Assembly (NCBI RefSeq): GCF_005871085.1
Contig: NZ_VAUP01000007.1
Coordinates: forward strand, 1 to 64,000
DNA from: Xanthobacter autotrophicus
GTDB lineage: Bacteria > Pseudomonadota > Alphaproteobacteria > Rhizobiales > Xanthobacteraceae
Direction: 5' to 3'
DNA: 64,000 nucleotides
Under the pieces are notes generated by a model that worked only from the letters and a program-made list of their open reading frames with translations, did no database searches and was not told the origin of the DNA. This document shows, in pieces, positions 1 to 64,000 of this stretch (positions are counted from its first letter, which is position 1; the number at the start of each line of letters is the position of its first letter). A program made the translations under genes and the position numbers.

Positions 1-114
1 ACCTACGCCGACATCGTCGATGCCGCCTGCGAGGCTTGGCGCAGTCTCACCGAAAACCCAGAAACCATCACATCCATCGGCAGCAGCCAATGGGCGCACA
101 TCGGTCATTCATAA
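1..114 (+). mobile_element. IS630-family transposase, C-terminal end (cut by window edge)
   Basis: The first 37 codons, open from base 1 to a TAA at 112-114, read as the last part of an IS630/Tc1-type DDE transposase. The signature is a stretch like YADIVDAACEAW followed by ETITSIGSSQWAHIG, which matches the conserved end of this family (recognised from memory, not by search). The catalytic domain lies outside the window. It implies an insertion sequence at the left border of the island. The terminal inverted repeat could not be identified in the bases after the stop. Confidence 0.65.
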
Positions 115-271
115 GGGCCGTTGGTATTAGTCATTGAAAAATGATGATGAAAAACTCTGGAAGATTACGTTAGCTTACGCCGATGAAGCGGGAAGGTGTA
201 CCCGGCAGGACGGACAATAAGTAAAAATACTTGTTAAATATCAAATACATATGTTTGATGATTTTTTATAG

Positions 272-295
272 ATACCAGCAAAAATACCAGCAAAT
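272..295. repeat. 12-bp tandem repeat, possible recombinase arm-type site
   Basis: Two adjacent copies, ATACCAGCAAAA and ATACCAGCAAAT, lie in an AT-rich non-coding stretch (115-367) between the transposase end and the first island gene. A related copy, CTACCAACAAAT (19054-19065), sits between the integrase gene and the tRNA at the other end of the island. Tyrosine recombinases of the DUF4102 type often have short direct repeats near both attachment sites. That role is inferred here. Nothing else recognisable was seen in 115-367. Confidence 0.35.
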
Positions 296-367
296 CGCGA
301 CGTTGGCCCCTGTTTGGCACCTTTCGGAATTTGCCGGGATCAGGCGGGATTGGGTGGGACGCGACCG

Positions 368-910
368 TTAGGCCGCCTCTCGCCGCCCCGGCACCCACAC
401 CCCCACGATGCGCCCCACCAGTTTCTCGGCGGCGTGCTCGGTGGTGAAGGGGCCTTCACTGGTGCCGACACAGCCCGTGCGCAGCGCGGCGGCGTACCCC
501 TCCCGCGTGCCCGGCGGGATCCAGTGGCAGGCGGTCCAGCACACGACCGGCACCGCGCCCTCTTCCGGCCGGAGCACCATGCACCCGTCCGGGCGCTGGA
601 ATTCTCTCCGGCCGCGCATCTGGCAGATGCGATAGACGAAGCCGCATTCCGTGTTCGGAGACGTGTAGGACATCAGGAACAGCTCGCCCTCGGCCGGTTG
701 ATGGTCGGCCAGGTCCACCACCGCGAATTCGCCGCGCCGCAGGTGCGGATAGAAGGCGTCGTCCGGGACGGGAAACGTCATGTGCCCGGCCGGCAGCGTC
801 GGGAACATCATCAGGGCGCGCAGTTCGGGCTGGTGCTCGAAGGGGATGGCGCGGGCTTTCGGGGCAGGCCGGCCGGCAGAGGTGCGGCGGGAGGGGCTGC
901 GCTCAGACAT
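368..910 (-). CDS. Hypothetical protein with an S24/LexA-like central segment
   Basis: Encodes 180 aa. The start at 910 is preferred because its ATG overlaps the stop of the upstream gene in an ATGTCTGA junction. The same type of junction joins the next pair, so 1815 to 368 looks like one translationally coupled transcript. The middle (PVPDDAFYPHLRRGEFAVVD) resembles the beta-barrel of LexA/CI-type S24 proteins around the 'DDSM' motif. I do not see the catalytic serine in its usual place, so an active peptidase is doubtful. There is no signal peptide or membrane segment. It is an island gene of unknown function. Confidence 0.6.
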   Translation of the reverse strand: MSERSPSRRTSAGRPAPKARAIPFEHQPELRALMMFPTLPAGHMTFPVPDDAFYPHLRRGEFAVVDLADHQPAEGELFLMSYTSPNTECGFVYRICQMRGRREFQRPDGCMVLRPEEGAVPVVCWTACHWIPPGTREGYAAALRTGCVGTSEGPFTTEHAAEKLVGRIVGVWVPGRREAA

Positions 911-1433
911 GGGCCGCCACCTTCGCCATGCGCTCCACCTCGCGGACAAGCTGAAGGAAACAGCCTTCCTGCCAATCGATCTGATCGGGCGGCAGGTCGA
1001 AACTCAGGCTGAAATGGCAATCGTAGGCCGTCGCACGCACCTTCACCGCGAGGCCCGCGATGGTCCGGGCCGGAATGGACCGGATCACGCTGGTGATGGC
1101 ATCCAGCTTGTCGAACTGATCGCTCGCTTGCGAGACGGCTTCCTTGGCCCCGACTTCCTCATGCAGCGCAGTCAGGGCGTCCCATCCTCTGGTGCCGCGA
1201 CGCTCCTTCTCGGCCTCGAAGACGGAGTTGAGGCGGTCTTCCTCATTTTTCAGGCTGGCGAGGGTGACGTGCTCGCGCTCGAATTCAGCGCCCAGGCGCA
1301 GCAGCTCAGCGTCGGGGTGTTCTCCGGCCTCCGCCTTCGGGAGGATGGCCACCGGCACCGCGAGGGCCGCGACGGTGCCGAGGGCTCCGGAGGCCTTGAG
1401 AAGGGAGCGGCGGGTGGCGGTGCGCTCACGCAT
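903..1433 (-). CDS. Small protein with twin-arginine-like signal, function unknown
   Basis: Encodes 176 aa. The N-terminus begins with Arg-rich residues, then RRSLLKASGALGTVAALAVP and an Ala-rich stretch ending in an AEA-type cleavage site, which looks like a Tat or Sec signal peptide of about 36 residues. The rest is charged and helical with possible coiled coil (EFEREHVTLASLKNEEDRL). Its start overlaps the stop of the upstream gene by 8 nt and its stop overlaps the next start by 8 nt. An exported protein inside a phage-like island is unusual. I recognise no family. Confidence 0.6.
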   Translation of the reverse strand: MRERTATRRSLLKASGALGTVAALAVPVAILPKAEAGEHPDAELLRLGAEFEREHVTLASLKNEEDRLNSVFEAEKERRGTRGWDALTALHEEVGAKEAVSQASDQFDKLDAITSVIRSIPARTIAGLAVKVRATAYDCHFSLSFDLPPDQIDWQEGCFLQLVREVERMAKVAAHV

Positions 1434-1815
1434 GGGTTGCCTCCTCAGCGCTTGAAGAGGCGATGATCCGGGCCGCCGCCATGGCGTATTGATTCACGCC
1501 CCGGACAAAGCCGGCGTGCACACCGCTCCACCTCTGCCCGGCTACGGCATGGTCGATCATGTCGCGAATTACGCAGGGCAGCAGCGTCGAATGCCCCACG
1601 GTGGGATGCGCGCCGATGAATGCGAGGAACTCGTCCGCCAGGCGCTCTCCGGTCTCCAGGTCGGCGCCGTAGTGGCCGGTCGGGCTCACCACCCAATGGT
1701 CGATCCCGCTGCCTCGCGGCTTGCGCAGCGCCATGAACGAAAGAGCGGCGGCGTAGTGCGGGACTTTGGGGGCAGGCAAGGGGGCGGCGTTTGCCGCCGC
1801 GGTGGGCTTCGGCAT
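1426..1815 (-). CDS. Hypothetical island protein
   Basis: Encodes 129 aa from the ATG at 1815, chosen because a GGAG sequence lies 7 nt upstream; the ATG 75 nt farther out has no such site. Residues 1-20 are Ala/Pro-rich. The rest contains short helical segments (ADEFLAFIGAHPTVGH, GVNQYAMAAARIIA). It has no membrane segment or known motif. It is the first gene of a three-gene coupled leftward operon and is divergent from the XRE regulator, which probably controls it through the shared 90-bp region. Function is unknown. Confidence 0.6.
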   Translation of the reverse strand: MPKPTAAANAAPLPAPKVPHYAAALSFMALRKPRGSGIDHWVVSPTGHYGADLETGERLADEFLAFIGAHPTVGHSTLLPCVIRDMIDHAVAGQRWSGVHAGFVRGVNQYAMAAARIIASSSAEEATHA

Positions 1816-1848
1816 TGGGTTTGCTCCATTGATCGGAAACGCGTTAAC

Positions 1849-1865
1849 TGATATGAAACAGATCA
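1849..1865. promoter_or_regulatory. Imperfect inverted repeat between divergent genes, candidate operator
   Basis: TGATATG-aaa-CAGATCA, with one mismatch between the 7-bp arms, is centred in the roughly 90-bp space between the leftward gene starting at 1815 and the XRE regulator starting at 1906. Divergent XRE regulators usually bind such a site to control both directions. The site is visible in the sequence; its function is inferred. Confidence 0.35.
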
Positions 1866-1905
1866 TGTGGATGATTTGAGCGAATGTCAATCAGGAGATA
1901 GGAAA

Positions 1906-2145
1906 TTGATCACTGGCGCTCAAATCCGGGCCGCGAGAGGCCTCATCCGGTGGAGCGCCGACGCGCTCGCCGAAAGCTCCAAGCTTGGTGTAGCCACAGT
2001 CCGCAGGGCTGAAAGTGTTGATGGCGTTCCGACAATCACCGAGGCAAACTTGGCCGCCATCCGTGCCGCCCTGGAAGCTGCCGGCGTGCTCTTCATCGAG
2101 CAAAATGGTAATGGTCCGGGCGTGCGCCTGAAGGATCGGAAATGA
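1906..2145 (+). CDS. XRE-family HTH transcriptional regulator
   Basis: Encodes a small helix-turn-helix protein of about 79 aa. From the start it reads ITGAQIRAARGLIRWSADAL, then a typical XRE recognition region (KLGVATVRRAES) and the common alphaproteobacterial tail AALEAAGVLFIEQNGNGPGV. I chose the TTG at 1906 because AGGAGA (1893-1898) is spaced 7 nt from it and homologs start at this point; the ATG at 1867 is the alternative. The stop overlaps the next ATG (ATGA). It likely represses the divergent operon and its own module, keeping the left part of the island quiet. Confidence 0.8.
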   Translation: MITGAQIRAARGLIRWSADALAESSKLGVATVRRAESVDGVPTITEANLAAIRAALEAAGVLFIEQNGNGPGVRLKDRK

Positions 2146-2348
2146 CGGACGAGCCAGACGGCCAGACGCCGGCCACGCCCTATCACCCCGAGGAGATGAG
2201 GGCGACGTGGGACCTGAAAGTCGGCAAGAGCATCTCCCTGCAGGGTACGGCCCGCTGGACGCCTGCCGGCGTCGTGACGGCGGGGATTGCCGCCTCGGCC
2301 GTGCTGCTCTCGATTGCCGCCCTGGTTCGGGCGACGCGGCGGTCGTGA
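2142..2348 (+). CDS. Small single-span membrane protein
   Basis: Encodes 68 aa and is coupled to the regulator by an ATGA overlap. The N-terminal 40 residues are polar. A hydrophobic helix follows at about residues 43-62 (GVVTAGIAASAVLLSIAALV) and ends in a basic RATRRS tail, which fits a single-pass inner membrane protein with a cytoplasmic C-terminus. Its stop overlaps the next ATG in a TGATG. Family and function are not recognised. Position in the regulatory module of a mobile element suggests an accessory or exclusion role, but that is only a guess. Confidence 0.5.
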   Translation: MTDEPDGQTPATPYHPEEMRATWDLKVGKSISLQGTARWTPAGVVTAGIAASAVLLSIAALVRATRRS

Positions 2349-2431
2349 TGCACGTCCTCGAAACCGCCGGCGTCATCTTCGTGGCGGAGAACGGCGAGGG
2401 GCTTGGCGTGAGGCTCAAGAAGCATCTGTGA
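2348..2431 (+). pseudogene. Remnant of a second XRE regulator (C-terminal tail only)
   Basis: The 27 codons read MHVLETAGVIFVAENGEGLG followed by VRLKKHL. This parallels the C-terminus of the intact regulator 200 bp upstream (AALEAAGVLFIEQNGNGPGV then RLKDRK). The HTH part is absent, so this is probably the relic of a duplicated or recombined regulator gene. A short expressed peptide, coupled by TGATG to the gene before it, cannot be excluded. Confidence 0.5.
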
Positions 2432-2447
2432 TCCCAAAGGTTCGACC

Positions 2448-2837
2448 ATGACGAAGCGCATCCCACGCCTGGACGAAGTCACGGACACGATGCCCCTGCG
2501 GCTCACCGTCGCCGCTGCCCTCGCATTCCCGGATGGGAGCATGGGCGCGAGCGGCCTACGCCGGGAGGCGGCGAGGGGCCGGCTTGCCGTTGAGCGTATT
2601 GCGGGCAAGGATTACACCACCCTGCGCGCAATCGAGGAGATGAGGGAGCAATGCCGCGTCCAACCAAAGGCGCCCGCTTGTGGCTCCGCCCAGCCAGGCG
2701 CGACGCGGCGGGAAAGCTCACGCACGCAGCGGCATGGGTCATCCTCGACGGTGGACGACAGCATTCCGCTGGCGTCGGCCCTGATGATCGCGAGGGGGCT
2801 GAAAGAGCGCTCGCCGACTACTAAGCGCCGATCCTGA
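2448..2837 (+). CDS. Excisionase-like / phage-associated small protein
   Basis: Encodes 129 aa. Residues 15-70 (for example LRREAARGRLAVERIAGKDY followed by TTLRAIEEMREQC) match a small DNA-binding protein that, as I recall it, sits just upstream of integrase genes in rhizobial islands. It has a MerR/excisionase-like helix-turn-wing. The C-terminal 50 residues are low complexity (Ser/Thr/Arg rich) and probably disordered. It lies between the regulator and two further small genes in what looks like an 'xis-int' neighbourhood. A role in excision is plausible but not shown. Confidence 0.6.
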   Translation: MTKRIPRLDEVTDTMPLRLTVAAALAFPDGSMGASGLRREAARGRLAVERIAGKDYTTLRAIEEMREQCRVQPKAPACGSAQPGATRRESSRTQRHGSSSTVDDSIPLASALMIARGLKERSPTTKRRS

Positions 2838-2858
2838 GACCCGAGCGGAGAAGCAATC

Positions 2859-3038
2859 ATGAGCCGCCGTGCCGCTCGCTTCACCCAGGCAGACCTCGCC
2901 CGCGTCTTTGCCGCCGCGAAGCGCACAGGGATGGCCGTCCGCATCGATCTGGTGAACGGCGTGGCCGAGGTCATTCCATATGAGCGCTTGTCGATTCCTT
3001 GCGAGGAGCCGAAACCCAAGCGCATCCCGATCCTGTAG
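2859..3038 (+). CDS. Small conserved hypothetical (59 aa), integrase-neighbour type
   Basis: Reads MSRRAARFTQADLARVFAAA, then KRTGMAVRIDLVNGVAEVIP, and ends in a Pro/Lys-rich tail. The ATG at 2859 has a GGAG 8 nt upstream. I recall similar 50-70 aa proteins from rhizobial mobile elements, where they precede an HTH gene and an integrase. No catalytic motif is seen. The N-terminal helix (FTQADLARVFAAAKR) and the following strand-rich part suggest a small folded domain. Function is unknown. Confidence 0.6.
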   Translation: MSRRAARFTQADLARVFAAAKRTGMAVRIDLVNGVAEVIPYERLSIPCEEPKPKRIPIL

Positions 3039-3057
3039 GCAGGCGAGCGAAACCACC

Positions 3058-3342
3058 ATGGCCCGCGACAAGGACACCTCTGGTCCGACCATCGAGCCGC
3101 GCTGCCTGACGCAGCAGCAGGCCGCGGCATACTGCGGCCTTACTTCCAGCGGGTTCGCGGCTTGGTGCCGGCAGGGCATCGTTCCTGGCCCGATCCCTGG
3201 CACCAAAAGGTGGGATCGCCACGCACTCGATGCTGCCCTCGACAAGGCCAGTGGCCTGCGTCACGCTGAGGTTGAGCCAGATGACCCTTGGGCGGAATGG
3301 GAGCGCCAGCAAAATGCGGCAGAACCTGCCAGGGCTCGCTAG
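3058..3342 (+). CDS. HTH (excisionase-type) DNA-binding protein
   Basis: Encodes 94 aa from the ATG at 3058; the in-frame ATG at 2980 would overlap the previous gene fully and is rejected. Residues 15-60 (CLTQQQAAAYCGLTSSGFAA, then WCRQGIVPGPIPGTKRWDRH) form a MerR/HTH_17-like fold used by excisionases and AlpA-type regulators. The last 20 residues are acidic then basic. The integrase-like stub at 3314 begins inside its end. That overlap is typical of HTH-integrase pairs and suggests it once sat in front of a full integrase. Confidence 0.65.
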   Translation: MARDKDTSGPTIEPRCLTQQQAAAYCGLTSSGFAAWCRQGIVPGPIPGTKRWDRHALDAALDKASGLRHAEVEPDDPWAEWERQQNAAEPARAR

Positions 3343-3391
3343 CGCCACCAAGACGCTCGTAGACGATCATGGTAAGGACAAGCCGCTCTAG
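3314..3391 (+). pseudogene. Probable N-terminal stub of a truncated integrase
   Basis: A 25-codon frame overlapping the HTH gene by 29 nt reads MRQNLPGLASATKTLVD and then breaks into DDHGKDKPL and a stop. Many alphaproteobacterial integrases begin with a similar 'NLPG...V.K.LADG' segment just after such an HTH gene. The rest of the integrase is absent; 100 bp later the AAA/TOPRIM cassette begins. The match is short and from memory, so confidence is modest. Confidence 0.4.
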
Positions 3392-3490
3392 CATGGGGAG
3401 GCAACTTTTGCCCTACCTTAGCGTTGGTCGTCGCCAAAAATCTCGACACAGCATCGCAGCGCCGCTAAGGAATGCCAGATATACCGAGGT

Positions 3491-4738
3491 ATGGATGTGC
3501 TGAAAAAGCTGAGAATAGAGCGTTTCAAGTCGATCTACGAACAGGAGATCGAATTCGGGAGCGTTAACCTTCTTGTTGGCCCAAATGGCTCTGGCAAATC
3601 GAACTTGCTGGAAGCTCTTGGCGTTTTATCTGCAGCCCTATCGTCAGGTTTAGAGTCAACCACACTCGATATTAAGGGCGTCAGGCTTTCGCTTCCTCAC
3701 ATTTTTAAATCTGCATTCAAAAATCATGAACTTCCCAAGACTTTTCGTCTCGAGGCTCATTTTGAGCATGGCCGGTATGATTGCAGCATTCGGTCCGGCA
3801 TTAATAGCCAGTTCCTAGAGTTCGCAACTGAGGCCCTATATGACGGTGATGCTCAAGTATTTGGGAGGAGCGGTCATGGAACAAGGCTCCATTCCGTAGC
3901 TAAAGACGTGCCAAATTTCGACAAAAGCCTCGTGCCAAGCACCAGAAGCGTTTGGAGCGTAATCGAGCCCTTAGTGCGCATTTCGGCCGAACTGCGCGCC
4001 GAGCTCGATGAGTTTTCGAAGTTTGCGATTTATGCACCCCAAACTGCTGTCATGCGTGGCTTGGCCATCGACCAGCGGGTCGTAGAGCCCTTGGGCTTAA
4101 CGGGATCTGGCTTGGCTACGGCGTTGGCGACGACAGAGCGACGCGACCCGATAAAGTTCAGAAATTTGATGAAAATAGTTTGGGAACCGGGCTGGGCAGA
4201 CATGATCCGCCCAGGGGCTTTTGACCCTCAAGTGGTTCCCTCACAGGTCCGATCCGAGGGCACGGTTCTATATATTCGCGATAAATTTATGAAGGGGGGC
4301 CGCAATTTACTTAGTGCATTTGATGCGAGCGAGGGCACTTTGTACCTAATATTTGTCGCAACTTTCTTAGCGCACAATTTAACGCCACAAGTATTTTCGC
4401 TCGATAATATTGATGGGACCTTGAATCCAAAACTGGTTAGGCGAGTTTCACGGCATTTGATTGATGCGATAATATCGGCCGAAGCTTCAGACAAGAAGCA
4501 GGCTTTCATGACATCGCACCACCCATCTTCTCTAGATAGCTTTGACATTTTCGATTCACATCAATGCATCTTTGTTTGCAGCCGCAGCTCCGAAAATTCG
4601 GCAAATGGTGGCGGGCAGACCACATTCCGAAAGCTTTTGCCGCCGAAAGATATGACCAAAGAGGATTGGACTCTAAAGCATGGAGCGAGAAACCTTTCTG
4701 AACTGATGCTTAACGATCGAATCCCGGGCGCGCTCTAA
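3491..4738 (+). CDS. AAA-family (OLD/RecF-like) ATPase, probable anti-phage system component
   Basis: Encodes 415 aa. Residues 1-25 (LKKLRIERFKSI) are the usual entry strand of SMC/RecF-like ATPases. Walker A is GPNGSGKS (30-37). A signature-like FDASEGTL lies near 277-284, the Walker B position reads VFSLDNID (301-308) and a histidine loop TSHHPSSLD is at 341-349. The usual DE of Walker B is DN here. It is followed with zero gap by a TOPRIM-like gene, so the two form an operon resembling OLD- or PARIS-type defence pairs. Base composition is clearly more AT-rich than in its neighbours, which implies recent transfer. Defence function is inferred. Confidence 0.75.
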   Translation: MDVLKKLRIERFKSIYEQEIEFGSVNLLVGPNGSGKSNLLEALGVLSAALSSGLESTTLDIKGVRLSLPHIFKSAFKNHELPKTFRLEAHFEHGRYDCSIRSGINSQFLEFATEALYDGDAQVFGRSGHGTRLHSVAKDVPNFDKSLVPSTRSVWSVIEPLVRISAELRAELDEFSKFAIYAPQTAVMRGLAIDQRVVEPLGLTGSGLATALATTERRDPIKFRNLMKIVWEPGWADMIRPGAFDPQVVPSQVRSEGTVLYIRDKFMKGGRNLLSAFDASEGTLYLIFVATFLAHNLTPQVFSLDNIDGTLNPKLVRRVSRHLIDAIISAEASDKKQAFMTSHHPSSLDSFDIFDSHQCIFVCSRSSENSANGGGQTTFRKLLPPKDMTKEDWTLKHGARNLSELMLNDRIPGAL

Positions 4739-5386
4739 ATGATAAATATTGGATTGGTCGCCGAAGGCACGCATGATTTCATCATGCTAAAGCCATTCAT
4801 CACCCATGAGGTATCCTCCCGATTTGGCAAGCGCGTTCAGTTTCGGCAACTTCAGCCCGCCCCCGACTCCACTGGCAATATGACATCTGGAGGGTGGGCG
4901 CGCGTTGTCGGTTGGTGTCAAAGTAATTCCGGACCTAGATTGGACACCTTTTTCACACCGCTGTTCTCGAATGACGCACCATGCGACATAATTATTTTAC
5001 ACTTGGACGGGGATGCCCTGGAGGTGGCGAGTCAACATCACTCATTTACTGTTCCATCTGCCATTTTGGATGCTAAACAGCGCGTATCTATTTTGACATC
5101 TATACTTGAACACTTCCTCTCTCCGACGACAGAGCAGAGGGGGAAAATCGCGATGGCCCTGCCCGTGCAGCACACTGAGTCATGGGTCCTCTCAGCCGAA
5201 AACTTGCCCGGAGATCCAGAAACTATCGATGCCAAAAAGGAGCTGAGAAAAGTATTTCCAAAGCCCCACAGACGCCTTTCGGACCATTATCAGAAGAGGG
5301 TGTCAGGTTTAAATGGGGCGATTCCCAAAGAAACCTGTGTCAGCTATAGGTGCTTTGTTGATGAAATATCTAATATCCGCATATGA
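4739..5386 (+). CDS. TOPRIM-like partner protein of the AAA ATPase
   Basis: Encodes 215 aa, starting directly after the ATPase stop codon. The N-terminus has a hydrophobic strand, then AEGTHD (8-13). A second strand ends in ILHLDGDA (86-93). The Glu and the DxD pair are the metal-binding signature of TOPRIM nucleases. The C-terminal half has QHTESWVLSAENLPG and a helical Lys/Arg-rich part, seen in small proteins encoded beside such ATPases. It likely supplies the nuclease that the ATPase controls. It could instead be a DUF4276/DUF4435-like relative; I cannot tell which without a profile search. Composition is AT-rich like its partner. Confidence 0.65.
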   Translation: MINIGLVAEGTHDFIMLKPFITHEVSSRFGKRVQFRQLQPAPDSTGNMTSGGWARVVGWCQSNSGPRLDTFFTPLFSNDAPCDIIILHLDGDALEVASQHHSFTVPSAILDAKQRVSILTSILEHFLSPTTEQRGKIAMALPVQHTESWVLSAENLPGDPETIDAKKELRKVFPKPHRRLSDHYQKRVSGLNGAIPKETCVSYRCFVDEISNIRI

Positions 5387-5670
5387 TTTGATATTGCGGC
5401 AGCTTATTTCCAACTACGTTTCATGGACATGGCGCCGGACGCGGTAGTATTACGTTTTTCCGAACTATCATGATCGCCCGGTCCAGTTCGTTGCAGCTTA
5501 CGGCTGCGGCGCGGCGCCTACCGCGGCCCAGGTTTCACACATGGCGGGTAGCCGGACGGTGGACCGCAGTCGCCCAGCTCATCCCCTCAATGCACCACCT
5601 CGCCCTCGCCGAACGTGAGGTCGAGTGCCGCGGCGAGCTGGCGAATGCGGCGGTCCAGTTCCTTGTCGCC

Positions 5671-6102
5671 TCAGCCGGCCCCAGCACCTTCCGGCCCATA
5701 TTCCGCTGCCCATTCCTCTTCGGACATAGGCTTGTCGGTAATTGTGTGGGTGACGCTCACGCTCTCGCTCTTGTCCACCACGAGGCCGTTTAGCTTCGCG
5801 ACGTCCATCCATGCGGCGCGGGCCACCGAGAGGCCAGGCGCTCCGCCTTCCTCCTCGGCTGCCTCCGCGATGCGCTTCAGGTTCTCGGTCACGTCTGCCA
5901 GGGTGATTTCCGCGCGCATGGCGCCACCTCTCTGAAGGCCGGTGATCCGGGCGCGCACGTCCGGATCGTTTGCCAGCCGATGGGCGTTCTGGCGGTTCTC
6001 ACGAAAGCCGGCCTCGGTGTAGGCTTCCGCCACGGTGCGCCCTTCGGCCACGAGCTGGGCGAACCGCTCGCGGCGGCCGTTGCGAAGTGGGGGCGTGGTC
6101 AC
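5671..6102 (-). CDS. Phage terminase small subunit-like protein
   Basis: Encodes 143 aa. Residues 8-50 (RRERFAQLVAEGRTVAEAYT, then EAGFRENRQNAHRLANDPDV) form the helix-turn-helix seen in many small terminases. A helical segment with ITLADVTENLKRIAEAA follows. Its start overlaps the stop of the giant upstream gene by 4 nt (6099-6102), so it ends the leftward operon. No large terminase follows. After the TGA at 5671-5673 the frame stays open for 27 sensible codons to 5587, so the protein may be truncated. The alternative is a generic phage HTH protein. Confidence 0.6.
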   Translation of the reverse strand: MTTPPLRNGRRERFAQLVAEGRTVAEAYTEAGFRENRQNAHRLANDPDVRARITGLQRGGAMRAEITLADVTENLKRIAEAAEEEGGAPGLSVARAAWMDVAKLNGLVVDKSESVSVTHTITDKPMSEEEWAAEYGPEGAGAG

Positions 6103-9100
6103 GGCCCCACCCCCAGCAGGCGCCCGGCCAGTCCGCCGGGCGTGGGAGGCGGCAGAAAGCCGGCCGCTGGCCGCGTCGGCGGGCGAGGAGCACTACCCCG
6201 CTGCGGCTGGGGCGCCTTGTTCTCTCCGTCCGATCCAGGCAGCAGCCCGGCCCGCATGTAGACCCGGGCAAGGCTGATCGCCTGCCCGCGCGTCGGCGCG
6301 TCAGGCACCTTCGCCAGCAGCGCGCGCGCCCGCTCCGGGTTCAACAGCGCGTCCTTCACGATGTCGTCCACGCTCGCGAGGCCGGCCTGTCGCATGGCCT
6401 CGATGACGCGGCCGAGGTGGGCACCACCACCGGCGCCTGCCGCAGCCCCGAGGCCGCCGCTGGCCATGCTGCCGGCCGCAGCACCGGCGCTGGCGAGCGC
6501 GCCTGGCGAAAGCAGCCGCGAGAGCCAGGATTGCGCGCCTCCGGCCTGCCCCACTGCCAGCGCGTCCTGCACCGTGTTGGACTGGCCCGGCAGCTTCACG
6601 GCCGCTACCGAGCGGTTGGACCGCTTCAGGTCGGCCGCGATGGCGTGCAGCGTCATGATCTCGGGGCCGGACAGCACCGTCTTGAGCGCCGGCACCGACT
6701 GCCGCAGGAATTGCTGGAAGGCGTCCGAGCGCATCATGTCCGCGCCGGAGGTTGCGCCCTCGGTGTTCCCGATGAAGCGCAGGTTGACGTAGTCGGCCAC
6801 GGCCTTGCGCAGGCCCTGCCGCGCTTCCTCGCTGCCGGCTGTTTCACGAGCAAGGCGGCCCATCTGCTGCACGGCGTCCTGCCGGCTGAAGATGCCGCCG
6901 ATGGTCCGCGTCACGTCCGCCGGGTCTTCCACCCTCAGCAGGCGGGCGACGGCGCCCTGTTCGAAGGCGTCAAGCTGGGCTTTCCGCTCGGCTGCGAGGC
7001 GGGCCATGGTCTCGGACGCCTGCACCGGGTCGGCCAGCATGCGGTCCACCTCGGGCATGGCCCGGAGCGCGTCGGCATGCTTCTGGCGCCACGCCTGCAC
7101 CTTGGCCGGGTCCAGCGTGCCGTCAAGCGGGCTTTCCGCCGCCTTGCGCAGGGTGGAGATGGCATAGTCCCGGATCTGCGGCAGGGCCTCAGGCGCAGCA
7201 TTGCGCAGCGCCTGCATGGCCTCGAAGCCGCGCGGGCCGGGTAGGAAGAAGCGGCCGGGGACGACAGAGGCTTCCGTCTGGAACGGGCCGGATGCGCCCG
7301 AGCGCCGGGTGACGGCGCCCACCCGCCCGGCGTCGAAGGTCTGCGCCCGCTGCTTTGTCGCCGCGGATGCCGCCTTCAGTCGGCCGGCGGCTCCTTCGTC
7401 GAAGTTGGGGGCGAGGTTGTCGGGGAAGAGGCCAGGGCTTTGTACTCTCTCACCGCCCGGAGCTTGTCCAGATCGCCCTCGGCCTTGCCCTGCCGCTCCA
7501 GATCCTGGAGAAAAAGCGGTCGATCCGGCGCGGGCATCTGATCCAGCACCTTCTGCAAAGCTCTGCCCCATTTGAGCTTCGGAGGATCGCCGGTCATACC
7601 AGTTGTCAGCCCACCCCTGGATATGCGCCGCCATGGTGTCCTCTTCGGACATCGCGCCGGCCTGCACCGCCTGCTGTTCCATTGCAGCCTTGGACGCCAC
7701 CGCGCCTTCAATATCGCGTTCGATGGCGCCGCGCAGCTGCGACAGCCGAGCATATACACGGGTCTGGCCGTTCGTCACCATCTCCTGGCGCATGGCGTCC
7801 GAAACCCGGCTGCGGAGCGCCGTCATCTCGCGGAACGGCACCACATCAGGGTAACGCAGGGCTGTTGCGATAGCGGCCCGCTCTTCGCCGGCCAGCGGCG
7901 CGGCCGACTTCTCCAGCCCCTTCACGATGGTCCGTGCCGTGTCGCGCACGCCGGTCGCCGGCAGGTTCAGGTCGTTGCCGGGGTCCACGGCCTTCCACAG
8001 GGCGCGCTCGCGCTCCTTCGCCGCGCCACGGGCGTCCATGATCTGCTGCCGGATGCCGGCGCCGTACGCCTCGGGCGCGCCCTCTCCGCCCAGCCGGCCC
8101 GCGGCCTCGCGCGCCGCGTTCGTGGCGCCGGTGAGCGCATGCCCCGTGGCTTCATCCAGCGCGGCGAGGTTCTGGCGCAGCACGCCCACCACCTGCTCCG
8201 GCGCCCCCTTGGGCTGGATGCCTTCCAGCGCCCCGACGCGGGCCGCGTTCTGGTCGGCGCGGCGCTGCATGAACTCGGCGGGGTTCTGGCTGGCGCTGGC
8301 CCGCTCAAGGCCGCCAAGACCCATGTCTCCGGTCAACTGGAACGTGGTGGGTTCGGATCCCGCCACCAGATTGCGCGGAACGGCGCCGGGCTCGGTGGGC
8401 AGGCCCACCGTCTTCGAGGCCGCAGCCGCGTCCAGCGCATCGCGCACCGCCGCCGGGTCCGTGGCCGCCTGGCGCAGCCGCGCGCCGGCCGCCGCCTCCT
8501 GCGTCGCCGGATCGGACAGGCGAAAGTCGCGCCACGCCTGCGGCAGCTGGGCAGCGCCCCGGCCCGCCGCGATGGCGCCGGCACCAGCCGCGCCGCCCAC
8601 GAGGTTGCCCGCCGTCTCGGCAAGGGGCTTCCACGGCTCGGGCACCACCTGGCCGGCCATCTGTCCGCCGACACCGGCGGCCGCGCCCACCGCCGCATTG
8701 GTGGCGACATCGCCCACCGAGGCCGAGCGGCCGAAGATGGAGCCGAGCGTGTTCATGGCGCCTTTGCCGACGACGCCGGCCCGGTTGAGTGCGCCAAGCG
8801 CCGCTTCCGGCGCGACCATGCCGCCAACGCCGGCACCGGCCGCGCGGGCCAGCTTATCCGGGATGGTCGCGGCCTGCACCTTGCTCGGATCATTCACGCC
8901 CACCGCTTCACCGGCGCCGGCGAGCCACCGGCTGGAGCCGGGAAGGTTGGTGCGCGCCTGAGGCAGCTCTGCGCCGGTCACCGCATTGATGCCCTGCACG
9001 GCCTTGTTGGTGATCCACGTCGCGGCGTCCACCGGCGCGCCGAGGGTCGAATAGATGGCGTCGTTGAGGCCGGCCGTGGCGTTGTTCCAGGGGCCGGCCG

Positions 9101-9929
9101 GCGCGGGCTGGGCGTCCTGTTGGGGCTCATCGAACTGATCGAAGATGTTCGGCGCGGCTCCCTGCGACGGGGCGGGGGAATCGAACTGATCGAAGATATT
9201 CGGCTGTGCCCGCTGCACCGGGGGCGCCGGCATGGACTGCACTACCCCATCCTGCCAGGGGCTGGCCTGTCCGCCGAACTGCGGGCGAGGCGGGATCGGA
9301 TCAGCGCCGGGAACGGGGCGAATTGCACTCTCGATGGCCTGCACTCCTGCCGTCTTCGGCGGTTGCGCCGTATAGGCCATGGGATCGCCCTGGCGCATCC
9401 GCTGAACCCATGCCCGATCTGGCCCCTCGATACCGAAGCGCTCGCCCCCATAGGCCGAAACCTGCGGCCCACCATTGAAGCCGACGGTGCCCGAGGCGTT
9501 TCCGGTAGCGAACTGGCCAACGTTCGATCCGCCGAGAGCGTCTCCGATCATGCCCGAATACCGGCCATTTACGGACGGGTCAGAGGCGTATCGCTCGGCA
9601 CGCTGGTGGGTGACAGGCGGGAAGTATCCGCCGGTGAGCGTCTGCGCCAACGTCTGCCCGCGCGACGCTGCCCGGTTCATGATGGTCTCGATGAAGGCTT
9701 GCTGTGCCTGCGGCCCCTGTCCTCCGACTTCCGCCTGCGTCACGGCGGCGAGGCGGGAGGAAACCGCCGGGTCCTGAAGCTCACGGGAGAAGACCGCCCG
9801 CGCCTGAGCAAGGGGCGGAACCGGTTCGGGGCGTTGAGGCGTCGGGCCGAGAAGGCGCGTCGCGTAGCTCGGCCCGGCTTCGGGGAGGGGAATGAGGTCG
9901 TTGAACTGATCGAAGATGTTCTGCATCAC
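6099..9929 (-). CDS. Giant phage internal-virion-type protein with N-terminal cell-wall hydrolase-like domain
   Basis: Encodes 1276 aa. Residues about 45-185 contain AEVGGQGPQAQQAFIETIMN, THQRAERYASDP and FATGNASG, similar to the lysozyme/SleB-like part of large podovirus ejection proteins. The motif NIFDQF occurs at residue 4 and twice near residues 243-265. A glycine/alanine-rich segment (about 340-470) may insert in membranes, and the C-terminal 700 residues are mainly helical. Length and layout fit proteins injected with phage DNA that open the cell wall. It is translationally coupled to the genes on both sides (ATGA overlaps). Assignment is by architecture, not by a database hit. Confidence 0.55.
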   Translation of the reverse strand: MMQNIFDQFNDLIPLPEAGPSYATRLLGPTPQRPEPVPPLAQARAVFSRELQDPAVSSRLAAVTQAEVGGQGPQAQQAFIETIMNRAASRGQTLAQTLTGGYFPPVTHQRAERYASDPSVNGRYSGMIGDALGGSNVGQFATGNASGTVGFNGGPQVSAYGGERFGIEGPDRAWVQRMRQGDPMAYTAQPPKTAGVQAIESAIRPVPGADPIPPRPQFGGQASPWQDGVVQSMPAPPVQRAQPNIFDQFDSPAPSQGAAPNIFDQFDEPQQDAQPAPAGPWNNATAGLNDAIYSTLGAPVDAATWITNKAVQGINAVTGAELPQARTNLPGSSRWLAGAGEAVGVNDPSKVQAATIPDKLARAAGAGVGGMVAPEAALGALNRAGVVGKGAMNTLGSIFGRSASVGDVATNAAVGAAAGVGGQMAGQVVPEPWKPLAETAGNLVGGAAGAGAIAAGRGAAQLPQAWRDFRLSDPATQEAAAGARLRQAATDPAAVRDALDAAAASKTVGLPTEPGAVPRNLVAGSEPTTFQLTGDMGLGGLERASASQNPAEFMQRRADQNAARVGALEGIQPKGAPEQVVGVLRQNLAALDEATGHALTGATNAAREAAGRLGGEGAPEAYGAGIRQQIMDARGAAKERERALWKAVDPGNDLNLPATGVRDTARTIVKGLEKSAAPLAGEERAAIATALRYPDVVPFREMTALRSRVSDAMRQEMVTNGQTRVYARLSQLRGAIERDIEGAVASKAAMEQQAVQAGAMSEEDTMAAHIQGWADNWYDRRSSEAQMGQSFAEGAGSDARAGSTAFSPGSGAAGQGRGRSGQAPGGERVQSPGLFPDNLAPNFDEGAAGRLKAASAATKQRAQTFDAGRVGAVTRRSGASGPFQTEASVVPGRFFLPGPRGFEAMQALRNAAPEALPQIRDYAISTLRKAAESPLDGTLDPAKVQAWRQKHADALRAMPEVDRMLADPVQASETMARLAAERKAQLDAFEQGAVARLLRVEDPADVTRTIGGIFSRQDAVQQMGRLARETAGSEEARQGLRKAVADYVNLRFIGNTEGATSGADMMRSDAFQQFLRQSVPALKTVLSGPEIMTLHAIAADLKRSNRSVAAVKLPGQSNTVQDALAVGQAGGAQSWLSRLLSPGALASAGAAAGSMASGGLGAAAGAGGGAHLGRVIEAMRQAGLASVDDIVKDALLNPERARALLAKVPDAPTRGQAISLARVYMRAGLLPGSDGENKAPQPQRGSAPRPPTRPAAGFLPPPTPGGLAGRLLGVGP

Positions 9930-11092
9930 TGCCCTCCAAGGACGCGAGCGGCAGAGCCGGCGCCGTACTTGCGGTCGAAGTCCGCGGAGAGGCCGGGGTT
10001 GCTACGCAGGAGGCTTGCCGCCGCGGGAGGGATAGAAGCCGACTGCGCGGGCCCACCCTGTCCGCCACCGGAGGGAGACGCGCCCGGCGCCTGAGCGCCA
10101 CCCGGAGCCCCGAAGTTCTGGCCCGCACCCGGCACCATCTCCCCCTGCGCCCGGAGCTTGGCGAGGCCCGTCGTGAGCGCGTCCTTGAACTCGCCGAGCG
10201 CCGCCTTGTAGTCGTCCACACTCTGCGCGGCGCTGAGGCGGGCCATCGCCTGTTCGGCCTTCAGCCCTTCCACCTCCGTGATGGCGCCGCCACCCTTCAG
10301 CATCCCATAACCCTGGAGGAACACCCCACCGCGAAGCTGATCCATCTTGGCCTGCACACGGGCCGCGTCAGCCGAGACGTTCGGCATGCGGGACGCCATC
10401 GGCCCGAGCATGTCCGGCAACTTGGGGTCCTTCGCCAGATCCTCGATATGCTGGCTGATCTGAGCCGCCATCCCTTCGGCTCCAGGCAACTGGGCTTGTG
10501 CCTGGCCCGCCGCCTTCCCGACTTCCCCGGCGGCCGCCTTGCCCGCCACGTTCTTCGGAATGGTGGCGATGGGCTGGTGGGTGATCTGGTCCGTCAGGAC
10601 GAAGTGCGTGCCGGCATCGCTCACGATGGGCTTGTTGGACAGGGTGACGCCCGGCGGCGTCTGTGCCTGCCGTACCGTGCCGTTGCTGCCCAACTGCAGC
10701 ATCACGGGGTTGCCTTGCGCGTCCACCCCGAATTGCGGCGTGAGCCCGTAGGTCGGGTGCCCGTCCTTGTCCAGCCGCTGGCGCATGATGTCCAGCTTCT
10801 GCCGCTCGAAGGAGTTCATCGTCTCCTGCTGCCCGAGCTTCATGAAGGTGCCGGCGCCCTCCAGGTCGCCATTCCCGAGCAATCGGGCGGCCATCGACTG
10901 GCTGTTGGGCGGGGTTCCCGGCGGAAGTGCCGCCATTTCCTCGCCCAGTGCCTTGCGACCGGTGAGGATGTCCTGTTCCCGGCGCGAGGCGCGGCCTTGG
11001 TCGAAGCTGCCCAATAGCCTGTCGGCATAGGATGCAATCTGGCCGCCCTGGTTGACCTGAACAGGAATTGCGAACGAAGGAACGTCCCACAT
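9926..11092 (-). CDS. Phage structural / DNA-ejection-type protein
   Basis: Encodes 388 aa. It starts MWDVPSFAIPVQVNQGGQIA and has a helical N-terminal region with FEKL-like amphipathic repeats (TFMKLGQQETMNSFERQKLD). Near residues 250-300 it has the segment GMLKGGGAITEVEGLKAEQA, a pattern I associate with phage proteins made next to large internal virion proteins. The C-terminus is Gly/Pro/Ala-rich and disordered, ending in a short folded tail. It is coupled by a 4-nt overlap to the 1276-aa protein, suggesting they act together in the particle. No enzyme motif is seen. Confidence 0.5.
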   Translation of the reverse strand: MWDVPSFAIPVQVNQGGQIASYADRLLGSFDQGRASRREQDILTGRKALGEEMAALPPGTPPNSQSMAARLLGNGDLEGAGTFMKLGQQETMNSFERQKLDIMRQRLDKDGHPTYGLTPQFGVDAQGNPVMLQLGSNGTVRQAQTPPGVTLSNKPIVSDAGTHFVLTDQITHQPIATIPKNVAGKAAAGEVGKAAGQAQAQLPGAEGMAAQISQHIEDLAKDPKLPDMLGPMASRMPNVSADAARVQAKMDQLRGGVFLQGYGMLKGGGAITEVEGLKAEQAMARLSAAQSVDDYKAALGEFKDALTTGLAKLRAQGEMVPGAGQNFGAPGGAQAPGASPSGGGQGGPAQSASIPPAAASLLRSNPGLSADFDRKYGAGSAARVLGGQ

Positions 11093-11095
11093 CGG

Positions 11096-11284
11096 TCAGC
11101 CCTCCCGCTTCACGGTGTGCTTCACGGCCGGCGGCGTCACGCCGGTGCGCTCGATGCGCTCCAGAATCGCGCGCCGGGCGAATTCGCTCAGCGACAGGCT
11201 CTCCCGCGCCGCTGCTTCGTTGATCGCCGCAGTGAACCCTTGAGGGCCACGCATGGTCATGAATTCAGGGTAACTCGCGATCAT
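11096..11284 (-). CDS. Small Arc/ribbon-helix-helix-type DNA-binding protein
   Basis: Encodes 62 aa. I start at the ATG at 11284 because GGAG lies 8 nt upstream; the ATG at 11329 has no clear ribosome site. Residues 15-45 (FTAAINEAAARESLSLSEFA, then RRAILERIE) fit the two helices of an Arc/MetJ-type ribbon-helix-helix fold. Such proteins repress late phage genes. It sits just before the two virion-type genes in the same direction, so it may control them. A 134-bp AT-rich gap upstream may hold their promoter. Confidence 0.6.
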   Translation of the reverse strand: MIASYPEFMTMRGPQGFTAAINEAAARESLSLSEFARRAILERIERTGVTPPAVKHTVKREG

Positions 11285-11418
11285 CTGCACATCTCCATTC
11301 AAGGAAGAATACCGCAGATCACGAGGCATGATGACAATGCGTCTCACGATATTTGTTGATGTATTACATTTTCCGAGAGTCCACCGGAGTTCACTGAAGT
11401 TCACAAACGGTCGAAACA

Positions 11419-11832
11419 TCAATTTAATTGAAGTTTCCGGGCAATTTCCGCTTCTTGTGCCCTTTCTCCTTCCGCGAAGCGCTTCCAGTGTTCGGCCTCG
11501 TGCTGCGACGTGGCGCATTGGTCCAGCAGGTAGGTATTGCGCCGGCCGAGGTTTTCCATGCACTCGTGATGAATATGGATCTGCTGCTGCAGCCGCTCGC
11601 GGTCGGTATTGAGCCCGTCCACCATCTGGCGCAGGGCATCGACCTGAGCGCCGAGGCTCTCGCCGGCGGCCTGATACAGGTCTGCCAGCGCCGCGCGGGC
11701 TTTCAACCGCTGCCTGGCACGGCGCCGACGCTCGGCGCGGGCCGACTGCTTCGGCGTCCCATGCTGGGCACTGGTCCAGTCCGCGACGGTGCGCAGGAGG
11801 GCAGCGAAAAGCGAGGTCTTGGTGGTGGGCAT
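11419..11832 (-). CDS. Coiled-coil hypothetical protein
   Basis: Encodes 137 aa, very rich in Arg, Glu, Gln and Ala. From residue 30 to the end the heptad pattern suggests a long coiled coil (for example AERRRRARQRLKARAALADL and DALRQMVDGLNTDRERLQQQ). It has a His-rich patch (IHIHHECMENLG). There is no signal or membrane segment. It lies 11 bp after the DUF2786-like gene, so it is probably co-transcribed with it. It could be a scaffold- or spanin-like accessory factor, but no family is recognised. Confidence 0.5.
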   Translation of the reverse strand: MPTTKTSLFAALLRTVADWTSAQHGTPKQSARAERRRRARQRLKARAALADLYQAAGESLGAQVDALRQMVDGLNTDRERLQQQIHIHHECMENLGRRNTYLLDQCATSQHEAEHWKRFAEGERAQEAEIARKLQLN

Positions 11833-11843
11833 GGCTCGGTCTC

Positions 11844-12839
11844 CTATGCGGCCGGCTTGGGGGCTCGCCTGTGGTTCCCGACTGTCTGCGGTGACACGCC
11901 CGTGCGGCGGGCAATCTCCCGGTCGGAAAGCTCGGGCTGGGTGTCCAACATGGACAGCACGTCGGCGCGCTTGTCGGCGGTGGTGCGGCGGCTCGCCGGC
12001 TGCATATGCGGGTGTCCAGAATGGACAGGGTGCGCATTCGCCCTGAGGAAGGCGAAGTCGGCCTCCAGCCGTTCAAGGAATGGCTCGTCGCGCTTCTGGG
12101 GATCACGCCATGTGCGCTCATGGGCGTAGCGCTTCCAATCGAAGCGCGCCTGCATGTCATCCCACGACGCGGCGGGGCGCCCGGTTTCCAATTCGTCTTC
12201 CAGCAGCACCACGCGACACCGCACCTCGGCGTAGTGGGTCCATTCGCCAGGCCGGCAGAAGAGACCGCGATCAGCCGCGAGGCTGTCCCACGCCTTCACC
12301 TCGGCGAGGGCGTCGGTGAGCGTCGCTGGCCACGGATAGGCACGGCCCACGGCCTCGCGGATGGCAGGTGAGATGTCCTTCGCGTTCCAAATATCGGCGC
12401 TCCGGCCGTCGAGCGTCTTCGCGAAGCGGTGCACCGTACCGTCGTCACCGGTCCAATGGCCCCAGGTCGCGAGCGGCGCAATGGCTGCATCCAGCAGCGC
12501 TTCGCGCTCGGTGCGGGCGAACAGGGCCGCTTCCGAGCCGTAGGCGGCCAGCACTTCCGCACGGCGCCGCGCATCGCGGGCTTCCCGCTCCGCCCGATTC
12601 GCAGCCTGCCGCGCCTTGTATCCGGGTTCCTTCGCCTCCATCCAATCGTCGAAGCCGTCGAAGAAGCTGCGGGGCTGGGGCTTCGCGTCCAACTTTGAGA
12701 GGGCCGCATCCAGCGACATGCCGGCGGCCTTGGCGATGGCCTCGGCGCGGGAGCGGGCGGCGGCGCGCTCGCCCTCGGTCGCGCCGCCGGTCATCAGGCC
12801 GCGCACCTTCCGCAGCTTCTCGATATCGAGCGTCGCCAT
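11844..12839 (-). CDS. DUF2786-like phage protein with C-terminal HTH
   Basis: Encodes 331 aa from the ATG at 12839; an in-frame ATG 39 nt earlier is less likely. Residues 1-50 (ATLDIEKLRKVRGLMTGGAT, then EGERAAARSRAEAIAKAAGM) match the DUF2786 domain of phage and mobile-element proteins. The C-terminal 45 residues hold an HTH (LSDREIARRTGVSPQTVGNH). The middle is acidic-basic mixed with Trp-rich patches. It is the first gene after the primase region in the leftward block and might be a regulator of the late genes. Function is not established. Confidence 0.6.
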   Translation of the reverse strand: MATLDIEKLRKVRGLMTGGATEGERAAARSRAEAIAKAAGMSLDAALSKLDAKPQPRSFFDGFDDWMEAKEPGYKARQAANRAEREARDARRRAEVLAAYGSEAALFARTEREALLDAAIAPLATWGHWTGDDGTVHRFAKTLDGRSADIWNAKDISPAIREAVGRAYPWPATLTDALAEVKAWDSLAADRGLFCRPGEWTHYAEVRCRVVLLEDELETGRPAASWDDMQARFDWKRYAHERTWRDPQKRDEPFLERLEADFAFLRANAHPVHSGHPHMQPASRRTTADKRADVLSMLDTQPELSDREIARRTGVSPQTVGNHRRAPKPAA

Positions 12840-13055
12840 CAGGGCCTCACGGTGGTGGGAGCAGAGGGCGCAGGCCAATTCCTAATGGTCCAAATTGGAC
12901 GGAGAGGCCGCGGCACGGATGTTGCTCGGTGGTGACGACAAATGACGACCTCGGCCGCATTCCCCGGAATTGTCACATGCCCCCCAAAGTGGGGACGCGT
13001 TTCGACGCCAGGATCGCGATGACGGGGGCGACCGTTCATGCAGGAGAACCGAACC

Positions 13056-13289
13056 ATGCAGAGCCTCGACACCCGCCCGATGCAGGTCCGCGCCATCCGG
13101 CCGACCGTCGTCCTGAATTCGATAGATGAGGCGGTGGGCTTCCTGCGCACCCTGTCCATCGCCGAGCACACCGAACCGCTGATCGACGTGATGGAGGCGG
13201 CCGACGCGCCCGATCTGGAGCGACGCGCCAGACTGGCGTTCGAGACCTTCGCGTTCGCGATGCGGCTGCCGGTGCAGTTGGTGAACTGA
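13056..13289 (+). CDS. Small hypothetical island protein
   Basis: Encodes 77 aa. The ATG at 13056 is preferred over 13038 because an AGGAG lies 9 nt before it, inside the longer frame. Residues 18-50 (TVVLNSIDEAVGFLRTLSIA) and the later LERRARLAFETFAFAMRLPV suggest a small alpha/beta domain. It recalls DUF982-like rhizobial proteins, but the likeness is weak. It is the only plus-strand gene in the minus-strand phage block and stands between the DUF2786-like and primase genes. A hairpin with a T-run follows it. Confidence 0.5.
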   Translation: MQSLDTRPMQVRAIRPTVVLNSIDEAVGFLRTLSIAEHTEPLIDVMEAADAPDLERRARLAFETFAFAMRLPVQLVN

Positions 13290-13434
13290 GTAGCGGGAGG
13301 CGTGCCGGAAATTCCTGCTGCCGGCGATATGGGAAATCCCATGACGAGGCGGGGCGGGCGAGGTCGGAATTCCGGCTTCAGCGAGCACCAAAAGTGCCAC
13401 ACCCTGAAAATCGATCCTCGGGCGCCCCGCCACA

Positions 13435-13490
13435 CCACCCCACCCTCCTATAGAGGGTGTGGTGGGGCAGGCGAGGCGCGCCTTTTTTGC
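13435..13490 (+). terminator. Hairpin with downstream T-run, possible terminator; part of a repeat-rich spacer
   Basis: A 13-bp stem with one mismatch (13435-13447 with 13453-13465, loop CTATA) is followed 17 nt later by TTTTTT (13483-13488). It lies downstream of the small plus-strand gene. The distance to the T-run is long for an intrinsic terminator. The 13290-13537 spacer also holds several copies of GTGGGGCA or its complement TGCCCCAC, so a replication-origin-like role is an alternative. Confidence 0.35.
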
Positions 13491-13537
13491 CCCACTTGCC
13501 CCACGTTGCCACACCACACGTTTCAAGGTGGGGCAGG

Positions 13538-15652
13538 TCATGATTCCCACCCCGCACCGACCACTACGAACTCGCGCATCATCCGTTTGACGTCCGGCCG
13601 GCGCTCTTTGCCGAGGGCCTTGGAGGCGAACCACATGGCCAGCGCCCGCTTCACCTTCTCCTTGTCGGCCTTGTCGTCGACGTTGAGGCCCAACACGTCG
13701 GCGACGACGTGGCCGATCCAGTTCCCCGCTTGCACATCCACCCGGTAATCCGGGTTCGCCTTCACGGCCGCCACGACCTTCTCGATATGCTCGGCGCGGA
13801 CATTCTGGAGCGCGTCCGGCATCTCCCACGCCGTGACCACGCCCACGAAGTCCTCGGTGGAGATGAGGCCGTAGTCCTCGCCGTTGCCGAGCCCGACAGA
13901 GGCCAGCCGGCGCCACACCGCGCGTTCCATCGGCGGGGACATGTTGGCCTTGCCGTTGTCTACCCGGAAGTGGAGCCGGCGGTGCTCGGGTTCGATCCCG
14001 GCCCGGTCGGCGTCGTCCTGCGACATGACGTTGAGCACCCGGGCGGAGCGCACGGCGCCGATGAGCGCCGATGCGCCGCGGGCGTCCTCCACCGTGTAGG
14101 TGTGTTCGCCCATGGCCTTGCGGACATGGTGGACCAGCTCGATTGCGCAGTTGCACCGCTCGGCGATGCGGGCCCATTCCTTCGCCACCCGGTCCACCGC
14201 GCCGTTGTCGTTCTCGCCCACGCTGTGGGACGACACGAACGGATCGACGATGAAGGTGCCGATGTCGTTGCCACGAATGGCCTCTTCGACCTCCTCCACC
14301 ATCGGCCGGGCGACGACGACGCGCTCGCCCACCTTCTCCGCGATGACGATAGGCACCTCGCGTCCGCTGTCGATGAACAGCCGGTTCTCGATATCGGCGG
14401 GCTCGATCCCATAATGCAGGCAGGCGCCAGCCAGCCGCCGGTCCAGCTCTTCCTTCGGATCCTCGCCGTTCCAGTACCAGACGTTCGTCTGCTCCTGCAC
14501 CAGCACGTCCAGCAGGGGCCGCCCCGTGGAGATGGCCAGTGCCTCCGCGATGATGAGCGAGGACTTGCCGACGCCGCCCGGGGCTACGGTTCCGGTCACG
14601 AAGCGGCGGACATAGTGCTTGTCGTAGATCCAGCGCCGCGGCGGGATGGTCTTCGGATCGACCCATTGCCAGGGCGTCGCAGAGATGCGCCGGCGGGGGG
14701 CCTCGGGCTGGGCAGGAACTCCCCCGTCAGTGCCGGTGGCCCGCATCTCCTGCTGCCTGTCCGGAACCTCGCGGGGCTTCAGCCGTCCGGCCGCGATCCC
14801 GCTGTCGATGGTGGCGCACGTCGCGCGCTCGCCATCGTCGGCGATGAGGCCACAGGATGCCGCCGCGCTCATGAGCGAGCCGCGCGCCGTGTCTTCATCC
14901 ACCATGCCGGCGCCCACCAGCTGCCCGAGGCTGAATGCGGCCGTGTTGAGCCGGTTGTTGCGCTCGCCGCGCCCGCTCTGCGCCACCGCCCAGCACTCGC
15001 CGGCAATGGCCGTCTGCACGTAGCGATCCGGCGGGGCCTGGCGGGAAGCGAAGTCCACGATTTTGGGGCTCTGCCGCGCTTCGGGCGCTGGCTCGGTCAA
15101 CAGTTCATAGAGCCAGTCCCCAGCCTCGGCGAAATGGAAGAAATCCATCGGATCTTCGATTTCGTAGCTGCGGCCGTCTGTCAGCCGGGAGCCGGCGGCG
15201 ATGACATAGCCGCCTTCGCCGCGCACGTTGATGCCGTGGATGCCGCGCGCCCGCAGGCCGCGTTCCGTGTTCGTCACCGGCCGGTCTTCGCGCCAGCGGA
15301 ACAGCAGGTGCTTGCCGCCGCTGGGCGTGAGGTGGGCATGGGTACGGATCGGCGGATGCTGGCGCGCGATGTTCTCCCATGCCTTGAGGCCGTCCGCGTC
15401 GCCCGGTTCCTTCGCCACGTCGGGGTCGATGGCCCAAACTTCATTCTCGCGTCCCATGGGCACGCCGATCAGGGCGTCAGGCCATTGCGTCCACCAAGCG
15501 CGGAGCTGGGCGGCGTCCCGGCTTGCGGCCTTGAAGCCGGCGGAGATGAGGGGGCGCTTGGAAATGCCGCGCTCGGGCGAGGGGTTGCAGGGGAACACCT
15601 TCCACCCGCGCCGGGCATAGTCGAGAGCCAGGTCGAGAGGCGTCATGTTCAT
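13538..15652 (-). CDS. Bifunctional DNA primase-polymerase / RepA-like helicase
   Basis: Encodes 704 aa. I start at the ATG at 15652, which overlaps the upstream stop (ATGA); the in-frame extension to 15820 is out of keeping with the family. The N-terminal 190 residues are a Prim-Pol domain (ALDYARRGWKVFPC near 10, metal-site AIDPD 74-78, SGGKHLLF 111-118). The second half is a RecA/RepA-type ATPase with Walker A APGGVGKS (357-364), WYWNGEDP (392-399) and Walker B FIVDP (467-471). It probably drives replication of the island after excision. The gene is full-length in appearance. Confidence 0.85.
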   Translation of the reverse strand: MNMTPLDLALDYARRGWKVFPCNPSPERGISKRPLISAGFKAASRDAAQLRAWWTQWPDALIGVPMGRENEVWAIDPDVAKEPGDADGLKAWENIARQHPPIRTHAHLTPSGGKHLLFRWREDRPVTNTERGLRARGIHGINVRGEGGYVIAAGSRLTDGRSYEIEDPMDFFHFAEAGDWLYELLTEPAPEARQSPKIVDFASRQAPPDRYVQTAIAGECWAVAQSGRGERNNRLNTAAFSLGQLVGAGMVDEDTARGSLMSAAASCGLIADDGERATCATIDSGIAAGRLKPREVPDRQQEMRATGTDGGVPAQPEAPRRRISATPWQWVDPKTIPPRRWIYDKHYVRRFVTGTVAPGGVGKSSLIIAEALAISTGRPLLDVLVQEQTNVWYWNGEDPKEELDRRLAGACLHYGIEPADIENRLFIDSGREVPIVIAEKVGERVVVARPMVEEVEEAIRGNDIGTFIVDPFVSSHSVGENDNGAVDRVAKEWARIAERCNCAIELVHHVRKAMGEHTYTVEDARGASALIGAVRSARVLNVMSQDDADRAGIEPEHRRLHFRVDNGKANMSPPMERAVWRRLASVGLGNGEDYGLISTEDFVGVVTAWEMPDALQNVRAEHIEKVVAAVKANPDYRVDVQAGNWIGHVVADVLGLNVDDKADKEKVKRALAMWFASKALGKERRPDVKRMMREFVVVGAGWES

Positions 15653-15915
15653 CCCCAATCGTCCGTGGTGTCGTGGGAAGCGCCCTGCAGCTCGGCGTCC
15701 GGCACCGGCTCTTCGCCGGAGCCCAGGCGCTGCGCCAGCGCGCGGGCCTCGCGCTCGGTCGCGCAGGAGATGCGGCGGATCAGCCAGCCGTTGCTGGCGA
15801 GGCGCTGCACCACCCACCACGGGCCGCCATCATGTTCGACGGCGAAGGTCGTCTCGGCGCTGGCGTGTTCCCGTGAAAGGATCGCCGAAGGGGGGAAGCT
15901 GACGACGCGGCTCAT
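15649..15915 (-). CDS. Hypothetical island protein
   Basis: Encodes 88 aa and overlaps both neighbours by 4 nt, so it is translationally coupled between the 101-aa gene and the primase. The sequence has an N-terminal SFPPSAILSREHASAETTFA, an aromatic patch (GGPWWVVQRLASNGWLIRRI) and a helix with EREARALAQRL. It may be a small replication-accessory factor given its place directly before the primase. No known domain is recognised and there is no membrane or signal segment. Confidence 0.55.
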   Translation of the reverse strand: MSRVVSFPPSAILSREHASAETTFAVEHDGGPWWVVQRLASNGWLIRRISCATEREARALAQRLGSGEEPVPDAELQGASHDTTDDWG

Positions 15916-16217
15916 GCGGCGCCTCCGTCGCCCATCTCGGTGATGATCGGAGCGCCGAAAGCCTGGTGCTGGGGATCGCGGTTGATACGCAGCGCCGTCG
16001 TCAACGCCCCGCCGAAGCTCGCGTGCTCATCTTCCAGCCAGCCACCGCTATCTCGCTCGTGGTCCACCACAAGGCACTGGAAATGCGTGAGGCTGTCGGG
16101 GATCACATAGATGCGGTAGCGGTGCTGGCGCTCTTCCTTGATCTGGATCCACCCACCCGGATGGGGGGTGACAACGCGACGAACGCGACCGGGGTTGGAG
16201 ATGCGCGCTGCCATCAC
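15912..16217 (-). CDS. Hypothetical island protein
   Basis: Encodes 101 aa, coupled by 4-nt overlaps to the genes before and after. It begins with a basic stretch (RISNPGRVRRVVTPHPGGWI) and then a strand-rich part with HRYRIYVIPDSLTHFQCLVV. The tail is acidic. The composition matches the GC-rich phage block. No domain or catalytic residue set can be named. Position in the primase operon suggests an early gene. Confidence 0.55.
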   Translation of the reverse strand: MMAARISNPGRVRRVVTPHPGGWIQIKEERQHRYRIYVIPDSLTHFQCLVVDHERDSGGWLEDEHASFGGALTTALRINRDPQHQAFGAPIITEMGDGGAA

Positions 16218-16408
16218 TGCACCTCGCGACCAAGGCCGGCGGCCTCGGCGTGGACAAGAGCGACGCTGAAGGGAACGCCGAGGGCGGACGCGAGCCGATG
16301 GGCCGCGAGGTGAAGGGTGTTCGGGAGGATCGAAGACGCGGGCTTCGCGCTGCTGGTGGGCGGCGGACGCTTGCCCGCACGGCGGGCCTGAGGTATGGAT
16401 TTGGTCAT
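16214..16408 (-). CDS. Small basic hypothetical protein
   Basis: Encodes 64 aa from the ATG at 16408, chosen because GAGAG lies about 8 nt before it; an upstream in-frame start at 16453 has no visible ribosome site. The first 30 residues are Lys/Arg/Pro-rich (MTKSIPQARRAGKRPPPTSS) and could bind nucleic acid. The second half is a helix (LHLAAHRLASALGVPFSVAL). Its stop overlaps the next start, so it belongs to the early operon. Function is unknown. Confidence 0.45.
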   Translation of the reverse strand: MTKSIPQARRAGKRPPPTSSAKPASSILPNTLHLAAHRLASALGVPFSVALVHAEAAGLGREVQ

Positions 16409-16486
16409 GGAAATCGCTCTCGGAAGGGGTGGTTTCGACGCGACAATCCGCACCCGGCGCTGACCAGAGCGTCGGGTGTTGTCGTT

Positions 16487-16723
16487 TCAGGCAGCACGGA
16501 CAGGGAGTTTGGCGAGCCAGGCGTCGGCGTCGGTGCGCACGATCAGCGTGCGGTTTCCCGCCTTCCTCGCCGGGAGGCGGCCAGCCTTAATTTCCGCGAA
16601 CAGCGTCGTCTTGCCAATGCCGAGGTAGCGGGCCGCACTGGCGGTGTCGAAGGCCGCCGGCTCGGGCGTGGTGGAAACGATGGGGGCGGGGGCAGTGGAG
16701 TTGAGAAGGGCGGCGTGAGCCAT
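16487..16723 (-). CDS. AlpA/excisionase-type HTH protein
   Basis: Encodes 78 aa. Residues 22-72 (AFDTASAARYLGIGKTTLFA, then EIKAGRLPARKAGNRTLIVR) form the HTH_17 fold of AlpA and excisionases. In P4-like elements and phage satellites AlpA-type proteins control the integrase and excision. The gene opens the leftward early operon and is preceded by a set of inverted repeats (16734-16856) that look like operators, so autoregulation is likely. Its N-terminal 20 residues are an Ala/Pro/Thr linker. Confidence 0.75.
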   Translation of the reverse strand: MAHAALLNSTAPAPIVSTTPEPAAFDTASAARYLGIGKTTLFAEIKAGRLPARKAGNRTLIVRTDADAWLAKLPVRAA

Positions 16724-16733
16724 CAGTGTCCTC

Positions 16734-16856
16734 GCTCATCTGAACCCGAGCGGATGCGCCCGGTTGATGAAGCGAGGATGAGCAATTCACGCTCATCTGT
16801 CGTAAGAAGAATATGGCCCGATTTTGGAGCTTATTTCATCTTAAACGTAAGATGAA
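16734..16856. promoter_or_regulatory. Cluster of inverted repeats upstream of the AlpA-like gene
   Basis: GCTCATCTG occurs at 16734-16742 and 16791-16799, the inverse GATGAGC at 16777-16783 pairs with GCTCATC at 16791-16797, and a perfect 9-bp palindrome TTCATCTTA-aacg-TAAGATGAA spans 16835-16856. The stretch is more AT-rich than its surroundings and lies between the stop of the 280-aa gene and the AlpA-like start. It is a good candidate for an early promoter with multiple repressor sites. The sequence pattern is seen; the function is inferred. Confidence 0.5.
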
Positions 16857-17699
16857 TTATGGGCGATTTTCTATGGATTTTATCTTATTGCGTCCGTAAG
16901 CCTCCCGAGCCGCGCGAATGGGGCGGTCCAGAGAGGGGTGCGGCAACGGTAGCTCTGCCACGACGGCCCGCACAAAATCAGCAAATGGACCGCCCTCGAA
17001 AGAGGATTTCCCATCCATGCGCACACTACCCAGCGGCGGGGAGCCGGTTACATCAGTCCAAATGCGTGCAAGGCCAAAAACCAGATTGTCGATAGCGGCT
17101 TCTGGAGGACGTCTCGCGGGCAGTCGGTCGAGAGCGCGCGATACGGCCTCAGCATGGATCGCCAAGGACAGGCGCAGCGGGTCGTTACCAACCTTGTTGG
17201 CCCAAATCTCCTTCAGAGCGTCGTCTGCGACTGTGAATTGGTCCCGAACAAAGAAGGTTCCTTCGCCACCGGATGGCGGGAGGACGTCTAGCAACCCGTG
17301 AATGGCCGAAAGCCGGTCTTTTAAAGATTTCCTGAATTTCTTAATGTCAACCGAAGATCCCCTTTCAAGTTCAAACCATTCGAGGAGTTCTGCGACGCGG
17401 TCGCGTACGGTCATCCCAACGGTGTTGAAGAATATTTCCTTCTGCCAAGCCTTTTGCGGAACCGCCTGCACAAACTGTGGCGCGTTTATTGCTTCCTGAT
17501 CGTGAGCATGAGGATGCAGCGTGTCTGCAATTCTTTTCCAAATGTCATCATGAAGCGTGCATTGCGGTTTCCATCCTACAGAAGCCAGGGGGAGACGCGG
17601 GGTTGCGTCAGCCCTTTCCGAAGTGGCGATGCGCTCCCACGCATCCCGAGAAATGCCCAGGCTGTATGCCGTTGGCCACCACTTCTCCTTGAAGGACAT
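16857..17699 (-). CDS. Hypothetical protein between AlpA and integrase (possible cargo)
   Basis: Encodes 280 aa from the ATG at 17699; a GTG at 17726 in frame is possible. The N-terminus (SFKEKWWPTAYSLGISRDAW) is Trp-rich. The centre is helical. The C-terminal third has DNLVFGLARIWTDVTGSPPL and FADFVRAVVAEL, a pattern seen in uncharacterised proteins near integrases. Its GC content is lower than that of the phage genes beside it, which fits a cargo gene. There is no signal or membrane helix. A defence or regulatory role is possible but unsupported. Confidence 0.5.
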   Translation of the reverse strand: MSFKEKWWPTAYSLGISRDAWERIATSERADATPRLPLASVGWKPQCTLHDDIWKRIADTLHPHAHDQEAINAPQFVQAVPQKAWQKEIFFNTVGMTVRDRVAELLEWFELERGSSVDIKKFRKSLKDRLSAIHGLLDVLPPSGGEGTFFVRDQFTVADDALKEIWANKVGNDPLRLSLAIHAEAVSRALDRLPARRPPEAAIDNLVFGLARIWTDVTGSPPLGSVRMDGKSSFEGGPFADFVRAVVAELPLPHPSLDRPIRAAREAYGRNKIKSIENRP

Positions 17700-17805
17700 C
17701 GGTGCGCTCTCGTCTCTAGGTTCCACTTTTGTTCATGGTAGTCTGCCGAGGTTCGTGGGCGCCCGCAAGGGTTCGCCTGCCCACACATCGGGAAGTTCGA
17801 GCGAT

Positions 17806-19011
17806 CTACGCCCCTGTATTGGAAGCGCCTCGCCTCAGGCTATCCAGGAAATCCGCCCAGTCGCACATCATCTGTCGGCGTCCCGTGAGGTATTGGGCGC
17901 TGTTATAGGCGCCGCGGACCTCGTTGCGTTCGTCATGCGCGAGCTGCCTCTCGATCCAATCCGGATGGTAGCCAGCCTCGTTCAGCCAGGTGGACGCCAC
18001 GCCGCGAAAGCCGTGGACTGTCGCGCGGCCGTGGTAGCCCATGCGGTACATGGCGAAGAGCATGGTGTTGTTCGACATGAAACCCTCCTTGCCGGGGGAG
18101 GGGAAAAGCTGAGGGCTGCGTCCAGCGAGGGGGCGAAGTTCCTGCAGCACGGCGACGGCCTGCTGCGAAAGTGGCACGAGGTGCTCGAACCTCATTTTCA
18201 TGCGTTCGGGCGGGATGCGCCACAGCGGCTCGGGGCCGTCCAGCCCTTCGAACTCGGGCCAGCGCGCGGCGCGTAGCTCGGTGGTGCGTACGAACGTGAG
18301 GACCATCAGCTTCAGGGCGAGCTTCGTCATGTGCTCGCCGTCGTAGGCGTCCAGGGCCTTGAGGAAGTCCGGCAGATCCTCGCGGGGCAGGGCGCGATGG
18401 TGCTTCTGCCTGCCCGGCGATTTCAGAGCGCCGCGCAGGTCCTGCGTGGGGTCCCGTTTGGCCCGGCCGGTCGCGATGGCGAACCGGAAGATCTGGCCGA
18501 CCACCTGCATCTCGCGCTTGGCAAGCTCGATGGCGCCGCGAGCCTCTACCTTGCGAATGACCTCAAGGAGTTCTGGCGGCTCGATATCGGCGATTGGGCG
18601 ATGTCCCAAGGTAGGATAGATGTCGGCCTCCAGCCGGCTCAAGAGCCGATCTGAGTATGAGGGAACCCATCCCGGCAGCTTCGCGGCGAACCACTCCTGC
18701 GCGACGACCTCGAATATCCGGCTGGAGTGAAGGCGAGCTGCCCGCTTTTCGGCCCTTCGTGCCTCGCTGGGATCGATCCGCGCTGCCAACTGCTCCTTTG
18801 CAGTCTCGCGGCTCTTCCTGGCGTCGGCGAGCGACGTGATGGGATAGGTGCCCAGAGCGAGCGTCTTCTGCTTTCCAGCAAAGCGATAATTGAGGCGCCA
18901 GTAGCGTGCCCCATCGGGGTTCACGAGTAGATACAGGCCGCCACCGTCCGCGAGCTTGTACGGCTTATCGCGCCCCTTCGCACTTCTGGCGGCAGTGTCG
19001 GTGAGGGGCAT
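17806..19011 (-). CDS. Tyrosine-type integrase (DUF4102 / P4-like)
   Basis: Encodes 401 aa. The N-terminal arm-binding DUF4102 domain (about 5-90) includes ADGGGLYLLVNPDGARYWRL and YRFAGKQKTLALGTYP. The catalytic domain has Arg242 (TFVRTTELR), His333-x-x-Arg336 (HGFRG), His359 (LAHDERNEVRG) and the nucleophile Tyr369 (GAYNSAQY), so the site is complete. It lies 174 bp from the 3' end of a tRNA-Ile gene, the usual target of this family, which fits insertion of the island into that tRNA. It catalyses integration and, with an AlpA-like partner, excision. Confidence 0.9.
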   Translation of the reverse strand: MPLTDTAARSAKGRDKPYKLADGGGLYLLVNPDGARYWRLNYRFAGKQKTLALGTYPITSLADARKSRETAKEQLAARIDPSEARRAEKRAARLHSSRIFEVVAQEWFAAKLPGWVPSYSDRLLSRLEADIYPTLGHRPIADIEPPELLEVIRKVEARGAIELAKREMQVVGQIFRFAIATGRAKRDPTQDLRGALKSPGRQKHHRALPREDLPDFLKALDAYDGEHMTKLALKLMVLTFVRTTELRAARWPEFEGLDGPEPLWRIPPERMKMRFEHLVPLSQQAVAVLQELRPLAGRSPQLFPSPGKEGFMSNNTMLFAMYRMGYHGRATVHGFRGVASTWLNEAGYHPDWIERQLAHDERNEVRGAYNSAQYLTGRRQMMCDWADFLDSLRRGASNTGA

Positions 19012-19053
19012 GTTGGTATCTCAAAAAGGGTAGGGCAAACCGATCCCCCAAAA

Positions 19054-19065
19054 CTACCAACAAAT
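19054..19065. repeat. Integrase-proximal copy of the ATACCAGCAAAT-like repeat
   Basis: CTACCAACAAAT matches the left-end repeat ATACCAGCAAAT (284-295) at 10 of 12 bases and keeps the same strand orientation. It lies between the integrase start and the tRNA, where arm-type recombinase sites are expected. Weak evidence on its own. Confidence 0.3.
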
Positions 19066-19185
19066 TTCCCGGATGCCAACGAACCCGAGCGAACTCAGGC
19101 GACGGCTTGACGGCTCCAACTGCCTGGTATCGTCTGATTTTCCCGAACCCCGGCGAACTGCACCGAACCTCGGCGGCGTTTAAAA

Positions 19186-19261
19186 TGGTGGGCCCGGCAG
19201 GACTCGAACCTGCAACCAGACCGTTATGAGCGGTCAGCTCTAACCATTGAGCTACAGGCCC
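19186..19261 (-). tRNA. tRNA-Ile2 (anticodon CAU, lysidine-modified type)
   Basis: A 76-nt cloverleaf on the minus strand. It starts GGGCCTG at 19261, and its acceptor partner CGGGCCC is followed by an A and an encoded CCA ending at 19186. The anticodon loop is CTCATAA in a GACCG/CGGTC stem. The loop and stem match the minor isoleucine tRNA whose C34 becomes lysidine, not initiator or elongator Met. The T-arm is GCAGGTTCGAGTCCTGC. The island lies directly downstream of its 3' end, so this gene is the probable attachment site. Confidence 0.93.
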
Positions 19262-19484
19262 CCGGCAGGGGCGGCACGGGGCCGCCGCCGGTTGCGCTTC
19301 TCGTCTAGCAATCCCGTCGTCGGCGAACAACAGGAGACCGCGTGCGGCGGGGTCGGGCGGTCGCAAAACGCGTGGATGGCGGGGGGCGCGGCGCGGACTG
19401 CCCCATTGGCGCCGCCTTCGCAGCGTCGTCTCCCGCCGAAGGCTCAGGCGGGTCCGAGCCAGAAACAACCCGAGGGAAACAACC

Positions 19485-20240
19485 ATGCGTCTTGCTTCGT
19501 CCGGTCCGGCGTCCGCCCTCCGCGCCCCGCGCCGCGCTGCCGCAGGCGCCGTGATGGCGGCCATGGCGGCCTTCCTGCTCGCGGGCGGACCCGCCGCGGC
19601 GGCGGCGACGCTCACCGTGGTGGGCGAGGCCCGCGTCTCCGCGCCCCCCGACATGGCCGTGCTCACCACCGGCACCCTGACCACCGCCAAGACCGCCGAT
19701 GATGCCCTCGCCGCCAATTCCAAGGCGGTGAGCGACGTGATCGCCGCGCTCAAGGCCGCCGGCATCGAATCGCGCGACATCGCCACCGCGAACTTCTCCG
19801 TCCAGCCGCAATATTCCATGCCCCAGCAGGGCTCCCGCGAGGCGCCCAAGCTGATCGGCTTCGAAGTGCGCAATTCCGTGCGCATCACCGTGCGCGACCT
19901 CGCCAAGCTCGGCCCGCTGCTTGACAAGGTGGTGCAGTCCGGCGCCAACCAGGCCTCGGGGCTCGCCTTCGCCCTCGCCGAGCCCGGTCAGCTCGATCGC
20001 GAGGCGCGCGCCGCCGCGGTGAAGGATGCCATGGAGCAGGCGAAGCTGATCGCCGCCGCCGCCGGCGTCCGGCTTACCCGCATCACCTCGATCCAGCCCG
20101 AGACCCAGGGCGGTTTTCCCATGCCGGCGGCTCCCATGATGATGAAGGCCGATGCCGGCCGCATGGCGGTGCCGGTGGAGGCGGGTGAGATCGAGGTGCG
20201 CGCCCGCACCGTGATGGTCTACGAGATCGAGCCCATGTAG
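19485..20240 (+). CDS. SIMPL-domain (DUF541) periplasmic protein
   Basis: Encodes 251 aa. A long Sec signal peptide (about 1-40, ending in AAAAA) follows a GAGGG ribosome site. The mature part shows the SIMPL pattern: TLTVVGEARVSAPPDMAVLT, a helix with NSKAVSDVIAALKAAGIESR, DIATANFSVQPQYS, and a closing EIEVRARTVMVYEIEPM. SIMPL proteins are periplasmic or outer-membrane-associated and have been linked to oxidative stress and envelope stability; the exact role is unclear. It is the first core gene right of the tRNA and appears monocistronic. Confidence 0.85.
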   Translation: MRLASSGPASALRAPRRAAAGAVMAAMAAFLLAGGPAAAAATLTVVGEARVSAPPDMAVLTTGTLTTAKTADDALAANSKAVSDVIAALKAAGIESRDIATANFSVQPQYSMPQQGSREAPKLIGFEVRNSVRITVRDLAKLGPLLDKVVQSGANQASGLAFALAEPGQLDREARAAAVKDAMEQAKLIAAAAGVRLTRITSIQPETQGGFPMPAAPMMMKADAGRMAVPVEAGEIEVRARTVMVYEIEPM

Positions 20241-20293
20241 TTTCGAGCCCCCGTAGCGCGCGCCCCCGTAGCCTCGCGCCCATGTAGCCTCGC
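20231..20293. repeat. Four imperfect 15-16 bp tandem repeats after the SIMPL gene
   Basis: Units of the form GCCC(A/C)(T/C)GTAGCCTCGC occur at 20231-20246, 20247-20261, 20262-20277 and 20278-20293. The first unit includes the TAG stop of the gene, and each copy repeats a GTAG. This looks like slippage copying of the gene end into the spacer. No protein is encoded. Confidence 0.65.
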
Positions 20294-20522
20294 GCCGATG
20301 TCGGGCCATCGCCCATCGGTCGGCCTCGGATCCGCAACGGTTTGGGGTGGGGGAAGGCGGTGCGGGTGCGTCGCGGGGCCGCCTCCGGAAGGGGGGAGCT
20401 TGCCCGCACCCGGCGCTATGATAGATCAGAATAGGTGACTGATTCGGATGCGCGCGCGACGAATCGGGTCGCGCGTCGCACATTCCCCTCGACCTGCCTT
20501 TGGGTCTGCCGCAGGACCGCCC

Positions 20523-21926
20523 ATGTCGCCTTCCCCGGTATGGCCAGAGCTTCCGGTCGCCACCGGCGGTCCATCCGGCCGGCGGGTGCAGTATGCGGCG
20601 CTGCCGTATCGGGTCCGGCGCGACGGCGAAGTGCAGATCCGCCTCATCACCTCCCGCGAGACCCGGCGCTGGGTCATCCCCAAGGGCTGGCCCATGAAGG
20701 GCCTGTCCCCGCCCAAGGCGGCCGCGCGCGAAGCCTATGAGGAAGCCGGACTGGTAGGCGTGATCTCGCGCGAGCCGCTGGGCATGTACACCTACGAGAA
20801 GCGGCTCGGCACGCGCTCGGTGCTGTGCGACGTGCTGGTGTTCCCCTTCAAGGTCAAGCGGCTGCTGCAGAAATGGCCGGAGCGGTTCCAGCGCTACGGG
20901 TTCTGGTTCTCCATCGACAGCGCCGCCGCGGCTGTTCAGGAGGAGGACCTTTCCGAGCTGATCCGCAGCTTCGGCGAGATCATGGCCCGCCGGTGGGAGG
21001 CCGAACGCCTCGAAGCCCAGCAGGCCAAGGCGTCGAAGGAAAAGCCAGGCGCCGCCCCGGCTGGGGACGAGCTGCCCGACGCGGACCGGCAGGCCAAGGG
21101 CAAGCCAGCCAAGATGAAGGCCGCCAAGGGCAAGCCGGACAAGGCCCGGCCTGATCTGGTTGCGCAACCCGCCGACGACGCGGACGAGATCGCTGCGCCC
21201 GCGTTCCAGGCCACCGGCAAGGGCAAGCCGGAGAAAATCAAGCTGGAGAAGGGCAAGCCGGACAAGACACGTCCGGCCAAGGTCAAGGCGGAAAAGGCCA
21301 ATCTGGCCAAGGGCGTGAAGGCCAAGTCAGAGAAGGCGGCCCGGGCCCGGGCCGGGATGGACGGGGGTGAGCTGGTGGGGGAGGTCCCCGCCGGAGCCGA
21401 GCCCGGCCATGAGTCCGAAGCCACCGCGAAGAAGGCTGCGAAGGGCAAGGGCGGCAAGGCGGCCCGGAAGGGGGAGTCGACGGCCCTTCCGCCGGTGTCG
21501 GATGCGCCGCCCGCCGCTACGGAGGCGGGCCACGATGGGGCCAAGGCGGGGTTTAAGGGCGCGCCGGCGAAGGTCGCAGATGGCCCGGTCGCAGGCGATC
21601 TGGTCCCCGAAGGTCTGGTCCGCAAGGTCGCCGCCGTCAAAAAGCCGGAGCTGCCCGTAAAGGCTGCTGGCGTGCCGCCGAGGAAGGCGTTGGCGGCGAA
21701 AAAAGTGCCGGTGGTGAAGAAGGGCGCGGCGGTGCGCAAGGCCGCACCGGCCAAGACTCAAGCCAAGATTCAAGCCAAGACTCAGGTCAAGGGGCTGACC
21801 AAGGGACCGACAAAGCGGGCCGCGAAGGGTCTTGCGAGCGAGGGCGCCAAGGGTGTGTCGAAGGGCACGCCGACCGGCCGTCGCAAGGCGAAGGTGCCCG
21901 GCCCATCGGAGAAGCCGAGGGCCTGA
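20523..21926 (+). CDS. NUDIX hydrolase with long histone H1-like Lys/Ala-rich tail
   Basis: Encodes 467 aa from the ATG at 20523; an upstream in-frame start at 20448 is less likely. Residues 18-155 are a NUDIX domain with RRWVIPKGWPMKG and the box core AAAREAYEEAGLVG. The first Glu of the classic box is replaced (Leu), as is common in the diphosphoinositol/Ap6A-like branch. From about residue 160 to the end the protein is a low-complexity tail of Lys, Ala and Pro with repeats like KGKPDKARP and KVKAEKANLAKG, resembling histone H1. Substrate is not predictable. The tail may bind nucleic acid or polyphosphate. Confidence 0.8.
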   Translation: MSPSPVWPELPVATGGPSGRRVQYAALPYRVRRDGEVQIRLITSRETRRWVIPKGWPMKGLSPPKAAAREAYEEAGLVGVISREPLGMYTYEKRLGTRSVLCDVLVFPFKVKRLLQKWPERFQRYGFWFSIDSAAAAVQEEDLSELIRSFGEIMARRWEAERLEAQQAKASKEKPGAAPAGDELPDADRQAKGKPAKMKAAKGKPDKARPDLVAQPADDADEIAAPAFQATGKGKPEKIKLEKGKPDKTRPAKVKAEKANLAKGVKAKSEKAARARAGMDGGELVGEVPAGAEPGHESEATAKKAAKGKGGKAARKGESTALPPVSDAPPAATEAGHDGAKAGFKGAPAKVADGPVAGDLVPEGLVRKVAAVKKPELPVKAAGVPPRKALAAKKVPVVKKGAAVRKAAPAKTQAKIQAKTQVKGLTKGPTKRAAKGLASEGAKGVSKGTPTGRRKAKVPGPSEKPRA

Positions 21927-22110
21927 ACCATCGCGGCAGTGGCGGTCGTGGCGAAAGTCGGCCAGATCGCGCCGCTCTCCATCGTGTCACTCTGATGCCA
22001 GCCGGCCAGACGTAGCAATCCACCCGGCGGGACCGCAGGAGCGCTGACGCCGTCCGCGATCCGGAGCCTGCAGTTTTCCCGCCGGCTGCAATGCGGCCGG
22101 CGGGTGCGCG

Positions 22111-22908
22111 CTAGGCGGCGGGAACGATGGCCTTGCGGTAGAGGTGCCAGGTGGCGTGGCCGAGCACCGGCAGCACCACGATGAGCCCGAGGAAGCAGGG
22201 CACCGAGCCCGCGGCGAGCAGCGCCACCACGATCAGGCCCCAGGCGATCATCGGCCCGGGGCTCGCGATCACCGCCTGGACGCTGGTGATCATGGCGGTG
22301 ACCACGTCGATGTCGCGATCCATCAGCAGCGGAAACGACACAACGGTGATGGAGAACAGGCCCAGCGCCAGCGCCGCGCCCACGAGGTGGCCCACCGCGA
22401 GGAAGGTCAGGCCGTCCGGGGTGGTGAACACCACGTGCAGGAACTCGCTCAAGGTCCCGAACGAGGAATAGCCGAGGAATAGCGCCAGCAACAGGCGCAC
22501 CTGATACATCCAGATGATGAAGGCGAAGATGGTGACGAAGGCCATCCAGCCCAGTTCCCGCTGGCGCTGGTCGAAGATGGTGGACATCACCCCCTGAAGC
22601 GTCGGCTGGCGCCCCTCCTCGATTTCCCGGCTCACGCCATAGATCCCCGCCGCCACGAACGGGCCGATGAGCACCGAGCCGGCCAGCAGCGGATAGGCGA
22701 GGTAGCTGAGATCCAGCGCGAACACGCACGACACGAGGAAAATGCCGCCGAAAGCGTAGACCGCGCCCAGAAGGGCGCCGATGACGGGTGCGCGATTGAA
22801 ATCCTCGACCCCTGCGAGAAGGGCCGCCTTCACGTCGGCAAAGCTAATGGCGCGGACAACGGGCGCCGCCGGCCCGGCTTGTGCCGGCCGATCAAGAACA
22901 GTGGCCAT
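22111..22908 (-). CDS. DUF2189-family integral membrane protein
   Basis: Encodes 265 aa with five to six hydrophobic helices, for example VIGALLGAVYAFGGIFLVSC, YLAYPLLAGSVLIGPFVAAG and MIAWGLIVVALLAAGSVPCF. Between the first helices it has GVSREIEEGRQPTLQ, the conserved feature of DUF2189. GGGAG lies 6 nt before the ATG. It is an inner membrane protein of unknown function; some relatives lie near cytochrome genes. It stands alone between the NUDIX gene and putR. A 9-bp GC palindrome just downstream (22078-22104) lacks a T-tail in the right direction. Confidence 0.8.
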   Translation of the reverse strand: MATVLDRPAQAGPAAPVVRAISFADVKAALLAGVEDFNRAPVIGALLGAVYAFGGIFLVSCVFALDLSYLAYPLLAGSVLIGPFVAAGIYGVSREIEEGRQPTLQGVMSTIFDQRQRELGWMAFVTIFAFIIWMYQVRLLLALFLGYSSFGTLSEFLHVVFTTPDGLTFLAVGHLVGAALALGLFSITVVSFPLLMDRDIDVVTAMITSVQAVIASPGPMIAWGLIVVALLAAGSVPCFLGLIVVLPVLGHATWHLYRKAIVPAA

Positions 22909-23019
22909 ATGTCACTCCCTGGAGGCCGCGGGGGGCCTCTTATGTTTTGCAGAGAGAGTGAGGTTGGATCATCCAGTTGTAAAGGGCGACGAAGGGTCAA
23001 GGTTCACGATTGTCGCAGT

Positions 23020-23490
23020 TCACGCCCCGTCGTCCTTCACCGGCTCCATGACCACGTAGGTGGAGGTGCTGGCCACATGGGGCAAGGCGGAGATCTTCTC
23101 CCCCAGCACCGCGCGGTAGCGGCGTATGTCGCGGGTGCGCACCTTCAGCAGGTAGTCGAACGAGCCCGCGATCATGTGGCAGGCTTCCACCTCCTTGATC
23201 CTGAGCACCGCCGCGTTGAAGGCGGACAGCGCCTTCTCCGTGGTCTCGGAGAGCTTCACCTCGGTGAAGGCGATGTGCTCCAGCCGGAGCTTCACAGGAT
23301 CGAGCACGGCGCGAAAGCCACGGATATAGCCTTCGTCCATCAGCCGCTTCAGCCGCGCCTGGCACGGGCTGCGCGACAGGCCCACCCGCGCCGCGAGATC
23401 TGTGACGGACATGCGCCCGTCTTCCACCAGCGCAGCGATGATGCGGGCATCGAAGGCGTCGATTTGACTGTCTATAGCGTCATTTTCCAT
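23020..23490 (-). CDS. putR: Lrp/AsnC-family regulator, probable PutR
   Basis: Encodes 156 aa. An N-terminal winged helix (DARIIAALVEDGRMSVTDLA, then ARVGLSRSPCQARLKRLMDE) is followed by an Lrp-type RAM effector domain with KVRTRDIRRYRAVLGEKISA. It is divergent from putA with a 159-bp shared region, which is the arrangement of PutR in Agrobacterium and Rhodobacter, where PutR activates putA in response to proline. The PutA here has no ribbon-helix-helix domain, so an external regulator is needed, which supports the assignment. Confidence 0.85.
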   Translation of the reverse strand: MENDAIDSQIDAFDARIIAALVEDGRMSVTDLAARVGLSRSPCQARLKRLMDEGYIRGFRAVLDPVKLRLEHIAFTEVKLSETTEKALSAFNAAVLRIKEVEACHMIAGSFDYLLKVRTRDIRRYRAVLGEKISALPHVASTSTYVVMEPVKDDGA

Positions 23491-23649
23491 CAGAGTTATC
23501 TCATATAGCGGTCATTTAAAGTCAGTTTGATCGATCGTCCGCCATATGAAAAGCCGGAATGCCTGCCGTCTCTGGATTAGGATGAATCCCGTCGTCGAAG
23601 CCGTTCCGTGCCACGGGGATTCGCAGGCCGGAGGGACGAGGAAATCCAG
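23491..23649. promoter_or_regulatory. putR-putA divergent control region
   Basis: These 159 bp hold both promoters of the divergent pair. The half next to putR is AT-rich (TTATCTCATATAGCGGTCAT) and a likely PutR binding and promoter area. GGATTAGGATGAATCC (23573-23588) is an imperfect palindrome. The ribosome site for putA is GAGG, 8 nt before the ATG at 23650. Exact promoter elements cannot be fixed by eye. Confidence 0.5.
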
Positions 23650-26600
23650 ATGATCCACGCTGCCGCCGCGCCCTTGCCCGCCTCTGAAGCCGCCCCCCTG
23701 TTCGCCGATTTCGCGCCACCGGCCGGCCCGCCTCCGGCCCTGCGCGCGGCGCTCGCCATCGCCCACCGCCGGCCAGAGCGGGAGGTGATCGCCGATCTTT
23801 TGCCCGCAGCCCGACTTCCGACAGAGCTGCGCGCCCGCATCGCCGCGCGGGCGGGGGATCTCGTCACCCGGCTGAGGGCGAAGCCGCGCGGATCGGTGGT
23901 GGCGGCGCTGGTGCAGGAATATGCCCTCTCCAGCCAGGAGGGCGTGGCCCTCATGTGCCTTGCCGAGGCGCTGCTGCGCATTCCCGACAGCGCCACCCGC
24001 GATGCTCTCATCCGCGACAAGATCGGCCATGGCGACTGGCAGGCGCATCTCGGCGGCGGGCGCTCCCTGTTCGTGAATGCGGCCACCTGGGGCCTCGTCC
24101 TCACCGGCAGGCTCACCGCCACCGCCGACGACGGGCGTCTCGGCACCGCGCTCACCCGCCTTGTGGCCCGCTGCGGCGAACCTCTGATCCGGCGGGCGGT
24201 GGACATGGCCATCGCCCTGATGGGCGCCGAGTTCGTCATGGGCCGCACCATTGAGGAGGCGCTGCACCGCGCCGGCAAGCGCGAGGCGCAGGGCTTCTCC
24301 TATTCCTTCGACATGCTGGGCGAGGCGGCCATGACGGCGGCTGACGCCGAGCGCTATTTCGCGGCCTATGGCGCCGCCATCGAGGCCATCGGCAAGGCTT
24401 CGGCGGGGCGGGGCATCCACAAGGGGCCGGGCATCTCGGTGAAGCTCTCCGCGCTTCATCCGCGCTATGCTCGCGCCAAGGCCGGGCGGGTGATGGCGGA
24501 ACTGCTGCCGCGCCTTGAACACCTCGCGCTTTTGGCCCGGCGCTACGACATCGGCATCAATATCGATGCCGAGGAGCAGGACCGCCTGGAACTCTCCCTG
24601 GACCTGCTGGAGGCGCTCGCCGCCCATCCCGGCCTTGCGGGGTGGGATGGCATCGGCTTCGTGGTGCAGGCCTATGGCAAGCGCTGCCCCGCGGTGCTCG
24701 ACTTCATCATTGATCTGGCCCGCCGCACCGGCCGGCGCATCATGGTGCGCCTCGTGAAGGGCGCCTATTGGGATGCCGAGATCAAGCGCGCGCAGGTGGA
24801 TGGGGTGGCGGATTTCCCCGTCTTCACCCGCAAGGTTCACACGGACCTCTGCTACATCGCCTGCGCCCGCAAGCTGCTTGCCGCGCGCGATGCGGTCTTT
24901 CCCCAGTTCGCCACCCACAATTCCCAGACGCTGGCCGCCATCTACGAGCTGGCAGGGCCGGATTTCCGCGCGGGCGACTACGAGTTCCAGTGCCTCCACG
25001 GCATGGGCGAAGCTTTGTACGAGGAGGTGGTGGGGCCGCTTGCCCGGCCGTGCCGCATCTATGCGCCGGTAGGTACCCACGAGACGCTGCTCGCCTATCT
25101 GGTGCGGCGGCTACTGGAGAACGGGGCTAATTCCTCCTTCGTCCATCGCCTTGCCGATGACAGCGTGCCGCTGGCGGAGCTGATCGCCGATCCGGCCGAG
25201 ACCGTGTCCGCCATGGTGGACCCCGGCTCTCCCAGCCCCGCCATCGCCGCCCCGCGCGATCTCTATGGCAGGCGGGCCAATTCCGCCGGCCTCGACCTGT
25301 CGAGCGATGCCGTGCTGGCTGCCCTGGGCCAGACCCTCGTGGCGGGCCGCGCGACGCCATGGCGGGCGCATCCTGCGGGCGGCGGCGGGCCGGCGCGGAT
25401 GGTGCGCAATCCCGGCGATCATCGCGACGCGGTGGGTGAAGCGCGCGAGGCGGGCGCGGACGATGTGGCGCGGGCGGTGGCGAGGGCCGCCGCTGCGGCG
25501 CCCAGCTGGGCGGCGCGCTCACCGGCCGAACGGGCCACCCCTCTGCGCGCAGCTGCCGACATGCTGGAAGCCCAGATGCCACATCTGCTCGGCCTCATCA
25601 TGCGCGAGGCGGGCAAGTCCGCCGCCAACGCCGTGGCCGAAGTGCGCGAGGCGGTGGATTTCCTGCGTTATTATGCCGACGAGGCGACAGCCCGCCTCAC
25701 CCGCGACCATCGTCCGCTGGGGCCGGTGGCCTGCATCAGTCCGTGGAACTTCCCCCTCGCCATCTTCACCGGGCAGGTGGCGGCGGCGCTGGCGGCGGGC
25801 AATCCCGTGCTCGCCAAGCCGGCGGAAGAAACGCCCCTCATCGCCGCCGAGGCGGTGCGCCTGCTGCACGCCGCCGGCATCCCTCAGGATGTGCTCCAGC
25901 TTTTGCCCGGCGACGGGGCGGCGGGGGCGGCGCTGGTCGCGGCGCCGGAAGTGGCGGGGGTCATGTTCACCGGCTCCACGGAGGTGGCGCGGCGCATCGC
26001 CGGGGTGCTCACCCAACGCCTGTCGGCGCAGGGCAAGCCGGTGCCGCTCATCGCCGAGACCGGCGGGCAGAATGCCATGATCGTGGACAGCTCCGCCTTG
26101 CCCGAGCAGGTGGTGGCGGACGTGCTCGCCTCTGCCTTCGACAGCGCCGGCCAGCGCTGCTCGGCGCTGCGCGTGCTGTGTCTGCAGGAGGAGGTGGCTG
26201 CCCCCATGCTCGCCATGCTGAAGGGCGCCATGGTGGAGCTGGAGATCGGCCGCACGGACCGGCTTGCTGTGGATGTGGGTCCGGTCATCACCGCCGAGGC
26301 GCGGGCGGGCATCGAGGCTCATGTGGCCGCCATGGCGGCGCGGGGCTTTCCCGTCCATCGCCTGCCGCTGCCGGCGGAGGCGGTCAACGGCACCTTCGTG
26401 GCGCCGACGCTGATCGAGATTTCATCCATGGCCGATCTCACCGCCGAGGTGTTCGGCCCGGTGCTGCATGTGCTGCGCTGGCGGCGGGCGGATCTGCGCC
26501 GCCTCGTGGAGGACATCAACGCCACCGGCTACGGCCTCACCTTCGGCCTGCACACGCGGCTGGATGAGACCATCACCGCCGTGACGGGGCAGGTGGGGGC

Positions 26601-27330
26601 CGGCAACCTCTATGTGAACCGCAACATGATCGGCGCGGTGGTGGGGGTGCAGCCGTTCGGCGGCCACGGCCTCTCCGGCACCGGGCCGAAGGCGGGCGGG
26701 CCGCTGTATCTCAGCCGGCTGGTGACGGGCCCGGCCTTCGCCCTTGGCGCCGGCACGCCGGACGGGGCGGCGCTGGCCTTCGTCGATTGGCTGGAGGGGC
26801 GAGGGCGCGCGGACGACGCGGCGGCGGTGCGGGCGTTGGCGCAGGCCGTGCCCCTCGGCCTGTCGGCGGACCTGCCCGGCCCGGTGGGCGAGCGCAATAC
26901 CTGGCGGCTGCGTCCGCGCGGCACGCTGCTGTTGCTGCCGACCAGCGAGACGGGGCTGATGCGCCAGATCGGCACAGCGCTGGCCACCGGTAACCGGGTG
27001 GTGGTCGAGGCCGAGGCGGGGCTCTTGAGGCAGCTCGTGGATCTGCCGCCGGCGGTGGCGGCGCGCGTCCGCCTGGATGGGCAAGCTATGGGGGCAGAGG
27101 GCGGCCCCTTCGCGGCGGCGCTGGCGGAAGGGGAGGGCGCGCGGCTCGTGGCCATGGCCGGGCGCCTCGCGGCGCGGCCGGGGCCGATCGTGCCGCTCCA
27201 TGGGGCGACGGCGGACGAGATCGCCGCCTCGCCCTTTGCCTTTCCGGTGAGCCTGCTGCTGGAAGAGGTCTCGCTCAGCGTGAACACGGCGGCTGCGGGC
27301 GGCAATGCGAGCCTTCTGGCCGTGGCCTGA
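23650..27330 (+). CDS. putA: Bifunctional proline dehydrogenase / P5C dehydrogenase PutA
   Basis: Encodes 1226 aa. It oxidises proline to pyrroline-5-carboxylate with FAD, then glutamate semialdehyde to glutamate with NAD+. The PRODH barrel (about 150-470) has KGPGISVKLSALHPRY, NIDAEEQDRLELS and RLVKGAYWDAEIKRAQ. The aldehyde dehydrogenase part (about 580-1010) has SPWNFPLAIFTGQ, FTGSTEVARRI, catalytic Glu803 (AETGGQNA) and Cys837 (GQRCSALR). No N-terminal DNA-binding domain is present. I start at 23650 with GAGG 8 nt upstream. The upstream in-frame start at 23608 is unlikely. Confidence 0.96.
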   Translation: MIHAAAAPLPASEAAPLFADFAPPAGPPPALRAALAIAHRRPEREVIADLLPAARLPTELRARIAARAGDLVTRLRAKPRGSVVAALVQEYALSSQEGVALMCLAEALLRIPDSATRDALIRDKIGHGDWQAHLGGGRSLFVNAATWGLVLTGRLTATADDGRLGTALTRLVARCGEPLIRRAVDMAIALMGAEFVMGRTIEEALHRAGKREAQGFSYSFDMLGEAAMTAADAERYFAAYGAAIEAIGKASAGRGIHKGPGISVKLSALHPRYARAKAGRVMAELLPRLEHLALLARRYDIGINIDAEEQDRLELSLDLLEALAAHPGLAGWDGIGFVVQAYGKRCPAVLDFIIDLARRTGRRIMVRLVKGAYWDAEIKRAQVDGVADFPVFTRKVHTDLCYIACARKLLAARDAVFPQFATHNSQTLAAIYELAGPDFRAGDYEFQCLHGMGEALYEEVVGPLARPCRIYAPVGTHETLLAYLVRRLLENGANSSFVHRLADDSVPLAELIADPAETVSAMVDPGSPSPAIAAPRDLYGRRANSAGLDLSSDAVLAALGQTLVAGRATPWRAHPAGGGGPARMVRNPGDHRDAVGEAREAGADDVARAVARAAAAAPSWAARSPAERATPLRAAADMLEAQMPHLLGLIMREAGKSAANAVAEVREAVDFLRYYADEATARLTRDHRPLGPVACISPWNFPLAIFTGQVAAALAAGNPVLAKPAEETPLIAAEAVRLLHAAGIPQDVLQLLPGDGAAGAALVAAPEVAGVMFTGSTEVARRIAGVLTQRLSAQGKPVPLIAETGGQNAMIVDSSALPEQVVADVLASAFDSAGQRCSALRVLCLQEEVAAPMLAMLKGAMVELEIGRTDRLAVDVGPVITAEARAGIEAHVAAMAARGFPVHRLPLPAEAVNGTFVAPTLIEISSMADLTAEVFGPVLHVLRWRRADLRRLVEDINATGYGLTFGLHTRLDETITAVTGQVGAGNLYVNRNMIGAVVGVQPFGGHGLSGTGPKAGGPLYLSRLVTGPAFALGAGTPDGAALAFVDWLEGRGRADDAAAVRALAQAVPLGLSADLPGPVGERNTWRLRPRGTLLLLPTSETGLMRQIGTALATGNRVVVEAEAGLLRQLVDLPPAVAARVRLDGQAMGAEGGPFAAALAEGEGARLVAMAGRLAARPGPIVPLHGATADEIAASPFAFPVSLLLEEVSLSVNTAAAGGNASLLAVA

Positions 27331-27360
27331 GCCCGCACCCGCCCCGAGCGCTCTATCGCT

Positions 27361-27630
27361 CTATTGCTTGCGCATGCTGGCGGCCAGTGCGCCCAGGCTC
27401 GCCTGGCAGGGCGGGGTCACCTCGTCCTTGTGTTCCTTGAGGCACTGGAGGAGGCGGCCGCCGCCCGGCTGGATGCCCGCGCACAGCTTCTTCACGTCAG
27501 TCTCGCAGGCGGTGCGCAGGGCGGTGACCTGTTCGGCGGTTTGCGCCCCGGCGCCGGCGGCGAAGCCCAGGGAGAGGCCGTAGGCAACCAACGGCGCGGC
27601 AAGCATCGCGGCAAGAGCAGCACGGGACAT
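27361..27630 (-). CDS. Small secreted Cys-rich-repeat protein
   Basis: Encodes 89 aa; GGAG lies 7 nt before the ATG at 27630. A Sec signal peptide of about 29 residues ends in AGAGAQ. The mature part has four Cys in a pattern CETDVKKLCAG, LLQCLKEH and VTPPCQASL, which matches one unit of the cysteine-rich repeat (GLG1-type) found in small rhizobial periplasmic proteins. Function is unknown. It stands alone, convergent with putA 30 bp away. The region 27631-27921 upstream shows no further gene. Confidence 0.7.
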   Translation of the reverse strand: MSRAALAAMLAAPLVAYGLSLGFAAGAGAQTAEQVTALRTACETDVKKLCAGIQPGGGRLLQCLKEHKDEVTPPCQASLGALAASMRKQ

Positions 27631-27921
27631 GAGGGTTCTCCTGATCTGGCGCAGTCCCGCTCCCGTGGGGAAGCCCGGGACGGGACGTGTTGCCTTTTGT
27701 TGATCGCCTGTTCGCCTCGCGAACCGGCGCGCGCTGTGTCCGACGGGGGCTTGCACCGGACGCCAGCGAACGGCGCGACCCTGACGGTCCCGGATTGCGG
27801 CAGCATGCCGGGCGCGTGACGATGGATGACAAAATGTAACAGGCGCAAGAGGAAAGCGGGCGCCTTCTGGCCGCGCAGGCACGCCGGCCCCAAAGCGCTC
27901 CTCCGGCCCCCATGCGCCCAT

Positions 27922-28845
27922 TCAGACACCCGGCAGCTTGGTTCCGGTGATCTGCGCATAGAGCCGCGCCACGGAGGCGTCGTCATCGCGCCCCATGCCG
28001 GAGGCGGAGGCCGCGATGAACATCTGGAGCGCGGCGGCGGAAACCGGCACCGGGAATTTGGCGCTGCGGGCCATGTCCTGCACGATGCCGAGGTCTTTCA
28101 CGAAGATGTCCACCGCGCTTTTGGGCGTGTAGTCGCCAGAGAGCACGTGGGGCATGCGGTTCTCGAACATCCAGCTGTTGCCGGCCGATGCGGTGATCAC
28201 CTCATACACCTTCTTCAGGTCGAGCCCCTGCCGGGCGGCGAAGGCCATGGCCTCGCATGCGGCGGCGATGTGTACGCCGGCGAGCAGCTGGTTGATCATC
28301 TTGAAGGCCGCGCCAGCCCCCGCCGCATCGCCCAGGGTGTAAAGCTTGGCCGCCATGGCATCCAAGGCCGGCCGGGCTCTGGCGAAGGCCACCGGGCTGC
28401 CAGAGGCGAGGATGGTGAGCGCGCCTTCCGCTGCCCGCTGCGCGCCGCCGGAGATGGGCGCATCTAGATAATGTCGCCCGGTGACTTCGAGCCGCGCGGC
28501 GAGGGCGCGGGCCACGTCCGGGTCCATGGTGGCGCAGGAGATGAAGACCGCGCCGTCCGGCAGCGTCTGCGCCACGCCTTCGGGGCCGAACAGGATGGCC
28601 TCGGTCTGCGCGGCATTCACCACCACGCTCACCACCATGTCGGCGCCCTTCGCCACCTCGGCGGGGGACGCGCCGCCGCGCCCGCCCTGGGCCACGAAGC
28701 GGGCCACGGCTTCGGGACCCACGTCGCAGCCGGCCACATCGAGCCCCGCCCGCAGCAGGGACTGCGCCATGCCGAAGCCCATGGAGCCGAGCCCCACGAC
28801 GCCGGCGCGCTTGGTGGTCTTCGGCGTTTCCCCGGTGCTGGTCAT
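27922..28845 (-). CDS. ltnD: L-threonate dehydrogenase-like NAD(P)-dependent enzyme
   Basis: Encodes 307 aa of the 3-hydroxyisobutyrate dehydrogenase family. The Rossmann motif is VVGLGSMGFGMAQSL (16-30). Substrate-site DAPISGGAQRAAEG and catalytic Lys in AAFKMINQLLAG are present. The stretch ASAGNSWMFENRMPHVLSGD is typical of L-threonate dehydrogenase LtnD, which oxidises L-threonate to 2-oxo-tetronate. The kinase and aldolase partners of that pathway (OtnK, OtnC) are not adjacent, so the pathway role is less certain. GGGAG lies 7 nt before the start. Confidence 0.75.
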   Translation of the reverse strand: MTSTGETPKTTKRAGVVGLGSMGFGMAQSLLRAGLDVAGCDVGPEAVARFVAQGGRGGASPAEVAKGADMVVSVVVNAAQTEAILFGPEGVAQTLPDGAVFISCATMDPDVARALAARLEVTGRHYLDAPISGGAQRAAEGALTILASGSPVAFARARPALDAMAAKLYTLGDAAGAGAAFKMINQLLAGVHIAAACEAMAFAARQGLDLKKVYEVITASAGNSWMFENRMPHVLSGDYTPKSAVDIFVKDLGIVQDMARSAKFPVPVSAAALQMFIAASASGMGRDDDASVARLYAQITGTKLPGV

Positions 28846-28973
28846 GGGCCTGCTCCCTGTCTCATGGCGTCGGCATCGGGTGCCGGCGCATCTTGCTTTT
28901 GGCCTTTGTAGGAGCGCTGGCTGGAACCTTCAAATCGTTTCAGCCGCACGGGCGCCCCGCCACACGCACAAAT

Positions 28974-29003
28974 GAAAAGAGCCCGTTCCGGGGGAACGGG
29001 CTC
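28974..29003 (-). terminator. Rho-independent terminator of the deacetylase gene
   Basis: A perfect 11-bp hairpin (28979-28989 with 28993-29003, 3-nt loop) reads GAGCCCGTTCC on the minus strand and is followed by TTTTCATTTG. It lies 26 bp after the stop of the minus-strand polysaccharide deacetylase gene. Confidence 0.85.
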
Positions 29004-29028
29004 TGCGGTTTGAAAAGGACAGGCTGCC

Positions 29029-30075
29029 TCAGTAGACGCCGCCGGCGCGCTGCTGTGGGGCGGCGTTGGCCGCCGGCTTGGCGGGCTTGGCATCCGGCTT
29101 GGCGGAGGCCGTGGCGGGCTTGGGCTTCTGTGGCTTCTGGCTCGCCTGCTGCGGCTTGCCGTTGGGCAGGGCGGCGACGAGCTGCACCTTCGGCGTCTTG
29201 TCCATGGCGACGAGGTCGGACAGGGTGCCGAACTTGTAGCCCTTGGCGATCAGCTCATCGAGGATGCGCGGCATGGCCGCCACCGTGGTCGGATAGATGT
29301 CGTGGGAGAGCACGATGGCCCCCGGCGCCGCCTGGGCGATGATGGCATCATGCACCTTCTGGCTGTCACGGAACTTCCAGTCGTTCGGGTCAACCGACCA
29401 GTTGACGACGGTGAGGCCGAACTTGTCCTCGATATAGGTGCGCAGGGTCGGCTTCATGGAGCCGTAGGGCGGGCGCAGATACATGGGACGCTTGCCGGTG
29501 ACCTGGAAGATGGCCTCGGAAGTATTGCCCAGCTCCTTGTCCACCGCCGCCTGGCTGATGCGCGTCAGCTGCGGGTGGCTCCAGGAATGGCTGCCGATCT
29601 CGTGGCCCTCGTCGGAGATCATCTTCAGCACTTCGGGGTGCTTGGCCACCATGTTGCCCAGCACGAAGAAGGTGGCCTTGATGCCGCGCTCCTTCAGGAT
29701 GGCGAGCAATTGGGGCGTGGTCTCCGGGTTGGGGCCGTCGTCGAACGTCATGGCGATGTACTGGCCATCCACGTTGAACGACTTGTAGGTGTAGTTCTTG
29801 CGCGGAGTCACCACCGGCGGAGGGGCCGGAGCGGGTGCCGGGGCCACGGCCTCAGCCTGCGTGCCCTTTCCCGACGCGCCTTTGGCCTGCGCGCCGGAGG
29901 CGTTTTGCGAGATGGACTGCGTGGTCGCAGGTCCATCGTCCCTCACGGCCTTGGCCGACGTGAGCATGGGGGAGATCGCCACGCCCGCGCCAACGGCGCT
30001 CGCGACCAGAATACCAGAAACGATCAGGAGCGGCTTCACGGTGGCGGCTTCCCAGCTGTAATTCCATCTGGGCAC
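29029..30075 (-). CDS. NodB-type polysaccharide deacetylase, membrane-anchored
   Basis: Encodes 348 aa from a GTG at 30075. A single N-terminal transmembrane helix (about 15-35, PLLIVSGILVASAVGAGVAI) is followed by an Ala/Pro-rich linker to residue 90. The NodB domain (about 100-290) has catalytic TFDDGPN (Asp112, Asp113), metal ligands in GSHSWSHPQ (His163, His167), LRPPYGS, NWSVDPNDW and VLSHD, so all five motifs are present. The C-terminal tail is Lys/Pro/Ala-rich. It likely deacetylates peptidoglycan or an N-acetylated polysaccharide in the periplasm. A strong terminator follows. Confidence 0.88.
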   Translation of the reverse strand: MPRWNYSWEAATVKPLLIVSGILVASAVGAGVAISPMLTSAKAVRDDGPATTQSISQNASGAQAKGASGKGTQAEAVAPAPAPAPPPVVTPRKNYTYKSFNVDGQYIAMTFDDGPNPETTPQLLAILKERGIKATFFVLGNMVAKHPEVLKMISDEGHEIGSHSWSHPQLTRISQAAVDKELGNTSEAIFQVTGKRPMYLRPPYGSMKPTLRTYIEDKFGLTVVNWSVDPNDWKFRDSQKVHDAIIAQAAPGAIVLSHDIYPTTVAAMPRILDELIAKGYKFGTLSDLVAMDKTPKVQLVAALPNGKPQQASQKPQKPKPATASAKPDAKPAKPAANAAPQQRAGGVY

Positions 30076-30210
30076 AGCCTCACGCGTTTTTGTGGATAAA
30101 TCGTGAAGCGCGACCGCTGAGGACGTCTTTTCCTCCGCAACGGCACTTTATTCGCGATGGCGACGGGGCGGAGTACCAGTAAAGGTAAGGCGCTCTTGTA
30201 TTCCGTAGCG

Positions 30211-31077
30211 TCAGCGTTGGAGACCCCAGCGCCGCACCGTGCGCTGCTCCACCGCGCGAAACAGCACCTCCACGGTCAACCCGATGAGGATCACCGTGAG
30301 CAGGCCGGCGAAGACACGGTCGGTGAGCAGCTCGTTGCGGTTGCGATAGACGAACCAGCCGAGCCCTCCGGAGCGGGAGGACACGCCGAACACCAGCTCG
30401 GCCGCGATCAGCGTGCGCCAGGCGAAGGCCCAGGCGATCTTCAGCCCCGACAGCAGCGAGGGCAGGGCCGCCGGGATGAGGATGAGCGCCACGTAGGACA
30501 GCCCCTTCAGCCCGTAATTGCGGCCGACGAGGCGCTGGGTCTCGGGCACCTGCTCGAAGCCGGTGAGGGCCGCCAGGGCGAATGGCCAGAGCACCGCATG
30601 CACCATCACCAGCAGCAGGCTGGCCTCGCCGAGGCCCAGCCACAGCATGGACAAAGGCAGAAGCGCGATGGCGGGCAGGGGATTGAACATGGCGGTGAGC
30701 GTCAACAGCACCTCTTTCAGGAACGGCACCGCGATGGCGGCCGAGACCAGCACCAAGGCCAGCGCCACCGCCAGCACGTAACCCTTGACGAGCACCGCGA
30801 GGGAAGCGAGGGCGGCGGGCAGGAGGTCGCCCTCGGTGAGCGCCGAGGCCAGCGCCGACATGGTGTCGGTGAAGGTGGGGAACAGCAGCGGATTGTTCTG
30901 CCACACCGAAGCGATTTGCCAGAGGGCAGCCAGCGCCGCCAGCACCACGGCGCGGCGCACCAGCGTGAAGCCCCACAGCCGGGCGAGGGCGGCCCTGGGC
31001 AAGGGACGCGTGGGCGCCTCGGTGCGGGGGCGGGCTGTGTTGGCGAGACCCGAGCCGGACACGGTGGTGTCAGACAT
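30211..31077 (-). CDS. ssuC: Sulfonate-type ABC transporter permease
   Basis: Encodes 288 aa from the ATG at 31077, which overlaps the ATPase stop by 8 nt. It has about six transmembrane helices and the BPD_transp_1 EAA-type loop (TQRLVGRNYGLKGLSYVALI, then LIPAALPSLLSGLKIAWAFA), the contact to the ATPase. Last gene of the ssuD-SBP-ATPase-permease operon, it forms the membrane channel for a sulfonate or related sulfur compound. The N-terminal 30 residues are a polar extension before the first helix. Confidence 0.85.
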   Translation of the reverse strand: MSDTTVSGSGLANTARPRTEAPTRPLPRAALARLWGFTLVRRAVVLAALAALWQIASVWQNNPLLFPTFTDTMSALASALTEGDLLPAALASLAVLVKGYVLAVALALVLVSAAIAVPFLKEVLLTLTAMFNPLPAIALLPLSMLWLGLGEASLLLVMVHAVLWPFALAALTGFEQVPETQRLVGRNYGLKGLSYVALILIPAALPSLLSGLKIAWAFAWRTLIAAELVFGVSSRSGGLGWFVYRNRNELLTDRVFAGLLTVILIGLTVEVLFRAVEQRTVRRWGLQR

Positions 31078-31918
31078 GATGGCCTCCGTCGGTGAAGATG
31101 AGATTATGGACATCGCGCACCACCGCCTCGAAGGCCGGAGTGCCGCGCGCCGAAATACCGAAGGCGGCGGTGTCGAAGGTGGCGAGGGTACGGCCCGGAT
31201 GGGCCGCGAGCAGGTGCAGGCGCGTGCCGATGAGCACCGCCTCGTCGATGGCGTGGGTGACGAACACCAGGGTGAAGCCCTGTTCCTCGGCCAGCGCCAG
31301 CAGGTCGTCCTGCAGGGTGCGGCGGGTGAGGGCGTCGAGCGCCGCGAAGGGCTCGTCCATGAGCAGCACGTCGGGGTCTGTGGCCAGCGCGCGGGCGATG
31401 GCGGCGCGCTGCTTCATGCCGCCAGACAGCGTGTGCGGATAGGCATCCAGCGCGCGGGCGAGGCCCACCTTCACCAGCGCCGCCTCGGCGCGGGCGCGGG
31501 CCTCCTTCTGCGACATCCTGCGGGCGACGCGCAGGGGGAAGGCCACGTTGTCGCGCACGCTCTTCCAGGGCAGGAGCTGGTCGAATTCCTGGAACACCAC
31601 GATGCGGTCCGGCCCCGGCCCGGTGATGGCCTTGCCGCGGATCTGGACCGTTCCCGCCGCCGGCTTCAGGAAGCCGGCCAGCGCCTTGAGGATGGAGGAC
31701 TTGCCGCAGCCCGACGGCCCCAGCAGCACCAGCCGCTCGCCGGCCGCGACGGAGAAGCTCACGTCCTCCACCGCCCGGTGCCGGCCCTTCGCGCCGGCAT
31801 AGTCGAGGGTGAGCCCGCGCGCCTCAAGGACGGGCGTGGCCTGAACCGCGGCCTTTGCCGGGTGCGGCGCGGGCAGGATTTGGGGACGAGATTCAAGACG
31901 TGCGGCTGCGGCGGTCAT
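31070..31918 (-). CDS. ssuB: Sulfonate-type ABC transporter ATP-binding protein
   Basis: Encodes 282 aa from the ATG at 31918; an upstream in-frame start would overlap the binding-protein gene. Walker A GPSGCGKS, Q-loop VVFQEFDQLLPW, signature LSGGMKQR, Walker B VLLMDEPFAALD and switch His in FVTHAIDEAV are all present. The FQ.....LLPW pattern and length place it in the nitrate/sulfonate/taurine (SsuB/TauB) subfamily. The first 40 residues are an Ala/Pro-rich extension. It powers import with the overlapping permease. Confidence 0.88.
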   Translation of the reverse strand: MTAAAARLESRPQILPAPHPAKAAVQATPVLEARGLTLDYAGAKGRHRAVEDVSFSVAAGERLVLLGPSGCGKSSILKALAGFLKPAAGTVQIRGKAITGPGPDRIVVFQEFDQLLPWKSVRDNVAFPLRVARRMSQKEARARAEAALVKVGLARALDAYPHTLSGGMKQRAAIARALATDPDVLLMDEPFAALDALTRRTLQDDLLALAEEQGFTLVFVTHAIDEAVLIGTRLHLLAAHPGRTLATFDTAAFGISARGTPAFEAVVRDVHNLIFTDGGHHV

Positions 31919-31928
31919 GGTCGTGCCC

Positions 31929-32993
31929 TCAGCTGCCGGAGGCCGAGTGCAGCTCTTCGAAGGTGAATTCCTTCCAGCTGGTGGGCTTGTTCTTGATGGC
32001 ACCGATCCGGTTCATGAAGTCCGCGAACTTGATGGTGCCGAGGGGCACCAGCGTATAGGTCACCTCGGGGTCGGACAGGACTTCCGCGATGAAGGCGGGA
32101 TCGAGCTTGGACTGCTCCACCTTCACGTAGATCTCGGCCGCTTCCTTCTTGTTCTCGTCCACCCATTTGGTGGCCTCGGCGAAGGCGTCCAGGAAGGCCT
32201 TGTAGGTCTTGGGATTCTCCTGGCGGAACTTCACCGTGGTGTAGGCGACAGTGGGCGTCGCCGGGCCGCCGAGGATGTCGTAGGAGGAGAACACCTTGTG
32301 GACCTTGGGGTCCTTCAGCGCCTGGTTCTGGAACGGCGGGTTGGACAGGTGGGACGTGATCTCGGTGCCGCCGGCGATCAGCGCGGCGGTGGCGTCGGGA
32401 TGGGGCAGGGTGACCATCAGCGGGTCGAGCTTCTTGGCATTGCCGGGGCCGAAGGCCTGCTCCGCCGCCATCTGCAGGATGCGCGCCTGCACCGAGACGC
32501 CCGCCGCCGGCGTCGCGATCTTGTCCTTGTCGGTGAAGTCCTTGATGGTCTTCACATTGGGATTGTTGGTGAGCAGGAAGTTGGGCTGCGCCCCGAAGGC
32601 GCCGACGATCTTCACCTCCTGCGCCGTGCCGCGGGTCTTGTCCCAGATGGTGAGGAACGGCCCGATGCCGGCGGAGGCGATGTCGATGCTGCCGGAGAGC
32701 AGCGCGTCATTCACCGCGCCGCCGCCGGACAGGCGGATCCACTCCACCTTGATGTCGATGCCCAGTTCCTTGCCGTGCTTCTCGATGAGGCCCTTTTCGC
32801 GCAGCACGTGGAAGGGCGTGTAGAGGGTGCCGAACTGCTGGGCGATACGCAGCACGCCTTCCGCCCGCGCCGGCACGGCAGCGAAGGCTGCGGACAGCAC
32901 CACGCTGGCGGCGGCGAGGCGCGTGAAGGAGCGGCGCGAGAACATGCGGCGCGAGAACTTGGGGCGCGAGAACTCGGGGGTGCTCATCTTCAT
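31929..32993 (-). CDS. ssuA: ABC transporter substrate-binding protein, sulfonate/nitrate type
   Basis: Encodes 354 aa. The N-terminus carries a repeated FSRR element (three to four units of five residues), then SFTRLAAASVVLSAAFAAVP and a cut near ARAE, so it is exported by Sec or Tat. The mature part is an NMT1/SsuA-type fold with RIAQQFGTLYTPFHVLREKG, IRLSGGGAVNDALLSGSIDI and a C-terminal KFADFMNRIGAIKNKP. It captures an organosulfur ligand in the periplasm. It follows ssuD by 11 bp and precedes the ATPase by 10 bp. Confidence 0.85.
   Translation of the reverse strand: MKMSTPEFSRPKFSRRMFSRRSFTRLAAASVVLSAAFAAVPARAEGVLRIAQQFGTLYTPFHVLREKGLIEKHGKELGIDIKVEWIRLSGGGAVNDALLSGSIDIASAGIGPFLTIWDKTRGTAQEVKIVGAFGAQPNFLLTNNPNVKTIKDFTDKDKIATPAAGVSVQARILQMAAEQAFGPGNAKKLDPLMVTLPHPDATAALIAGGTEITSHLSNPPFQNQALKDPKVHKVFSSYDILGGPATPTVAYTTVKFRQENPKTYKAFLDAFAEATKWVDENKKEAAEIYVKVEQSKLDPAFIAEVLSDPEVTYTLVPLGTIKFADFMNRIGAIKNKPTSWKEFTFEELHSASGS
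32932..32976 (-). repeat. Three 15-bp tandem repeats in the signal-peptide region
   Basis: Units CGGCGCGAGAACATG, CGGCGCGAGAACTTG and GGGCGCGAGAACTCG (plus-strand reading) lie in tandem inside the binding-protein gene. Each encodes five residues of the FSRRM/FSRPK type. The units keep the frame, so gain or loss would change the length of the positively charged part of the signal peptide but not break the gene. Confidence 0.75.
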
Positions 32994-33004
32994 CTCCTCG
33001 GGGC

Positions 33005-34189
33005 TCAGGACACGGCGGCGCGACGCCGCTCCGCGAGGTGGGAGCCCACGGCGAACTCATTGACGATATTGTCGGAAACCTTGCGGCGGCGACCGTCGAT
33101 GCCAAGCTCGGGGAACAGCAGCTCGGCGACGCGATAGGCCTCTTCCAGGTGCGGATAGCCCGAGCCGATGAAGGTCTCGATGCCGATCTCCTGATATTCG
33201 CGGATGCGGGCGGCGACGCTCTTGGGGTCTCCCACCAGCGCGGTGCCGGCGCCGCGTCGCACCAGGCCGATGCCGGCCCACAGGTTGGGCGCGATCTCCA
33301 GCTTGTTGCGGTCGCCGGGCTGGAGCGCAGCCATGCGCGCCTGGCCGACCGAATCCATCTCCACCTTGAAGCGCTTCTGCGCGCTTTCGATCTGCTCGTC
33401 GGAGACCTGGGAGATGAGCCTGTCGGCAGCGGCCCAGGCCTCGGCCTCGGTCTCGCGCACGATGAAATGGATGCGCAGGCCGAACTTCAGCTTGCGCCCG
33501 CGCCTGGCGGCCCGCGCCTGCACATCGGCAAGCTTGTCTTTCAGGATATGGGGCGGCTCGCCCCAGGAGAGATAGACGCTGGTGTGCTCGGCCGCCACCT
33601 CGTGGCCGGCCTCGGACGAGCCGCCGAACCACAGGGGCGGGTGGGGCTGCTGCACCACCGGGAAGTCGAGCCGGCCGTGTTCCACCCGATAGTATTTGCC
33701 GGTGTGGTCCACGGTTTTGCCAGCCACCAGATCGCGCCAGATGGAGAGAAATTCGTCGGCCTGGGCGTAGCGGGCGTCGTGGTCGAGGAAGATGCCGTCG
33801 GCGGCGAGTTCCGCCGGATGGCCGCCCACCACTACGTTGAGGAGAAGCCGGCCGTCGCTGAGCCGGTCGAGGGCTGCCGCCTGCCGCGCGGCGAAGGCCG
33901 GCGTGGTGACGCCGGGGCGAAGCGCCACCAGGAATTTCAGCCGCTCGGTGGCGGTGGCAAGGCCCGCCGCGGTGATCCAGCTGTCCTCGCAGCTCTGGCC
34001 GGTGGGCAAAAGCACGCCCTTGAAGCCGAGCCGGTCCACCGCCTGCGCCACTTCGCGGAAGTAGGCGAATTCCGGCGGGCGCTGCCGCGTCTCCGACCCC
34101 AGATAGGCGCCGTCGCCATGGGTGGGGATGAACCAGAAGATGTCCGGGCTCTGCGCGGCGGCAGCAGGAACGGGAACGGGATGACTCAT
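33005..34189 (-). CDS. ssuD: FMNH2-dependent alkanesulfonate monooxygenase
   Basis: Encodes 394 aa. SsuD splits alkanesulfonates to aldehyde and sulfite with FMNH2 and O2. I start at 34189 since GGAG lies 6 nt upstream. Family features are [14 protein letters not shown] at the N-terminus, [33 protein letters not shown], and a C-terminal [20 protein letters not shown], and the length matches SsuD. The flavin reductase SsuE is not in the window. It is the first gene of a four-gene operon with its own ABC importer. The 34190-34302 spacer holds its promoter. Confidence 0.92.
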
Positions 34190-34224
34190 GGGAAGCTCCG
34201 TCATTTCCCTGAAAATGACGGGCA

Positions 34225-34241
34225 ATTATGCATAATGTCAA
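34225..34241 (-). promoter_or_regulatory. Candidate promoter/operator of the ssuD operon
   Basis: On the minus strand TTGACA is followed at once by the perfect palindrome ATTATGCATAAT (34225-34236), 36 nt upstream of the ssuD start. TTGACA can serve as a -35 element, and an AT-rich palindrome beside it is a natural site for a sulfur regulator (CysB-like). Similar AT-rich blocks precede the other sulfur genes (37651-37683 and 39752-39773). Confidence 0.4.
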
Positions 34242-34302
34242 TAGAACTTGTTGAATTAGGTGTGAGCCGTGCCGTCGCAGCCCTTTGCAGGCGAACGGGC
34301 GT

Positions 34303-34779
34303 TCAGGACGCAGGGTTTCGTCCGGCCGCGCGCAAGGCGTCGCGCAGCTTGTCGGCCTCTTCGCAGCCCTTCGGGTGGCAGAGCAGGTGGATCAGCTCGA
34401 GGTTCTTCTCAGCCTTCTTGAAGTCGCCGATCGCGATGAAAAGCTCGCCCTGATATTCCAGCGCCGGGCGATGGGCCGGATCGTAGAACAGGGCTTCCTT
34501 GTACCAGCGCGCCGCCTCGTCGTAACGCTTCAGGTTGCGGTTGGCGAAGGCGATCAGATTGTAGAGATCGGCATGGCGCACCGTGGCCGTCAGCGGCATC
34601 AGCAGCGCCAGCGCCCGCTCATAATCCCCGGCATAGATGGCCGCCCGGCTCTGCGAGAGGTCGGGCAGGTCGGTGGATGGCGCGGTGTCCATGGCGGCGG
34701 CCGGCAGGGCGGCCAGCAGCACGGTGGCGAAGGCGGCACTTCGGAGGGCGGCGCCCCGCATGCGAGCGGCGCCCGTCAC
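34303..34779 (-). CDS. Periplasmic TPR-repeat protein
   Basis: Encodes 158 aa. A Sec signal peptide covers about 1-29 (TVLLAALPAAAM). Residues 44-125 are two to three tetratricopeptide repeats (for example YERALALLMPLTATVRHADL and YDEAARWYKEALFYDPAHRP). Two Cys near the end (LLCHPKGCEE) could form a disulfide. Its start overlaps the stop of the ABC ATPase gene by 4 nt, so it is the last gene of the taurine/nitrate-type operon. A role as a chaperone or docking factor is a guess. Confidence 0.75.
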   Translation of the reverse strand: MTGAARMRGAALRSAAFATVLLAALPAAAMDTAPSTDLPDLSQSRAAIYAGDYERALALLMPLTATVRHADLYNLIAFANRNLKRYDEAARWYKEALFYDPAHRPALEYQGELFIAIGDFKKAEKNLELIHLLCHPKGCEEADKLRDALRAAGRNPAS

Positions 34780-35558
34780 GCCGCGTCCCGCCGGCTGCCG
34801 CCATCCTCGCCCATGGCGGCGAGGATGCGCCGCTTGAGCGCGACGAACTCGCCATCCGCCCGATCGCGGGGGAAGGGCAGGTCGATGGTGAGGTCTTCCA
34901 CCACGCGGCCGGGATTGGCGCTCATCACCACCACCCGGTGGCTGAGATAGACCGCCTCCTCCACGTCGTGGGTGACGAGGATCATGGTGGTGCCCTCGGT
35001 CTCCCAGATGCGCTGGATCTCCGCTTGCAGATGCACGCGGGTGAGGGCGTCCAGCGCGCCGAGCGGCTCGTCCAGCAGCAGGATTTCCGGCCGGCTGGCA
35101 AGGCCGCGGGCGATGGCGCCGCGCTGGGCCATGCCGCCGGACAATTCGTGGGGATAGGCCTTCTGGAAGCCGGAGAGACCCACGAGGGCGATATGCTCGG
35201 CCACAGCCTCGGCCTTCTCCTTCTGGCTCCAGCCGGAGTTTTCAAGGCTCAGGCCGATGTTCTGCTCGAGCGTCAGCCACGGCAGCAAGCGATGGTCCTG
35301 GAACACGATGCCCCGCGTGAGCGAGGTGCCGGTGATGCGGCGGCCGTTGAGCAGGATGTCGCCGCGATAATCCTCATCCAGCCCCACCACGAGGCGCAGC
35401 AGGGTGGATTTCCCGCACCCGCTCGGCCCCACGATGGTGACGAAGGCGCCGGGCTCCACATCGAAGCTCACGTGGGAGAGCACGTTGACGAGGGGCCGGC
35501 CCGGCAGGGCATAGGTCTTCGACACGTTGCGGAATTCAAGATGTCCGGGGGTGGCCAT
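34776..35558 (-). CDS. Taurine/nitrate-type ABC transporter ATP-binding protein
   Basis: Encodes 260 aa; AGGAG lies 7 nt before the ATG. Walker A GPSGCGKS, Q-loop IVFQDHRLLPW, signature LSGGMAQR, Walker B ILLLDEPLGALD and VTHDVEEAVYLSHR are all complete. It belongs to the TauB/SsuB/NrtD group. It lies 24 bp after the permease gene and is coupled to the TPR gene. With the SBP at 36506 it forms a second importer beside the ssu operon, probably for another organosulfur compound. Confidence 0.86.
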   Translation of the reverse strand: MATPGHLEFRNVSKTYALPGRPLVNVLSHVSFDVEPGAFVTIVGPSGCGKSTLLRLVVGLDEDYRGDILLNGRRITGTSLTRGIVFQDHRLLPWLTLEQNIGLSLENSGWSQKEKAEAVAEHIALVGLSGFQKAYPHELSGGMAQRGAIARGLASRPEILLLDEPLGALDALTRVHLQAEIQRIWETEGTTMILVTHDVEEAVYLSHRVVVMSANPGRVVEDLTIDLPFPRDRADGEFVALKRRILAAMGEDGGSRRDAA

Positions 35559-35582
35559 GGTCTGGCTCCTGAGGTTCTGGGG

Positions 35583-36434
35583 TCAGCCGTCGTAGCCCTG
35601 CTTCCACTTCAGCACCCGCTTCTGGGCGACATACATGGAGCGGTCGATGGCGAAGCCCACGAGGCCGATGATGACCATGCACACCAGCAACTGGTCGGTG
35701 AGCAGCAGGCCCTGGGCGCGGAAGATGAGGAAGCCGAGGCCCGAAAGGCCCGAAAGGCCTTCCGCCACCACCACCAGCGCCCAGGCAAGGCCCGCCGCAT
35801 AGCGCAGGGACACCATGATGGAGGGCATGGCGGCGGGCACGATCACCTTGCGCACCAGCTGCCAGCGGGTGAGGGTGAGCACCTTCGCCAGCTCGATATA
35901 GTTCTTCTCCACGTTGCGGATGCCCTGCAGCGTATTGAGGAACACCGGGAAGAACACCGACTTGGCGATGACCAGCACCTTCGCCGGCGCGCCGATGCCG
36001 AGCCACAGCACGATCAGCGGCAGCCAGGCGATGCCGGGAATATGGCGGATGGTGTCGAAGGTGGGCCCGAAGAATTGCTCCACCTTGCGCGACAGCCCGG
36101 CCGCGATGCCGAGGATGATCGCCGCCACCGAGCCGTAGAGAAAGGCCTGCCCCACGATGCTGATGGAGGCCAGGAAGTCGAAGGCCAGATGCTGCTTGGT
36201 CAGCATCTTCCAGAAGGCGGTCACCACCGTGATCGGCGCCGGCAGGAAGACCGGATCGATCCACTTGTTGGCCGCCGCGGTCTGCCACAGCGCCAGAATG
36301 GCGAAGGGCAGGATGAGGCCGATGAGGTTGGGCCGCCCCGCGCCGAAGAGGCCACCGGCAAACCGCGGCGCCGGGCGATCGACCGTGCCGGCCTCGACCG
36401 CCGCGGCTTCGATGGTGTCCGATGTATTGGCCAT
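35583..36434 (-). CDS. Taurine/nitrate-type ABC transporter permease
   Basis: Encodes 283 aa from the ATG at 36434; the in-frame start at 36506 overlaps the SBP stop and is less likely. About six transmembrane helices, with IGLILPFAILALWQTAAANK first and the EAA-like loop YIELAKVLTLTRWQLVRKVI followed by VPAAMPSIMVSLRYAAGLAW. The family forms homodimeric channels for taurine, sulfonates, nitrate or pyrimidine precursors. The N-terminal 40 residues are polar. It is the middle gene of the SBP-permease-ATPase-TPR operon. Confidence 0.85.
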   Translation of the reverse strand: MANTSDTIEAAAVEAGTVDRPAPRFAGGLFGAGRPNLIGLILPFAILALWQTAAANKWIDPVFLPAPITVVTAFWKMLTKQHLAFDFLASISIVGQAFLYGSVAAIILGIAAGLSRKVEQFFGPTFDTIRHIPGIAWLPLIVLWLGIGAPAKVLVIAKSVFFPVFLNTLQGIRNVEKNYIELAKVLTLTRWQLVRKVIVPAAMPSIMVSLRYAAGLAWALVVVAEGLSGLSGLGFLIFRAQGLLLTDQLLVCMVIIGLVGFAIDRSMYVAQKRVLKWKQGYDG

Positions 36435-36505
36435 GTGCTGAGTGTCCGGATCGCGGAAAAAAGCTTCAAGGAAGAGCGCCGGGAGCGTGTCCCGGCGCAA
36501 TTTCA

Positions 36506-37600
36506 TCAGTTGTAGATGGAGTATTGGCCGCCAACGAAGAAGCGCCCGTCGATGAAGGCATCGATCTGCGCGCTGGTCAGGCCGCGTTCGGCGAGGATGT
36601 CGTCACCGTTTTCCACGTACCAGGCCTGGAAGGTCTTGATGGCATTGCGGGCGCGCTCGGCATTGGGCTCGCCGGCCATGAACTCCCACTCGCCTGCATG
36701 GGTGATCTGGAACTTGGCCACTTCCAGCGGCACGCGGGTCTTGTCGGCGACGATCTCGGCCGCCTCGTCCACGTGGTCGGAGGTCCATTCGCGGGTGCGT
36801 TCGCGGGCGGCGAGGAAGGCTTTGACCACCTGCGGATACTTGTTCACGAAATCGCGGCGGGCGAAGTAGGTGACGCGGCCGGCATTGTTCACATAGACGC
36901 CGTCGTCGGGCGAGCGGCCGATCACCTTCAGCTTGCCGGAGAGCCACGCGCCGGCGAAGGCGCCGGCAGCGAGGTGCGCCGTCGTCGCGTCGGTGGCGCC
37001 GGTGAGGACGGACGTGATGGCCACCGCCGAATTGTCGATGGACGTGTAGCGGATCCGGCCCTGCTTATCTCTGGAATCGAACGGCAGACCGGCCTTGGTG
37101 GTCACCTCGAAGGGCGAGGACCAGTAGCAGGAGATGCGGCTCGACCCGAACTTCTTGCCGTCGAGGTCGGCCACCGAATTGATCTTGTCGTTGTCGGCGC
37201 GGGCGAGGATGGGCGCGCGGTAGCGGTTGGAGGGCTCGGACGCCCAGATGATGACGCCGTCGAGGCCGTTGGCCCGGTGGACGGTGGCCGGATAGATCAT
37301 GCGCTGGGCGATGGCGATGGCCCCGCCGTTCACCGCCGCCGCTTCGGCGCCGAGCAGGTCGGCCGCGCCCGAGGCGATGAGGTTCACCTTGGTGGTGCCG
37401 ATCTTGTCGAAGGCGTCTTTGAAGAAGCCCTTCTCCTGCGCGATCACCGTCCAGGGCGTGAGCTGGAGATTGATGGAGGGCAGGACCTCTTCCGCCCGCG
37501 CCGGGGTGAGGGCGGGTGCGGCGAGGGTCAGCGCGAGTGCCAGGGTTGCGGAGATGAGGCCGGGCCGGACGGCGCGGGCAAGGGAAGGCTGGTGGGGCAT
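36506..37600 (-). CDS. ABC transporter substrate-binding protein (NMT1/TauA-like)
   Basis: Encodes 364 aa from the ATG at 37600. A Sec signal peptide of about 36 residues ends in TPARAEE. The mature part has INLQLTPWTVIAQEKGFFKD, IASGAADLLGAEAAAVNGGA and SSRISCYWSSPFEVTTKAGL, typical of the SsuA/THI5 superfamily, but the ligand cannot be read from sequence. It is the first gene of the second importer operon. The upstream 200 bp, shared with a divergent gene, contain AT-rich palindromic sequence that may be the regulator site. Confidence 0.8.
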   Translation of the reverse strand: MPHQPSLARAVRPGLISATLALALTLAAPALTPARAEEVLPSINLQLTPWTVIAQEKGFFKDAFDKIGTTKVNLIASGAADLLGAEAAAVNGGAIAIAQRMIYPATVHRANGLDGVIIWASEPSNRYRAPILARADNDKINSVADLDGKKFGSSRISCYWSSPFEVTTKAGLPFDSRDKQGRIRYTSIDNSAVAITSVLTGATDATTAHLAAGAFAGAWLSGKLKVIGRSPDDGVYVNNAGRVTYFARRDFVNKYPQVVKAFLAARERTREWTSDHVDEAAEIVADKTRVPLEVAKFQITHAGEWEFMAGEPNAERARNAIKTFQAWYVENGDDILAERGLTSAQIDAFIDGRFFVGGQYSIYN

Positions 37601-37650
37601 GGGCGTCTCTCGGGGATGAAATGAGGCGGGCAGGCCAAGAATGGCTTGCA

Positions 37651-37683
37651 ATGTACATATAATCGACAGATTTTATATAAAAT
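37651..37683. promoter_or_regulatory. AT-rich palindromic control site between divergent sulfur genes
   Basis: ATGTACATATAATCGAC (37651-37667) is followed by the perfect 14-bp palindrome ATTTTATATAAAAT (37670-37683). The site lies 50-80 nt upstream of the SBP gene and about 120 nt before the plus-strand gene at 37806. The first part closely matches ATGTCCATTATATCGAT upstream of the LLM monooxygenase gene (39757-39773). Confidence 0.45.
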
Positions 37684-37805
37684 AGCAATCCGGCTTTCAA
37701 GCCCTGATCTGCCCCTAGGTCCGCCGCGGGCCGGGAAGAGGCGGGGCGGCTGGGGCGCAGCACATTCTGTCGATTGGCGAATTTCCGCTTCGGGTGCCCG
37801 TGCTC

Positions 37806-38663
37806 ATGTCTCTGACCTTCCGTCCACCCCGGTCTATCCTGCGTCTGCTGCTTGGCGGTGTCGCCCTGGCTTGTCTTGTGGCGGCGGCCCTCTTCGCGGC
37901 GGGATTTGCCGTGGTCTCGGCCGTGGCGCGGGGACCTGCGCCGGACTTTTCCGGCCGGCCGCTGCGGGTGGGCGTGGGCTGGCTGCCGCCGCCGGACACC
38001 CCGGACATGCGGCTTTATATGGAGGAGGGATTCGAGCTGGATCTTGCCGCCGTGCTCGCCGGTGCGCTCGCGGCCGAACTGCGGCTGGTGCGCATCGCGC
38101 CCGAGGCCGCCGAGCAGGCGCTGAAGGCGGGCGAGGTGGACCTGGTGGTGACCCGCGCCGGTGCCGAGGATCCCCTGCGCCGCCGCGCCCGGGTGGTGGA
38201 GACAGGCTTCTCCTCGGGCCTCAGCCTCGCCATGCGTTCGGACCGGCCGCTCAAGGCGTGGAGCGCGCTTCAGGGCCGCACTGTCTGCGTGACGGAGGCC
38301 AATGCGCACGGCCTCGCCTTGGCCGTGCGGCTGGGGGCGCAGGTGCGGGTGCTGCGCGCCCCGGCGCAGGCGTTGATGTCGGTGCGTACCGGCGAATGCG
38401 ACGCCGCCCTGCATGACCGGGCGCTGCTCGATCCCTTGTTCGGCAAGATGTCGTGGCAGAAGTTCTCCGCCACCCTGCCGGCGGTGGAGCCCACGGACCT
38501 GGTGGTGGCCGTGGCGCCGGACGATGCCGGCCTTGCCGAGGCGGTGGAAGGTGCCCTCAAGCCCTTGTCGAATTCCCAGACATGGCAGGCGCGGCGCGAG
38601 AAATGGGCCGCCACCGTCTCGTTCGAGGTCTATCGCGATCAGGTGGCGGCGGATTGCCATTGA
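37806..38663 (+). CDS. PAAT-type substrate-binding protein, membrane-anchored
   Basis: Encodes 285 aa from the ATG at 37806; a GTG at 37794 is possible and no strong ribosome site distinguishes them. A hydrophobic helix (about 12-35, LLGGVALACLVAAALFAAGF) is either an uncleaved anchor or a long signal. The rest is a SBP_bac_3 domain: PLRVGVGWLPPPDTP, FELDLAAVLAGALAAELRLV, GEVDLVVTRAGAEDP and GRTVCVTEANAHGLALAVRL. Amino acids or small acids are usual ligands. The stop overlaps the start of the next gene, a di-haem peroxidase, so the two may work together in the periplasm. The ligand is unknown. Confidence 0.7.
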   Translation: MSLTFRPPRSILRLLLGGVALACLVAAALFAAGFAVVSAVARGPAPDFSGRPLRVGVGWLPPPDTPDMRLYMEEGFELDLAAVLAGALAAELRLVRIAPEAAEQALKAGEVDLVVTRAGAEDPLRRRARVVETGFSSGLSLAMRSDRPLKAWSALQGRTVCVTEANAHGLALAVRLGAQVRVLRAPAQALMSVRTGECDAALHDRALLDPLFGKMSWQKFSATLPAVEPTDLVVAVAPDDAGLAEAVEGALKPLSNSQTWQARREKWAATVSFEVYRDQVAADCH

Positions 38664-39739
38664 GGCGCCGGTTCACCCGCGCGGCGGCGATCGCGGCGGG
38701 TCTTATGGCGCTGGCCAGCCTTCCCCCCGCGTTGGCGCAGGAACGCGCGCAGGATCTGCGCGCCGCCTATGCCGGGCCGCCGCAGACATGGCCGGTGCCG
38801 TGGATCGACCCCGGCGTCGCCTTCGTGGAACTCGCCGCCGCGCCGCCGCCTGCGCCGCATTCGCCTGAGGCGGAGCTGGGCGGGCGGTTGTTCCGCGATG
38901 GGATGCTCTCCGCCGACGGGCGCATCGCCTGCGCCTCCTGCCATGATCCCGCCCACGGCTTCAGCGTGCCGGAGGCGGTTGGGCGGGGCATCGGCGGAGC
39001 GCCGGGGCGGCGCAATCCGCCGGCGCTGTTTGCCGTCGCCGGCCGTCCGAACCTCGACTGGGACGGCGGGGGCGGGACCCTGTCCGCCCGCGTGCTCGCC
39101 CCGCTCGCCGCCGCCGACGAGATGGGAAACACCAGCCTCGCCTTGGTGATGACGCGCCTGTCCGCCAGCCCCTATGCGGCCGATTTCACGCGCCTTTTCG
39201 GGGCGGAGGGCGCGTCCCCGCGCACCCTCGCGGCGGCGCTGGCCGGCTATCTGGAGACGCTGGATACGCCCACCCGTTTCGACCGCTTCATGGCCGGCGA
39301 CCGGGCCGCGCTAACCGATACTGAAGTGGCCGGCCTGCACCTTTTCCGCACCAAGGCGCGCTGCGCCAATTGCCATTTCGGCCCGCGCCTTTCCGACGAG
39401 GGCTTCCATAATCTGCGCCTCTCCTTCTTCGGCGAGCCGGCGCAGGACCTCGGCCGCTTCGCCGTCACCGGTGACGGCGAGGATGCGGGGCGCTTCCGCA
39501 CGGCGTCCCTGCGCCATCTGAGCGAGAGCCCGCCCTACATGCACAACGGCCTGTTTCCGACCCTGGATGGGGTGGTGAATTTCTATGACCGGGGCGGCGG
39601 TGAAGTGTGGGCGCGCAACGCCCGGGAGGCCGAGCGCCCGCTGTATCGCGAGGCCGCCCGGCGTGCCCCGCACATCCGCCCGCTGGGCCTCACCACTGGG
39701 GAAAAGGCCGCGCTGGTGGCCTTCCTGAAGGCGCTGTGA
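38660..39739 (+). CDS. Di-haem cytochrome c peroxidase (CcpA/MauG family)
   Basis: Encodes 359 aa. The start is a TTG at 38660 overlapping the previous stop, because it gives a complete Sec signal peptide (RRRFTRAAAIAAGLMALASL ending in ALAQ). Two haem-binding CxxCH motifs occur: CASCH (near 95) and CANCH (near 236). LGGRLFRDGMLSADGRIACA and the late PPYMHNGLFPTLDGVVNFYD are family hallmarks. It reduces peroxide or carries out MauG-like oxidation in the periplasm. Its presence in a sulfur operon is unusual; it may detoxify by-products or act on an exported partner. Confidence 0.87.
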   Translation: MRRRFTRAAAIAAGLMALASLPPALAQERAQDLRAAYAGPPQTWPVPWIDPGVAFVELAAAPPPAPHSPEAELGGRLFRDGMLSADGRIACASCHDPAHGFSVPEAVGRGIGGAPGRRNPPALFAVAGRPNLDWDGGGGTLSARVLAPLAAADEMGNTSLALVMTRLSASPYAADFTRLFGAEGASPRTLAAALAGYLETLDTPTRFDRFMAGDRAALTDTEVAGLHLFRTKARCANCHFGPRLSDEGFHNLRLSFFGEPAQDLGRFAVTGDGEDAGRFRTASLRHLSESPPYMHNGLFPTLDGVVNFYDRGGGEVWARNAREAERPLYREAARRAPHIRPLGLTTGEKAALVAFLKAL

Positions 39740-39751
39740 CGTCGGCGCGGC

Positions 39752-39773
39752 TTGACATGTCCATTATATCGAT
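39752..39773 (+). promoter_or_regulatory. Candidate promoter/operator for the LLM monooxygenase operon
   Basis: TTGACA (39752-39757) overlaps ATGTCCATTATATCGAT (39757-39773), which resembles the site at 37651-37667. The ATG of the next gene follows 36 nt later, with GGGT as a weak ribosome site. No convincing -10 box at standard spacing is seen. Confidence 0.4.
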
Positions 39774-39808
39774 CTTTTTTATGGAAATAATTGACAAAAG
39801 GGTAAGCC

Positions 39809-40894
39809 ATGTCCCTCCCTCCTCTTCGCATCGGTGTATGGGCGCCTGTCCACGGGCCGCGCGCGGCTCTTCAGGATCCGGCCGAGCCGTTCAATGCGTC
39901 GTGGGAGCACAATCGCGATACGGTGCTTCAGGCCGAGGCGCTGGGATATGACGCGACGCTGGTGGCGCAGCACACGGTGAACCCGCACCTGCCGGACTAC
40001 GACCAGCTTGAAGCCTGGACCGCCTCAGCCGCGCTGGCGGCCCTCACCAGCCGCATCGAGATCATCGCCGCCATCAAGCCCTATCTCTACCATCCGGTGG
40101 TGCTGGCGAAGATGGCGCTGCAGATCGAGAACATCTCCCGCGGGCGGTTCGCCTTCAACCTCGTCAACGCCTGGAACCGGGCGGAATTCGAGAAGGCCGG
40201 CATCCCCTTCGGCGAGCATGACGAACGCTACGCCTATGGCCGCGAGTGGATCACCGTGGTGGAGAAGCTCATCCGCGGCGAGAGCGTGACCCACACCGGC
40301 GAGAATTTCGCCCTCACCGATTATCTGCTGACCCCGAAGGACCTCCACCGCGCCCGGCCGCGCATCTATCTCGGCGGGGAATCCGAGCCCGCCCGCGCGC
40401 TGGCGGCGGATGCGGCGGACGTGTTCTTCATCAACGGCCAGCCGCTGGAGGACGTGACCGCCTTTATCGCCGACCTGAGGCGCCGCCCGCGCACGCTTGC
40501 GCCCCTGTCGTTCGGCCTTGCCGCCTTCGTCATCGCCCGGGAGACCGAGCGAGAGGCGCAGGAGGAATACCAGCGGCTCGCGGCTCTGGCCGCCAGGGAT
40601 GCGAGCGTGCGCGCCGCCCAGGCCGCCCGGACCGATCCCAACGTGGTGATGGTGAAGACCTTCGCCAAGTCGGAGCGCGTGGGCACCAATGGCGGCACCG
40701 CGGCGGGGCTGGTGGGCAGCTACGATCAGGTGGCCGAGCGCATCCGCGCCTTCCATGCCGCCGGCATCGAATTGTTCATGTTGCAGTTCCAGCCGCTCAC
40801 CGTCGAGCTTGCCCGCTTCGCGCAGGAGGTGTTCCCGCGCCTTGGCCGCGCCGCGCCGCCGCGCGTGGAACTGCGCCAGTCGCAGGCCGGCTGA
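39809..40894 (+). CDS. LLM flavin-dependent monooxygenase, SfnG-like
   Basis: Encodes 361 aa of the bacterial luciferase-like fold. Features are LRIGVWAPVHGPRAAL, IIAAIKPYLYHPVVLAKMAL, ISRGRFAFNLVNAWNRAEFE, FGEHDERYAYGREWITVVEK and YLGGESEPARALAADAADVF. These fit the FMNH2-dependent two-component monooxygenases, closest in my reading to dimethylsulfone monooxygenase SfnG, which makes methanesulfinate. The neighbours (importer, SfnB-like enzyme) support a sulfur role, but the exact substrate is open. It leads a five-gene plus-strand operon. Confidence 0.8.
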   Translation: MSLPPLRIGVWAPVHGPRAALQDPAEPFNASWEHNRDTVLQAEALGYDATLVAQHTVNPHLPDYDQLEAWTASAALAALTSRIEIIAAIKPYLYHPVVLAKMALQIENISRGRFAFNLVNAWNRAEFEKAGIPFGEHDERYAYGREWITVVEKLIRGESVTHTGENFALTDYLLTPKDLHRARPRIYLGGESEPARALAADAADVFFINGQPLEDVTAFIADLRRRPRTLAPLSFGLAAFVIARETEREAQEEYQRLAALAARDASVRAAQAARTDPNVVMVKTFAKSERVGTNGGTAAGLVGSYDQVAERIRAFHAAGIELFMLQFQPLTVELARFAQEVFPRLGRAAPPRVELRQSQAG

Positions 40895-40925
40895 GCCCTT
40901 CCTTTCCCCTCGCCCCGAGGTCATC

Positions 40926-41786
40926 GTGAGCCAAGCCGACCACACCGCCATTCTTGCCTTGCCGGGCCTTGCCTCCGGCTCGTCCGCCGCGCCTGCGCGC
41001 CGGGTTCGCGTCTTCGGCCCGCGCGCCCTTCTGGCCCTGTCCTGGCTGGCGCCGCTGCTGCTGGTGGCGGTGTGGGAAATCCTCGCCCAGACCGGCTATG
41101 TCACCCCGCAAGTGCTGCCGGCGCCGAGCAAGGTGGTGCGCACGGCGTGGCGCCTCGCCACCACGGGCTCACTGCTGAACGATCTCGGCACCAGCCTGCT
41201 GCGCGCGGCGGTGGGCTTCGCGATTGGCGGCAGCATCGCCTTCGCGCTGGGCATCCTGGTGGGCTTCTCCCGCCTCGCCGAGGCGCTCATCGACCGCAGC
41301 GTGCAGATGGTGCGCGCCATTCCCTTCCTGGCGCTGCTGCCGCTGGTCATCGTGTGGTTCGGCGTGGGCGAGGGGCAGAAGATCTTCCTGGTGGCGCTGG
41401 GCGTCGCCTTTCCGATCTACATCAACACCACGCTGGGCATCCGGCAGGTGGACGGCAAGCTCTTGGAACTGGGCCGGGTGCAGGGCCTGACCACGGCGCA
41501 GATGATCACCCGCATCATCCTGCCGGGGGCCTTGCCCTCCATCCTCACCGGGGTGCGCTATTCGCTGGCCACCGCATGGCTGGCGCTGGTGGTGGCGGAG
41601 ACCATCGGCGCCCAGGCCGGCATCGGCTTCCTCGCCATGGATGCGCGCGAATTCCTGCGTACCGACGTGGTGGTGCTGACCATCGTCATCTACGCCCTCA
41701 TCGGCGTGGTGGCCGATTCCATTGCCCGGCTGCTGGAGCGCCGGCTGCTGGCCTGGCATCCCAATTTCAGCGGGGCGGCCCGATGA
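40926..41786 (+). CDS. Sulfonate-type ABC transporter permease (third importer)
   Basis: Encodes 286 aa from a GTG at 40926 with CGAGG 5 nt upstream; the longer in-frame extension overlaps the previous gene and is rejected. It has about six transmembrane helices and the EAA loop ELGRVQGLTTAQMITRIILP followed by GALPSILTGVRYSLATAWLA. It is of the SsuC type. Its stop overlaps the ATPase start in ATGA. It forms the channel of the third importer in this region. Confidence 0.87.
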   Translation: MSQADHTAILALPGLASGSSAAPARRVRVFGPRALLALSWLAPLLLVAVWEILAQTGYVTPQVLPAPSKVVRTAWRLATTGSLLNDLGTSLLRAAVGFAIGGSIAFALGILVGFSRLAEALIDRSVQMVRAIPFLALLPLVIVWFGVGEGQKIFLVALGVAFPIYINTTLGIRQVDGKLLELGRVQGLTTAQMITRIILPGALPSILTGVRYSLATAWLALVVAETIGAQAGIGFLAMDAREFLRTDVVVLTIVIYALIGVVADSIARLLERRLLAWHPNFSGAAR

Positions 41787-42493
41787 GCGCCGCCCTTCAG
41801 GACGCCCCCGCAGCGGTGCGGGTGTCCGGCCTGCGCCGGGCCTATGGGTCGCGCGTGGTCATCGACCGGCTCGACCTCACCATCAGGCGCGGCGAGTTCG
41901 TGGCCCTGCTGGGCGAGAGCGGCTGCGGCAAGACCACTTTGCTGCGGGCGCTCGCCGGTCTCGACCCCATCGACGGCGGCCGCATCGAGGCGCCGAAACG
42001 ACCGGCGGTGGTGTTCCAGGAGCCGCGCCTGCTGCCGTGGGACAGTCTGTGGCGCAACGTGGCCCTGGGCCTGCTCGCCGAGGGCGCGCGCGACAAGGCG
42101 GCCGCCGCGCTCGCCGAGGTGGGCCTCGGCGGCCGGCTCGACGACTGGCCGCGCAACCTCTCCGGCGGACAGGCCCAGCGCGTGGCGCTGGGCCGCGCGC
42201 TGGTGCAGCAGCCCGAATTGCTGCTGCTGGACGAGCCGTTCGCGGCGCTCGACGCCCTCACCCGCATTCGCATGCATGTGCTGGTGAAGGACCTGGTCGC
42301 GCGGCACCGGCCGGGCGTGCTCCTCGTCACCCACGACGTCGTGGAGGCCATCGCGCTGGCCGACCGCATCCTCGTCATGCGCGGCGGCGCCATCGCCGCC
42401 GAGCACCGGCCCTCGGCGCCGGGTCAGCCCGCCGCCACCCGCGCCATCCTCCTCGCCGAGCTCGGGGTCGTCGACGACCTCAGGAGCGCCTGA
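41783..42493 (+). CDS. Sulfonate-type ABC transporter ATP-binding protein (third importer)
   Basis: Encodes 236 aa, shorter than usual for SsuB (about 250). Walker A GESGCGKT, Q-loop VVFQEPRLLPWDSLW, signature LSGGQAQR, Walker B LLLLDEPFAALD and VTHDVVEAIAL are intact. The FQEPRLLPW segment is typical of SsuB. It is coupled to the permease by ATGA and followed after 22 bp by the binding protein. Energises uptake of an organosulfur compound. Confidence 0.88.
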   Translation: MSAALQDAPAAVRVSGLRRAYGSRVVIDRLDLTIRRGEFVALLGESGCGKTTLLRALAGLDPIDGGRIEAPKRPAVVFQEPRLLPWDSLWRNVALGLLAEGARDKAAAALAEVGLGGRLDDWPRNLSGGQAQRVALGRALVQQPELLLLDEPFAALDALTRIRMHVLVKDLVARHRPGVLLVTHDVVEAIALADRILVMRGGAIAAEHRPSAPGQPAATRAILLAELGVVDDLRSA

Positions 42494-42515
42494 TCCCCTT
42501 TTTGGAAGAGAAGCC

Positions 42516-43514
42516 ATGTCCTCGTTCCTGACCCCCTCCCGCCGCCAGTTCCTTGCCACCGCGCTCGCCGGCGCGGGCGCCGCTTCCGGCCTGCTGCCGT
42601 TCGGCGCCAATGCTGCTCCCGACACCCGCAACACCGACACGGTGCGCCTCACCTGGGGCTTCCATGGCCTCACCCTCATCGCCAAGGAGCGCGGCACCTT
42701 CGAGAAGGCGCTGGCCGAAAAGGGCATCAAGGTGGAATGGCTCGGCCCGTTCCCCAACCATGCGCCCACCCTACAGGCGGTGACCGGCGGCAGCGCCGAT
42801 TTCGGCTTCGGCGGCTCCACCACCCCGGCGCTGGCCGCCATCATCGCCGGCTCGCCGCTGGTGTTCAGCCAGTTCGTGCTCTACGAGCCGCGTACCACCG
42901 CCATCATCGCCAAGGACGGCTCGGGCATCGACACGGTGTCGGACCTGGTGGGCAAGTCGGTTGCGGTGAACCGCTCGGGCCTCGGCGAGTTCCTTTTGGT
43001 GGCGGCGCTGGAGAAGAACGGCATCGACCGCTCCAAGGTGAAGTTCGTCTATCTCAACCCGCCGGACGCCGCTCCGGCGCTCGCCTCCGGCAAGGTGGAC
43101 GCGTGGTCCATGTGGAGCCCCGGCGTCGACATCGCGCGGCTCGAATACAAGGCCCACGACATCTTCCTCGAGGGTCGCGACCTCGAATTCTACATCGATT
43201 ACAGCTCGTATGTGACCAGCCGCAAGTTCTCGCAGGAGAATTCGCAGATCGTCCGCGCCGTGGCCGCCGCCTATGAGGAGGAGGCCAAGTGGGTGAATGC
43301 CAACACGGTGGAGGCCGAGACCATCGTGCAGAAGCGCGCCGGCTATTCCGACGTGATCCGCGACCAGTTCATCGAGCGCCGGCGCACCTACAAGCTCATC
43401 CCCGTCACCGACAAGGCCTTCGTCGCCGACCTCCAGAAGGCGGCGGACTGGCTGGTGGCGCGCAAGATCCTGCCCGAGCCTGTCACCGTCTCCGATCATC
43501 TCGCGCAATTCTGA
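42516..43514 (+). CDS. ABC transporter substrate-binding protein, sulfonate type (third importer)
   Basis: Encodes 332 aa with a twin-arginine-like leader (PSRRQFLATALAGAGAASGL, cut near ANAA). The mature part has TVRLTWGFHGLTLIAKERGT, DFGFGGSTTPALAAIIAG and NPPDAAPALASGKVDAWSMW, typical of SsuA-like aliphatic sulfonate-binding proteins. GAAGAGAAG precedes the ATG. It lies downstream of its permease and ATPase, an uncommon order, and upstream of the SfnB-like flavoprotein. Confidence 0.86.
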   Translation: MSSFLTPSRRQFLATALAGAGAASGLLPFGANAAPDTRNTDTVRLTWGFHGLTLIAKERGTFEKALAEKGIKVEWLGPFPNHAPTLQAVTGGSADFGFGGSTTPALAAIIAGSPLVFSQFVLYEPRTTAIIAKDGSGIDTVSDLVGKSVAVNRSGLGEFLLVAALEKNGIDRSKVKFVYLNPPDAAPALASGKVDAWSMWSPGVDIARLEYKAHDIFLEGRDLEFYIDYSSYVTSRKFSQENSQIVRAVAAAYEEEAKWVNANTVEAETIVQKRAGYSDVIRDQFIERRRTYKLIPVTDKAFVADLQKAADWLVARKILPEPVTVSDHLAQF

Positions 43515-43571
43515 TTTCGAGCCCTTCGCCGGGCCCCTTCACTCTGCCCATTCCAAGTCTTCGAGGTCTTC

Positions 43572-44801
43572 ATGAACAAGCCCGTCACCGACCTGTCCGT
43601 CCGCCTCCCGGGGCCGCCCGTGGCTGATCCCGCGCCCTGGCGGCGCCTAATCGAACATATCGGGCGCGGCTCGTCGGAGCGCGAGCACCAGCGCATCCTG
43701 CCGTTCGAGGCGGTGGACCTGCTGCGCGAGGCCCGCTTCGGCGCCCTGCGCCTTTCGAAGGAGGACGGCGGCGCCGGCGCCTCTTTCCGCGAGCTTTATG
43801 CGCTTGCGCTGGAGCTGGCGGCGGCGGATGCCAACGTCGCCCACATCTTCCGCAATCATTTCACCGTGGCCGAGCAGTTCACCCGCGTCCCCACCGATGG
43901 CCGCAGCCGCTTGTGGCAGCAGCAGGTGCGCGACGGCGCCCTGTTCGGCCTCGCCAGCACCGAGGCCAATGCCAGCCCTGCCGGCGGTGGCGTGCCCACC
44001 GACACCGTGCTGTCGCCGGACGGCGACGGCTTCCGCCTGGACGGCGTGAAATATTACAGCACCGGCACCCTGTTCGCCGACGCCATGCTGGTGCGCGCGG
44101 GCACCAGGGACGGCCGCGTCGCCTCGGTGATCATCCCCACCAAGCGCGAGGGGCTGGAGGTGGTGGACGACTGGGACGGTGCCGGCCAGCGCCTTACCGG
44201 CTCGGGCACCACGCGCTTCCACGGCGTACGGGTGGAGGCGGACGAGGCCATTTTCGACACGCCGGACCGCGGCTATGGCCTCGCCTATTCCAACACCCAG
44301 GCCCAGCTCTTCCTCACCACCGTGGTGGCGGGCATCGTGCGCGGCGTGCTGGAGGATGCCATCGCGCTGGTCACCCGGCGCAAGCGCAGCTTCTATTACG
44401 CGCCTACGCCGAACCCGGTGGACGACCCCTTCCTGCAGCAGACCATCGGCCAGATCGCGAGCCACGCCTTCGCCGCCGAGGCCATCGTGCTGGCCGCCGC
44501 CGACGCCCTCGACCGGGTGAGCCGCGCCCGCGACCGCAACGAGCCGGCCGAGGCGCTTGCCGCGGAAGCCGCGCGGGCGGCGGCACAGGCCAAGATCGTG
44601 GTGGACGAACTGTCGCTGCGCGCCGGTACGCTGTTGTTCGAGGCGGGCGGGGCCTCCGCCACCGAGCGCAGCGTCAACCTCGACCGCCACTGGCGCAACG
44701 CCCGCACCATCGCCGCCCACAATCCGGCGAGCTACAAGGCGCAGGCCATCGGCGCCCTTCTGGTGAAGGGCACGCCGCTGCCGTCCAAGGGCTTTTTCTG
44801 A
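43572..44801 (+). CDS. SfnB/DszC-type flavin-dependent monooxygenase (acyl-CoA dehydrogenase fold)
   Basis: Encodes 409 aa; GAGG precedes the ATG by 5 nt. The fold follows acyl-CoA dehydrogenases (SKEDGGAGASFRELYALALE, GLASTEANASPAGGG, GVKYYSTGTLFADAM). The C-terminal DRHWRNARTIAAHNPASYKA is the mark of the DszC/SfnB/monooxygenase branch, which uses reduced flavin and oxygen on sulfur compounds. In the sfn pathway SfnB is thought to assist use of dimethyl sulfone. It closes the third sulfur operon. The direct substrate is not known. Confidence 0.82.
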   Translation: MNKPVTDLSVRLPGPPVADPAPWRRLIEHIGRGSSEREHQRILPFEAVDLLREARFGALRLSKEDGGAGASFRELYALALELAAADANVAHIFRNHFTVAEQFTRVPTDGRSRLWQQQVRDGALFGLASTEANASPAGGGVPTDTVLSPDGDGFRLDGVKYYSTGTLFADAMLVRAGTRDGRVASVIIPTKREGLEVVDDWDGAGQRLTGSGTTRFHGVRVEADEAIFDTPDRGYGLAYSNTQAQLFLTTVVAGIVRGVLEDAIALVTRRKRSFYYAPTPNPVDDPFLQQTIGQIASHAFAAEAIVLAAADALDRVSRARDRNEPAEALAAEAARAAAQAKIVVDELSLRAGTLLFEAGGASATERSVNLDRHWRNARTIAAHNPASYKAQAIGALLVKGTPLPSKGFF

Positions 44802-44962
44802 CGGGCGGGGCGAGGGGCGGGGGATGCGCTCTCCCGCCTTGTCACCGTCCGTTGTTGGTCACAGGACGTCACCCTTCGGCTTGACCGGAGGGTCCATCCC
44901 TCCGCTTGTCGGGAGCGGGGGGCCGGCGCCTATCCCCGTCCATGCGCGTCCCCTCACCCCGG

Positions 44963-44986
44963 CCCCCTCGCGAGAGGGCGAGGGGG
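44963..44986. repeat. REP-like GC-rich palindrome after the third sulfur operon
   Basis: CCCCCTCGC (44963-44971) pairs with GCGAGGGGG (44978-44986) around a 6-nt loop. It lies in the non-coding 244 bp between convergent operons (44802-45045) and resembles the larger palindromes at 53022-53140. It may act as a bidirectional transcription end, but no T-run is present. Confidence 0.5.
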
Positions 44987-45045
44987 GACCGCTTGGCCTC
45001 GTTCCAAAGCCTCATTCCAAAACCGTCCCCGTCCATCCCCGCCTC

Positions 45046-48000
45046 TCAATGAAAATCCCGCGATTTCGGCAGCACCCGCACGTCACGCGGATGCTGGCGC
45101 GGATGCTGGGGGTGGGCGAATTCGTCGGCGCGCGACAGCTCCATCTGCGGCTTGCGCACGCGCGAGAGCAGAGCGAGGTCGGCGGTGCGGTCGACGAGGC
45201 GCTCGGCCATGAGGTGCACCACCCCCTCCGGGCTCTTCTGCACCCGGCCTTCCACCAAGAGCAGGCGCGATCCCATCACCGCGCGGCGGAAGCGCTCCAG
45301 CGTGCGCGCCCACAATACGATGTTGGTGATGCCGGTCTCGTCCTCCAGCGTGATGAAGATGGCCTTGCCATTGCCCGGCCGCTGACGCACCAGCACCACC
45401 CCGGCGGTGCGGGCGAAGGCGCCGTCCTTCAGCGCAGCCGTCTCGGCGCAGGAGAGGACGCGCCCGGCCCGGAAATGATCCCGCAGCTCGCCCATGGGAT
45501 GCCCCTTCAGGGAAAGCCGCGCCGTCTGGTAGTCGGCGACGATGTGCTCGGAGCGGGCCATCTCCGGCAGGCGCACCTCTTCCTCCATACCCAGCTCGCG
45601 GGCATCCGCCGCGGCGAACAAAGGCAAGGCGTCGTCGTCGGGCAGGCGGCGGGCGTGCCACAGGGCCGCGCGCCGGTCGAGGCCGAGGGAGCGGAAGCCG
45701 TCCGCATCCGCCAGCAGCTTCACCGCACGGGTGGGCAGGCGGGCGCGGCGCGCCAGCACCTCGATGCTGGAAAAACCTACCCCCCGCGCGGCGACGAGGC
45801 GTTCGCCCCATTCTTCATGGAAGCCGTCCACCTGCCGGAACCCCAGGCGCAGGGCCAGCGCGCCGTCGGCGCGGCGCTCCAGCGTGTTGTCGTGGTGGCT
45901 GTGGTTGATGTCGATGGCGCGCACCTCCACGGCATGCTCGCGGGCGTCGCGCACGATCTGGGCGGGAGCGTAAAAGCCCATGGGCTGGGCATTGAGCAAC
46001 GCGCAGGCGAACACCGCCGGGTGCCGGCACTTGATGTAGGACGAGATGTAGACGAGCTTGGCGAAGGAGGCGGCGTGGCTCTCGGGAAAGCCATAGCTGC
46101 CGAAGCCCTTGATCTGCTCGAAGCAGCGCTGGGCGAAGTCGCGCTTGTAGCCGCGCGCCACCATGCGCTCCACCATCATGGCCTCGAACTCGTGGATGGT
46201 GCCGAGATTGCGGAAGGTGGCCATGGCCCGGCGCAGGCGGTTGGCCTCCGCGTCCGAGAAGCAGGCCGCCACCATGGCGAGCTTCATGGCCTGCTCCTGG
46301 AACAGGGGCACGCCCATGGTCTTGTGGAGCACGTGGTACAGCTCGTCCGGCTTTCCGTGCGCGGGGTCGGGGGAGGGGTAGTCCACCTTCTCCTGCCCGT
46401 TGCGGCGGCGCAGGTAGGGGTGGACCATGTCGCCCTGGATGGGACCGGGCCGCACGATGGCGACCTGGATGACGAGGTCGTAGAACTTTTGCGGCTTGAG
46501 GCGCGGCAGCATGTTGATCTGGGCCCGGCTCTCCACCTGGAACACGCCGATGGAATCCCCGCGCGAGAGCATGGCGTAGACATCCTTCTGCTCGCCCGGC
46601 ACGTCGGCGAGGCCCCAGTCGATGCCCTCATGGTCGCGCATGAGGTCGAGGGCCTTGCGAATGCAGGTGAGCATGCCGAGCGCCAGCACATCCACCTTCA
46701 TGAGGCGCAAGGTGTCGATGTCGTCCTTATCCCATTCGATGAAGGTGCGGTCCGCCATGGCGGCGTTGCCGATGGGCACGGTCTCGTCGAGGCGCCCGCG
46801 CGCCAGCACGAAGCCGCCCACATGCTGGGACAGGTGGCGCGGCGCGCCCATGAGGCGGCCGGCAAGGTCCACCGCCCGGCGGATGAGCGGGTTCGACGGG
46901 TCGAGCCCGGCCTCGCGGATCTGGCTGTCGGCGATGTCGCGGCCCCAGCTGCCCCACTGGGTGGAGGCGAGGCGGGCGGTGATGTCCTCGGTGAGGCCCA
47001 GCGCCTTGCCCACGTCGCGGATGGCGCTCCTCGGGCGATAATGGATGACGGTGGCGACGATGCCGGCGCGGTGGCGGCCGTATTTCGCATAGATGTGCTG
47101 GATCACCTCCTCGCGCCGCTCGTGCTCGAAATCCACGTCGATGTCGGGGGGCTCGCGCCGCTCGGTGGAGATGAAGCGGGCAAACAGCAGGTCGTTGTCG
47201 GCGGGGTCCACGGCGGTGATGCCGAGCACGTAGCACACCGCGGAATTGGCCGCCGAGCCGCGCCCCTGGCACAGGATGCCCCGGCTCTCGGCGAAGCGGA
47301 CGATGTCGTGAATGGTGAGGAAATAGGGCGCGTATTCAAGCTGCCGGATGAGGGCCAGCTCGTCGGCCAGCAGCTGTTCCACCTTTGGGGGGAGGCCGGC
47401 CGGATACCGCACCCGCGCGCAGCGCCAGGTCAGCTCCTCCAGCCAGGCCTGCGGGGTCCAGCCGGGGGGCACAGGCTCTTCCGGATACTCGTATTTCAGC
47501 TCGCCCACGCTGAAGTCCATGCGGGCGAGGAGGTGGCCGCCCTCGGCGATGGCCTCCGGCGCATCCTTGAACAGGCGCGCCATCTCGGCGGCGGGCTTCA
47601 GGTGCCGCTCGGCGTTGGCCTGAAGCCGGCGGCCGGCCTCGCAAATGGTGGTGCCCTCGCGGATACAGGTGAGGATGTCCTGCAGGTCGCGCTCGCGCGG
47701 TGTGGCGCACAGCACGTCGTTGACCGCGAGCAGCGGCACGCCATGGGTGCCGGCCAATGCCTTCAGCGCGGCGAGGCGGCGCCGGTCGTCGCCGGCAAAC
47801 GGCATGTCGGCGGCCAGCCACACCGCGCCCGGGGCGGTCTCCTGAAGGCGGGCGAGGGCGGGTGACAGCCGCTCCGCCAAAAGGTCCACCCCCGGCCCGG
47901 GCATGAGCACCAGCAGCAGGCCGCCGGGATCGGCCAGCAGGTCGGCGAGGGTGAGGTGGCATTCCCCCTTCTTCGCCCGGCGGTTGCCGGTGGTGAGCAG

Positions 48001-48414
48001 CCGGCACAGCCGCCCCCAGCCGGCGCGATCCGCCGGATAGGCGAGGATGTCCGGCGTGTTATCTGAGAAGACGAGGCGGGTGCCGGTGGCGAGGCGGAAG
48101 GCGCGGGCGCGCGCGGCGAGACGGCTCTTGGCGGCGCGCGTTTCCGCATCGTCTTCATCCCCCGCATTCTCGTCCGCGTCCAGGCGGCGCAGCTCTTCCA
48201 GCGCGCTATAGGCCCGCACCACGCCGGCAACGGTGTTGCGATCGGCGATGCCGAGGCCGGTGTGACCGAGGCGGACCGCCACCTCCACCAGCCGCGCCGG
48301 CGCGCTCGCCCCGCGCAGGAAGGAGAAATGGGAGGCGGCGGCCAACTCCGCATAGGCCGGCGCCGGGGCGATGGCGGTACTCATGGAAGGCGTACTCATG
48401 GAAGGCGTACTCAT
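45046..48414 (-). CDS. dnaE2: Error-prone DNA polymerase DnaE2 (ImuC)
   Basis: Encodes 1122 aa. It is the C-family translesion polymerase of the mutasome with ImuA and ImuB. The PHP domain starts with YAELAAASHFSFLRGASAPA and LGHTGLGIADRNTVAGVVRA. The polymerase core has GRGSAANSAVCYVLGITAVD and FARFISTERREPPDIDVDFE, which holds the catalytic Asp triad region. An OB-fold (RTAGVVLVRQRPGNGKAIFI) lies near the C-terminus. The start at 48414 overlaps the imuB stop (ATGA); two more in-frame ATGs follow in a 15-bp repeat. It is SOS-induced through the box before imuA. Confidence 0.94.
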   Translation of the reverse strand: MSTPSMSTPSMSTAIAPAPAYAELAAASHFSFLRGASAPARLVEVAVRLGHTGLGIADRNTVAGVVRAYSALEELRRLDADENAGDEDDAETRAAKSRLAARARAFRLATGTRLVFSDNTPDILAYPADRAGWGRLCRLLTTGNRRAKKGECHLTLADLLADPGGLLLVLMPGPGVDLLAERLSPALARLQETAPGAVWLAADMPFAGDDRRRLAALKALAGTHGVPLLAVNDVLCATPRERDLQDILTCIREGTTICEAGRRLQANAERHLKPAAEMARLFKDAPEAIAEGGHLLARMDFSVGELKYEYPEEPVPPGWTPQAWLEELTWRCARVRYPAGLPPKVEQLLADELALIRQLEYAPYFLTIHDIVRFAESRGILCQGRGSAANSAVCYVLGITAVDPADNDLLFARFISTERREPPDIDVDFEHERREEVIQHIYAKYGRHRAGIVATVIHYRPRSAIRDVGKALGLTEDITARLASTQWGSWGRDIADSQIREAGLDPSNPLIRRAVDLAGRLMGAPRHLSQHVGGFVLARGRLDETVPIGNAAMADRTFIEWDKDDIDTLRLMKVDVLALGMLTCIRKALDLMRDHEGIDWGLADVPGEQKDVYAMLSRGDSIGVFQVESRAQINMLPRLKPQKFYDLVIQVAIVRPGPIQGDMVHPYLRRRNGQEKVDYPSPDPAHGKPDELYHVLHKTMGVPLFQEQAMKLAMVAACFSDAEANRLRRAMATFRNLGTIHEFEAMMVERMVARGYKRDFAQRCFEQIKGFGSYGFPESHAASFAKLVYISSYIKCRHPAVFACALLNAQPMGFYAPAQIVRDAREHAVEVRAIDINHSHHDNTLERRADGALALRLGFRQVDGFHEEWGERLVAARGVGFSSIEVLARRARLPTRAVKLLADADGFRSLGLDRRAALWHARRLPDDDALPLFAAADARELGMEEEVRLPEMARSEHIVADYQTARLSLKGHPMGELRDHFRAGRVLSCAETAALKDGAFARTAGVVLVRQRPGNGKAIFITLEDETGITNIVLWARTLERFRRAVMGSRLLLVEGRVQKSPEGVVHLMAERLVDRTADLALLSRVRKPQMELSRADEFAHPQHPRQHPRDVRVLPKSRDFH
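48385..48414 (-). repeat. 15-bp tandem repeat carrying the dnaE2 start codon
   Basis: On the minus strand ATGAGTACGCCTTCC is present twice in tandem and is followed by ATGAGTACC. Each copy begins with an in-frame ATG, so the gene has three alternative starts (48414, 48399, 48384). Homologs suggest the core protein begins just after the last one. Confidence 0.85.
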
Positions 48415-50012
48415 GGGAACAACCCGTGCAGGAACCAGCGCGGCTCCGATGTCTCCCGCCCGTAGGTGCCGGCGCGATAGAGCCAGAAGCGGCGGCCTTC
48501 CTTGTCCTCCACGCGGAAATAATCGCGGGTGAGCGCCTGTGCCCCGGTCCACCATTCGGCGGCGATGCGCTCCGGCCCCTCGGCGCGCACCACCTCGTGC
48601 AGCACCCGCCGCCAGCGGAAGCGCAAAGGCGGGCCGTCGGGCACCTCGGCCAGGGTCTCCACCGGCTCGGGATGGGCGAACAAAGCCGGCGGGCGGGGCA
48701 AAGGCGCCCCCTCCGCCGCCGGCGCGGGCCAGGCGGCAAGGCCGGCCACGGCCCAGCCCTTCTGCGCCGGCACGCTCGCCGCCGCCCGCTCTGGCACATG
48801 GCTGTCCTGCGGCTGAAGGCACATCACCCGGCGCGGGCCGAGGCGGGCGGACAGCACATCCACCAGCTCCGACAGGGCCGCCTCTTCAGGCGCCGCGCCG
48901 AAGGTGGCCTGGGTGGCCGCAAGCGGTTCGCAGGCGGTGACCGACAGGCGGATCACGTCATAACCGAAGCCGGGGTCCAGCGGATCGGCCAGCGCCGAAA
49001 GCCGCTCGCGGAACAGGCCGGCGAGGCGCGCGGCATCGCGCAGGGGCGCGGCGGTGCCCGCTTCCACCCGCCGCACGGCGCCGTCGCTGCGGAAGAAGGC
49101 CGCCGCAAAGCGCCGCCCGCCTTCCCCGTGCCGCTCCAGCACGGCGGTCAGCTCGCGGGCAAGGTCGGCGAGCACAATGCGGGCGGTTTCCTCATCCCCC
49201 ATGGGCTCGGCGAAGCGCCGCTCCGCCACGTAGACGGGCAGGGGATTGAGGGGGGAGATGGGGGCATCGGCCGCGCCGGTGATCTCCTCCAGCCGGCGAA
49301 CGATCTGGCTGCCGAAGCGGGCGGCGAGCGCGGCCCGGGGCTTGCCCGAAAGGTCGCCGATGGTGGCAAGGCCGAGATAGGCGAGGCTGCGCTCGGCCTC
49401 CGGATCCAGCTCCAGCGCGGCCACTGGCAGGCCGGCCACGGCCTGCCCCTCCGTCCCCGGCGCGGCCACGAGGCCGGGGCGCCAGCAGGCGAGGGCCAGC
49501 GCCGCGCGGGCGGTGCCGGCCACCGCGCCCTGGACCGCGAAGCCCTGGGCGGCGAGGCGCGCCACCATGGCGGCGAGCATGGCCTTCTCGCCCGCAAACA
49601 GATGGGCGCAGCCGGTGATGTCGAGCACGATGCCATAAGGCGGCGCGAGCGCCACGAACGGCGTCCAGCGCTCGCACCAGCAGGCGATGGCGGCGAGCAG
49701 CGCGCCGTCCGCCGCAGGGTCCGCCTCCACCGCCTGAAGCTCCGGCACGCGGGCCTGCGCATCCGCCAAGGTCAGCCCCGGATGGAGGCCAAGGCGGGCC
49801 GCCGCCGCGTCCACCGCATGGAGGCGGCGGGCGTTGGCGAGGGTGTGCACCACCGCGAGAGGTGCCTCATCCGGCGCGGCGCTCGAAGGCGCCGACGACC
49901 ACGGGTGCCGGGCCGTCTGCGCGTGCCGGGCCTTGCGATGCAGCCGGTCGGTGGGCAGGCGGGGCAGCAGCAGGGCGGCGAGGCGCCGGGGCGAAGCGTC
50001 GGGCATGGGCAT
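48411..50012 (-). CDS. imuB: Y-family polymerase-like protein ImuB
   Basis: Encodes about 533 aa. The N-terminus RRLAALLLPRLPTDRLHRKA is diagnostic of ImuB. The Y-family palm is kept (IVLDITGCAHLFAGEKAMLA) but lacks the full acidic catalytic set, as in other ImuB proteins, so it acts as the adaptor of the mutasome with the beta clamp. The start is uncertain (TTG 50024, ATG 50012 or 50006). The first 140 nt overlap the end of imuA in another frame, which is unusual in length but both frames are clearly coding. The stop overlaps the dnaE2 start. Confidence 0.93.
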   Translation of the reverse strand: MPMPDASPRRLAALLLPRLPTDRLHRKARHAQTARHPWSSAPSSAAPDEAPLAVVHTLANARRLHAVDAAAARLGLHPGLTLADAQARVPELQAVEADPAADGALLAAIACWCERWTPFVALAPPYGIVLDITGCAHLFAGEKAMLAAMVARLAAQGFAVQGAVAGTARAALALACWRPGLVAAPGTEGQAVAGLPVAALELDPEAERSLAYLGLATIGDLSGKPRAALAARFGSQIVRRLEEITGAADAPISPLNPLPVYVAERRFAEPMGDEETARIVLADLARELTAVLERHGEGGRRFAAAFFRSDGAVRRVEAGTAAPLRDAARLAGLFRERLSALADPLDPGFGYDVIRLSVTACEPLAATQATFGAAPEEAALSELVDVLSARLGPRRVMCLQPQDSHVPERAAASVPAQKGWAVAGLAAWPAPAAEGAPLPRPPALFAHPEPVETLAEVPDGPPLRFRWRRVLHEVVRAEGPERIAAEWWTGAQALTRDYFRVEDKEGRRFWLYRAGTYGRETSEPRWFLHGLFP

Positions 50013-50736
50013 TCCATTCCACAATCCAGCGGCCGGTGGGCCCGGCCCGGTTGCGGGCCAGCTCCAGGGCGAAGGCGGGTGGCCCGAGGCAGAAGGCCGG
50101 CGCCCCCGCCGCGCCGGAGGGAGCGGCCGAGGCCAGCCAGCGGGTGGCGGCGGCGGAAGGCACGGGCTCCGCCGCCGAACGCAGCAGCAGGGCCGGCACC
50201 CCCGAGCGCTCCGCCCTCAGCGCGAGGCGGCGCGTGGCGGTGAGGTCGAGGCGGGACGGCATGCCCCAGGGCTCGACCACCACGAGGCCGAGGACGGCAT
50301 GGTGCAGCGCCTCCTCGGCGGCGGCGAGGGTGTCGGCGGCATCCGCCCCCTGGACCAGGATGAGCCGCGCCGGATCGAGGCCGAAGGCGGCGCAGCCCGG
50401 CCCGTAGAGGTCGCCGCCCTCCAGCGCGGCAAGGTCCTGCCGCACCCACACCACCGGCCGCCCTGTGCCGGCGGCAAGGGCCAAGGCGAAGCCGAGGGCG
50501 GCGGCGCCATTGCCCTTGTCGCACGCGAACACCTCGTGCAGCGCGCCCAGCGCCAGCCCCCCGCCCAGCGCCCCATCCAGCGGCGCGCCGAGGGCCAGCC
50601 GCCCCCACGCCGCCCCCGCCGCCGGGGCGCCGGCGTGCTGGATCTCCTCCACCCGCCGCCGCAGCGCGGCCAGGGAATCCCCCCCGTTTCCCAGCCGCCC
50701 GATGCCCTCGCGCCCGATCCTTTCGCGCTCATGCAT
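49867..50736 (-). CDS. imuA: RecA-like mutagenesis protein ImuA
   Basis: Encodes 289 aa. It has the SulA/RecA-like core of ImuA: LGALHEVFACDKGNGAAALG, FALALAAGTGRPVVWVRQDL, DAADTLAAAEEALHHAVLGL and VVVEPWGMPSRLDLTATRRL, then GPTGRWIVEWNAHARRF. The Pro/Ala-rich last 50 residues overlap imuB. A LexA box lies 4-18 nt before the ATG. It is the first gene of the damage-inducible imuA-imuB-dnaE2 operon, which makes cells mutagenic and damage-tolerant. Confidence 0.92.
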   Translation of the reverse strand: MHERERIGREGIGRLGNGGDSLAALRRRVEEIQHAGAPAAGAAWGRLALGAPLDGALGGGLALGALHEVFACDKGNGAAALGFALALAAGTGRPVVWVRQDLAALEGGDLYGPGCAAFGLDPARLILVQGADAADTLAAAEEALHHAVLGLVVVEPWGMPSRLDLTATRRLALRAERSGVPALLLRSAAEPVPSAAATRWLASAAPSGAAGAPAFCLGPPAFALELARNRAGPTGRWIVEWNAHARRFAPAPRRPAAAPPAHRPAASQGPARADGPAPVVVGAFERRAG

Positions 50737-50739
50737 GAT

Positions 50740-50754
50740 GTTCCTCTTTTGTTC
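50740..50754 (-). promoter_or_regulatory. LexA (SOS) box of the imuA-imuB-dnaE2 operon
   Basis: GTTC-CTCTTTT-GTTC on the plus strand, read as GAAC-N7-GAAC on the minus strand, is a perfect match to the direct-repeat LexA box of alphaproteobacteria. It lies immediately upstream of the imuA ATG (50736), next to an AT-rich TTATAA that may be part of the promoter. Confidence 0.9.
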
Positions 50755-51073
50755 TTATAAAAGGACTCCGTTGGGGGCGAATGTCAACGGGGAGGGGGAG
50801 GACCTGGATGGCCCGTCGTGATGTCTCACATATCGGCTTGGGAGCATGTTGCTCGGCGTTGAGCCAGGGCGGATCACCGTATTGGCGTTCCGTTGCAGGT
50901 ATTGCCGTACTGACAGGGCAGGGTGGCGATCCGGCACGGGGTGGATGCGCCTTGCTTCCGCCCGCCGCGATGGGATCCTTGACCCATGAGGTAAGCCTGG
51001 GTGACGCTGCCGCAGGCGCCACGTCCAGCTTGGCGTGCCGCGGGGTCGATCTGGCGCCTTCTGGATGGTTCTG
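50755..51073. other. Intergenic region between imuA and the SbmA-like gene
   Basis: These 319 bp separate divergent genes. No ORF with a plausible protein, no strong hairpin and no RNA gene was seen. The bases next to 50755 should hold the imuA promoter. A promoter for the plus-strand gene cannot be identified by eye. Confidence 0.5.
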
Positions 51074-52231
51074 ATGTCTCTCGTTCCGTACCTTCCTCCA
51101 GATCAACGGCGCCTTCTCTCCCGCTTCTGGGAAAGCGCATCGGGGTACTGGCGCGGCCGCGCGGCCTGGCGCGCCTGGGTCCTGATCGCGATGATGGTGG
51201 CCACGGTGCTTTTGCAGTTGTGGACCCAGTATCGGCTGAATTTCTGGAACCGTGATTTCTTCAATGCCATCGGGCGAAAGGATGGGACGGAACTCTGGAG
51301 ACAGGCGTGGCTTTTCGTGCCGCTCGCCGCCGCCAGCATCTTCCTCGTCATCGTCTCGGTCTGGGTGCGCATGACGACACAGCGCCAATGGCGCCAATGG
51401 CTGAGCAGCCACCTTTATGATTTCTGGCTGTGCGGCGGTCGCTACCGCCGGCTGAGGTTCATGCTGGGAGAGCATCAGACGCCCGAATACCGCATCGCCG
51501 AGGACGCGAAGGTCGCAACCGACGTGCCCGTGGACCTCGTGGTGGGCCTGCTTTCGTCGGTGCTCAACGCGATCACCTTCATCGGCGTTCTCTGGAGCGT
51601 CGGCGGCTCACTGGTCCTCAAGGTCTTTGGGCAGCACGTCTCCATCCCCGGATATCTGGTGCTCGCGGTCGTCGCCTATTCCGTGCTGGTCACGGCCGCG
51701 ATGATGTTCATCGGGCGCCACCTGATGCGGGTGCTCGGGGAAAGCAAGCGTGCCGAAGCCGACCTGCGGGCGATCGGGGCGCATCTGCGCGAGAGCGGCG
51801 AAGGATCTGCGCTTCCGGATGAACGTCAGGACGGACGACAGGTTATCGGCGGGGCCCTGGCGAAGGTGATCGCCCAATGGCGCGCATTGTGCTGGCAGCT
51901 CATGCGGATGACGCTGGTCTCGCAGACCAACCTGCTGCTGACGCCGGTGATCGGATTGCTGCTTTGCATGCCGAAATATCTGGTCGGGCTGATGAGCCTT
52001 GGTGAGGTCGTCCAGGCTGCCGCGGCGTTCACCATCGTGCAGGCGGCATTCAACTGGATCACGGACAGCTATGCCCGCCTCGCCGAGTGGAGGTCTTCCG
52101 CGAACCGGGTCGCGTCCCTCCTGCTCGCGCTGGATCAGGTCGACCAATCCGAAGAGCCCGCAGACCCCGAGATGGCCGAGGGAAACACAAGCGGCGCCAA
52201 GGCTCAGTTCGGTCGCCTTGCGCAGGATTAG
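51074..52231 (+). CDS. SbmA/BacA-like ABC transporter membrane domain
   Basis: Encodes 385 aa from the ATG at 51074 (GGATGG 5 nt upstream). It has the ABC_membrane_2 / SbmA_BacA layout of about six helices: AWVLIAMMVATVLLQLWTQY, LNFWNRDFFNAIGRKDG, RFMLGEHQTPEYRIAEDAKV and ATDVPVDLVVGLLSSVLNAI. There is no nucleotide-binding domain after the last helix (ADSYARL-type end followed by a short acidic tail and a stop), as in BacA itself. Relatives import peptides or vitamin-like compounds using the proton gradient. It is not in an operon with an ATPase here. Confidence 0.8.
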   Translation: MSLVPYLPPDQRRLLSRFWESASGYWRGRAAWRAWVLIAMMVATVLLQLWTQYRLNFWNRDFFNAIGRKDGTELWRQAWLFVPLAAASIFLVIVSVWVRMTTQRQWRQWLSSHLYDFWLCGGRYRRLRFMLGEHQTPEYRIAEDAKVATDVPVDLVVGLLSSVLNAITFIGVLWSVGGSLVLKVFGQHVSIPGYLVLAVVAYSVLVTAAMMFIGRHLMRVLGESKRAEADLRAIGAHLRESGEGSALPDERQDGRQVIGGALAKVIAQWRALCWQLMRMTLVSQTNLLLTPVIGLLLCMPKYLVGLMSLGEVVQAAAAFTIVQAAFNWITDSYARLAEWRSSANRVASLLLALDQVDQSEEPADPEMAEGNTSGAKAQFGRLAQD

Positions 52232-52321
52232 AGTATTTTCGAGCGGCGTGGGTCTCAGTTCATGTGAATAAAACATGTAATAGGATAATATAGAATGGTT
52301 CTGGCCCATCCCCTGGAGAGC

Positions 52322-52900
52322 TCAGATTCGCCTCTCCCAAGGATGCCGCGCAAACTTCAGCTTTCCTTCCCCCACATCGTGCCGGGCGAGGATCTCGTCC
52401 AGGGCGGGGCGGTCGATGGTGAGGGTGTCGGACAGACGGGTGGCGATGTCCGCGATGGCGGCCTGGGCGTTGGGGTGGAGGACGATGCGGCTGGCCTTGT
52501 CCGTGCAATAGCCCATGAACATGGCCTGCTGCTCGGAGCCCAAAGCGAAGTGGGATCTCAGCTGTTGGATCTCGGCGTCGTCGGTGCGGTGGGAATCGAT
52601 GCGCGGGATGTAGAGCGAAGCGAGCTTTTTCCAGTAGTGCGCCTCGGCGATCTGCCCGGCCAGAAGAATGACGATGGCATCCTCGATGAAGTGTCGGTCG
52701 GCCTTGGCGTTCAGGTCCAGCACCAGCTCGCTCGCGCCCTCGAACCGTGTTTCGCCGCTGAGGCCATGGGGCGGGTGAAGCGCCGCGCCGGTCACGTCGC
52801 GCTTGTGGAGGAGGGCGACCAAGGCATGCCCGGCCTCGTGGACCGCCACCGCCTTGCGCCGGATGTCCAGGGGGATCTCGTGGGCCGGCGTGGCAATCAT
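52322..52900 (-). CDS. Stand-alone HEAGH metalloprotease-like protein (M41 fold)
   Basis: Encodes 192 aa from the ATG at 52900. The zinc motif HEAGH (residues 21-25) sits in AVAVHEAGHALVALLH and a later helical region has EDAIVILLAGQIAEAHYWKK, which mirrors the peptidase M41 (FtsH C-terminal) domain. The AAA module of FtsH is missing. Such small proteins are found in mobile or accessory regions and their substrates are unknown. No signal peptide, so it is cytoplasmic. It appears monocistronic. Confidence 0.7.
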   Translation of the reverse strand: MIATPAHEIPLDIRRKAVAVHEAGHALVALLHKRDVTGAALHPPHGLSGETRFEGASELVLDLNAKADRHFIEDAIVILLAGQIAEAHYWKKLASLYIPRIDSHRTDDAEIQQLRSHFALGSEQQAMFMGYCTDKASRIVLHPNAQAAIADIATRLSDTLTIDRPALDEILARHDVGEGKLKFARHPWERRI

Positions 52901-53021
52901 GACGGCGGTTCGCAATGGCTGAGAACGGGCTAAAACGCTCTTATACCATTGCGCGGGCGATCGGCTCCAGCGGCTTGTGCCTCAAGGGGCGTGGGGCTCA
53001 GCTTGAAGAAGCACCGCCGCT

Positions 53022-53140
53022 CCCTCTCCCGCTTGCGGGGGAGGGCCGGGGAGGGGGAGGATCCCTGCCAAAAGTGCTGACGGTGGGAGGGAAAACGAGC
53101 GGTTGCCCCCTCCCTGCCCTCCCCCGCAAGCGGGAGAGGG
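53022..53140. repeat. Large REP-like inverted repeat (BIME-type)
   Basis: The left arm (53022-53056) contains CCCTCTCCCGCTTGCGGGGG and the right arm (53106-53140) contains CCCCCGCAAGCGGGAGAGGG, its reverse complement. Each arm also folds on itself around GCTTGC. The 50-bp spacer is non-coding. It lies between the ends of the protease upstream region and the GMC oxidoreductase and probably serves as a transcription end or a dispersed repeat of the genome. Confidence 0.75.
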
Positions 53141-53171
53141 TTCCCACCGCGCCCGGCCGCGCCGCTTGCAC

Positions 53172-54773
53172 CTACCGTGCGTCCGCCTTGATCATGTCGG
53201 CGGCCTTCTCGGCGATCATCATCACCGCCGCCGCCGTGTTGGCGGAGACGATGGTGGGCATCACCGAGGCATCCACCACACGTAGGCCCTCAAGGCCGAT
53301 GACCTTGAGGCGCGGGTCCACCACCGCCGCGGGGCCGGTGCCCATGCTGCAGGTGCCCACCGGGTGGTAGATGGTCTGGCCGGTGCGGCGGGCGAATTCC
53401 AGGAAGTCGGCGTCGCTGCGCACATCCGGGCCGGGGTTCATCTCGAACGCCCGGTAGGGGTCCATGGCCGGCTGCTCGATGATGCGCCGGGCGAGCTTCA
53501 TGCCCTCCACCAGGCAGTCGCGATCCTCCTGAACCGCAAGGAAATTCGGCCGGATGGCCGGGGCCTTGAACGGGTCCGCCGAGGTCACGTGGATGGAGCC
53601 GATGGATTGCGGGCGCAACTGGGTGACGCCGATGGTCATGCCCGGCTGGCGGTCGAGGGAACGGTCGGCGGCGTTGGCATAGCTGGCGTGCATGAAGAAA
53701 TACTGCACGTCCGGCCCCTCCAGCCCCGGTCGCGTCTTCACGAAACCATGGGCAAGGCCGGTGCCGAGGGTGAGAATGCCTTTGCGCGTCAGGAAATACT
53801 GCGCCACCGCCTTGGCGAGGGCGAGGCCGCGGGTCTGCTCGTTGAGGGTCACCGGCTGCTTGACGCGCCAGTTCATGCGGGTGGCGAAATGGTCGCGATA
53901 ATTGTTGCCGACGCCTGAAAGGGCATGCACCACCGGGATGCCCGCCGCCTTCAGCGTGGCCGGATCGCCGATGCCCGACAGCTCCAGCAACTGGGGCGAC
54001 TGCACCGCCCCGGCGGCGAGCAGCACCTCCGCCCGCGCGCTGGCCGCCACCTCGCGCCCACGCTGCCGATAGGTCACCCCGGTCACCCGCCGGCCATCGA
54101 GGGTGAGGCAGAGAGCTTGGGCGTGGGTCGCCACCTTGAGGTTGGGGCGGGAGAGGGCGGGGCGCAGATAGCCGTCCACCACGGTCCAGCGACGCCCGTT
54201 TTTCTGGTTCACCTGATAATAGCCGAACCCGTCCTGAACCTTGCCGTTGTAGTCCGGGTTGCGCGGGTAGCCGGCCTGTTCGGCCGCCTTGATGAAAACC
54301 TCAGACAGAACAGGGCGTTCGCCCACGCGGACGATGTTGATGGGGCCGTCGGTTCCGCGCTCGTCCTTGTCGATGTCGAAGGCCTCGAAGGTCTCGAACT
54401 TCTTGAAGTAGGGCTTCACGTCGTCCCAGCCCCAGCCGGTGGCGCCGAGCTGGGCCCAGCCGTCATAATCCTGGCGCTGGCCGCGCACGAAAATCATGCC
54501 GTTGATGAGGGTTGAGCCGCCAAGCCCCTTGCCGCGCGGCACCACGATGGGGCGGTCGTAGGTATTTTGTTCCGGCTCGGTGTGGAAACGCCAGTTGAAG
54601 GCGCTGCCGGCCAGAAGCTTGGAGAAGCCGGCCGGAATGGGCACCCAGAAGCCCCGGTCCGTGCCGCCCGCCTCCAGCAGGAGGACGGTGCGGCGGGGGT
54701 CTTCCGAGAGGCGGGCCGCCAGGATCGCGCCTGCGGTTCCGCCTCCCACGACGATATAGTCGAAGCTGTCCAT
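53172..54773 (-). CDS. GMC-family FAD oxidoreductase (choline dehydrogenase-like)
   Basis: Encodes 533 aa. The FAD motif YIVVGGGTAGAILAARLSED is at 6-25, followed by GKGLGGSTLINGMIFVRGQR and the GMC signature GAVQSPQLLELSGIGDP. The C-terminal HPVGTCSMG carries the catalytic His, and SANTAAAVMMIAEKAADMI ends the FAD site. It oxidises a primary alcohol or polyol to an aldehyde. It is the last gene of the minus-strand catabolic array. The substrate is not choline for sure; polyethylene glycol- or aryl-alcohol-type relatives are equally close. Confidence 0.9.
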   Translation of the reverse strand: MDSFDYIVVGGGTAGAILAARLSEDPRRTVLLLEAGGTDRGFWVPIPAGFSKLLAGSAFNWRFHTEPEQNTYDRPIVVPRGKGLGGSTLINGMIFVRGQRQDYDGWAQLGATGWGWDDVKPYFKKFETFEAFDIDKDERGTDGPINIVRVGERPVLSEVFIKAAEQAGYPRNPDYNGKVQDGFGYYQVNQKNGRRWTVVDGYLRPALSRPNLKVATHAQALCLTLDGRRVTGVTYRQRGREVAASARAEVLLAAGAVQSPQLLELSGIGDPATLKAAGIPVVHALSGVGNNYRDHFATRMNWRVKQPVTLNEQTRGLALAKAVAQYFLTRKGILTLGTGLAHGFVKTRPGLEGPDVQYFFMHASYANAADRSLDRQPGMTIGVTQLRPQSIGSIHVTSADPFKAPAIRPNFLAVQEDRDCLVEGMKLARRIIEQPAMDPYRAFEMNPGPDVRSDADFLEFARRTGQTIYHPVGTCSMGTGPAAVVDPRLKVIGLEGLRVVDASVMPTIVSANTAAAVMMIAEKAADMIKADAR

Positions 54774-54811
54774 GGCCTTGTTCCAGCGTGCCTTTTTGTG
54801 CGGGCGGAGGG

Positions 54812-56200
54812 TCAGCCCCCGGCCGGCAGGACCTTTCCGGGGTTCAGGAAATCGTCCGGGTCAAGAGCTTTTTTGAGGGTGCGGGCGAGGGCGATCTCCG
54901 CCGGCGCGCGGCGCAGGAGAAGCTCGTCCACCCGATACTGGCCGATGCCGTGCTCGGCGGAAATGGAGCCGGCAAAGCGGGCCACCACGTCGTGGACCAG
55001 GGTGTTGATGGCAGCGCCGTCCTGGCCCGGGGCGAGCACCACGTTGTAATGGATGTTGCCGTCGCCCAAGTGCCCGAAAGCATTGACCTTTGCGCCCGGC
55101 GCGCCGTCCGCGATGGCGATGTCCGCGGCCTCCAGGAAGGCGGGAACATCGACGATGGGCACGGAAACATCGTGCTTCATGCTCTTGCCCTCGCGCGCCT
55201 CGCCATCGGTGATGTGCTCGCGCAAGGCCCAAAGCTGGGTCGCCTGGGCGCCGGTCTCGGCGATGACGCCGTCCAGCGCCGTGCCGTTCTCCAGCGCCGC
55301 CGCCAGCGCCGCCTCCGCCGCCTCCCTAAGGCCGGACAGGCTGGCGCCGGCTTCCAGCAGCACGAACCACTCGCCGGAGGCGATGGGCGGGGTGAGGTTG
55401 AGGTGCCGCTTCAGCAGGTCGAAGGAATAGCCGCTCATCAGCTCGAAGGCGGAGAGGGTGTCGCCGAGCTCTTCCTGCGCCAGCGCGAGCAGGTCGAGAG
55501 CGGCCTGGGGGCTGGGCACTGAGAGCAGGGCGGTGACCGTATGCCGGGGCCGGGGCACCAGGCGCAGCACGGCGCCGGTGACGATGCCCAGCGTGCCCTC
55601 GGTGCCGATGAAGAGCTGCTTCAGGTCGTAGCCGGCGTTGTCCTTGCGGAGCTGGCGGGCCATGTCCACGATGGTGCCGTCGGCGAGCACCACCTCAAGG
55701 CCCAGCACCAGCGCGCGGGCCATGCCGTAGCGCACCACATTGACCCCGCCCGCATTGGTGGAGACCACGCCGCCCACAGTCGCCGAGCCTTCTGCCGCAA
55801 GGCTTATGGGCAGCAGGCGACCGGCCTCGGCGGCGGCGTCCTGCGCCACCTTGAGGATGCAGCCGGCATCGGCGGAGATGGTCAGGCCCACCGGGTCGAT
55901 CGCGCGCACCTTGTTCATGCGGTTCAGCGAAAGCACCACCTGTCCGCCCGAGGCGTCGGGCACCGCGCCGCCGGCAAGGCCGGTATTGCCGCCCTGCGGC
56001 ACGATGGCGGCGCCGGCCGCGCGGCAGGCCTTCACCACCTCGGACACCTCGGCGGTGGAGGCGGGGCGGGCGACGCACAGCGGGCGGCCGGGAAACAGGC
56101 GGCGCCAGTCGATGGCATAGGAGGCCATGTCCGCCTCGTCGGCGAGGAGGCCGGAGGGGCCGAGAATGGCGGCAAGGCGGGAAACAAGATCGGCGCTCAT
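54812..56200 (-). CDS. FAD-linked oxidase, GlcD/D-lactate dehydrogenase family
   Basis: Encodes 462 aa; GAGGG lies 8 nt before the ATG. The FAD_binding_4 part has RPASTAEVSEVVKACRAAGA, IVPQGGNTGLAGGAVPD and LFIGTEGTLGIVTGAVLRLV. The C-terminal oxidase domain has KVNAFGHLGDGNIHYNVVLA and the late SAEHGIGQYRVDELLL with its catalytic His. It oxidises a D-2-hydroxyacid such as D-lactate or D-2-hydroxyglutarate, passing electrons to quinone or ETF. It lies between the SDR and GMC genes, which fits stepwise oxidation of one imported compound. Confidence 0.9.
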   Translation of the reverse strand: MSADLVSRLAAILGPSGLLADEADMASYAIDWRRLFPGRPLCVARPASTAEVSEVVKACRAAGAAIVPQGGNTGLAGGAVPDASGGQVVLSLNRMNKVRAIDPVGLTISADAGCILKVAQDAAAEAGRLLPISLAAEGSATVGGVVSTNAGGVNVVRYGMARALVLGLEVVLADGTIVDMARQLRKDNAGYDLKQLFIGTEGTLGIVTGAVLRLVPRPRHTVTALLSVPSPQAALDLLALAQEELGDTLSAFELMSGYSFDLLKRHLNLTPPIASGEWFVLLEAGASLSGLREAAEAALAAALENGTALDGVIAETGAQATQLWALREHITDGEAREGKSMKHDVSVPIVDVPAFLEAADIAIADGAPGAKVNAFGHLGDGNIHYNVVLAPGQDGAAINTLVHDVVARFAGSISAEHGIGQYRVDELLLRRAPAEIALARTLKKALDPDDFLNPGKVLPAGG

Positions 56201-56364
56201 GAGGCAGCCCTCAAGACATCTGGCATGAAACGGGTGCGGGCTTCAGCCGGATGGCCCCGCCCGCGCGGTGGCGAAGCGGATGCATCCGTTGGCCGCGCGC
56301 TGCAAGCCCCTTTCTCCCGCAGACGCCGTGTCCTTGCCCTGGAAAGCCGGGACACGGCATGCCG

Positions 56365-57120
56365 TCACACATATCCGTAGGCGGACCAGCCGCCGTCCAC
56401 GCCCATCACCTGCCCGGTGACAGCGCTTGAGGCATCGGAGGCGAGAAACACCGCCATGCGCGCCACTTCGTCCGCCTCCACGAGCCGGCCCATGGGGGTG
56501 CGGGCCTTCAGGCGGTCGAGGTCGAGGCGGCCGCGGGCGGCGAGGTCGTCCAGCAAAGCGGTGCGCACATAGCCGGGGGCGATGGCGTTCACCCGCACCT
56601 TGTCCCGTGCCCATTCGCAGGAGAGGGCCTTGGCCATCATGGCGACGGCCGCCTTGGAGGCGCAATAGCCGATGCGCTCGGGCGCGGCCACCACGCCATA
56701 CATGGAGGCCATGAGCAGCAGGGAACCGCCGCCCTGGGCGATCATGCGCCGCCCCGCCTCCTGCGCCGTGAGGAAGGTGCCTGTGAGGTTGATGTCGATG
56801 ACGCGCTCCCACTCCTCCTCGGTCACCGAGAGGGTGGGCGCGTTCTGGGAGACGCCGGCATTGGCAACGCAGATGTCCACCGGACCGAAGCGGGCCTCGG
56901 CGGCGTCGAAGGCGCGGACGATATCCGCCTTCCGCGTCACCGAGCCCTTGACCGCGATGGTCTCGCCCAGCTCCTGCGCCCGCGCTTCGGCGGCGGGGTC
57001 GAGGTCGAGCAGCACCAGCGTGGCGCCCTCCGCCCGGAAGGCCTGCGCCACGGCAAGGCCCAGCCCGGAGGCGCCGCCGGTGATGAGGGCGCAGCGGCCC
57101 GCGAGGGACCCGCCGCTCAC
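56365..57120 (-). CDS. SDR-family NAD(P)-dependent oxidoreductase
   Basis: Encodes 251 aa of the classical short-chain dehydrogenases. The cofactor motif is ALITGGASGLGLAVAQAF (12-29), with Asp at the second strand end (LLDLDP) favouring NAD+. NAGVS, catalytic Ser in LLLMASMYG and YCASKAAVAMMAKAL with Tyr and Lys are all present. The VTGQVMGVDGGWSAYGYV end is typical of sugar-acid or cyclic alcohol dehydrogenases. Its start overlaps the stop of the AroE-like gene, so they are co-translated. Substrate unknown. Confidence 0.88.
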   Translation of the reverse strand: MSGGSLAGRCALITGGASGLGLAVAQAFRAEGATLVLLDLDPAAEARAQELGETIAVKGSVTRKADIVRAFDAAEARFGPVDICVANAGVSQNAPTLSVTEEEWERVIDINLTGTFLTAQEAGRRMIAQGGGSLLLMASMYGVVAAPERIGYCASKAAVAMMAKALSCEWARDKVRVNAIAPGYVRTALLDDLAARGRLDLDRLKARTPMGRLVEADEVARMAVFLASDASSAVTGQVMGVDGGWSAYGYV

Positions 57121-57950
57121 TTGCCGGCTCCGGCGAGTGTACGCATGCCGAGGAAATCGGCCATGAGGTCCAGCTGGCAGGCCAGCATGGGCTTGCCGAA
57201 ATGGATGCGGCAGCCTTTCGCCTTGGCGGCGGCGAGGAGGGCGGTCTCCTCCGGCTGCATGATCACCTCGGCGACGATCTGTTCCGGCGACAGGCGCGCG
57301 GTATCAAGCGGCAGGGCATCGCCCTCCTTGAGGCCGAGGGAGGTGCCATTCACCACGATGTCGTGGCCGGAGGGGTCGGGCGTGCCGATGTCCACCTGCG
57401 CCGTCGGATAGGCCTCGGCGAGGCGGGCGGCGAGGTCTTCCGCCTTGGCGCGGGTGCGGTTGGCGATGGTGAGGCGGGAAATGCCGGACTCCACGAAGGC
57501 GAAGGCGATGGCGTTGGCCGCGCCGCCGGCGCCGGCGAGATAGACACTCTTGCCCCTAGGATCGATGCCCGCCGCCAGCAGCCCGCCGACGAAGCCCTTG
57601 CCGTCCAGCATCTCCCCGATGAGCCGGCCGTCCGCCTCGCGACGCACGGTGTTCACGGCGCCGATGCGGCGGGCGCTGTCGGAGACGGCGTCGCACAGGT
57701 CCACGATGGCGGTCTTGTGCGGCACCGTCACCACGAAGCCGCCGAGGCTCTTCATGGCCTTGAGGCCGGCGACCAGGGTCGCAAGGTCGTCCGAGGCGAC
57801 ATGGAACGGCACCATCACCCCGTCGCGGCCCTCGCGCGCCATCAGCGCGTTGAGCATCTGCGGCGTCTTCACGTGGTGGATGGGGTCCGCGAGGATGCCG
57901 TAGACACGGGTGTGGCCGGTGATTTCGCGGGTGGTCTGGGGCGTGGTCAT
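57117..57950 (-). CDS. Shikimate dehydrogenase family protein (AroE-like, probable catabolic)
   Basis: Encodes 277 aa from the ATG at 57950; a longer in-frame start at 58043 would run into livF. The N-terminal domain has RVYGILADPIHHVKTPQMLN, VTVPHKTAIVDLCDAVSDSA with the conserved Lys, and IGAVNTVRREADGRLIGEML. The Rossmann part has VYLAGAGGAANAIAFAFVES and ANRTRAKAEDLA. The ADPIHHVKTP in place of the usual GxPxxHSxSP suggests a divergent, possibly quinate- or hydroxyacid-type enzyme. The setting among catabolic oxidoreductases and an importer supports a non-biosynthetic role. Confidence 0.82.
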   Translation of the reverse strand: MTTPQTTREITGHTRVYGILADPIHHVKTPQMLNALMAREGRDGVMVPFHVASDDLATLVAGLKAMKSLGGFVVTVPHKTAIVDLCDAVSDSARRIGAVNTVRREADGRLIGEMLDGKGFVGGLLAAGIDPRGKSVYLAGAGGAANAIAFAFVESGISRLTIANRTRAKAEDLAARLAEAYPTAQVDIGTPDPSGHDIVVNGTSLGLKEGDALPLDTARLSPEQIVAEVIMQPEETALLAAAKAKGCRIHFGKPMLACQLDLMADFLGMRTLAGAGK

Positions 57951-57978
57951 GGGGCAGGTTCCGGGGTGGCCCGAAGGC

Positions 57979-58666
57979 TCAGATGCCGAGGTAGGCGGTC
58001 TTGATGTGCGGGTCGGACAAAAGGCCGATGCCGGTGTTCTCAAGGGCGATCTGGCCGTTCTCGATCACATAGGCGCGGTCGGCGATCTTCAGGGCGTGGA
58101 ACGCCTTCTGCTCCACCAGCAACACGGTGGTGCCGCTCTTGCAGATGCGGTCGATGACGTCGAACATCTGCTGCACGATGATCGGGGCAAGGCCCAGCGA
58201 GGGTTCGTCCAGCATCAGCAGCTTGGGCTTTGCCATCAGGCCACGAGCGATGGCCACCATCTGCTGCTCGCCGCCGGAGAGGGAGCCGGCCATCTGGTCG
58301 AGGCGCTCGCGCACGCGGGGGAAGATGTCCAGCACCTCGTCGAAGCGCTGGGCCATGCCGGTGCGGACCTTGGGGTGGTAGCCGCCCATCAGCACGTTGT
58401 CGCGCACGCTCATGACCGGGAACAGCTGGCGGGCTTCCGGCACCATGATAAGGCCCGCGCCCACGATCTCGTCCGGCGGCAGGCGATCGATGCGCTGGCC
58501 GTCGAACTCGATGCTGCCGGCGGTGGGCTTCACCAAGCCGGAGATGGCGCGCAGCAGCGTGGTCTTGCCGGCACCGTTGGAGCCGATGATGGTCACCACC
58601 TCGCCGCGCCCGACCCGCAGCGAGATATCCTGGAGGATGACGGTGCGGCCGTAGCCGGCGGTGATC

Positions 58667-58683
<17 letters not shown>
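57979..58683 (-). CDS. livF: Branched-chain-type ABC transporter ATP-binding protein LivF
   Basis: Encodes 234 aa, the usual LivF length. It has Walker A GSNGAGKT, MVPEARQLFPVMSVRDNVLM, signature LSGGEQQM, Walker B LLMLDEPSLGLAP and VLLVEQKAFHALKIADRAYV. The start overlaps the end of the LivM-LivG fusion gene by 17 nt. It forms the second ATPase of the importer. The family carries branched amino acids but also aromatic acids, amides and urea, so the ligand follows from the context. Confidence 0.92.
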
Positions 58684-60517
<1,834 letters not shown>

Positions 60518-60521
60518 CGTG

Positions 60522-61394
60522 TCACTCCGTGCCGCGGCCGAGGCCGAACAGGCCGGTGGGCTTGAAGATGAGGATCAGGAGGAACAGCGCGAAGTAGACG
60601 ACCTCTTTCAGGTCGGGCGCGATGTAGTAGCCGGAGAGGCTGTCCACGAGGCCGATGATCATGGCCCCGAAGAAGGCGCCGTACATGGAGCGCATGCCGC
60701 CCAGCACCACCACCACGAAGGCGGTGAGCACGAAATAGGTGCCGATGGTGGGTGTCACGGGGTAGAGCGGCATCACCAGCGCGCTGGCAAGGCCCACGCA
60801 GGCCGCGCCCATGCCGAAGGCGATGACGTAGATCTTGTCCACCTTCACACCCATGAGCAGCGCCGCGTTGCGGTTCTGCGCCGTGGCGCGGATGGCGCGC
60901 CCCAGCGCGGTGGACTGCATGAACAGATGCAGTCCCGCCACCAGCGCCAGCGCGCAGACGAACATCACGATCTGCCCCTTCACCAGGGTGAAGCCGGCGA
61001 CCTGGACCGAGCCTTGCGCCGCCGAGGGCGGCACCGAATAGAGGTCGGCACCGAACAGCAGCAGGGCGAGGTTCACCAGCGCGGTGGACAGGCCCACCGT
61101 GGCGAAGATCTGGATGTGTTCGTCGGCGGAGAGCAGCGGCTGGATCAGGAAACGCTGCACCAGCGCGCCGAGGGCGAACAGCAGCAGCACCACGGGAATC
61201 GCGGACGCATAGGGATGCAGGCCGAACTTCGCGGCGAGTAAATAGGCCGCATACATGCCGACCATCAGGAATTCGCCATGGGCGAAGTTCACCACCCGGA
61301 CGATGCCGAAGATGAGGGTGAGGCCAACGCTGATGATGGCATACATGCTGCCAAGCAGGATGCCGTTGAGCACCAGCTGAATGAGAACGTCCAT
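60522..61394 (-). CDS. livH: Branched-chain-type ABC transporter permease LivH
   Basis: Encodes 290 aa from the ATG at 61394, with GGAG close upstream; longer in-frame starts lack sense. About eight helices: VLIQLVLNGILLGSMYAIIS, VGLTLIFGIVRVVNFAHGEF with the LivH hallmark NFAHGE, and RAIRATAQNRNAALLMGVKV as coupling loop. It forms the permease dimer with the LivM half of the fusion protein encoded 4 bp downstream. It lies 227 bp after the binding protein gene. Confidence 0.92.
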   Translation of the reverse strand: MDVLIQLVLNGILLGSMYAIISVGLTLIFGIVRVVNFAHGEFLMVGMYAAYLLAAKFGLHPYASAIPVVLLLFALGALVQRFLIQPLLSADEHIQIFATVGLSTALVNLALLLFGADLYSVPPSAAQGSVQVAGFTLVKGQIVMFVCALALVAGLHLFMQSTALGRAIRATAQNRNAALLMGVKVDKIYVIAFGMGAACVGLASALVMPLYPVTPTIGTYFVLTAFVVVVLGGMRSMYGAFFGAMIIGLVDSLSGYYIAPDLKEVVYFALFLLILIFKPTGLFGLGRGTE

Positions 61395-61621
61395 CGCGCT
61401 CCGCTCCAGTAGTCCGCAGGGTCTTTCGGCACGGAGGCCGGACATGGGGTGGATAGCTTGGGGGTGAACCGGCTTGGGGGTGAACCGGCTGGATGCATGC
61501 CCCCGCGCGAGGCCAGATCGCGCGGGGGCTGCGCGGCGGCCGGTCAGGGGCGCCGCAGGCAATCGAGAAGCTGTTCAGACGAAGCGGAACCCGATCCGCC
61601 TGAGGAAAGCATTCCCGATGA

Positions 61622-62848
61622 TCAGTTGGAGCCGACGCCGACCTTCATCTTGGCCACCGCCGCCGTCTCGGGGAACACAGTCACGAGGTTGCCGCCCTGC
61701 CACTGCATGAGGAACGGCTTGGCGCGGGTGTTCTGGCCCTGCTCGGAGAATTTGGCGCCCCAGCCGGTGGCGGTCTCGCCCACGGGGATGTCCACCTTCA
61801 TCACGGCGGCGCGCACCTTGTCGGCATCCGTGCTCTTGGCGGCGGCGATGGCGTCGAAGAACACCTTGGCACCCATGTAGTTGGCAAGCGAATGGCCGGA
61901 GCGCGGATCAATGCCGTACTTCGCCTTGTACTTGGCCACGAATTCCGTAATGCCGGGGGCGGCCTTGGGGTTCGTGTTGTACTGGGTGAAGTCCACGTCG
62001 AGGGCGCCTTCCATGTTCTCCGCGCCCACTGCCATCATGGTGTCGCGGGTGGAATAGCCGCCGCCAGCGCCCATCACCGCCTTGGGCTTGTAGCCCTGAT
62101 CCTTCATCTGGCGGAAGAACAGCACGGTGTCGTTCTGGTAGGAGGTCTGCAGCACCACGTCCACGCCGGCCGACTTGAGGCGCAGGATGACTGGAGTCAG
62201 ATCCACGGACTTGGCGGAATAGGGCAGGGTTTCCACCACGTTGAGACCCATCTCCTTGGCGCGGGTCTTCTGATAGCCGGAGACCGTCTGACCGTAGAGG
62301 CTGTCCTCGTGGATGATGCCGACCTTCAGGTCGGCGGGCTTAATGCCAAGGGCCGGGGCAATGGCCTCAATGACGGAATCCACCATGCGGTTGGCGAAGT
62401 CACGGGCCGTGGCGTTGGTGCGGTAGACATATTTGAAGCCGCGCTCCGTGATGGGATCGGACACCGCGCCAAGTTCGAAATAGGGGATGCCGGCGAGCTC
62501 GGTCACCTGCGTCGCCGCCAGCGACAGGGACGAGGAATAGGTGCCGAAAATCGCCGAGACCTTGTCCACCGAAGTCAGGCGCCGGGCTTCGCCCACCGCC
62601 TGGTTGGGATCGACCGCGTCGCCCTTGATGAACTCGATCTTCTTGCCGTCGATGCCGCCGGCCGCGTTGCGCTCTTCAACCGCCAGCTCGAAGCCGCGGA
62701 AGCTCTCATCGCCCAGCAGGGCGAGGCCGCCGGAGAAGGGATAGAGGGCGCCAAATTTGATGGTGCCCTGGGCCGCCGCGGGTCCCGCGAACGGGGAGGC
62801 GGCAACAAGCAGTGCGGCGGCAAACGCCGCCCGCGCGAAACTCTTCAT
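61622..62848 (-). CDS. Branched-chain-type ABC transporter substrate-binding protein
   Basis: Encodes 408 aa from the ATG at 62848, with GGAGGAG just upstream. A Sec signal peptide covers about 1-26 (LLVAASPFAGPAAAQ). The mature part is a type I periplasmic fold (LivJ/Peripla_BP_6): IKFGALYPFSGGLALLGDES, DAVDPNQAVGEARRLTSVDK and IFGTYSSSLSLAATQVTELA. The ligand residues around GTYSSS and GAVSD differ from leucine binders, in line with an acid or aromatic ligand. It opens the long minus-strand array. Confidence 0.9.
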   Translation of the reverse strand: MKSFARAAFAAALLVAASPFAGPAAAQGTIKFGALYPFSGGLALLGDESFRGFELAVEERNAAGGIDGKKIEFIKGDAVDPNQAVGEARRLTSVDKVSAIFGTYSSSLSLAATQVTELAGIPYFELGAVSDPITERGFKYVYRTNATARDFANRMVDSVIEAIAPALGIKPADLKVGIIHEDSLYGQTVSGYQKTRAKEMGLNVVETLPYSAKSVDLTPVILRLKSAGVDVVLQTSYQNDTVLFFRQMKDQGYKPKAVMGAGGGYSTRDTMMAVGAENMEGALDVDFTQYNTNPKAAPGITEFVAKYKAKYGIDPRSGHSLANYMGAKVFFDAIAAAKSTDADKVRAAVMKVDIPVGETATGWGAKFSEQGQNTRAKPFLMQWQGGNLVTVFPETAAVAKMKVGVGSN

Positions 62849-63158
62849 CGTCTCCTCCCTCGTCCGGCGCGTCTGCGACCGGCCCTTGCAACCCGTTATT
62901 CGGGAACGATTTTTAAGTGCCAGATGGCGGACGAGCGGACATTGCCGCCCGTCAGACGCTGCGGATAATGCAGATAACCAAGTTGCCTGACAAGTGGGAC
63001 TTATGTAGTTTTCCCGCACCGAGGTGTCCGCCGCCAAGGGGCACCGGCCAAGTGCCGCGCAACGTGCTCGGCGGAAGGCTCTGAACGCTAGAAAAAGACG
63101 GCGTATCCCATCCGGCCTGCCCTGCAGGTCGATCGGCGCGCTTCACGGAGGAATGCTC
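62849..63158. promoter_or_regulatory. Divergent control region between the importer operon and the quinone reductase
   Basis: This 310-bp stretch contains no gene. Near the minus operon it has the ribosome site GGAGGAG and an AT-containing block (TTCGGGAACGATTTTTAAG) that may be promoter DNA. On the plus side it has GGAGG at 63148. No clear palindromic operator or RNA element was found. Confidence 0.45.
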
Positions 63159-64000
63159 GTGATTGAAATTCCCAGTTCCATGCGTCAAGCCCGATTCACC
63201 GGTGCCGGCGGGCCGGAGGTCATTGCCATCGAGACTGCGCCGGTGCCGCGCCCCGGGCCGGGGCAGGTGCTGGTGGAAGTTGTGGCCGCCGGCGTTAATC
63301 GCCCCGACTGCCTCCAGCGCGCCGGCAATTATCCCCCGCCTCCCGGTGCCACGGAGATTCCGGGCCTTGAGATCGCGGGACGTGTCGTCGCGCTCGGCGA
63401 CGGTGTTGATACTCTGAAGATCGGCGACGAAGTCTGCGCCTTGGTGATTTCGGGCGGCTATGCCGAGTATTGCGTGGCCGAAGCCCCGCTCTGCCTGCCC
63501 ATTCCCAAGCCGCTTTCGATGCTTGAGGCCGCCGGCCTGCCGGAAAACTATTATACCGTCTATGATAACGTCTTCACCCGTGGCCGCCTGAAGGCGGGCG
63601 AAACCATCCTCATCCATGGCGGATCAAGCGGCATCGGCTCCACCGCCATCCAGTTGGCGCACCATGCCGGCGCCCGTGTCATCGCCACCGCCGGCTCGCC
63701 GGAGAAGTGCGACTTCTGCCTGAAGCTGGGGGCGGACGCCGCCATCGACTATCGCGCCAAGGATTTCGTGGCCGAGGTGAAGGCGCTGACCGACGGGCGC
63801 GGCGTGGATGAGATCCTCGACATGGTGGGCGGCCCCTACGTGGCGCGGAACCTCCAGGCGCTGGCGGTTGAAGGGCGCCTGGTGCAGATCGCCTTCCTCC
63901 AGCCGAGCGAGGTCACCATCGACCTCATGCCGGTGATGCTGAAGCGCCTGACCTTCACCGGTTCCACCCTGCGCGCCCGCTCCGTCGCGCTGAAATCCGA
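63159..64000 (+). CDS. PIG3-family NAD(P)H quinone oxidoreductase (runs off window)
   Basis: About 280 codons are open to the window end. I prefer the GTG at 63159, since GGAGG is spaced 7 nt from it; the ATG at 63153 is too close and the ATG at 63180 is a further option. The protein reads MRQARFTGAGGPEVIAIETA, GVNRPDCLQRAGNYPPPPGA, PENYYTVYDNVFTRGRLKAG and the NADPH-binding ILIHGGSSGIGSTAIQLAHH. These are marks of the TP53I3/PIG3 zinc-free alcohol dehydrogenase family that reduces quinones by one electron. It is divergent from the importer operon. Confidence 0.92.
   Translation, partial: MIEIPSSMRQARFTGAGGPEVIAIETAPVPRPGPGQVLVEVVAAGVNRPDCLQRAGNYPPPPGATEIPGLEIAGRVVALGDGVDTLKIGDEVCALVISGGYAEYCVAEAPLCLPIPKPLSMLEAAGLPENYYTVYDNVFTRGRLKAGETILIHGGSSGIGSTAIQLAHHAGARVIATAGSPEKCDFCLKLGADAAIDYRAKDFVAEVKALTDGRGVDEILDMVGGPYVARNLQALAVEGRLVQIAFLQPSEVTIDLMPVMLKRLTFTGSTLRARSVALKS

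Follow-up and report, generated by a model that had tools for sequence, protein, structure and literature searches.

Pairs of an OLD-type ATPase and a nuclease are a recurring design in bacterial immunity, with Gabija, PARIS, retrons, and WonAB as examples. PARIS (OLD class 4) is defined by an ATPase and a TOPRIM effector encoded on separate adjoining genes, according to PMC12796447 and PMC10568477, and AriA is described as sequestering AriB until a trigger appears (PMC12409363). GajA is described as being held closed by ATP, and it is thought to have lost hydrolysis while retaining nucleotide binding (PMC12796447). The same source reports that alanine at either Walker-B glutamate of the archaeal OLD protein Cran1 is without effect, and that Cran1 serves the cell cycle and apparently not antiviral defense. 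WonAB, a prophage-borne system, combines an OLD-ABC protein with a separate PD-(D/E)xK nuclease; both proteins are required, translation stops, infection is aborted, and the E300A substitution in WonA abolishes protection, as described in PMC12137116. Whether ATP acts in OLD-type pairs as fuel or as a mere signal looks unsettled in these accounts.

PDC-M31 is a phage-defense candidate family in PADLOC-DB 2.0.0, where the library entry carries no mechanism. In the literature searched, no paper was found on the names 'PDC-M31', 'DUF4276', or 'HEC-01' together with 'PADLOC', and no activity data were found on any PDC-M31 member. Broader searches led to papers on OLD, PARIS, Gabija, WonAB, IbfA, and BREX. 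PMC12839542 credits TOPRIM-linked OLD-ABC systems to Krishnan et al. 2020, where the clade described below may already appear.

The pair analyzed here lies in a 64,000-nucleotide stretch of Xanthobacter autotrophicus DNA, referred to as the window. Two forward-strand genes, A (3491–4738) and B (4739–5386), encode a 415-amino-acid OLD-type ABC ATPase and a 215-amino-acid TOPRIM-like protein. In the ORF reading of the window, the TAA stop of A abuts the ATG of B with a 0-base gap and in the same frame, exactly the ORFs, coordinates, and zero spacing given by the original prediction made from the sequence. That prediction also called the cassette AT-rich, in agreement with a GC content of 49.1% over 3491–5386 against 64.5% over 1–3400 and 67.3% over 5500–19000 (67–69% downstream). 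Scans for repeats, promoters, and terminators at the locus returned nothing that looked above chance.

Both proteins find their best PADLOC match in PDC-M31. A matches PDC-M31A at 2.1e-79 (265.5 bits), with residues 4–394 aligned to positions 2–379 of a 395-position profile. B matches PDC-M31B at 1.6e-17 and 1.2e-15 (62.1 bits), a partial match whose best stretches cover residues 1–93 and 3–159 of 215; the same profile is matched at E ≤ 0.001 by all 77 B sequences scanned, that of the window included. The gene order, A followed directly by B, is also that of PDC-M31, and no difference between the window pair and the family was seen. By profile match, the pair is a member of this catalogued candidate family and not of an unnamed class, which corrects the earlier view that the partner does not obviously fit a named class.

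Matches to other resources are broader for A than for B. The next PADLOC matches of A are HEC-01A (2.8e-25), then AriA and AbiLi (each 1.1e-20), and Pfam AAA_21 matches at 69.6 bits against a cut-off of 27. The AAA ATPase label of the original prediction stands as far as this Pfam match goes, but 'AAA' is a Pfam name only; A belongs to the OLD/ABC type, and an identity as an AAA+ ATPase is rejected. The 42 PDB relatives of the A profile include a 552-amino-acid 'AAA family ATPase' (9n69), Rad50, the retron Eco8 OLD protein, and OLD 6p74; PtuA is also among the profile relatives of A. No above-cut-off NCBIfam match for A appears among the 25 of 52 rows listed. B is unmatched in NCBIfam, in the PDB, and in Pfam, including DUF4276 and DUF4435.

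Relatives of the pair are widely distributed. Searching with the A profile confirmed 338 loci in genome contigs, of which at least 80 were kept, and gave 39 loci in virus contigs, about half of them short matches. Among the matches listed, B lies within 300 bases downstream on the same strand in 88 of the 90 loci that A alone retrieved (A at E < 1e-40 and at least 300 amino acids, 400 bases of downstream sequence present, loci fetched through B left out); L037 and L088 have no adjoining B. In 85 of the 88, B is at least 180 amino acids long, and the median A–B gap is −4 bases. Counting only close pairs with A of at least 300 and B of at least 180 amino acids, and dropping all others, leaves 95 distinct pairs, window included. 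They comprise 65 from 13 named phyla, 18 from IMG/VR contigs, nine from genomes lacking names, one from a phage record, one from an unplaced bacterium, and the window pair itself; many come from metagenome bins, where single phylum placements may be wrong. Identities in A and B co-vary (r = 0.875 over 4465 row pairs). Because B follows A so regularly and the pairs span so many phyla and virus contigs, A and B are, by these comparisons, an old gene unit.

Closer to home, the pair is sporadic. Of 385 genomes of the class, a search with the single B sequence matched just the one it comes from, and PDC-M31B has matches in 11 of the 398 phylum genomes scanned (own included) and in 0 of 14 control genomes. 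The closest relative among the matches listed is from Mesorhizobium sp. ORS3359 (L015), with 65% identity in A and 35% in B; a tape-measure-like gene is found some 6 kb away from this pair. Against phage records, A and B have one match each, in the same record; plasmid searches gave no match for B at E ≤ 0.01 or for A at 1e-20.

The nucleotide-binding core of A is well conserved. Its Walker A motif, GPNGSGKS (residues 30–37, 3578–3601), was correctly named at the outset, and Lys36 is kept in all 93 of the 95 rows that reach this position. An S-E-G segment (residues 280–282, 4328–4336), with E281 in 93 of 95 rows and G282 in all 95, may act as the ABC signature by analogy. The H-loop histidine His343 (4517–4519) is found in 93 of 95 rows. 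It is the first histidine of the SHH segment (residues 342–344) that had been read as an HH-type switch loop; the second, residue 344, is histidine in only five of 95 rows and asparagine in 88, so the second histidine, unlike the first, is not a clade-wide feature.

The residue following the Walker-B aspartate in ABC ATPases is the catalytic glutamate. In A, the Walker B motif reads D305-N306-I307-D308 (4403–4414; within SLDNID, residues 303–308), with asparagine in place of the canonical glutamate. Across the 95 A rows, position 306 is asparagine in 83, serine in 11, and glutamate in one; thinning at 50% identity leaves 37 rows with 35, one, and one, respectively. The single glutamate row (L086), whose motif is an ordinary EEPE, groups apart from all the others. 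The DN in place of DE noted in the original prediction is thus real and clade-wide. Sister ATPases paired with DUF4276 proteins have glutamate here in 27 of 27 cases, these being the sequences long and similar enough among 30 DUF4276 loci fetched, and DUF4435-linked ATPases carry DE in five of five (three separate genes and two fused, read by eye). Position 306 lay outside the patterns with which the loci were retrieved. In a tree of 122 rows, the move from glutamate to another residue is a single change, with all 94 non-glutamate rows on one side of a branch with an SH-aLRT value of 99; the tree comes from a quick method with no bootstrap and with the motif columns kept in, and L086 and L003 form long branches.

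A second position to consider is N312 (4424–4426), seven residues after D305, which has the spacing of D299 and His306 in P2 OLD; H306A at this D-loop histidine abolished in vivo activity (PMC7049728). Position 312 is asparagine in 88 and histidine in seven of the 95 rows, and histidine in 22 and tyrosine in five of the 27 sisters. Because the sisters vary there as well, this position is looser and its change less telling. The replacement of the canonical Walker-B glutamate leads us to infer that A may hydrolyze ATP poorly, in line with the GajA precedent, a suggestion that is kept conditional because alanine at either Walker-B glutamate of Cran1 is reported to be harmless.

B carries the residues expected of a TOPRIM-type active site. 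The E9-x3-D13 motif (AEGTHD, 4763–4777) retains E9 in 94 and D13 in all 95 rows, and D90-x-D92 (HLDGD, 5006–5014) retains D90 in all 95 and D92 in 84, which bears out the TOPRIM-like glutamate and DxD picked out in the original prediction; all four acidic residues are present together in 83 of 95 rows. A further E147-x-W149 motif (5177–5185) has its tryptophan in all 95 rows and glutamate (74) or aspartate (15) at position 147. The spacing of the E-x3-D and DxD elements fits the metal residues E398/E402 and D453/D455 of P2 OLD (PMC7049728). Eleven rows lack D92, nine of them from Bacteroidota with alanine, glutamate, or asparagine in its place, and for this reason the predicted nuclease site is not universal in the family.

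Profile comparisons place the B family nearest DUF4276 (94.5%, E = 8e-8, 201 columns), with reversed controls at or below 0.25%. The match to the OLD TOPRIM reaches 21% over 25 columns and covers the first motif only, and that to five DUF4435 proteins, of which two are ATPase fusions, is 0.1%. Individual B sequences point in a similar direction. At E ≤ 1, the 77 scanned rows match DUF4276 in 27 cases, RloB in 20, OLD-like_TOPRIM in eight, DUF3226 in six, and Toprim in one, with best single E-values of 2.8e-7, 2.4e-5, 0.038, 2.9e-4, and 0.0058, respectively. B is therefore probably a TOPRIM-type protein nearest DUF4276 and a putative nuclease.

Taken together, these features suggest, with a probability of roughly 55%, that the pair is a prophage cargo operon of PDC-M31 in which an OLD-type ABC ATPase acts as sensor or scaffold and a DUF4276-like TOPRIM nuclease acts as effector in an abortive-infection-type defense. 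Membership in a defense catalogue and the cargo position on a prophage favor a role in defense. A dimer of A would bind ATP and hydrolyze it slowly, and ATP-bound A would keep B either inactive or in a poised state. The trigger that changes the A–B complex could be a protein of the phage, as with AriA, or a fall in ATP like that proposed for GajA, upon which B, using two metals at its TOPRIM site, would cleave tRNA or DNA. The infected lysogen would stop growing and the incoming phage would be excluded. The clearest parallels are AriA/AriB, GajA, and WonAB, any of which may apply.

A bolder and more tentative version treats PDC-M31 as an ancient, phylum-spanning immune family whose sensor lost canonical hydrolysis once and permanently. 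A would then be an ATP-binding fuse that restrains a DUF4276-type TOPRIM nuclease until ATP is lost or a phage protein arrives, and the family would form an OLD-like class apart from PARIS and Gabija. The glutamate in this version has become asparagine or serine, usually with asparagine at the D-loop position.

It is improbable that the pair is a PARIS system proper, with A as a functional AriA that senses a phage protein and hydrolyzes ATP in the ordinary way and B as an AriB-like tRNase. Such a system would also entail an AriA hexamer that sequesters AriB and cleavage of tRNA upon the trigger. The two-gene ATPase and TOPRIM layout is shared, and A does match AriA, but its PDC-M31A score is far higher. 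DUF4435, which we take to be the label of AriB-kind effectors, is unrelated to B at the profile level, with the five proteins compared as the extent of that test. The DE motif seen in all five DUF4435-linked ATPases is absent from 94 of the 95 PDC-M31 A rows, where DN or DS takes its place. The OLD-like, PARIS-type resemblance first proposed for the pair therefore survives in the layout but not in the effector, and a PARIS identity is rejected.

The genes around the pair are those of a phage. Upstream lies an HTH/excisionase-like phage regulator (2980–3342, forward strand; phrog_66, 3.4e-06). The convergent downstream neighbor is a phage terminase small subunit (5671–6102, reverse strand; phrog_51, 1.2e-11), for which Pfam Terminase_2 scores 1.2e-4, under its cut-off. 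Beyond the terminase gene are a 1276-amino-acid ORF with no match at the limits used in the Pfam and phrog searches, a protein with a phrog-level match to one 'released from the phage upon host infection' (9926–11092), and a primase-polymerase (13538–15820). A full-length prophage integrase (17806–19011, reverse strand), with Arm-DNA-bind_3, Phage_int_M, and Phage_integrase all above their Pfam cut-offs, stands beside a tRNA-Met (19186–19261, reverse strand, ARAGORN), the probable attachment site. As the terminase small subunit adjoins the pair and the integrase sits at a tRNA, the pair is cargo of a prophage, and its carriage on a mobile element was rightly anticipated. Since the first base of the window is also the first base of its contig, the prophage lacks its left end here; the genome contains a single copy of the tRNA sequence searched for, and neither a second att copy nor the left prophage end was found. 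A 57-amino-acid ORF (2651–2824), which has two plasmid matches with no listed feature beneath them, may be the 'integrase stub' mentioned in the original prediction.

The terminase has matches in five of 249 genomes, its own included, and at 52 IMG/VR loci, mostly short matches. The idea of a hotspot, with other cargo at the same site, was dropped: of 12 window proteins, only the terminase matched in stretches of the four other genomes.

The abutting genes on a prophage would also suit a toxin-antitoxin-like or lysogeny-maintenance module, in which A restrains a toxic B, the prophage is stabilized, and any protection is a by-product; the Pfam text for AAA_21, 'putative AbiEii toxin, Type IV TA system', fits as well. 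Simple sequestration is described as ruled out for the analogous WonAB (PMC12137116), though, and PADLOC places the family among defense candidates, leaving this module about as doubtful as a PARIS system proper.

Surroundings of relatives were compared with PADLOC at 1e-10, using 105 ORFs around 10 relatives and, as controls, 104 ORFs of the same genomes. ORFs above 700 amino acids were left out, 18 of 123 neighbors were taken out manually as being A, B, or an ORF that overlaps B, and two of the 12 control stretches share a contig with tested loci. The neighbors matched 114 PADLOC models against 23 for the controls, these counts being of models and not of systems. Among the 25 of the 114 that were listed, mad2 occurs in three ORFs and a IIG model in two, and type I restriction models (the majority), RtcR, and mad5 fall in one ORF each. 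Among the control models, mad2 occurs in two ORFs, while type II methylase models, HEC-01A, HEC-01B, PDC-M72A, PDC-M68B, RtcR, LmuB, and others are each confined to a single ORF. There is no clear excess of defense systems near the 10 relatives over the controls, in a small sample whose control is itself defense-rich. Least likely of all is a phage or host housekeeping pair (a DNA repair, recombination, or cell-cycle factor), for which this lack of excess, the RecF/Rad50/SMC-like core of A, and the cell-cycle role described for Cran1 (PMC12796447) would speak, but against which stand the sporadic occurrence in the class and phylum and the low GC content of the cargo on a prophage.

On the reading of the pair as a defense operon, PDC-M31 is a widespread candidate anti-phage family, already catalogued, whose ATPase appears to have lost the residue that ordinarily serves in ATP hydrolysis. 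A large natural clade with a replaced Walker-B glutamate, beside sisters bearing DEPE, makes the question of fuel or signal testable. Members can also be told apart within generic 'AAA family ATPase' annotations by the motif D-[NS]-x-[DE] together with LNP and by a TOPRIM partner of the DUF4276-like kind.

Among known systems, HEC-01 and the DUF4276-paired ATPases are similar in placing an ABC ATPase beside a DUF4276-type protein, HEC-01B presumably being DUF4276. They differ in keeping, in all 27 sisters compared, the Walker-B glutamate that is asparagine in the window A, and the window B by itself has no DUF4276 match, although the family profile and 27 of the 77 B rows do. AbiL and RloB are also related, with A matching AbiLi, AbiLii matched by two of the 77 B rows, and RloB by the 20 noted above; these matches are much weaker than those to PDC-M31, and AbiL was compared by profile score alone. 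OLD and Gabija (classes 1 and 2) share with the pair the OLD-type ATPase and the E-x3-D/E and DxD TOPRIM residues, and GajA offers the precedent for lost hydrolysis (PMC12796447), but ATPase and TOPRIM form one polypeptide there and two genes here, and the partial match of B to the OLD TOPRIM further separates it from OLD. WonAB resembles the pair in its separate nuclease, prophage carriage, and abortive infection as described in PMC12137116. It differs in its nuclease fold and in WonA's need for E300, the presumed equivalent of which in A, judged from motif order in unaligned sequences, is asparagine.

Upstream of the pair formed by the OLD-type ATPase and its TOPRIM-like partner, a 57-amino-acid ORF on the forward strand (2651-2824) matches plasmid stretches from Methylobacterium and Bradyrhizobium, with 61% and 51% identity, respectively. 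Neither plasmid stretch carries an annotated feature at the matching place. This ORF is perhaps the "integrase stub" that the original prediction placed beside the cassette. Within the prophage, a protein combining a primase-polymerase with AAA_25 is encoded on the reverse strand at 13538-15820.

Among the aligned relatives of the pair, the effector site of the TOPRIM-like partner differs in nine Bacteroidota rows (L061, L064, L065, L066, L069, L070, L075, L076 and L085), because the second aspartate of the DxD motif is replaced by alanine, glutamate or asparagine. Matches to DUF4276, a Pfam family to which this partner's family is related by profile, occur in 30 of 120 genomes of the window's phylum, reaching a maximum of seven per genome, and are frequent in some. 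At two further loci, L188 and L189, an ATPase with a DEPE motif adjoins a DUF4435 protein, forming PARIS-like pairs.

In the window's genome, a single contig carries three consecutive phage-integrase-family matches (G000:C27:218-2573), the same arrangement as in tandem recombinase elements.
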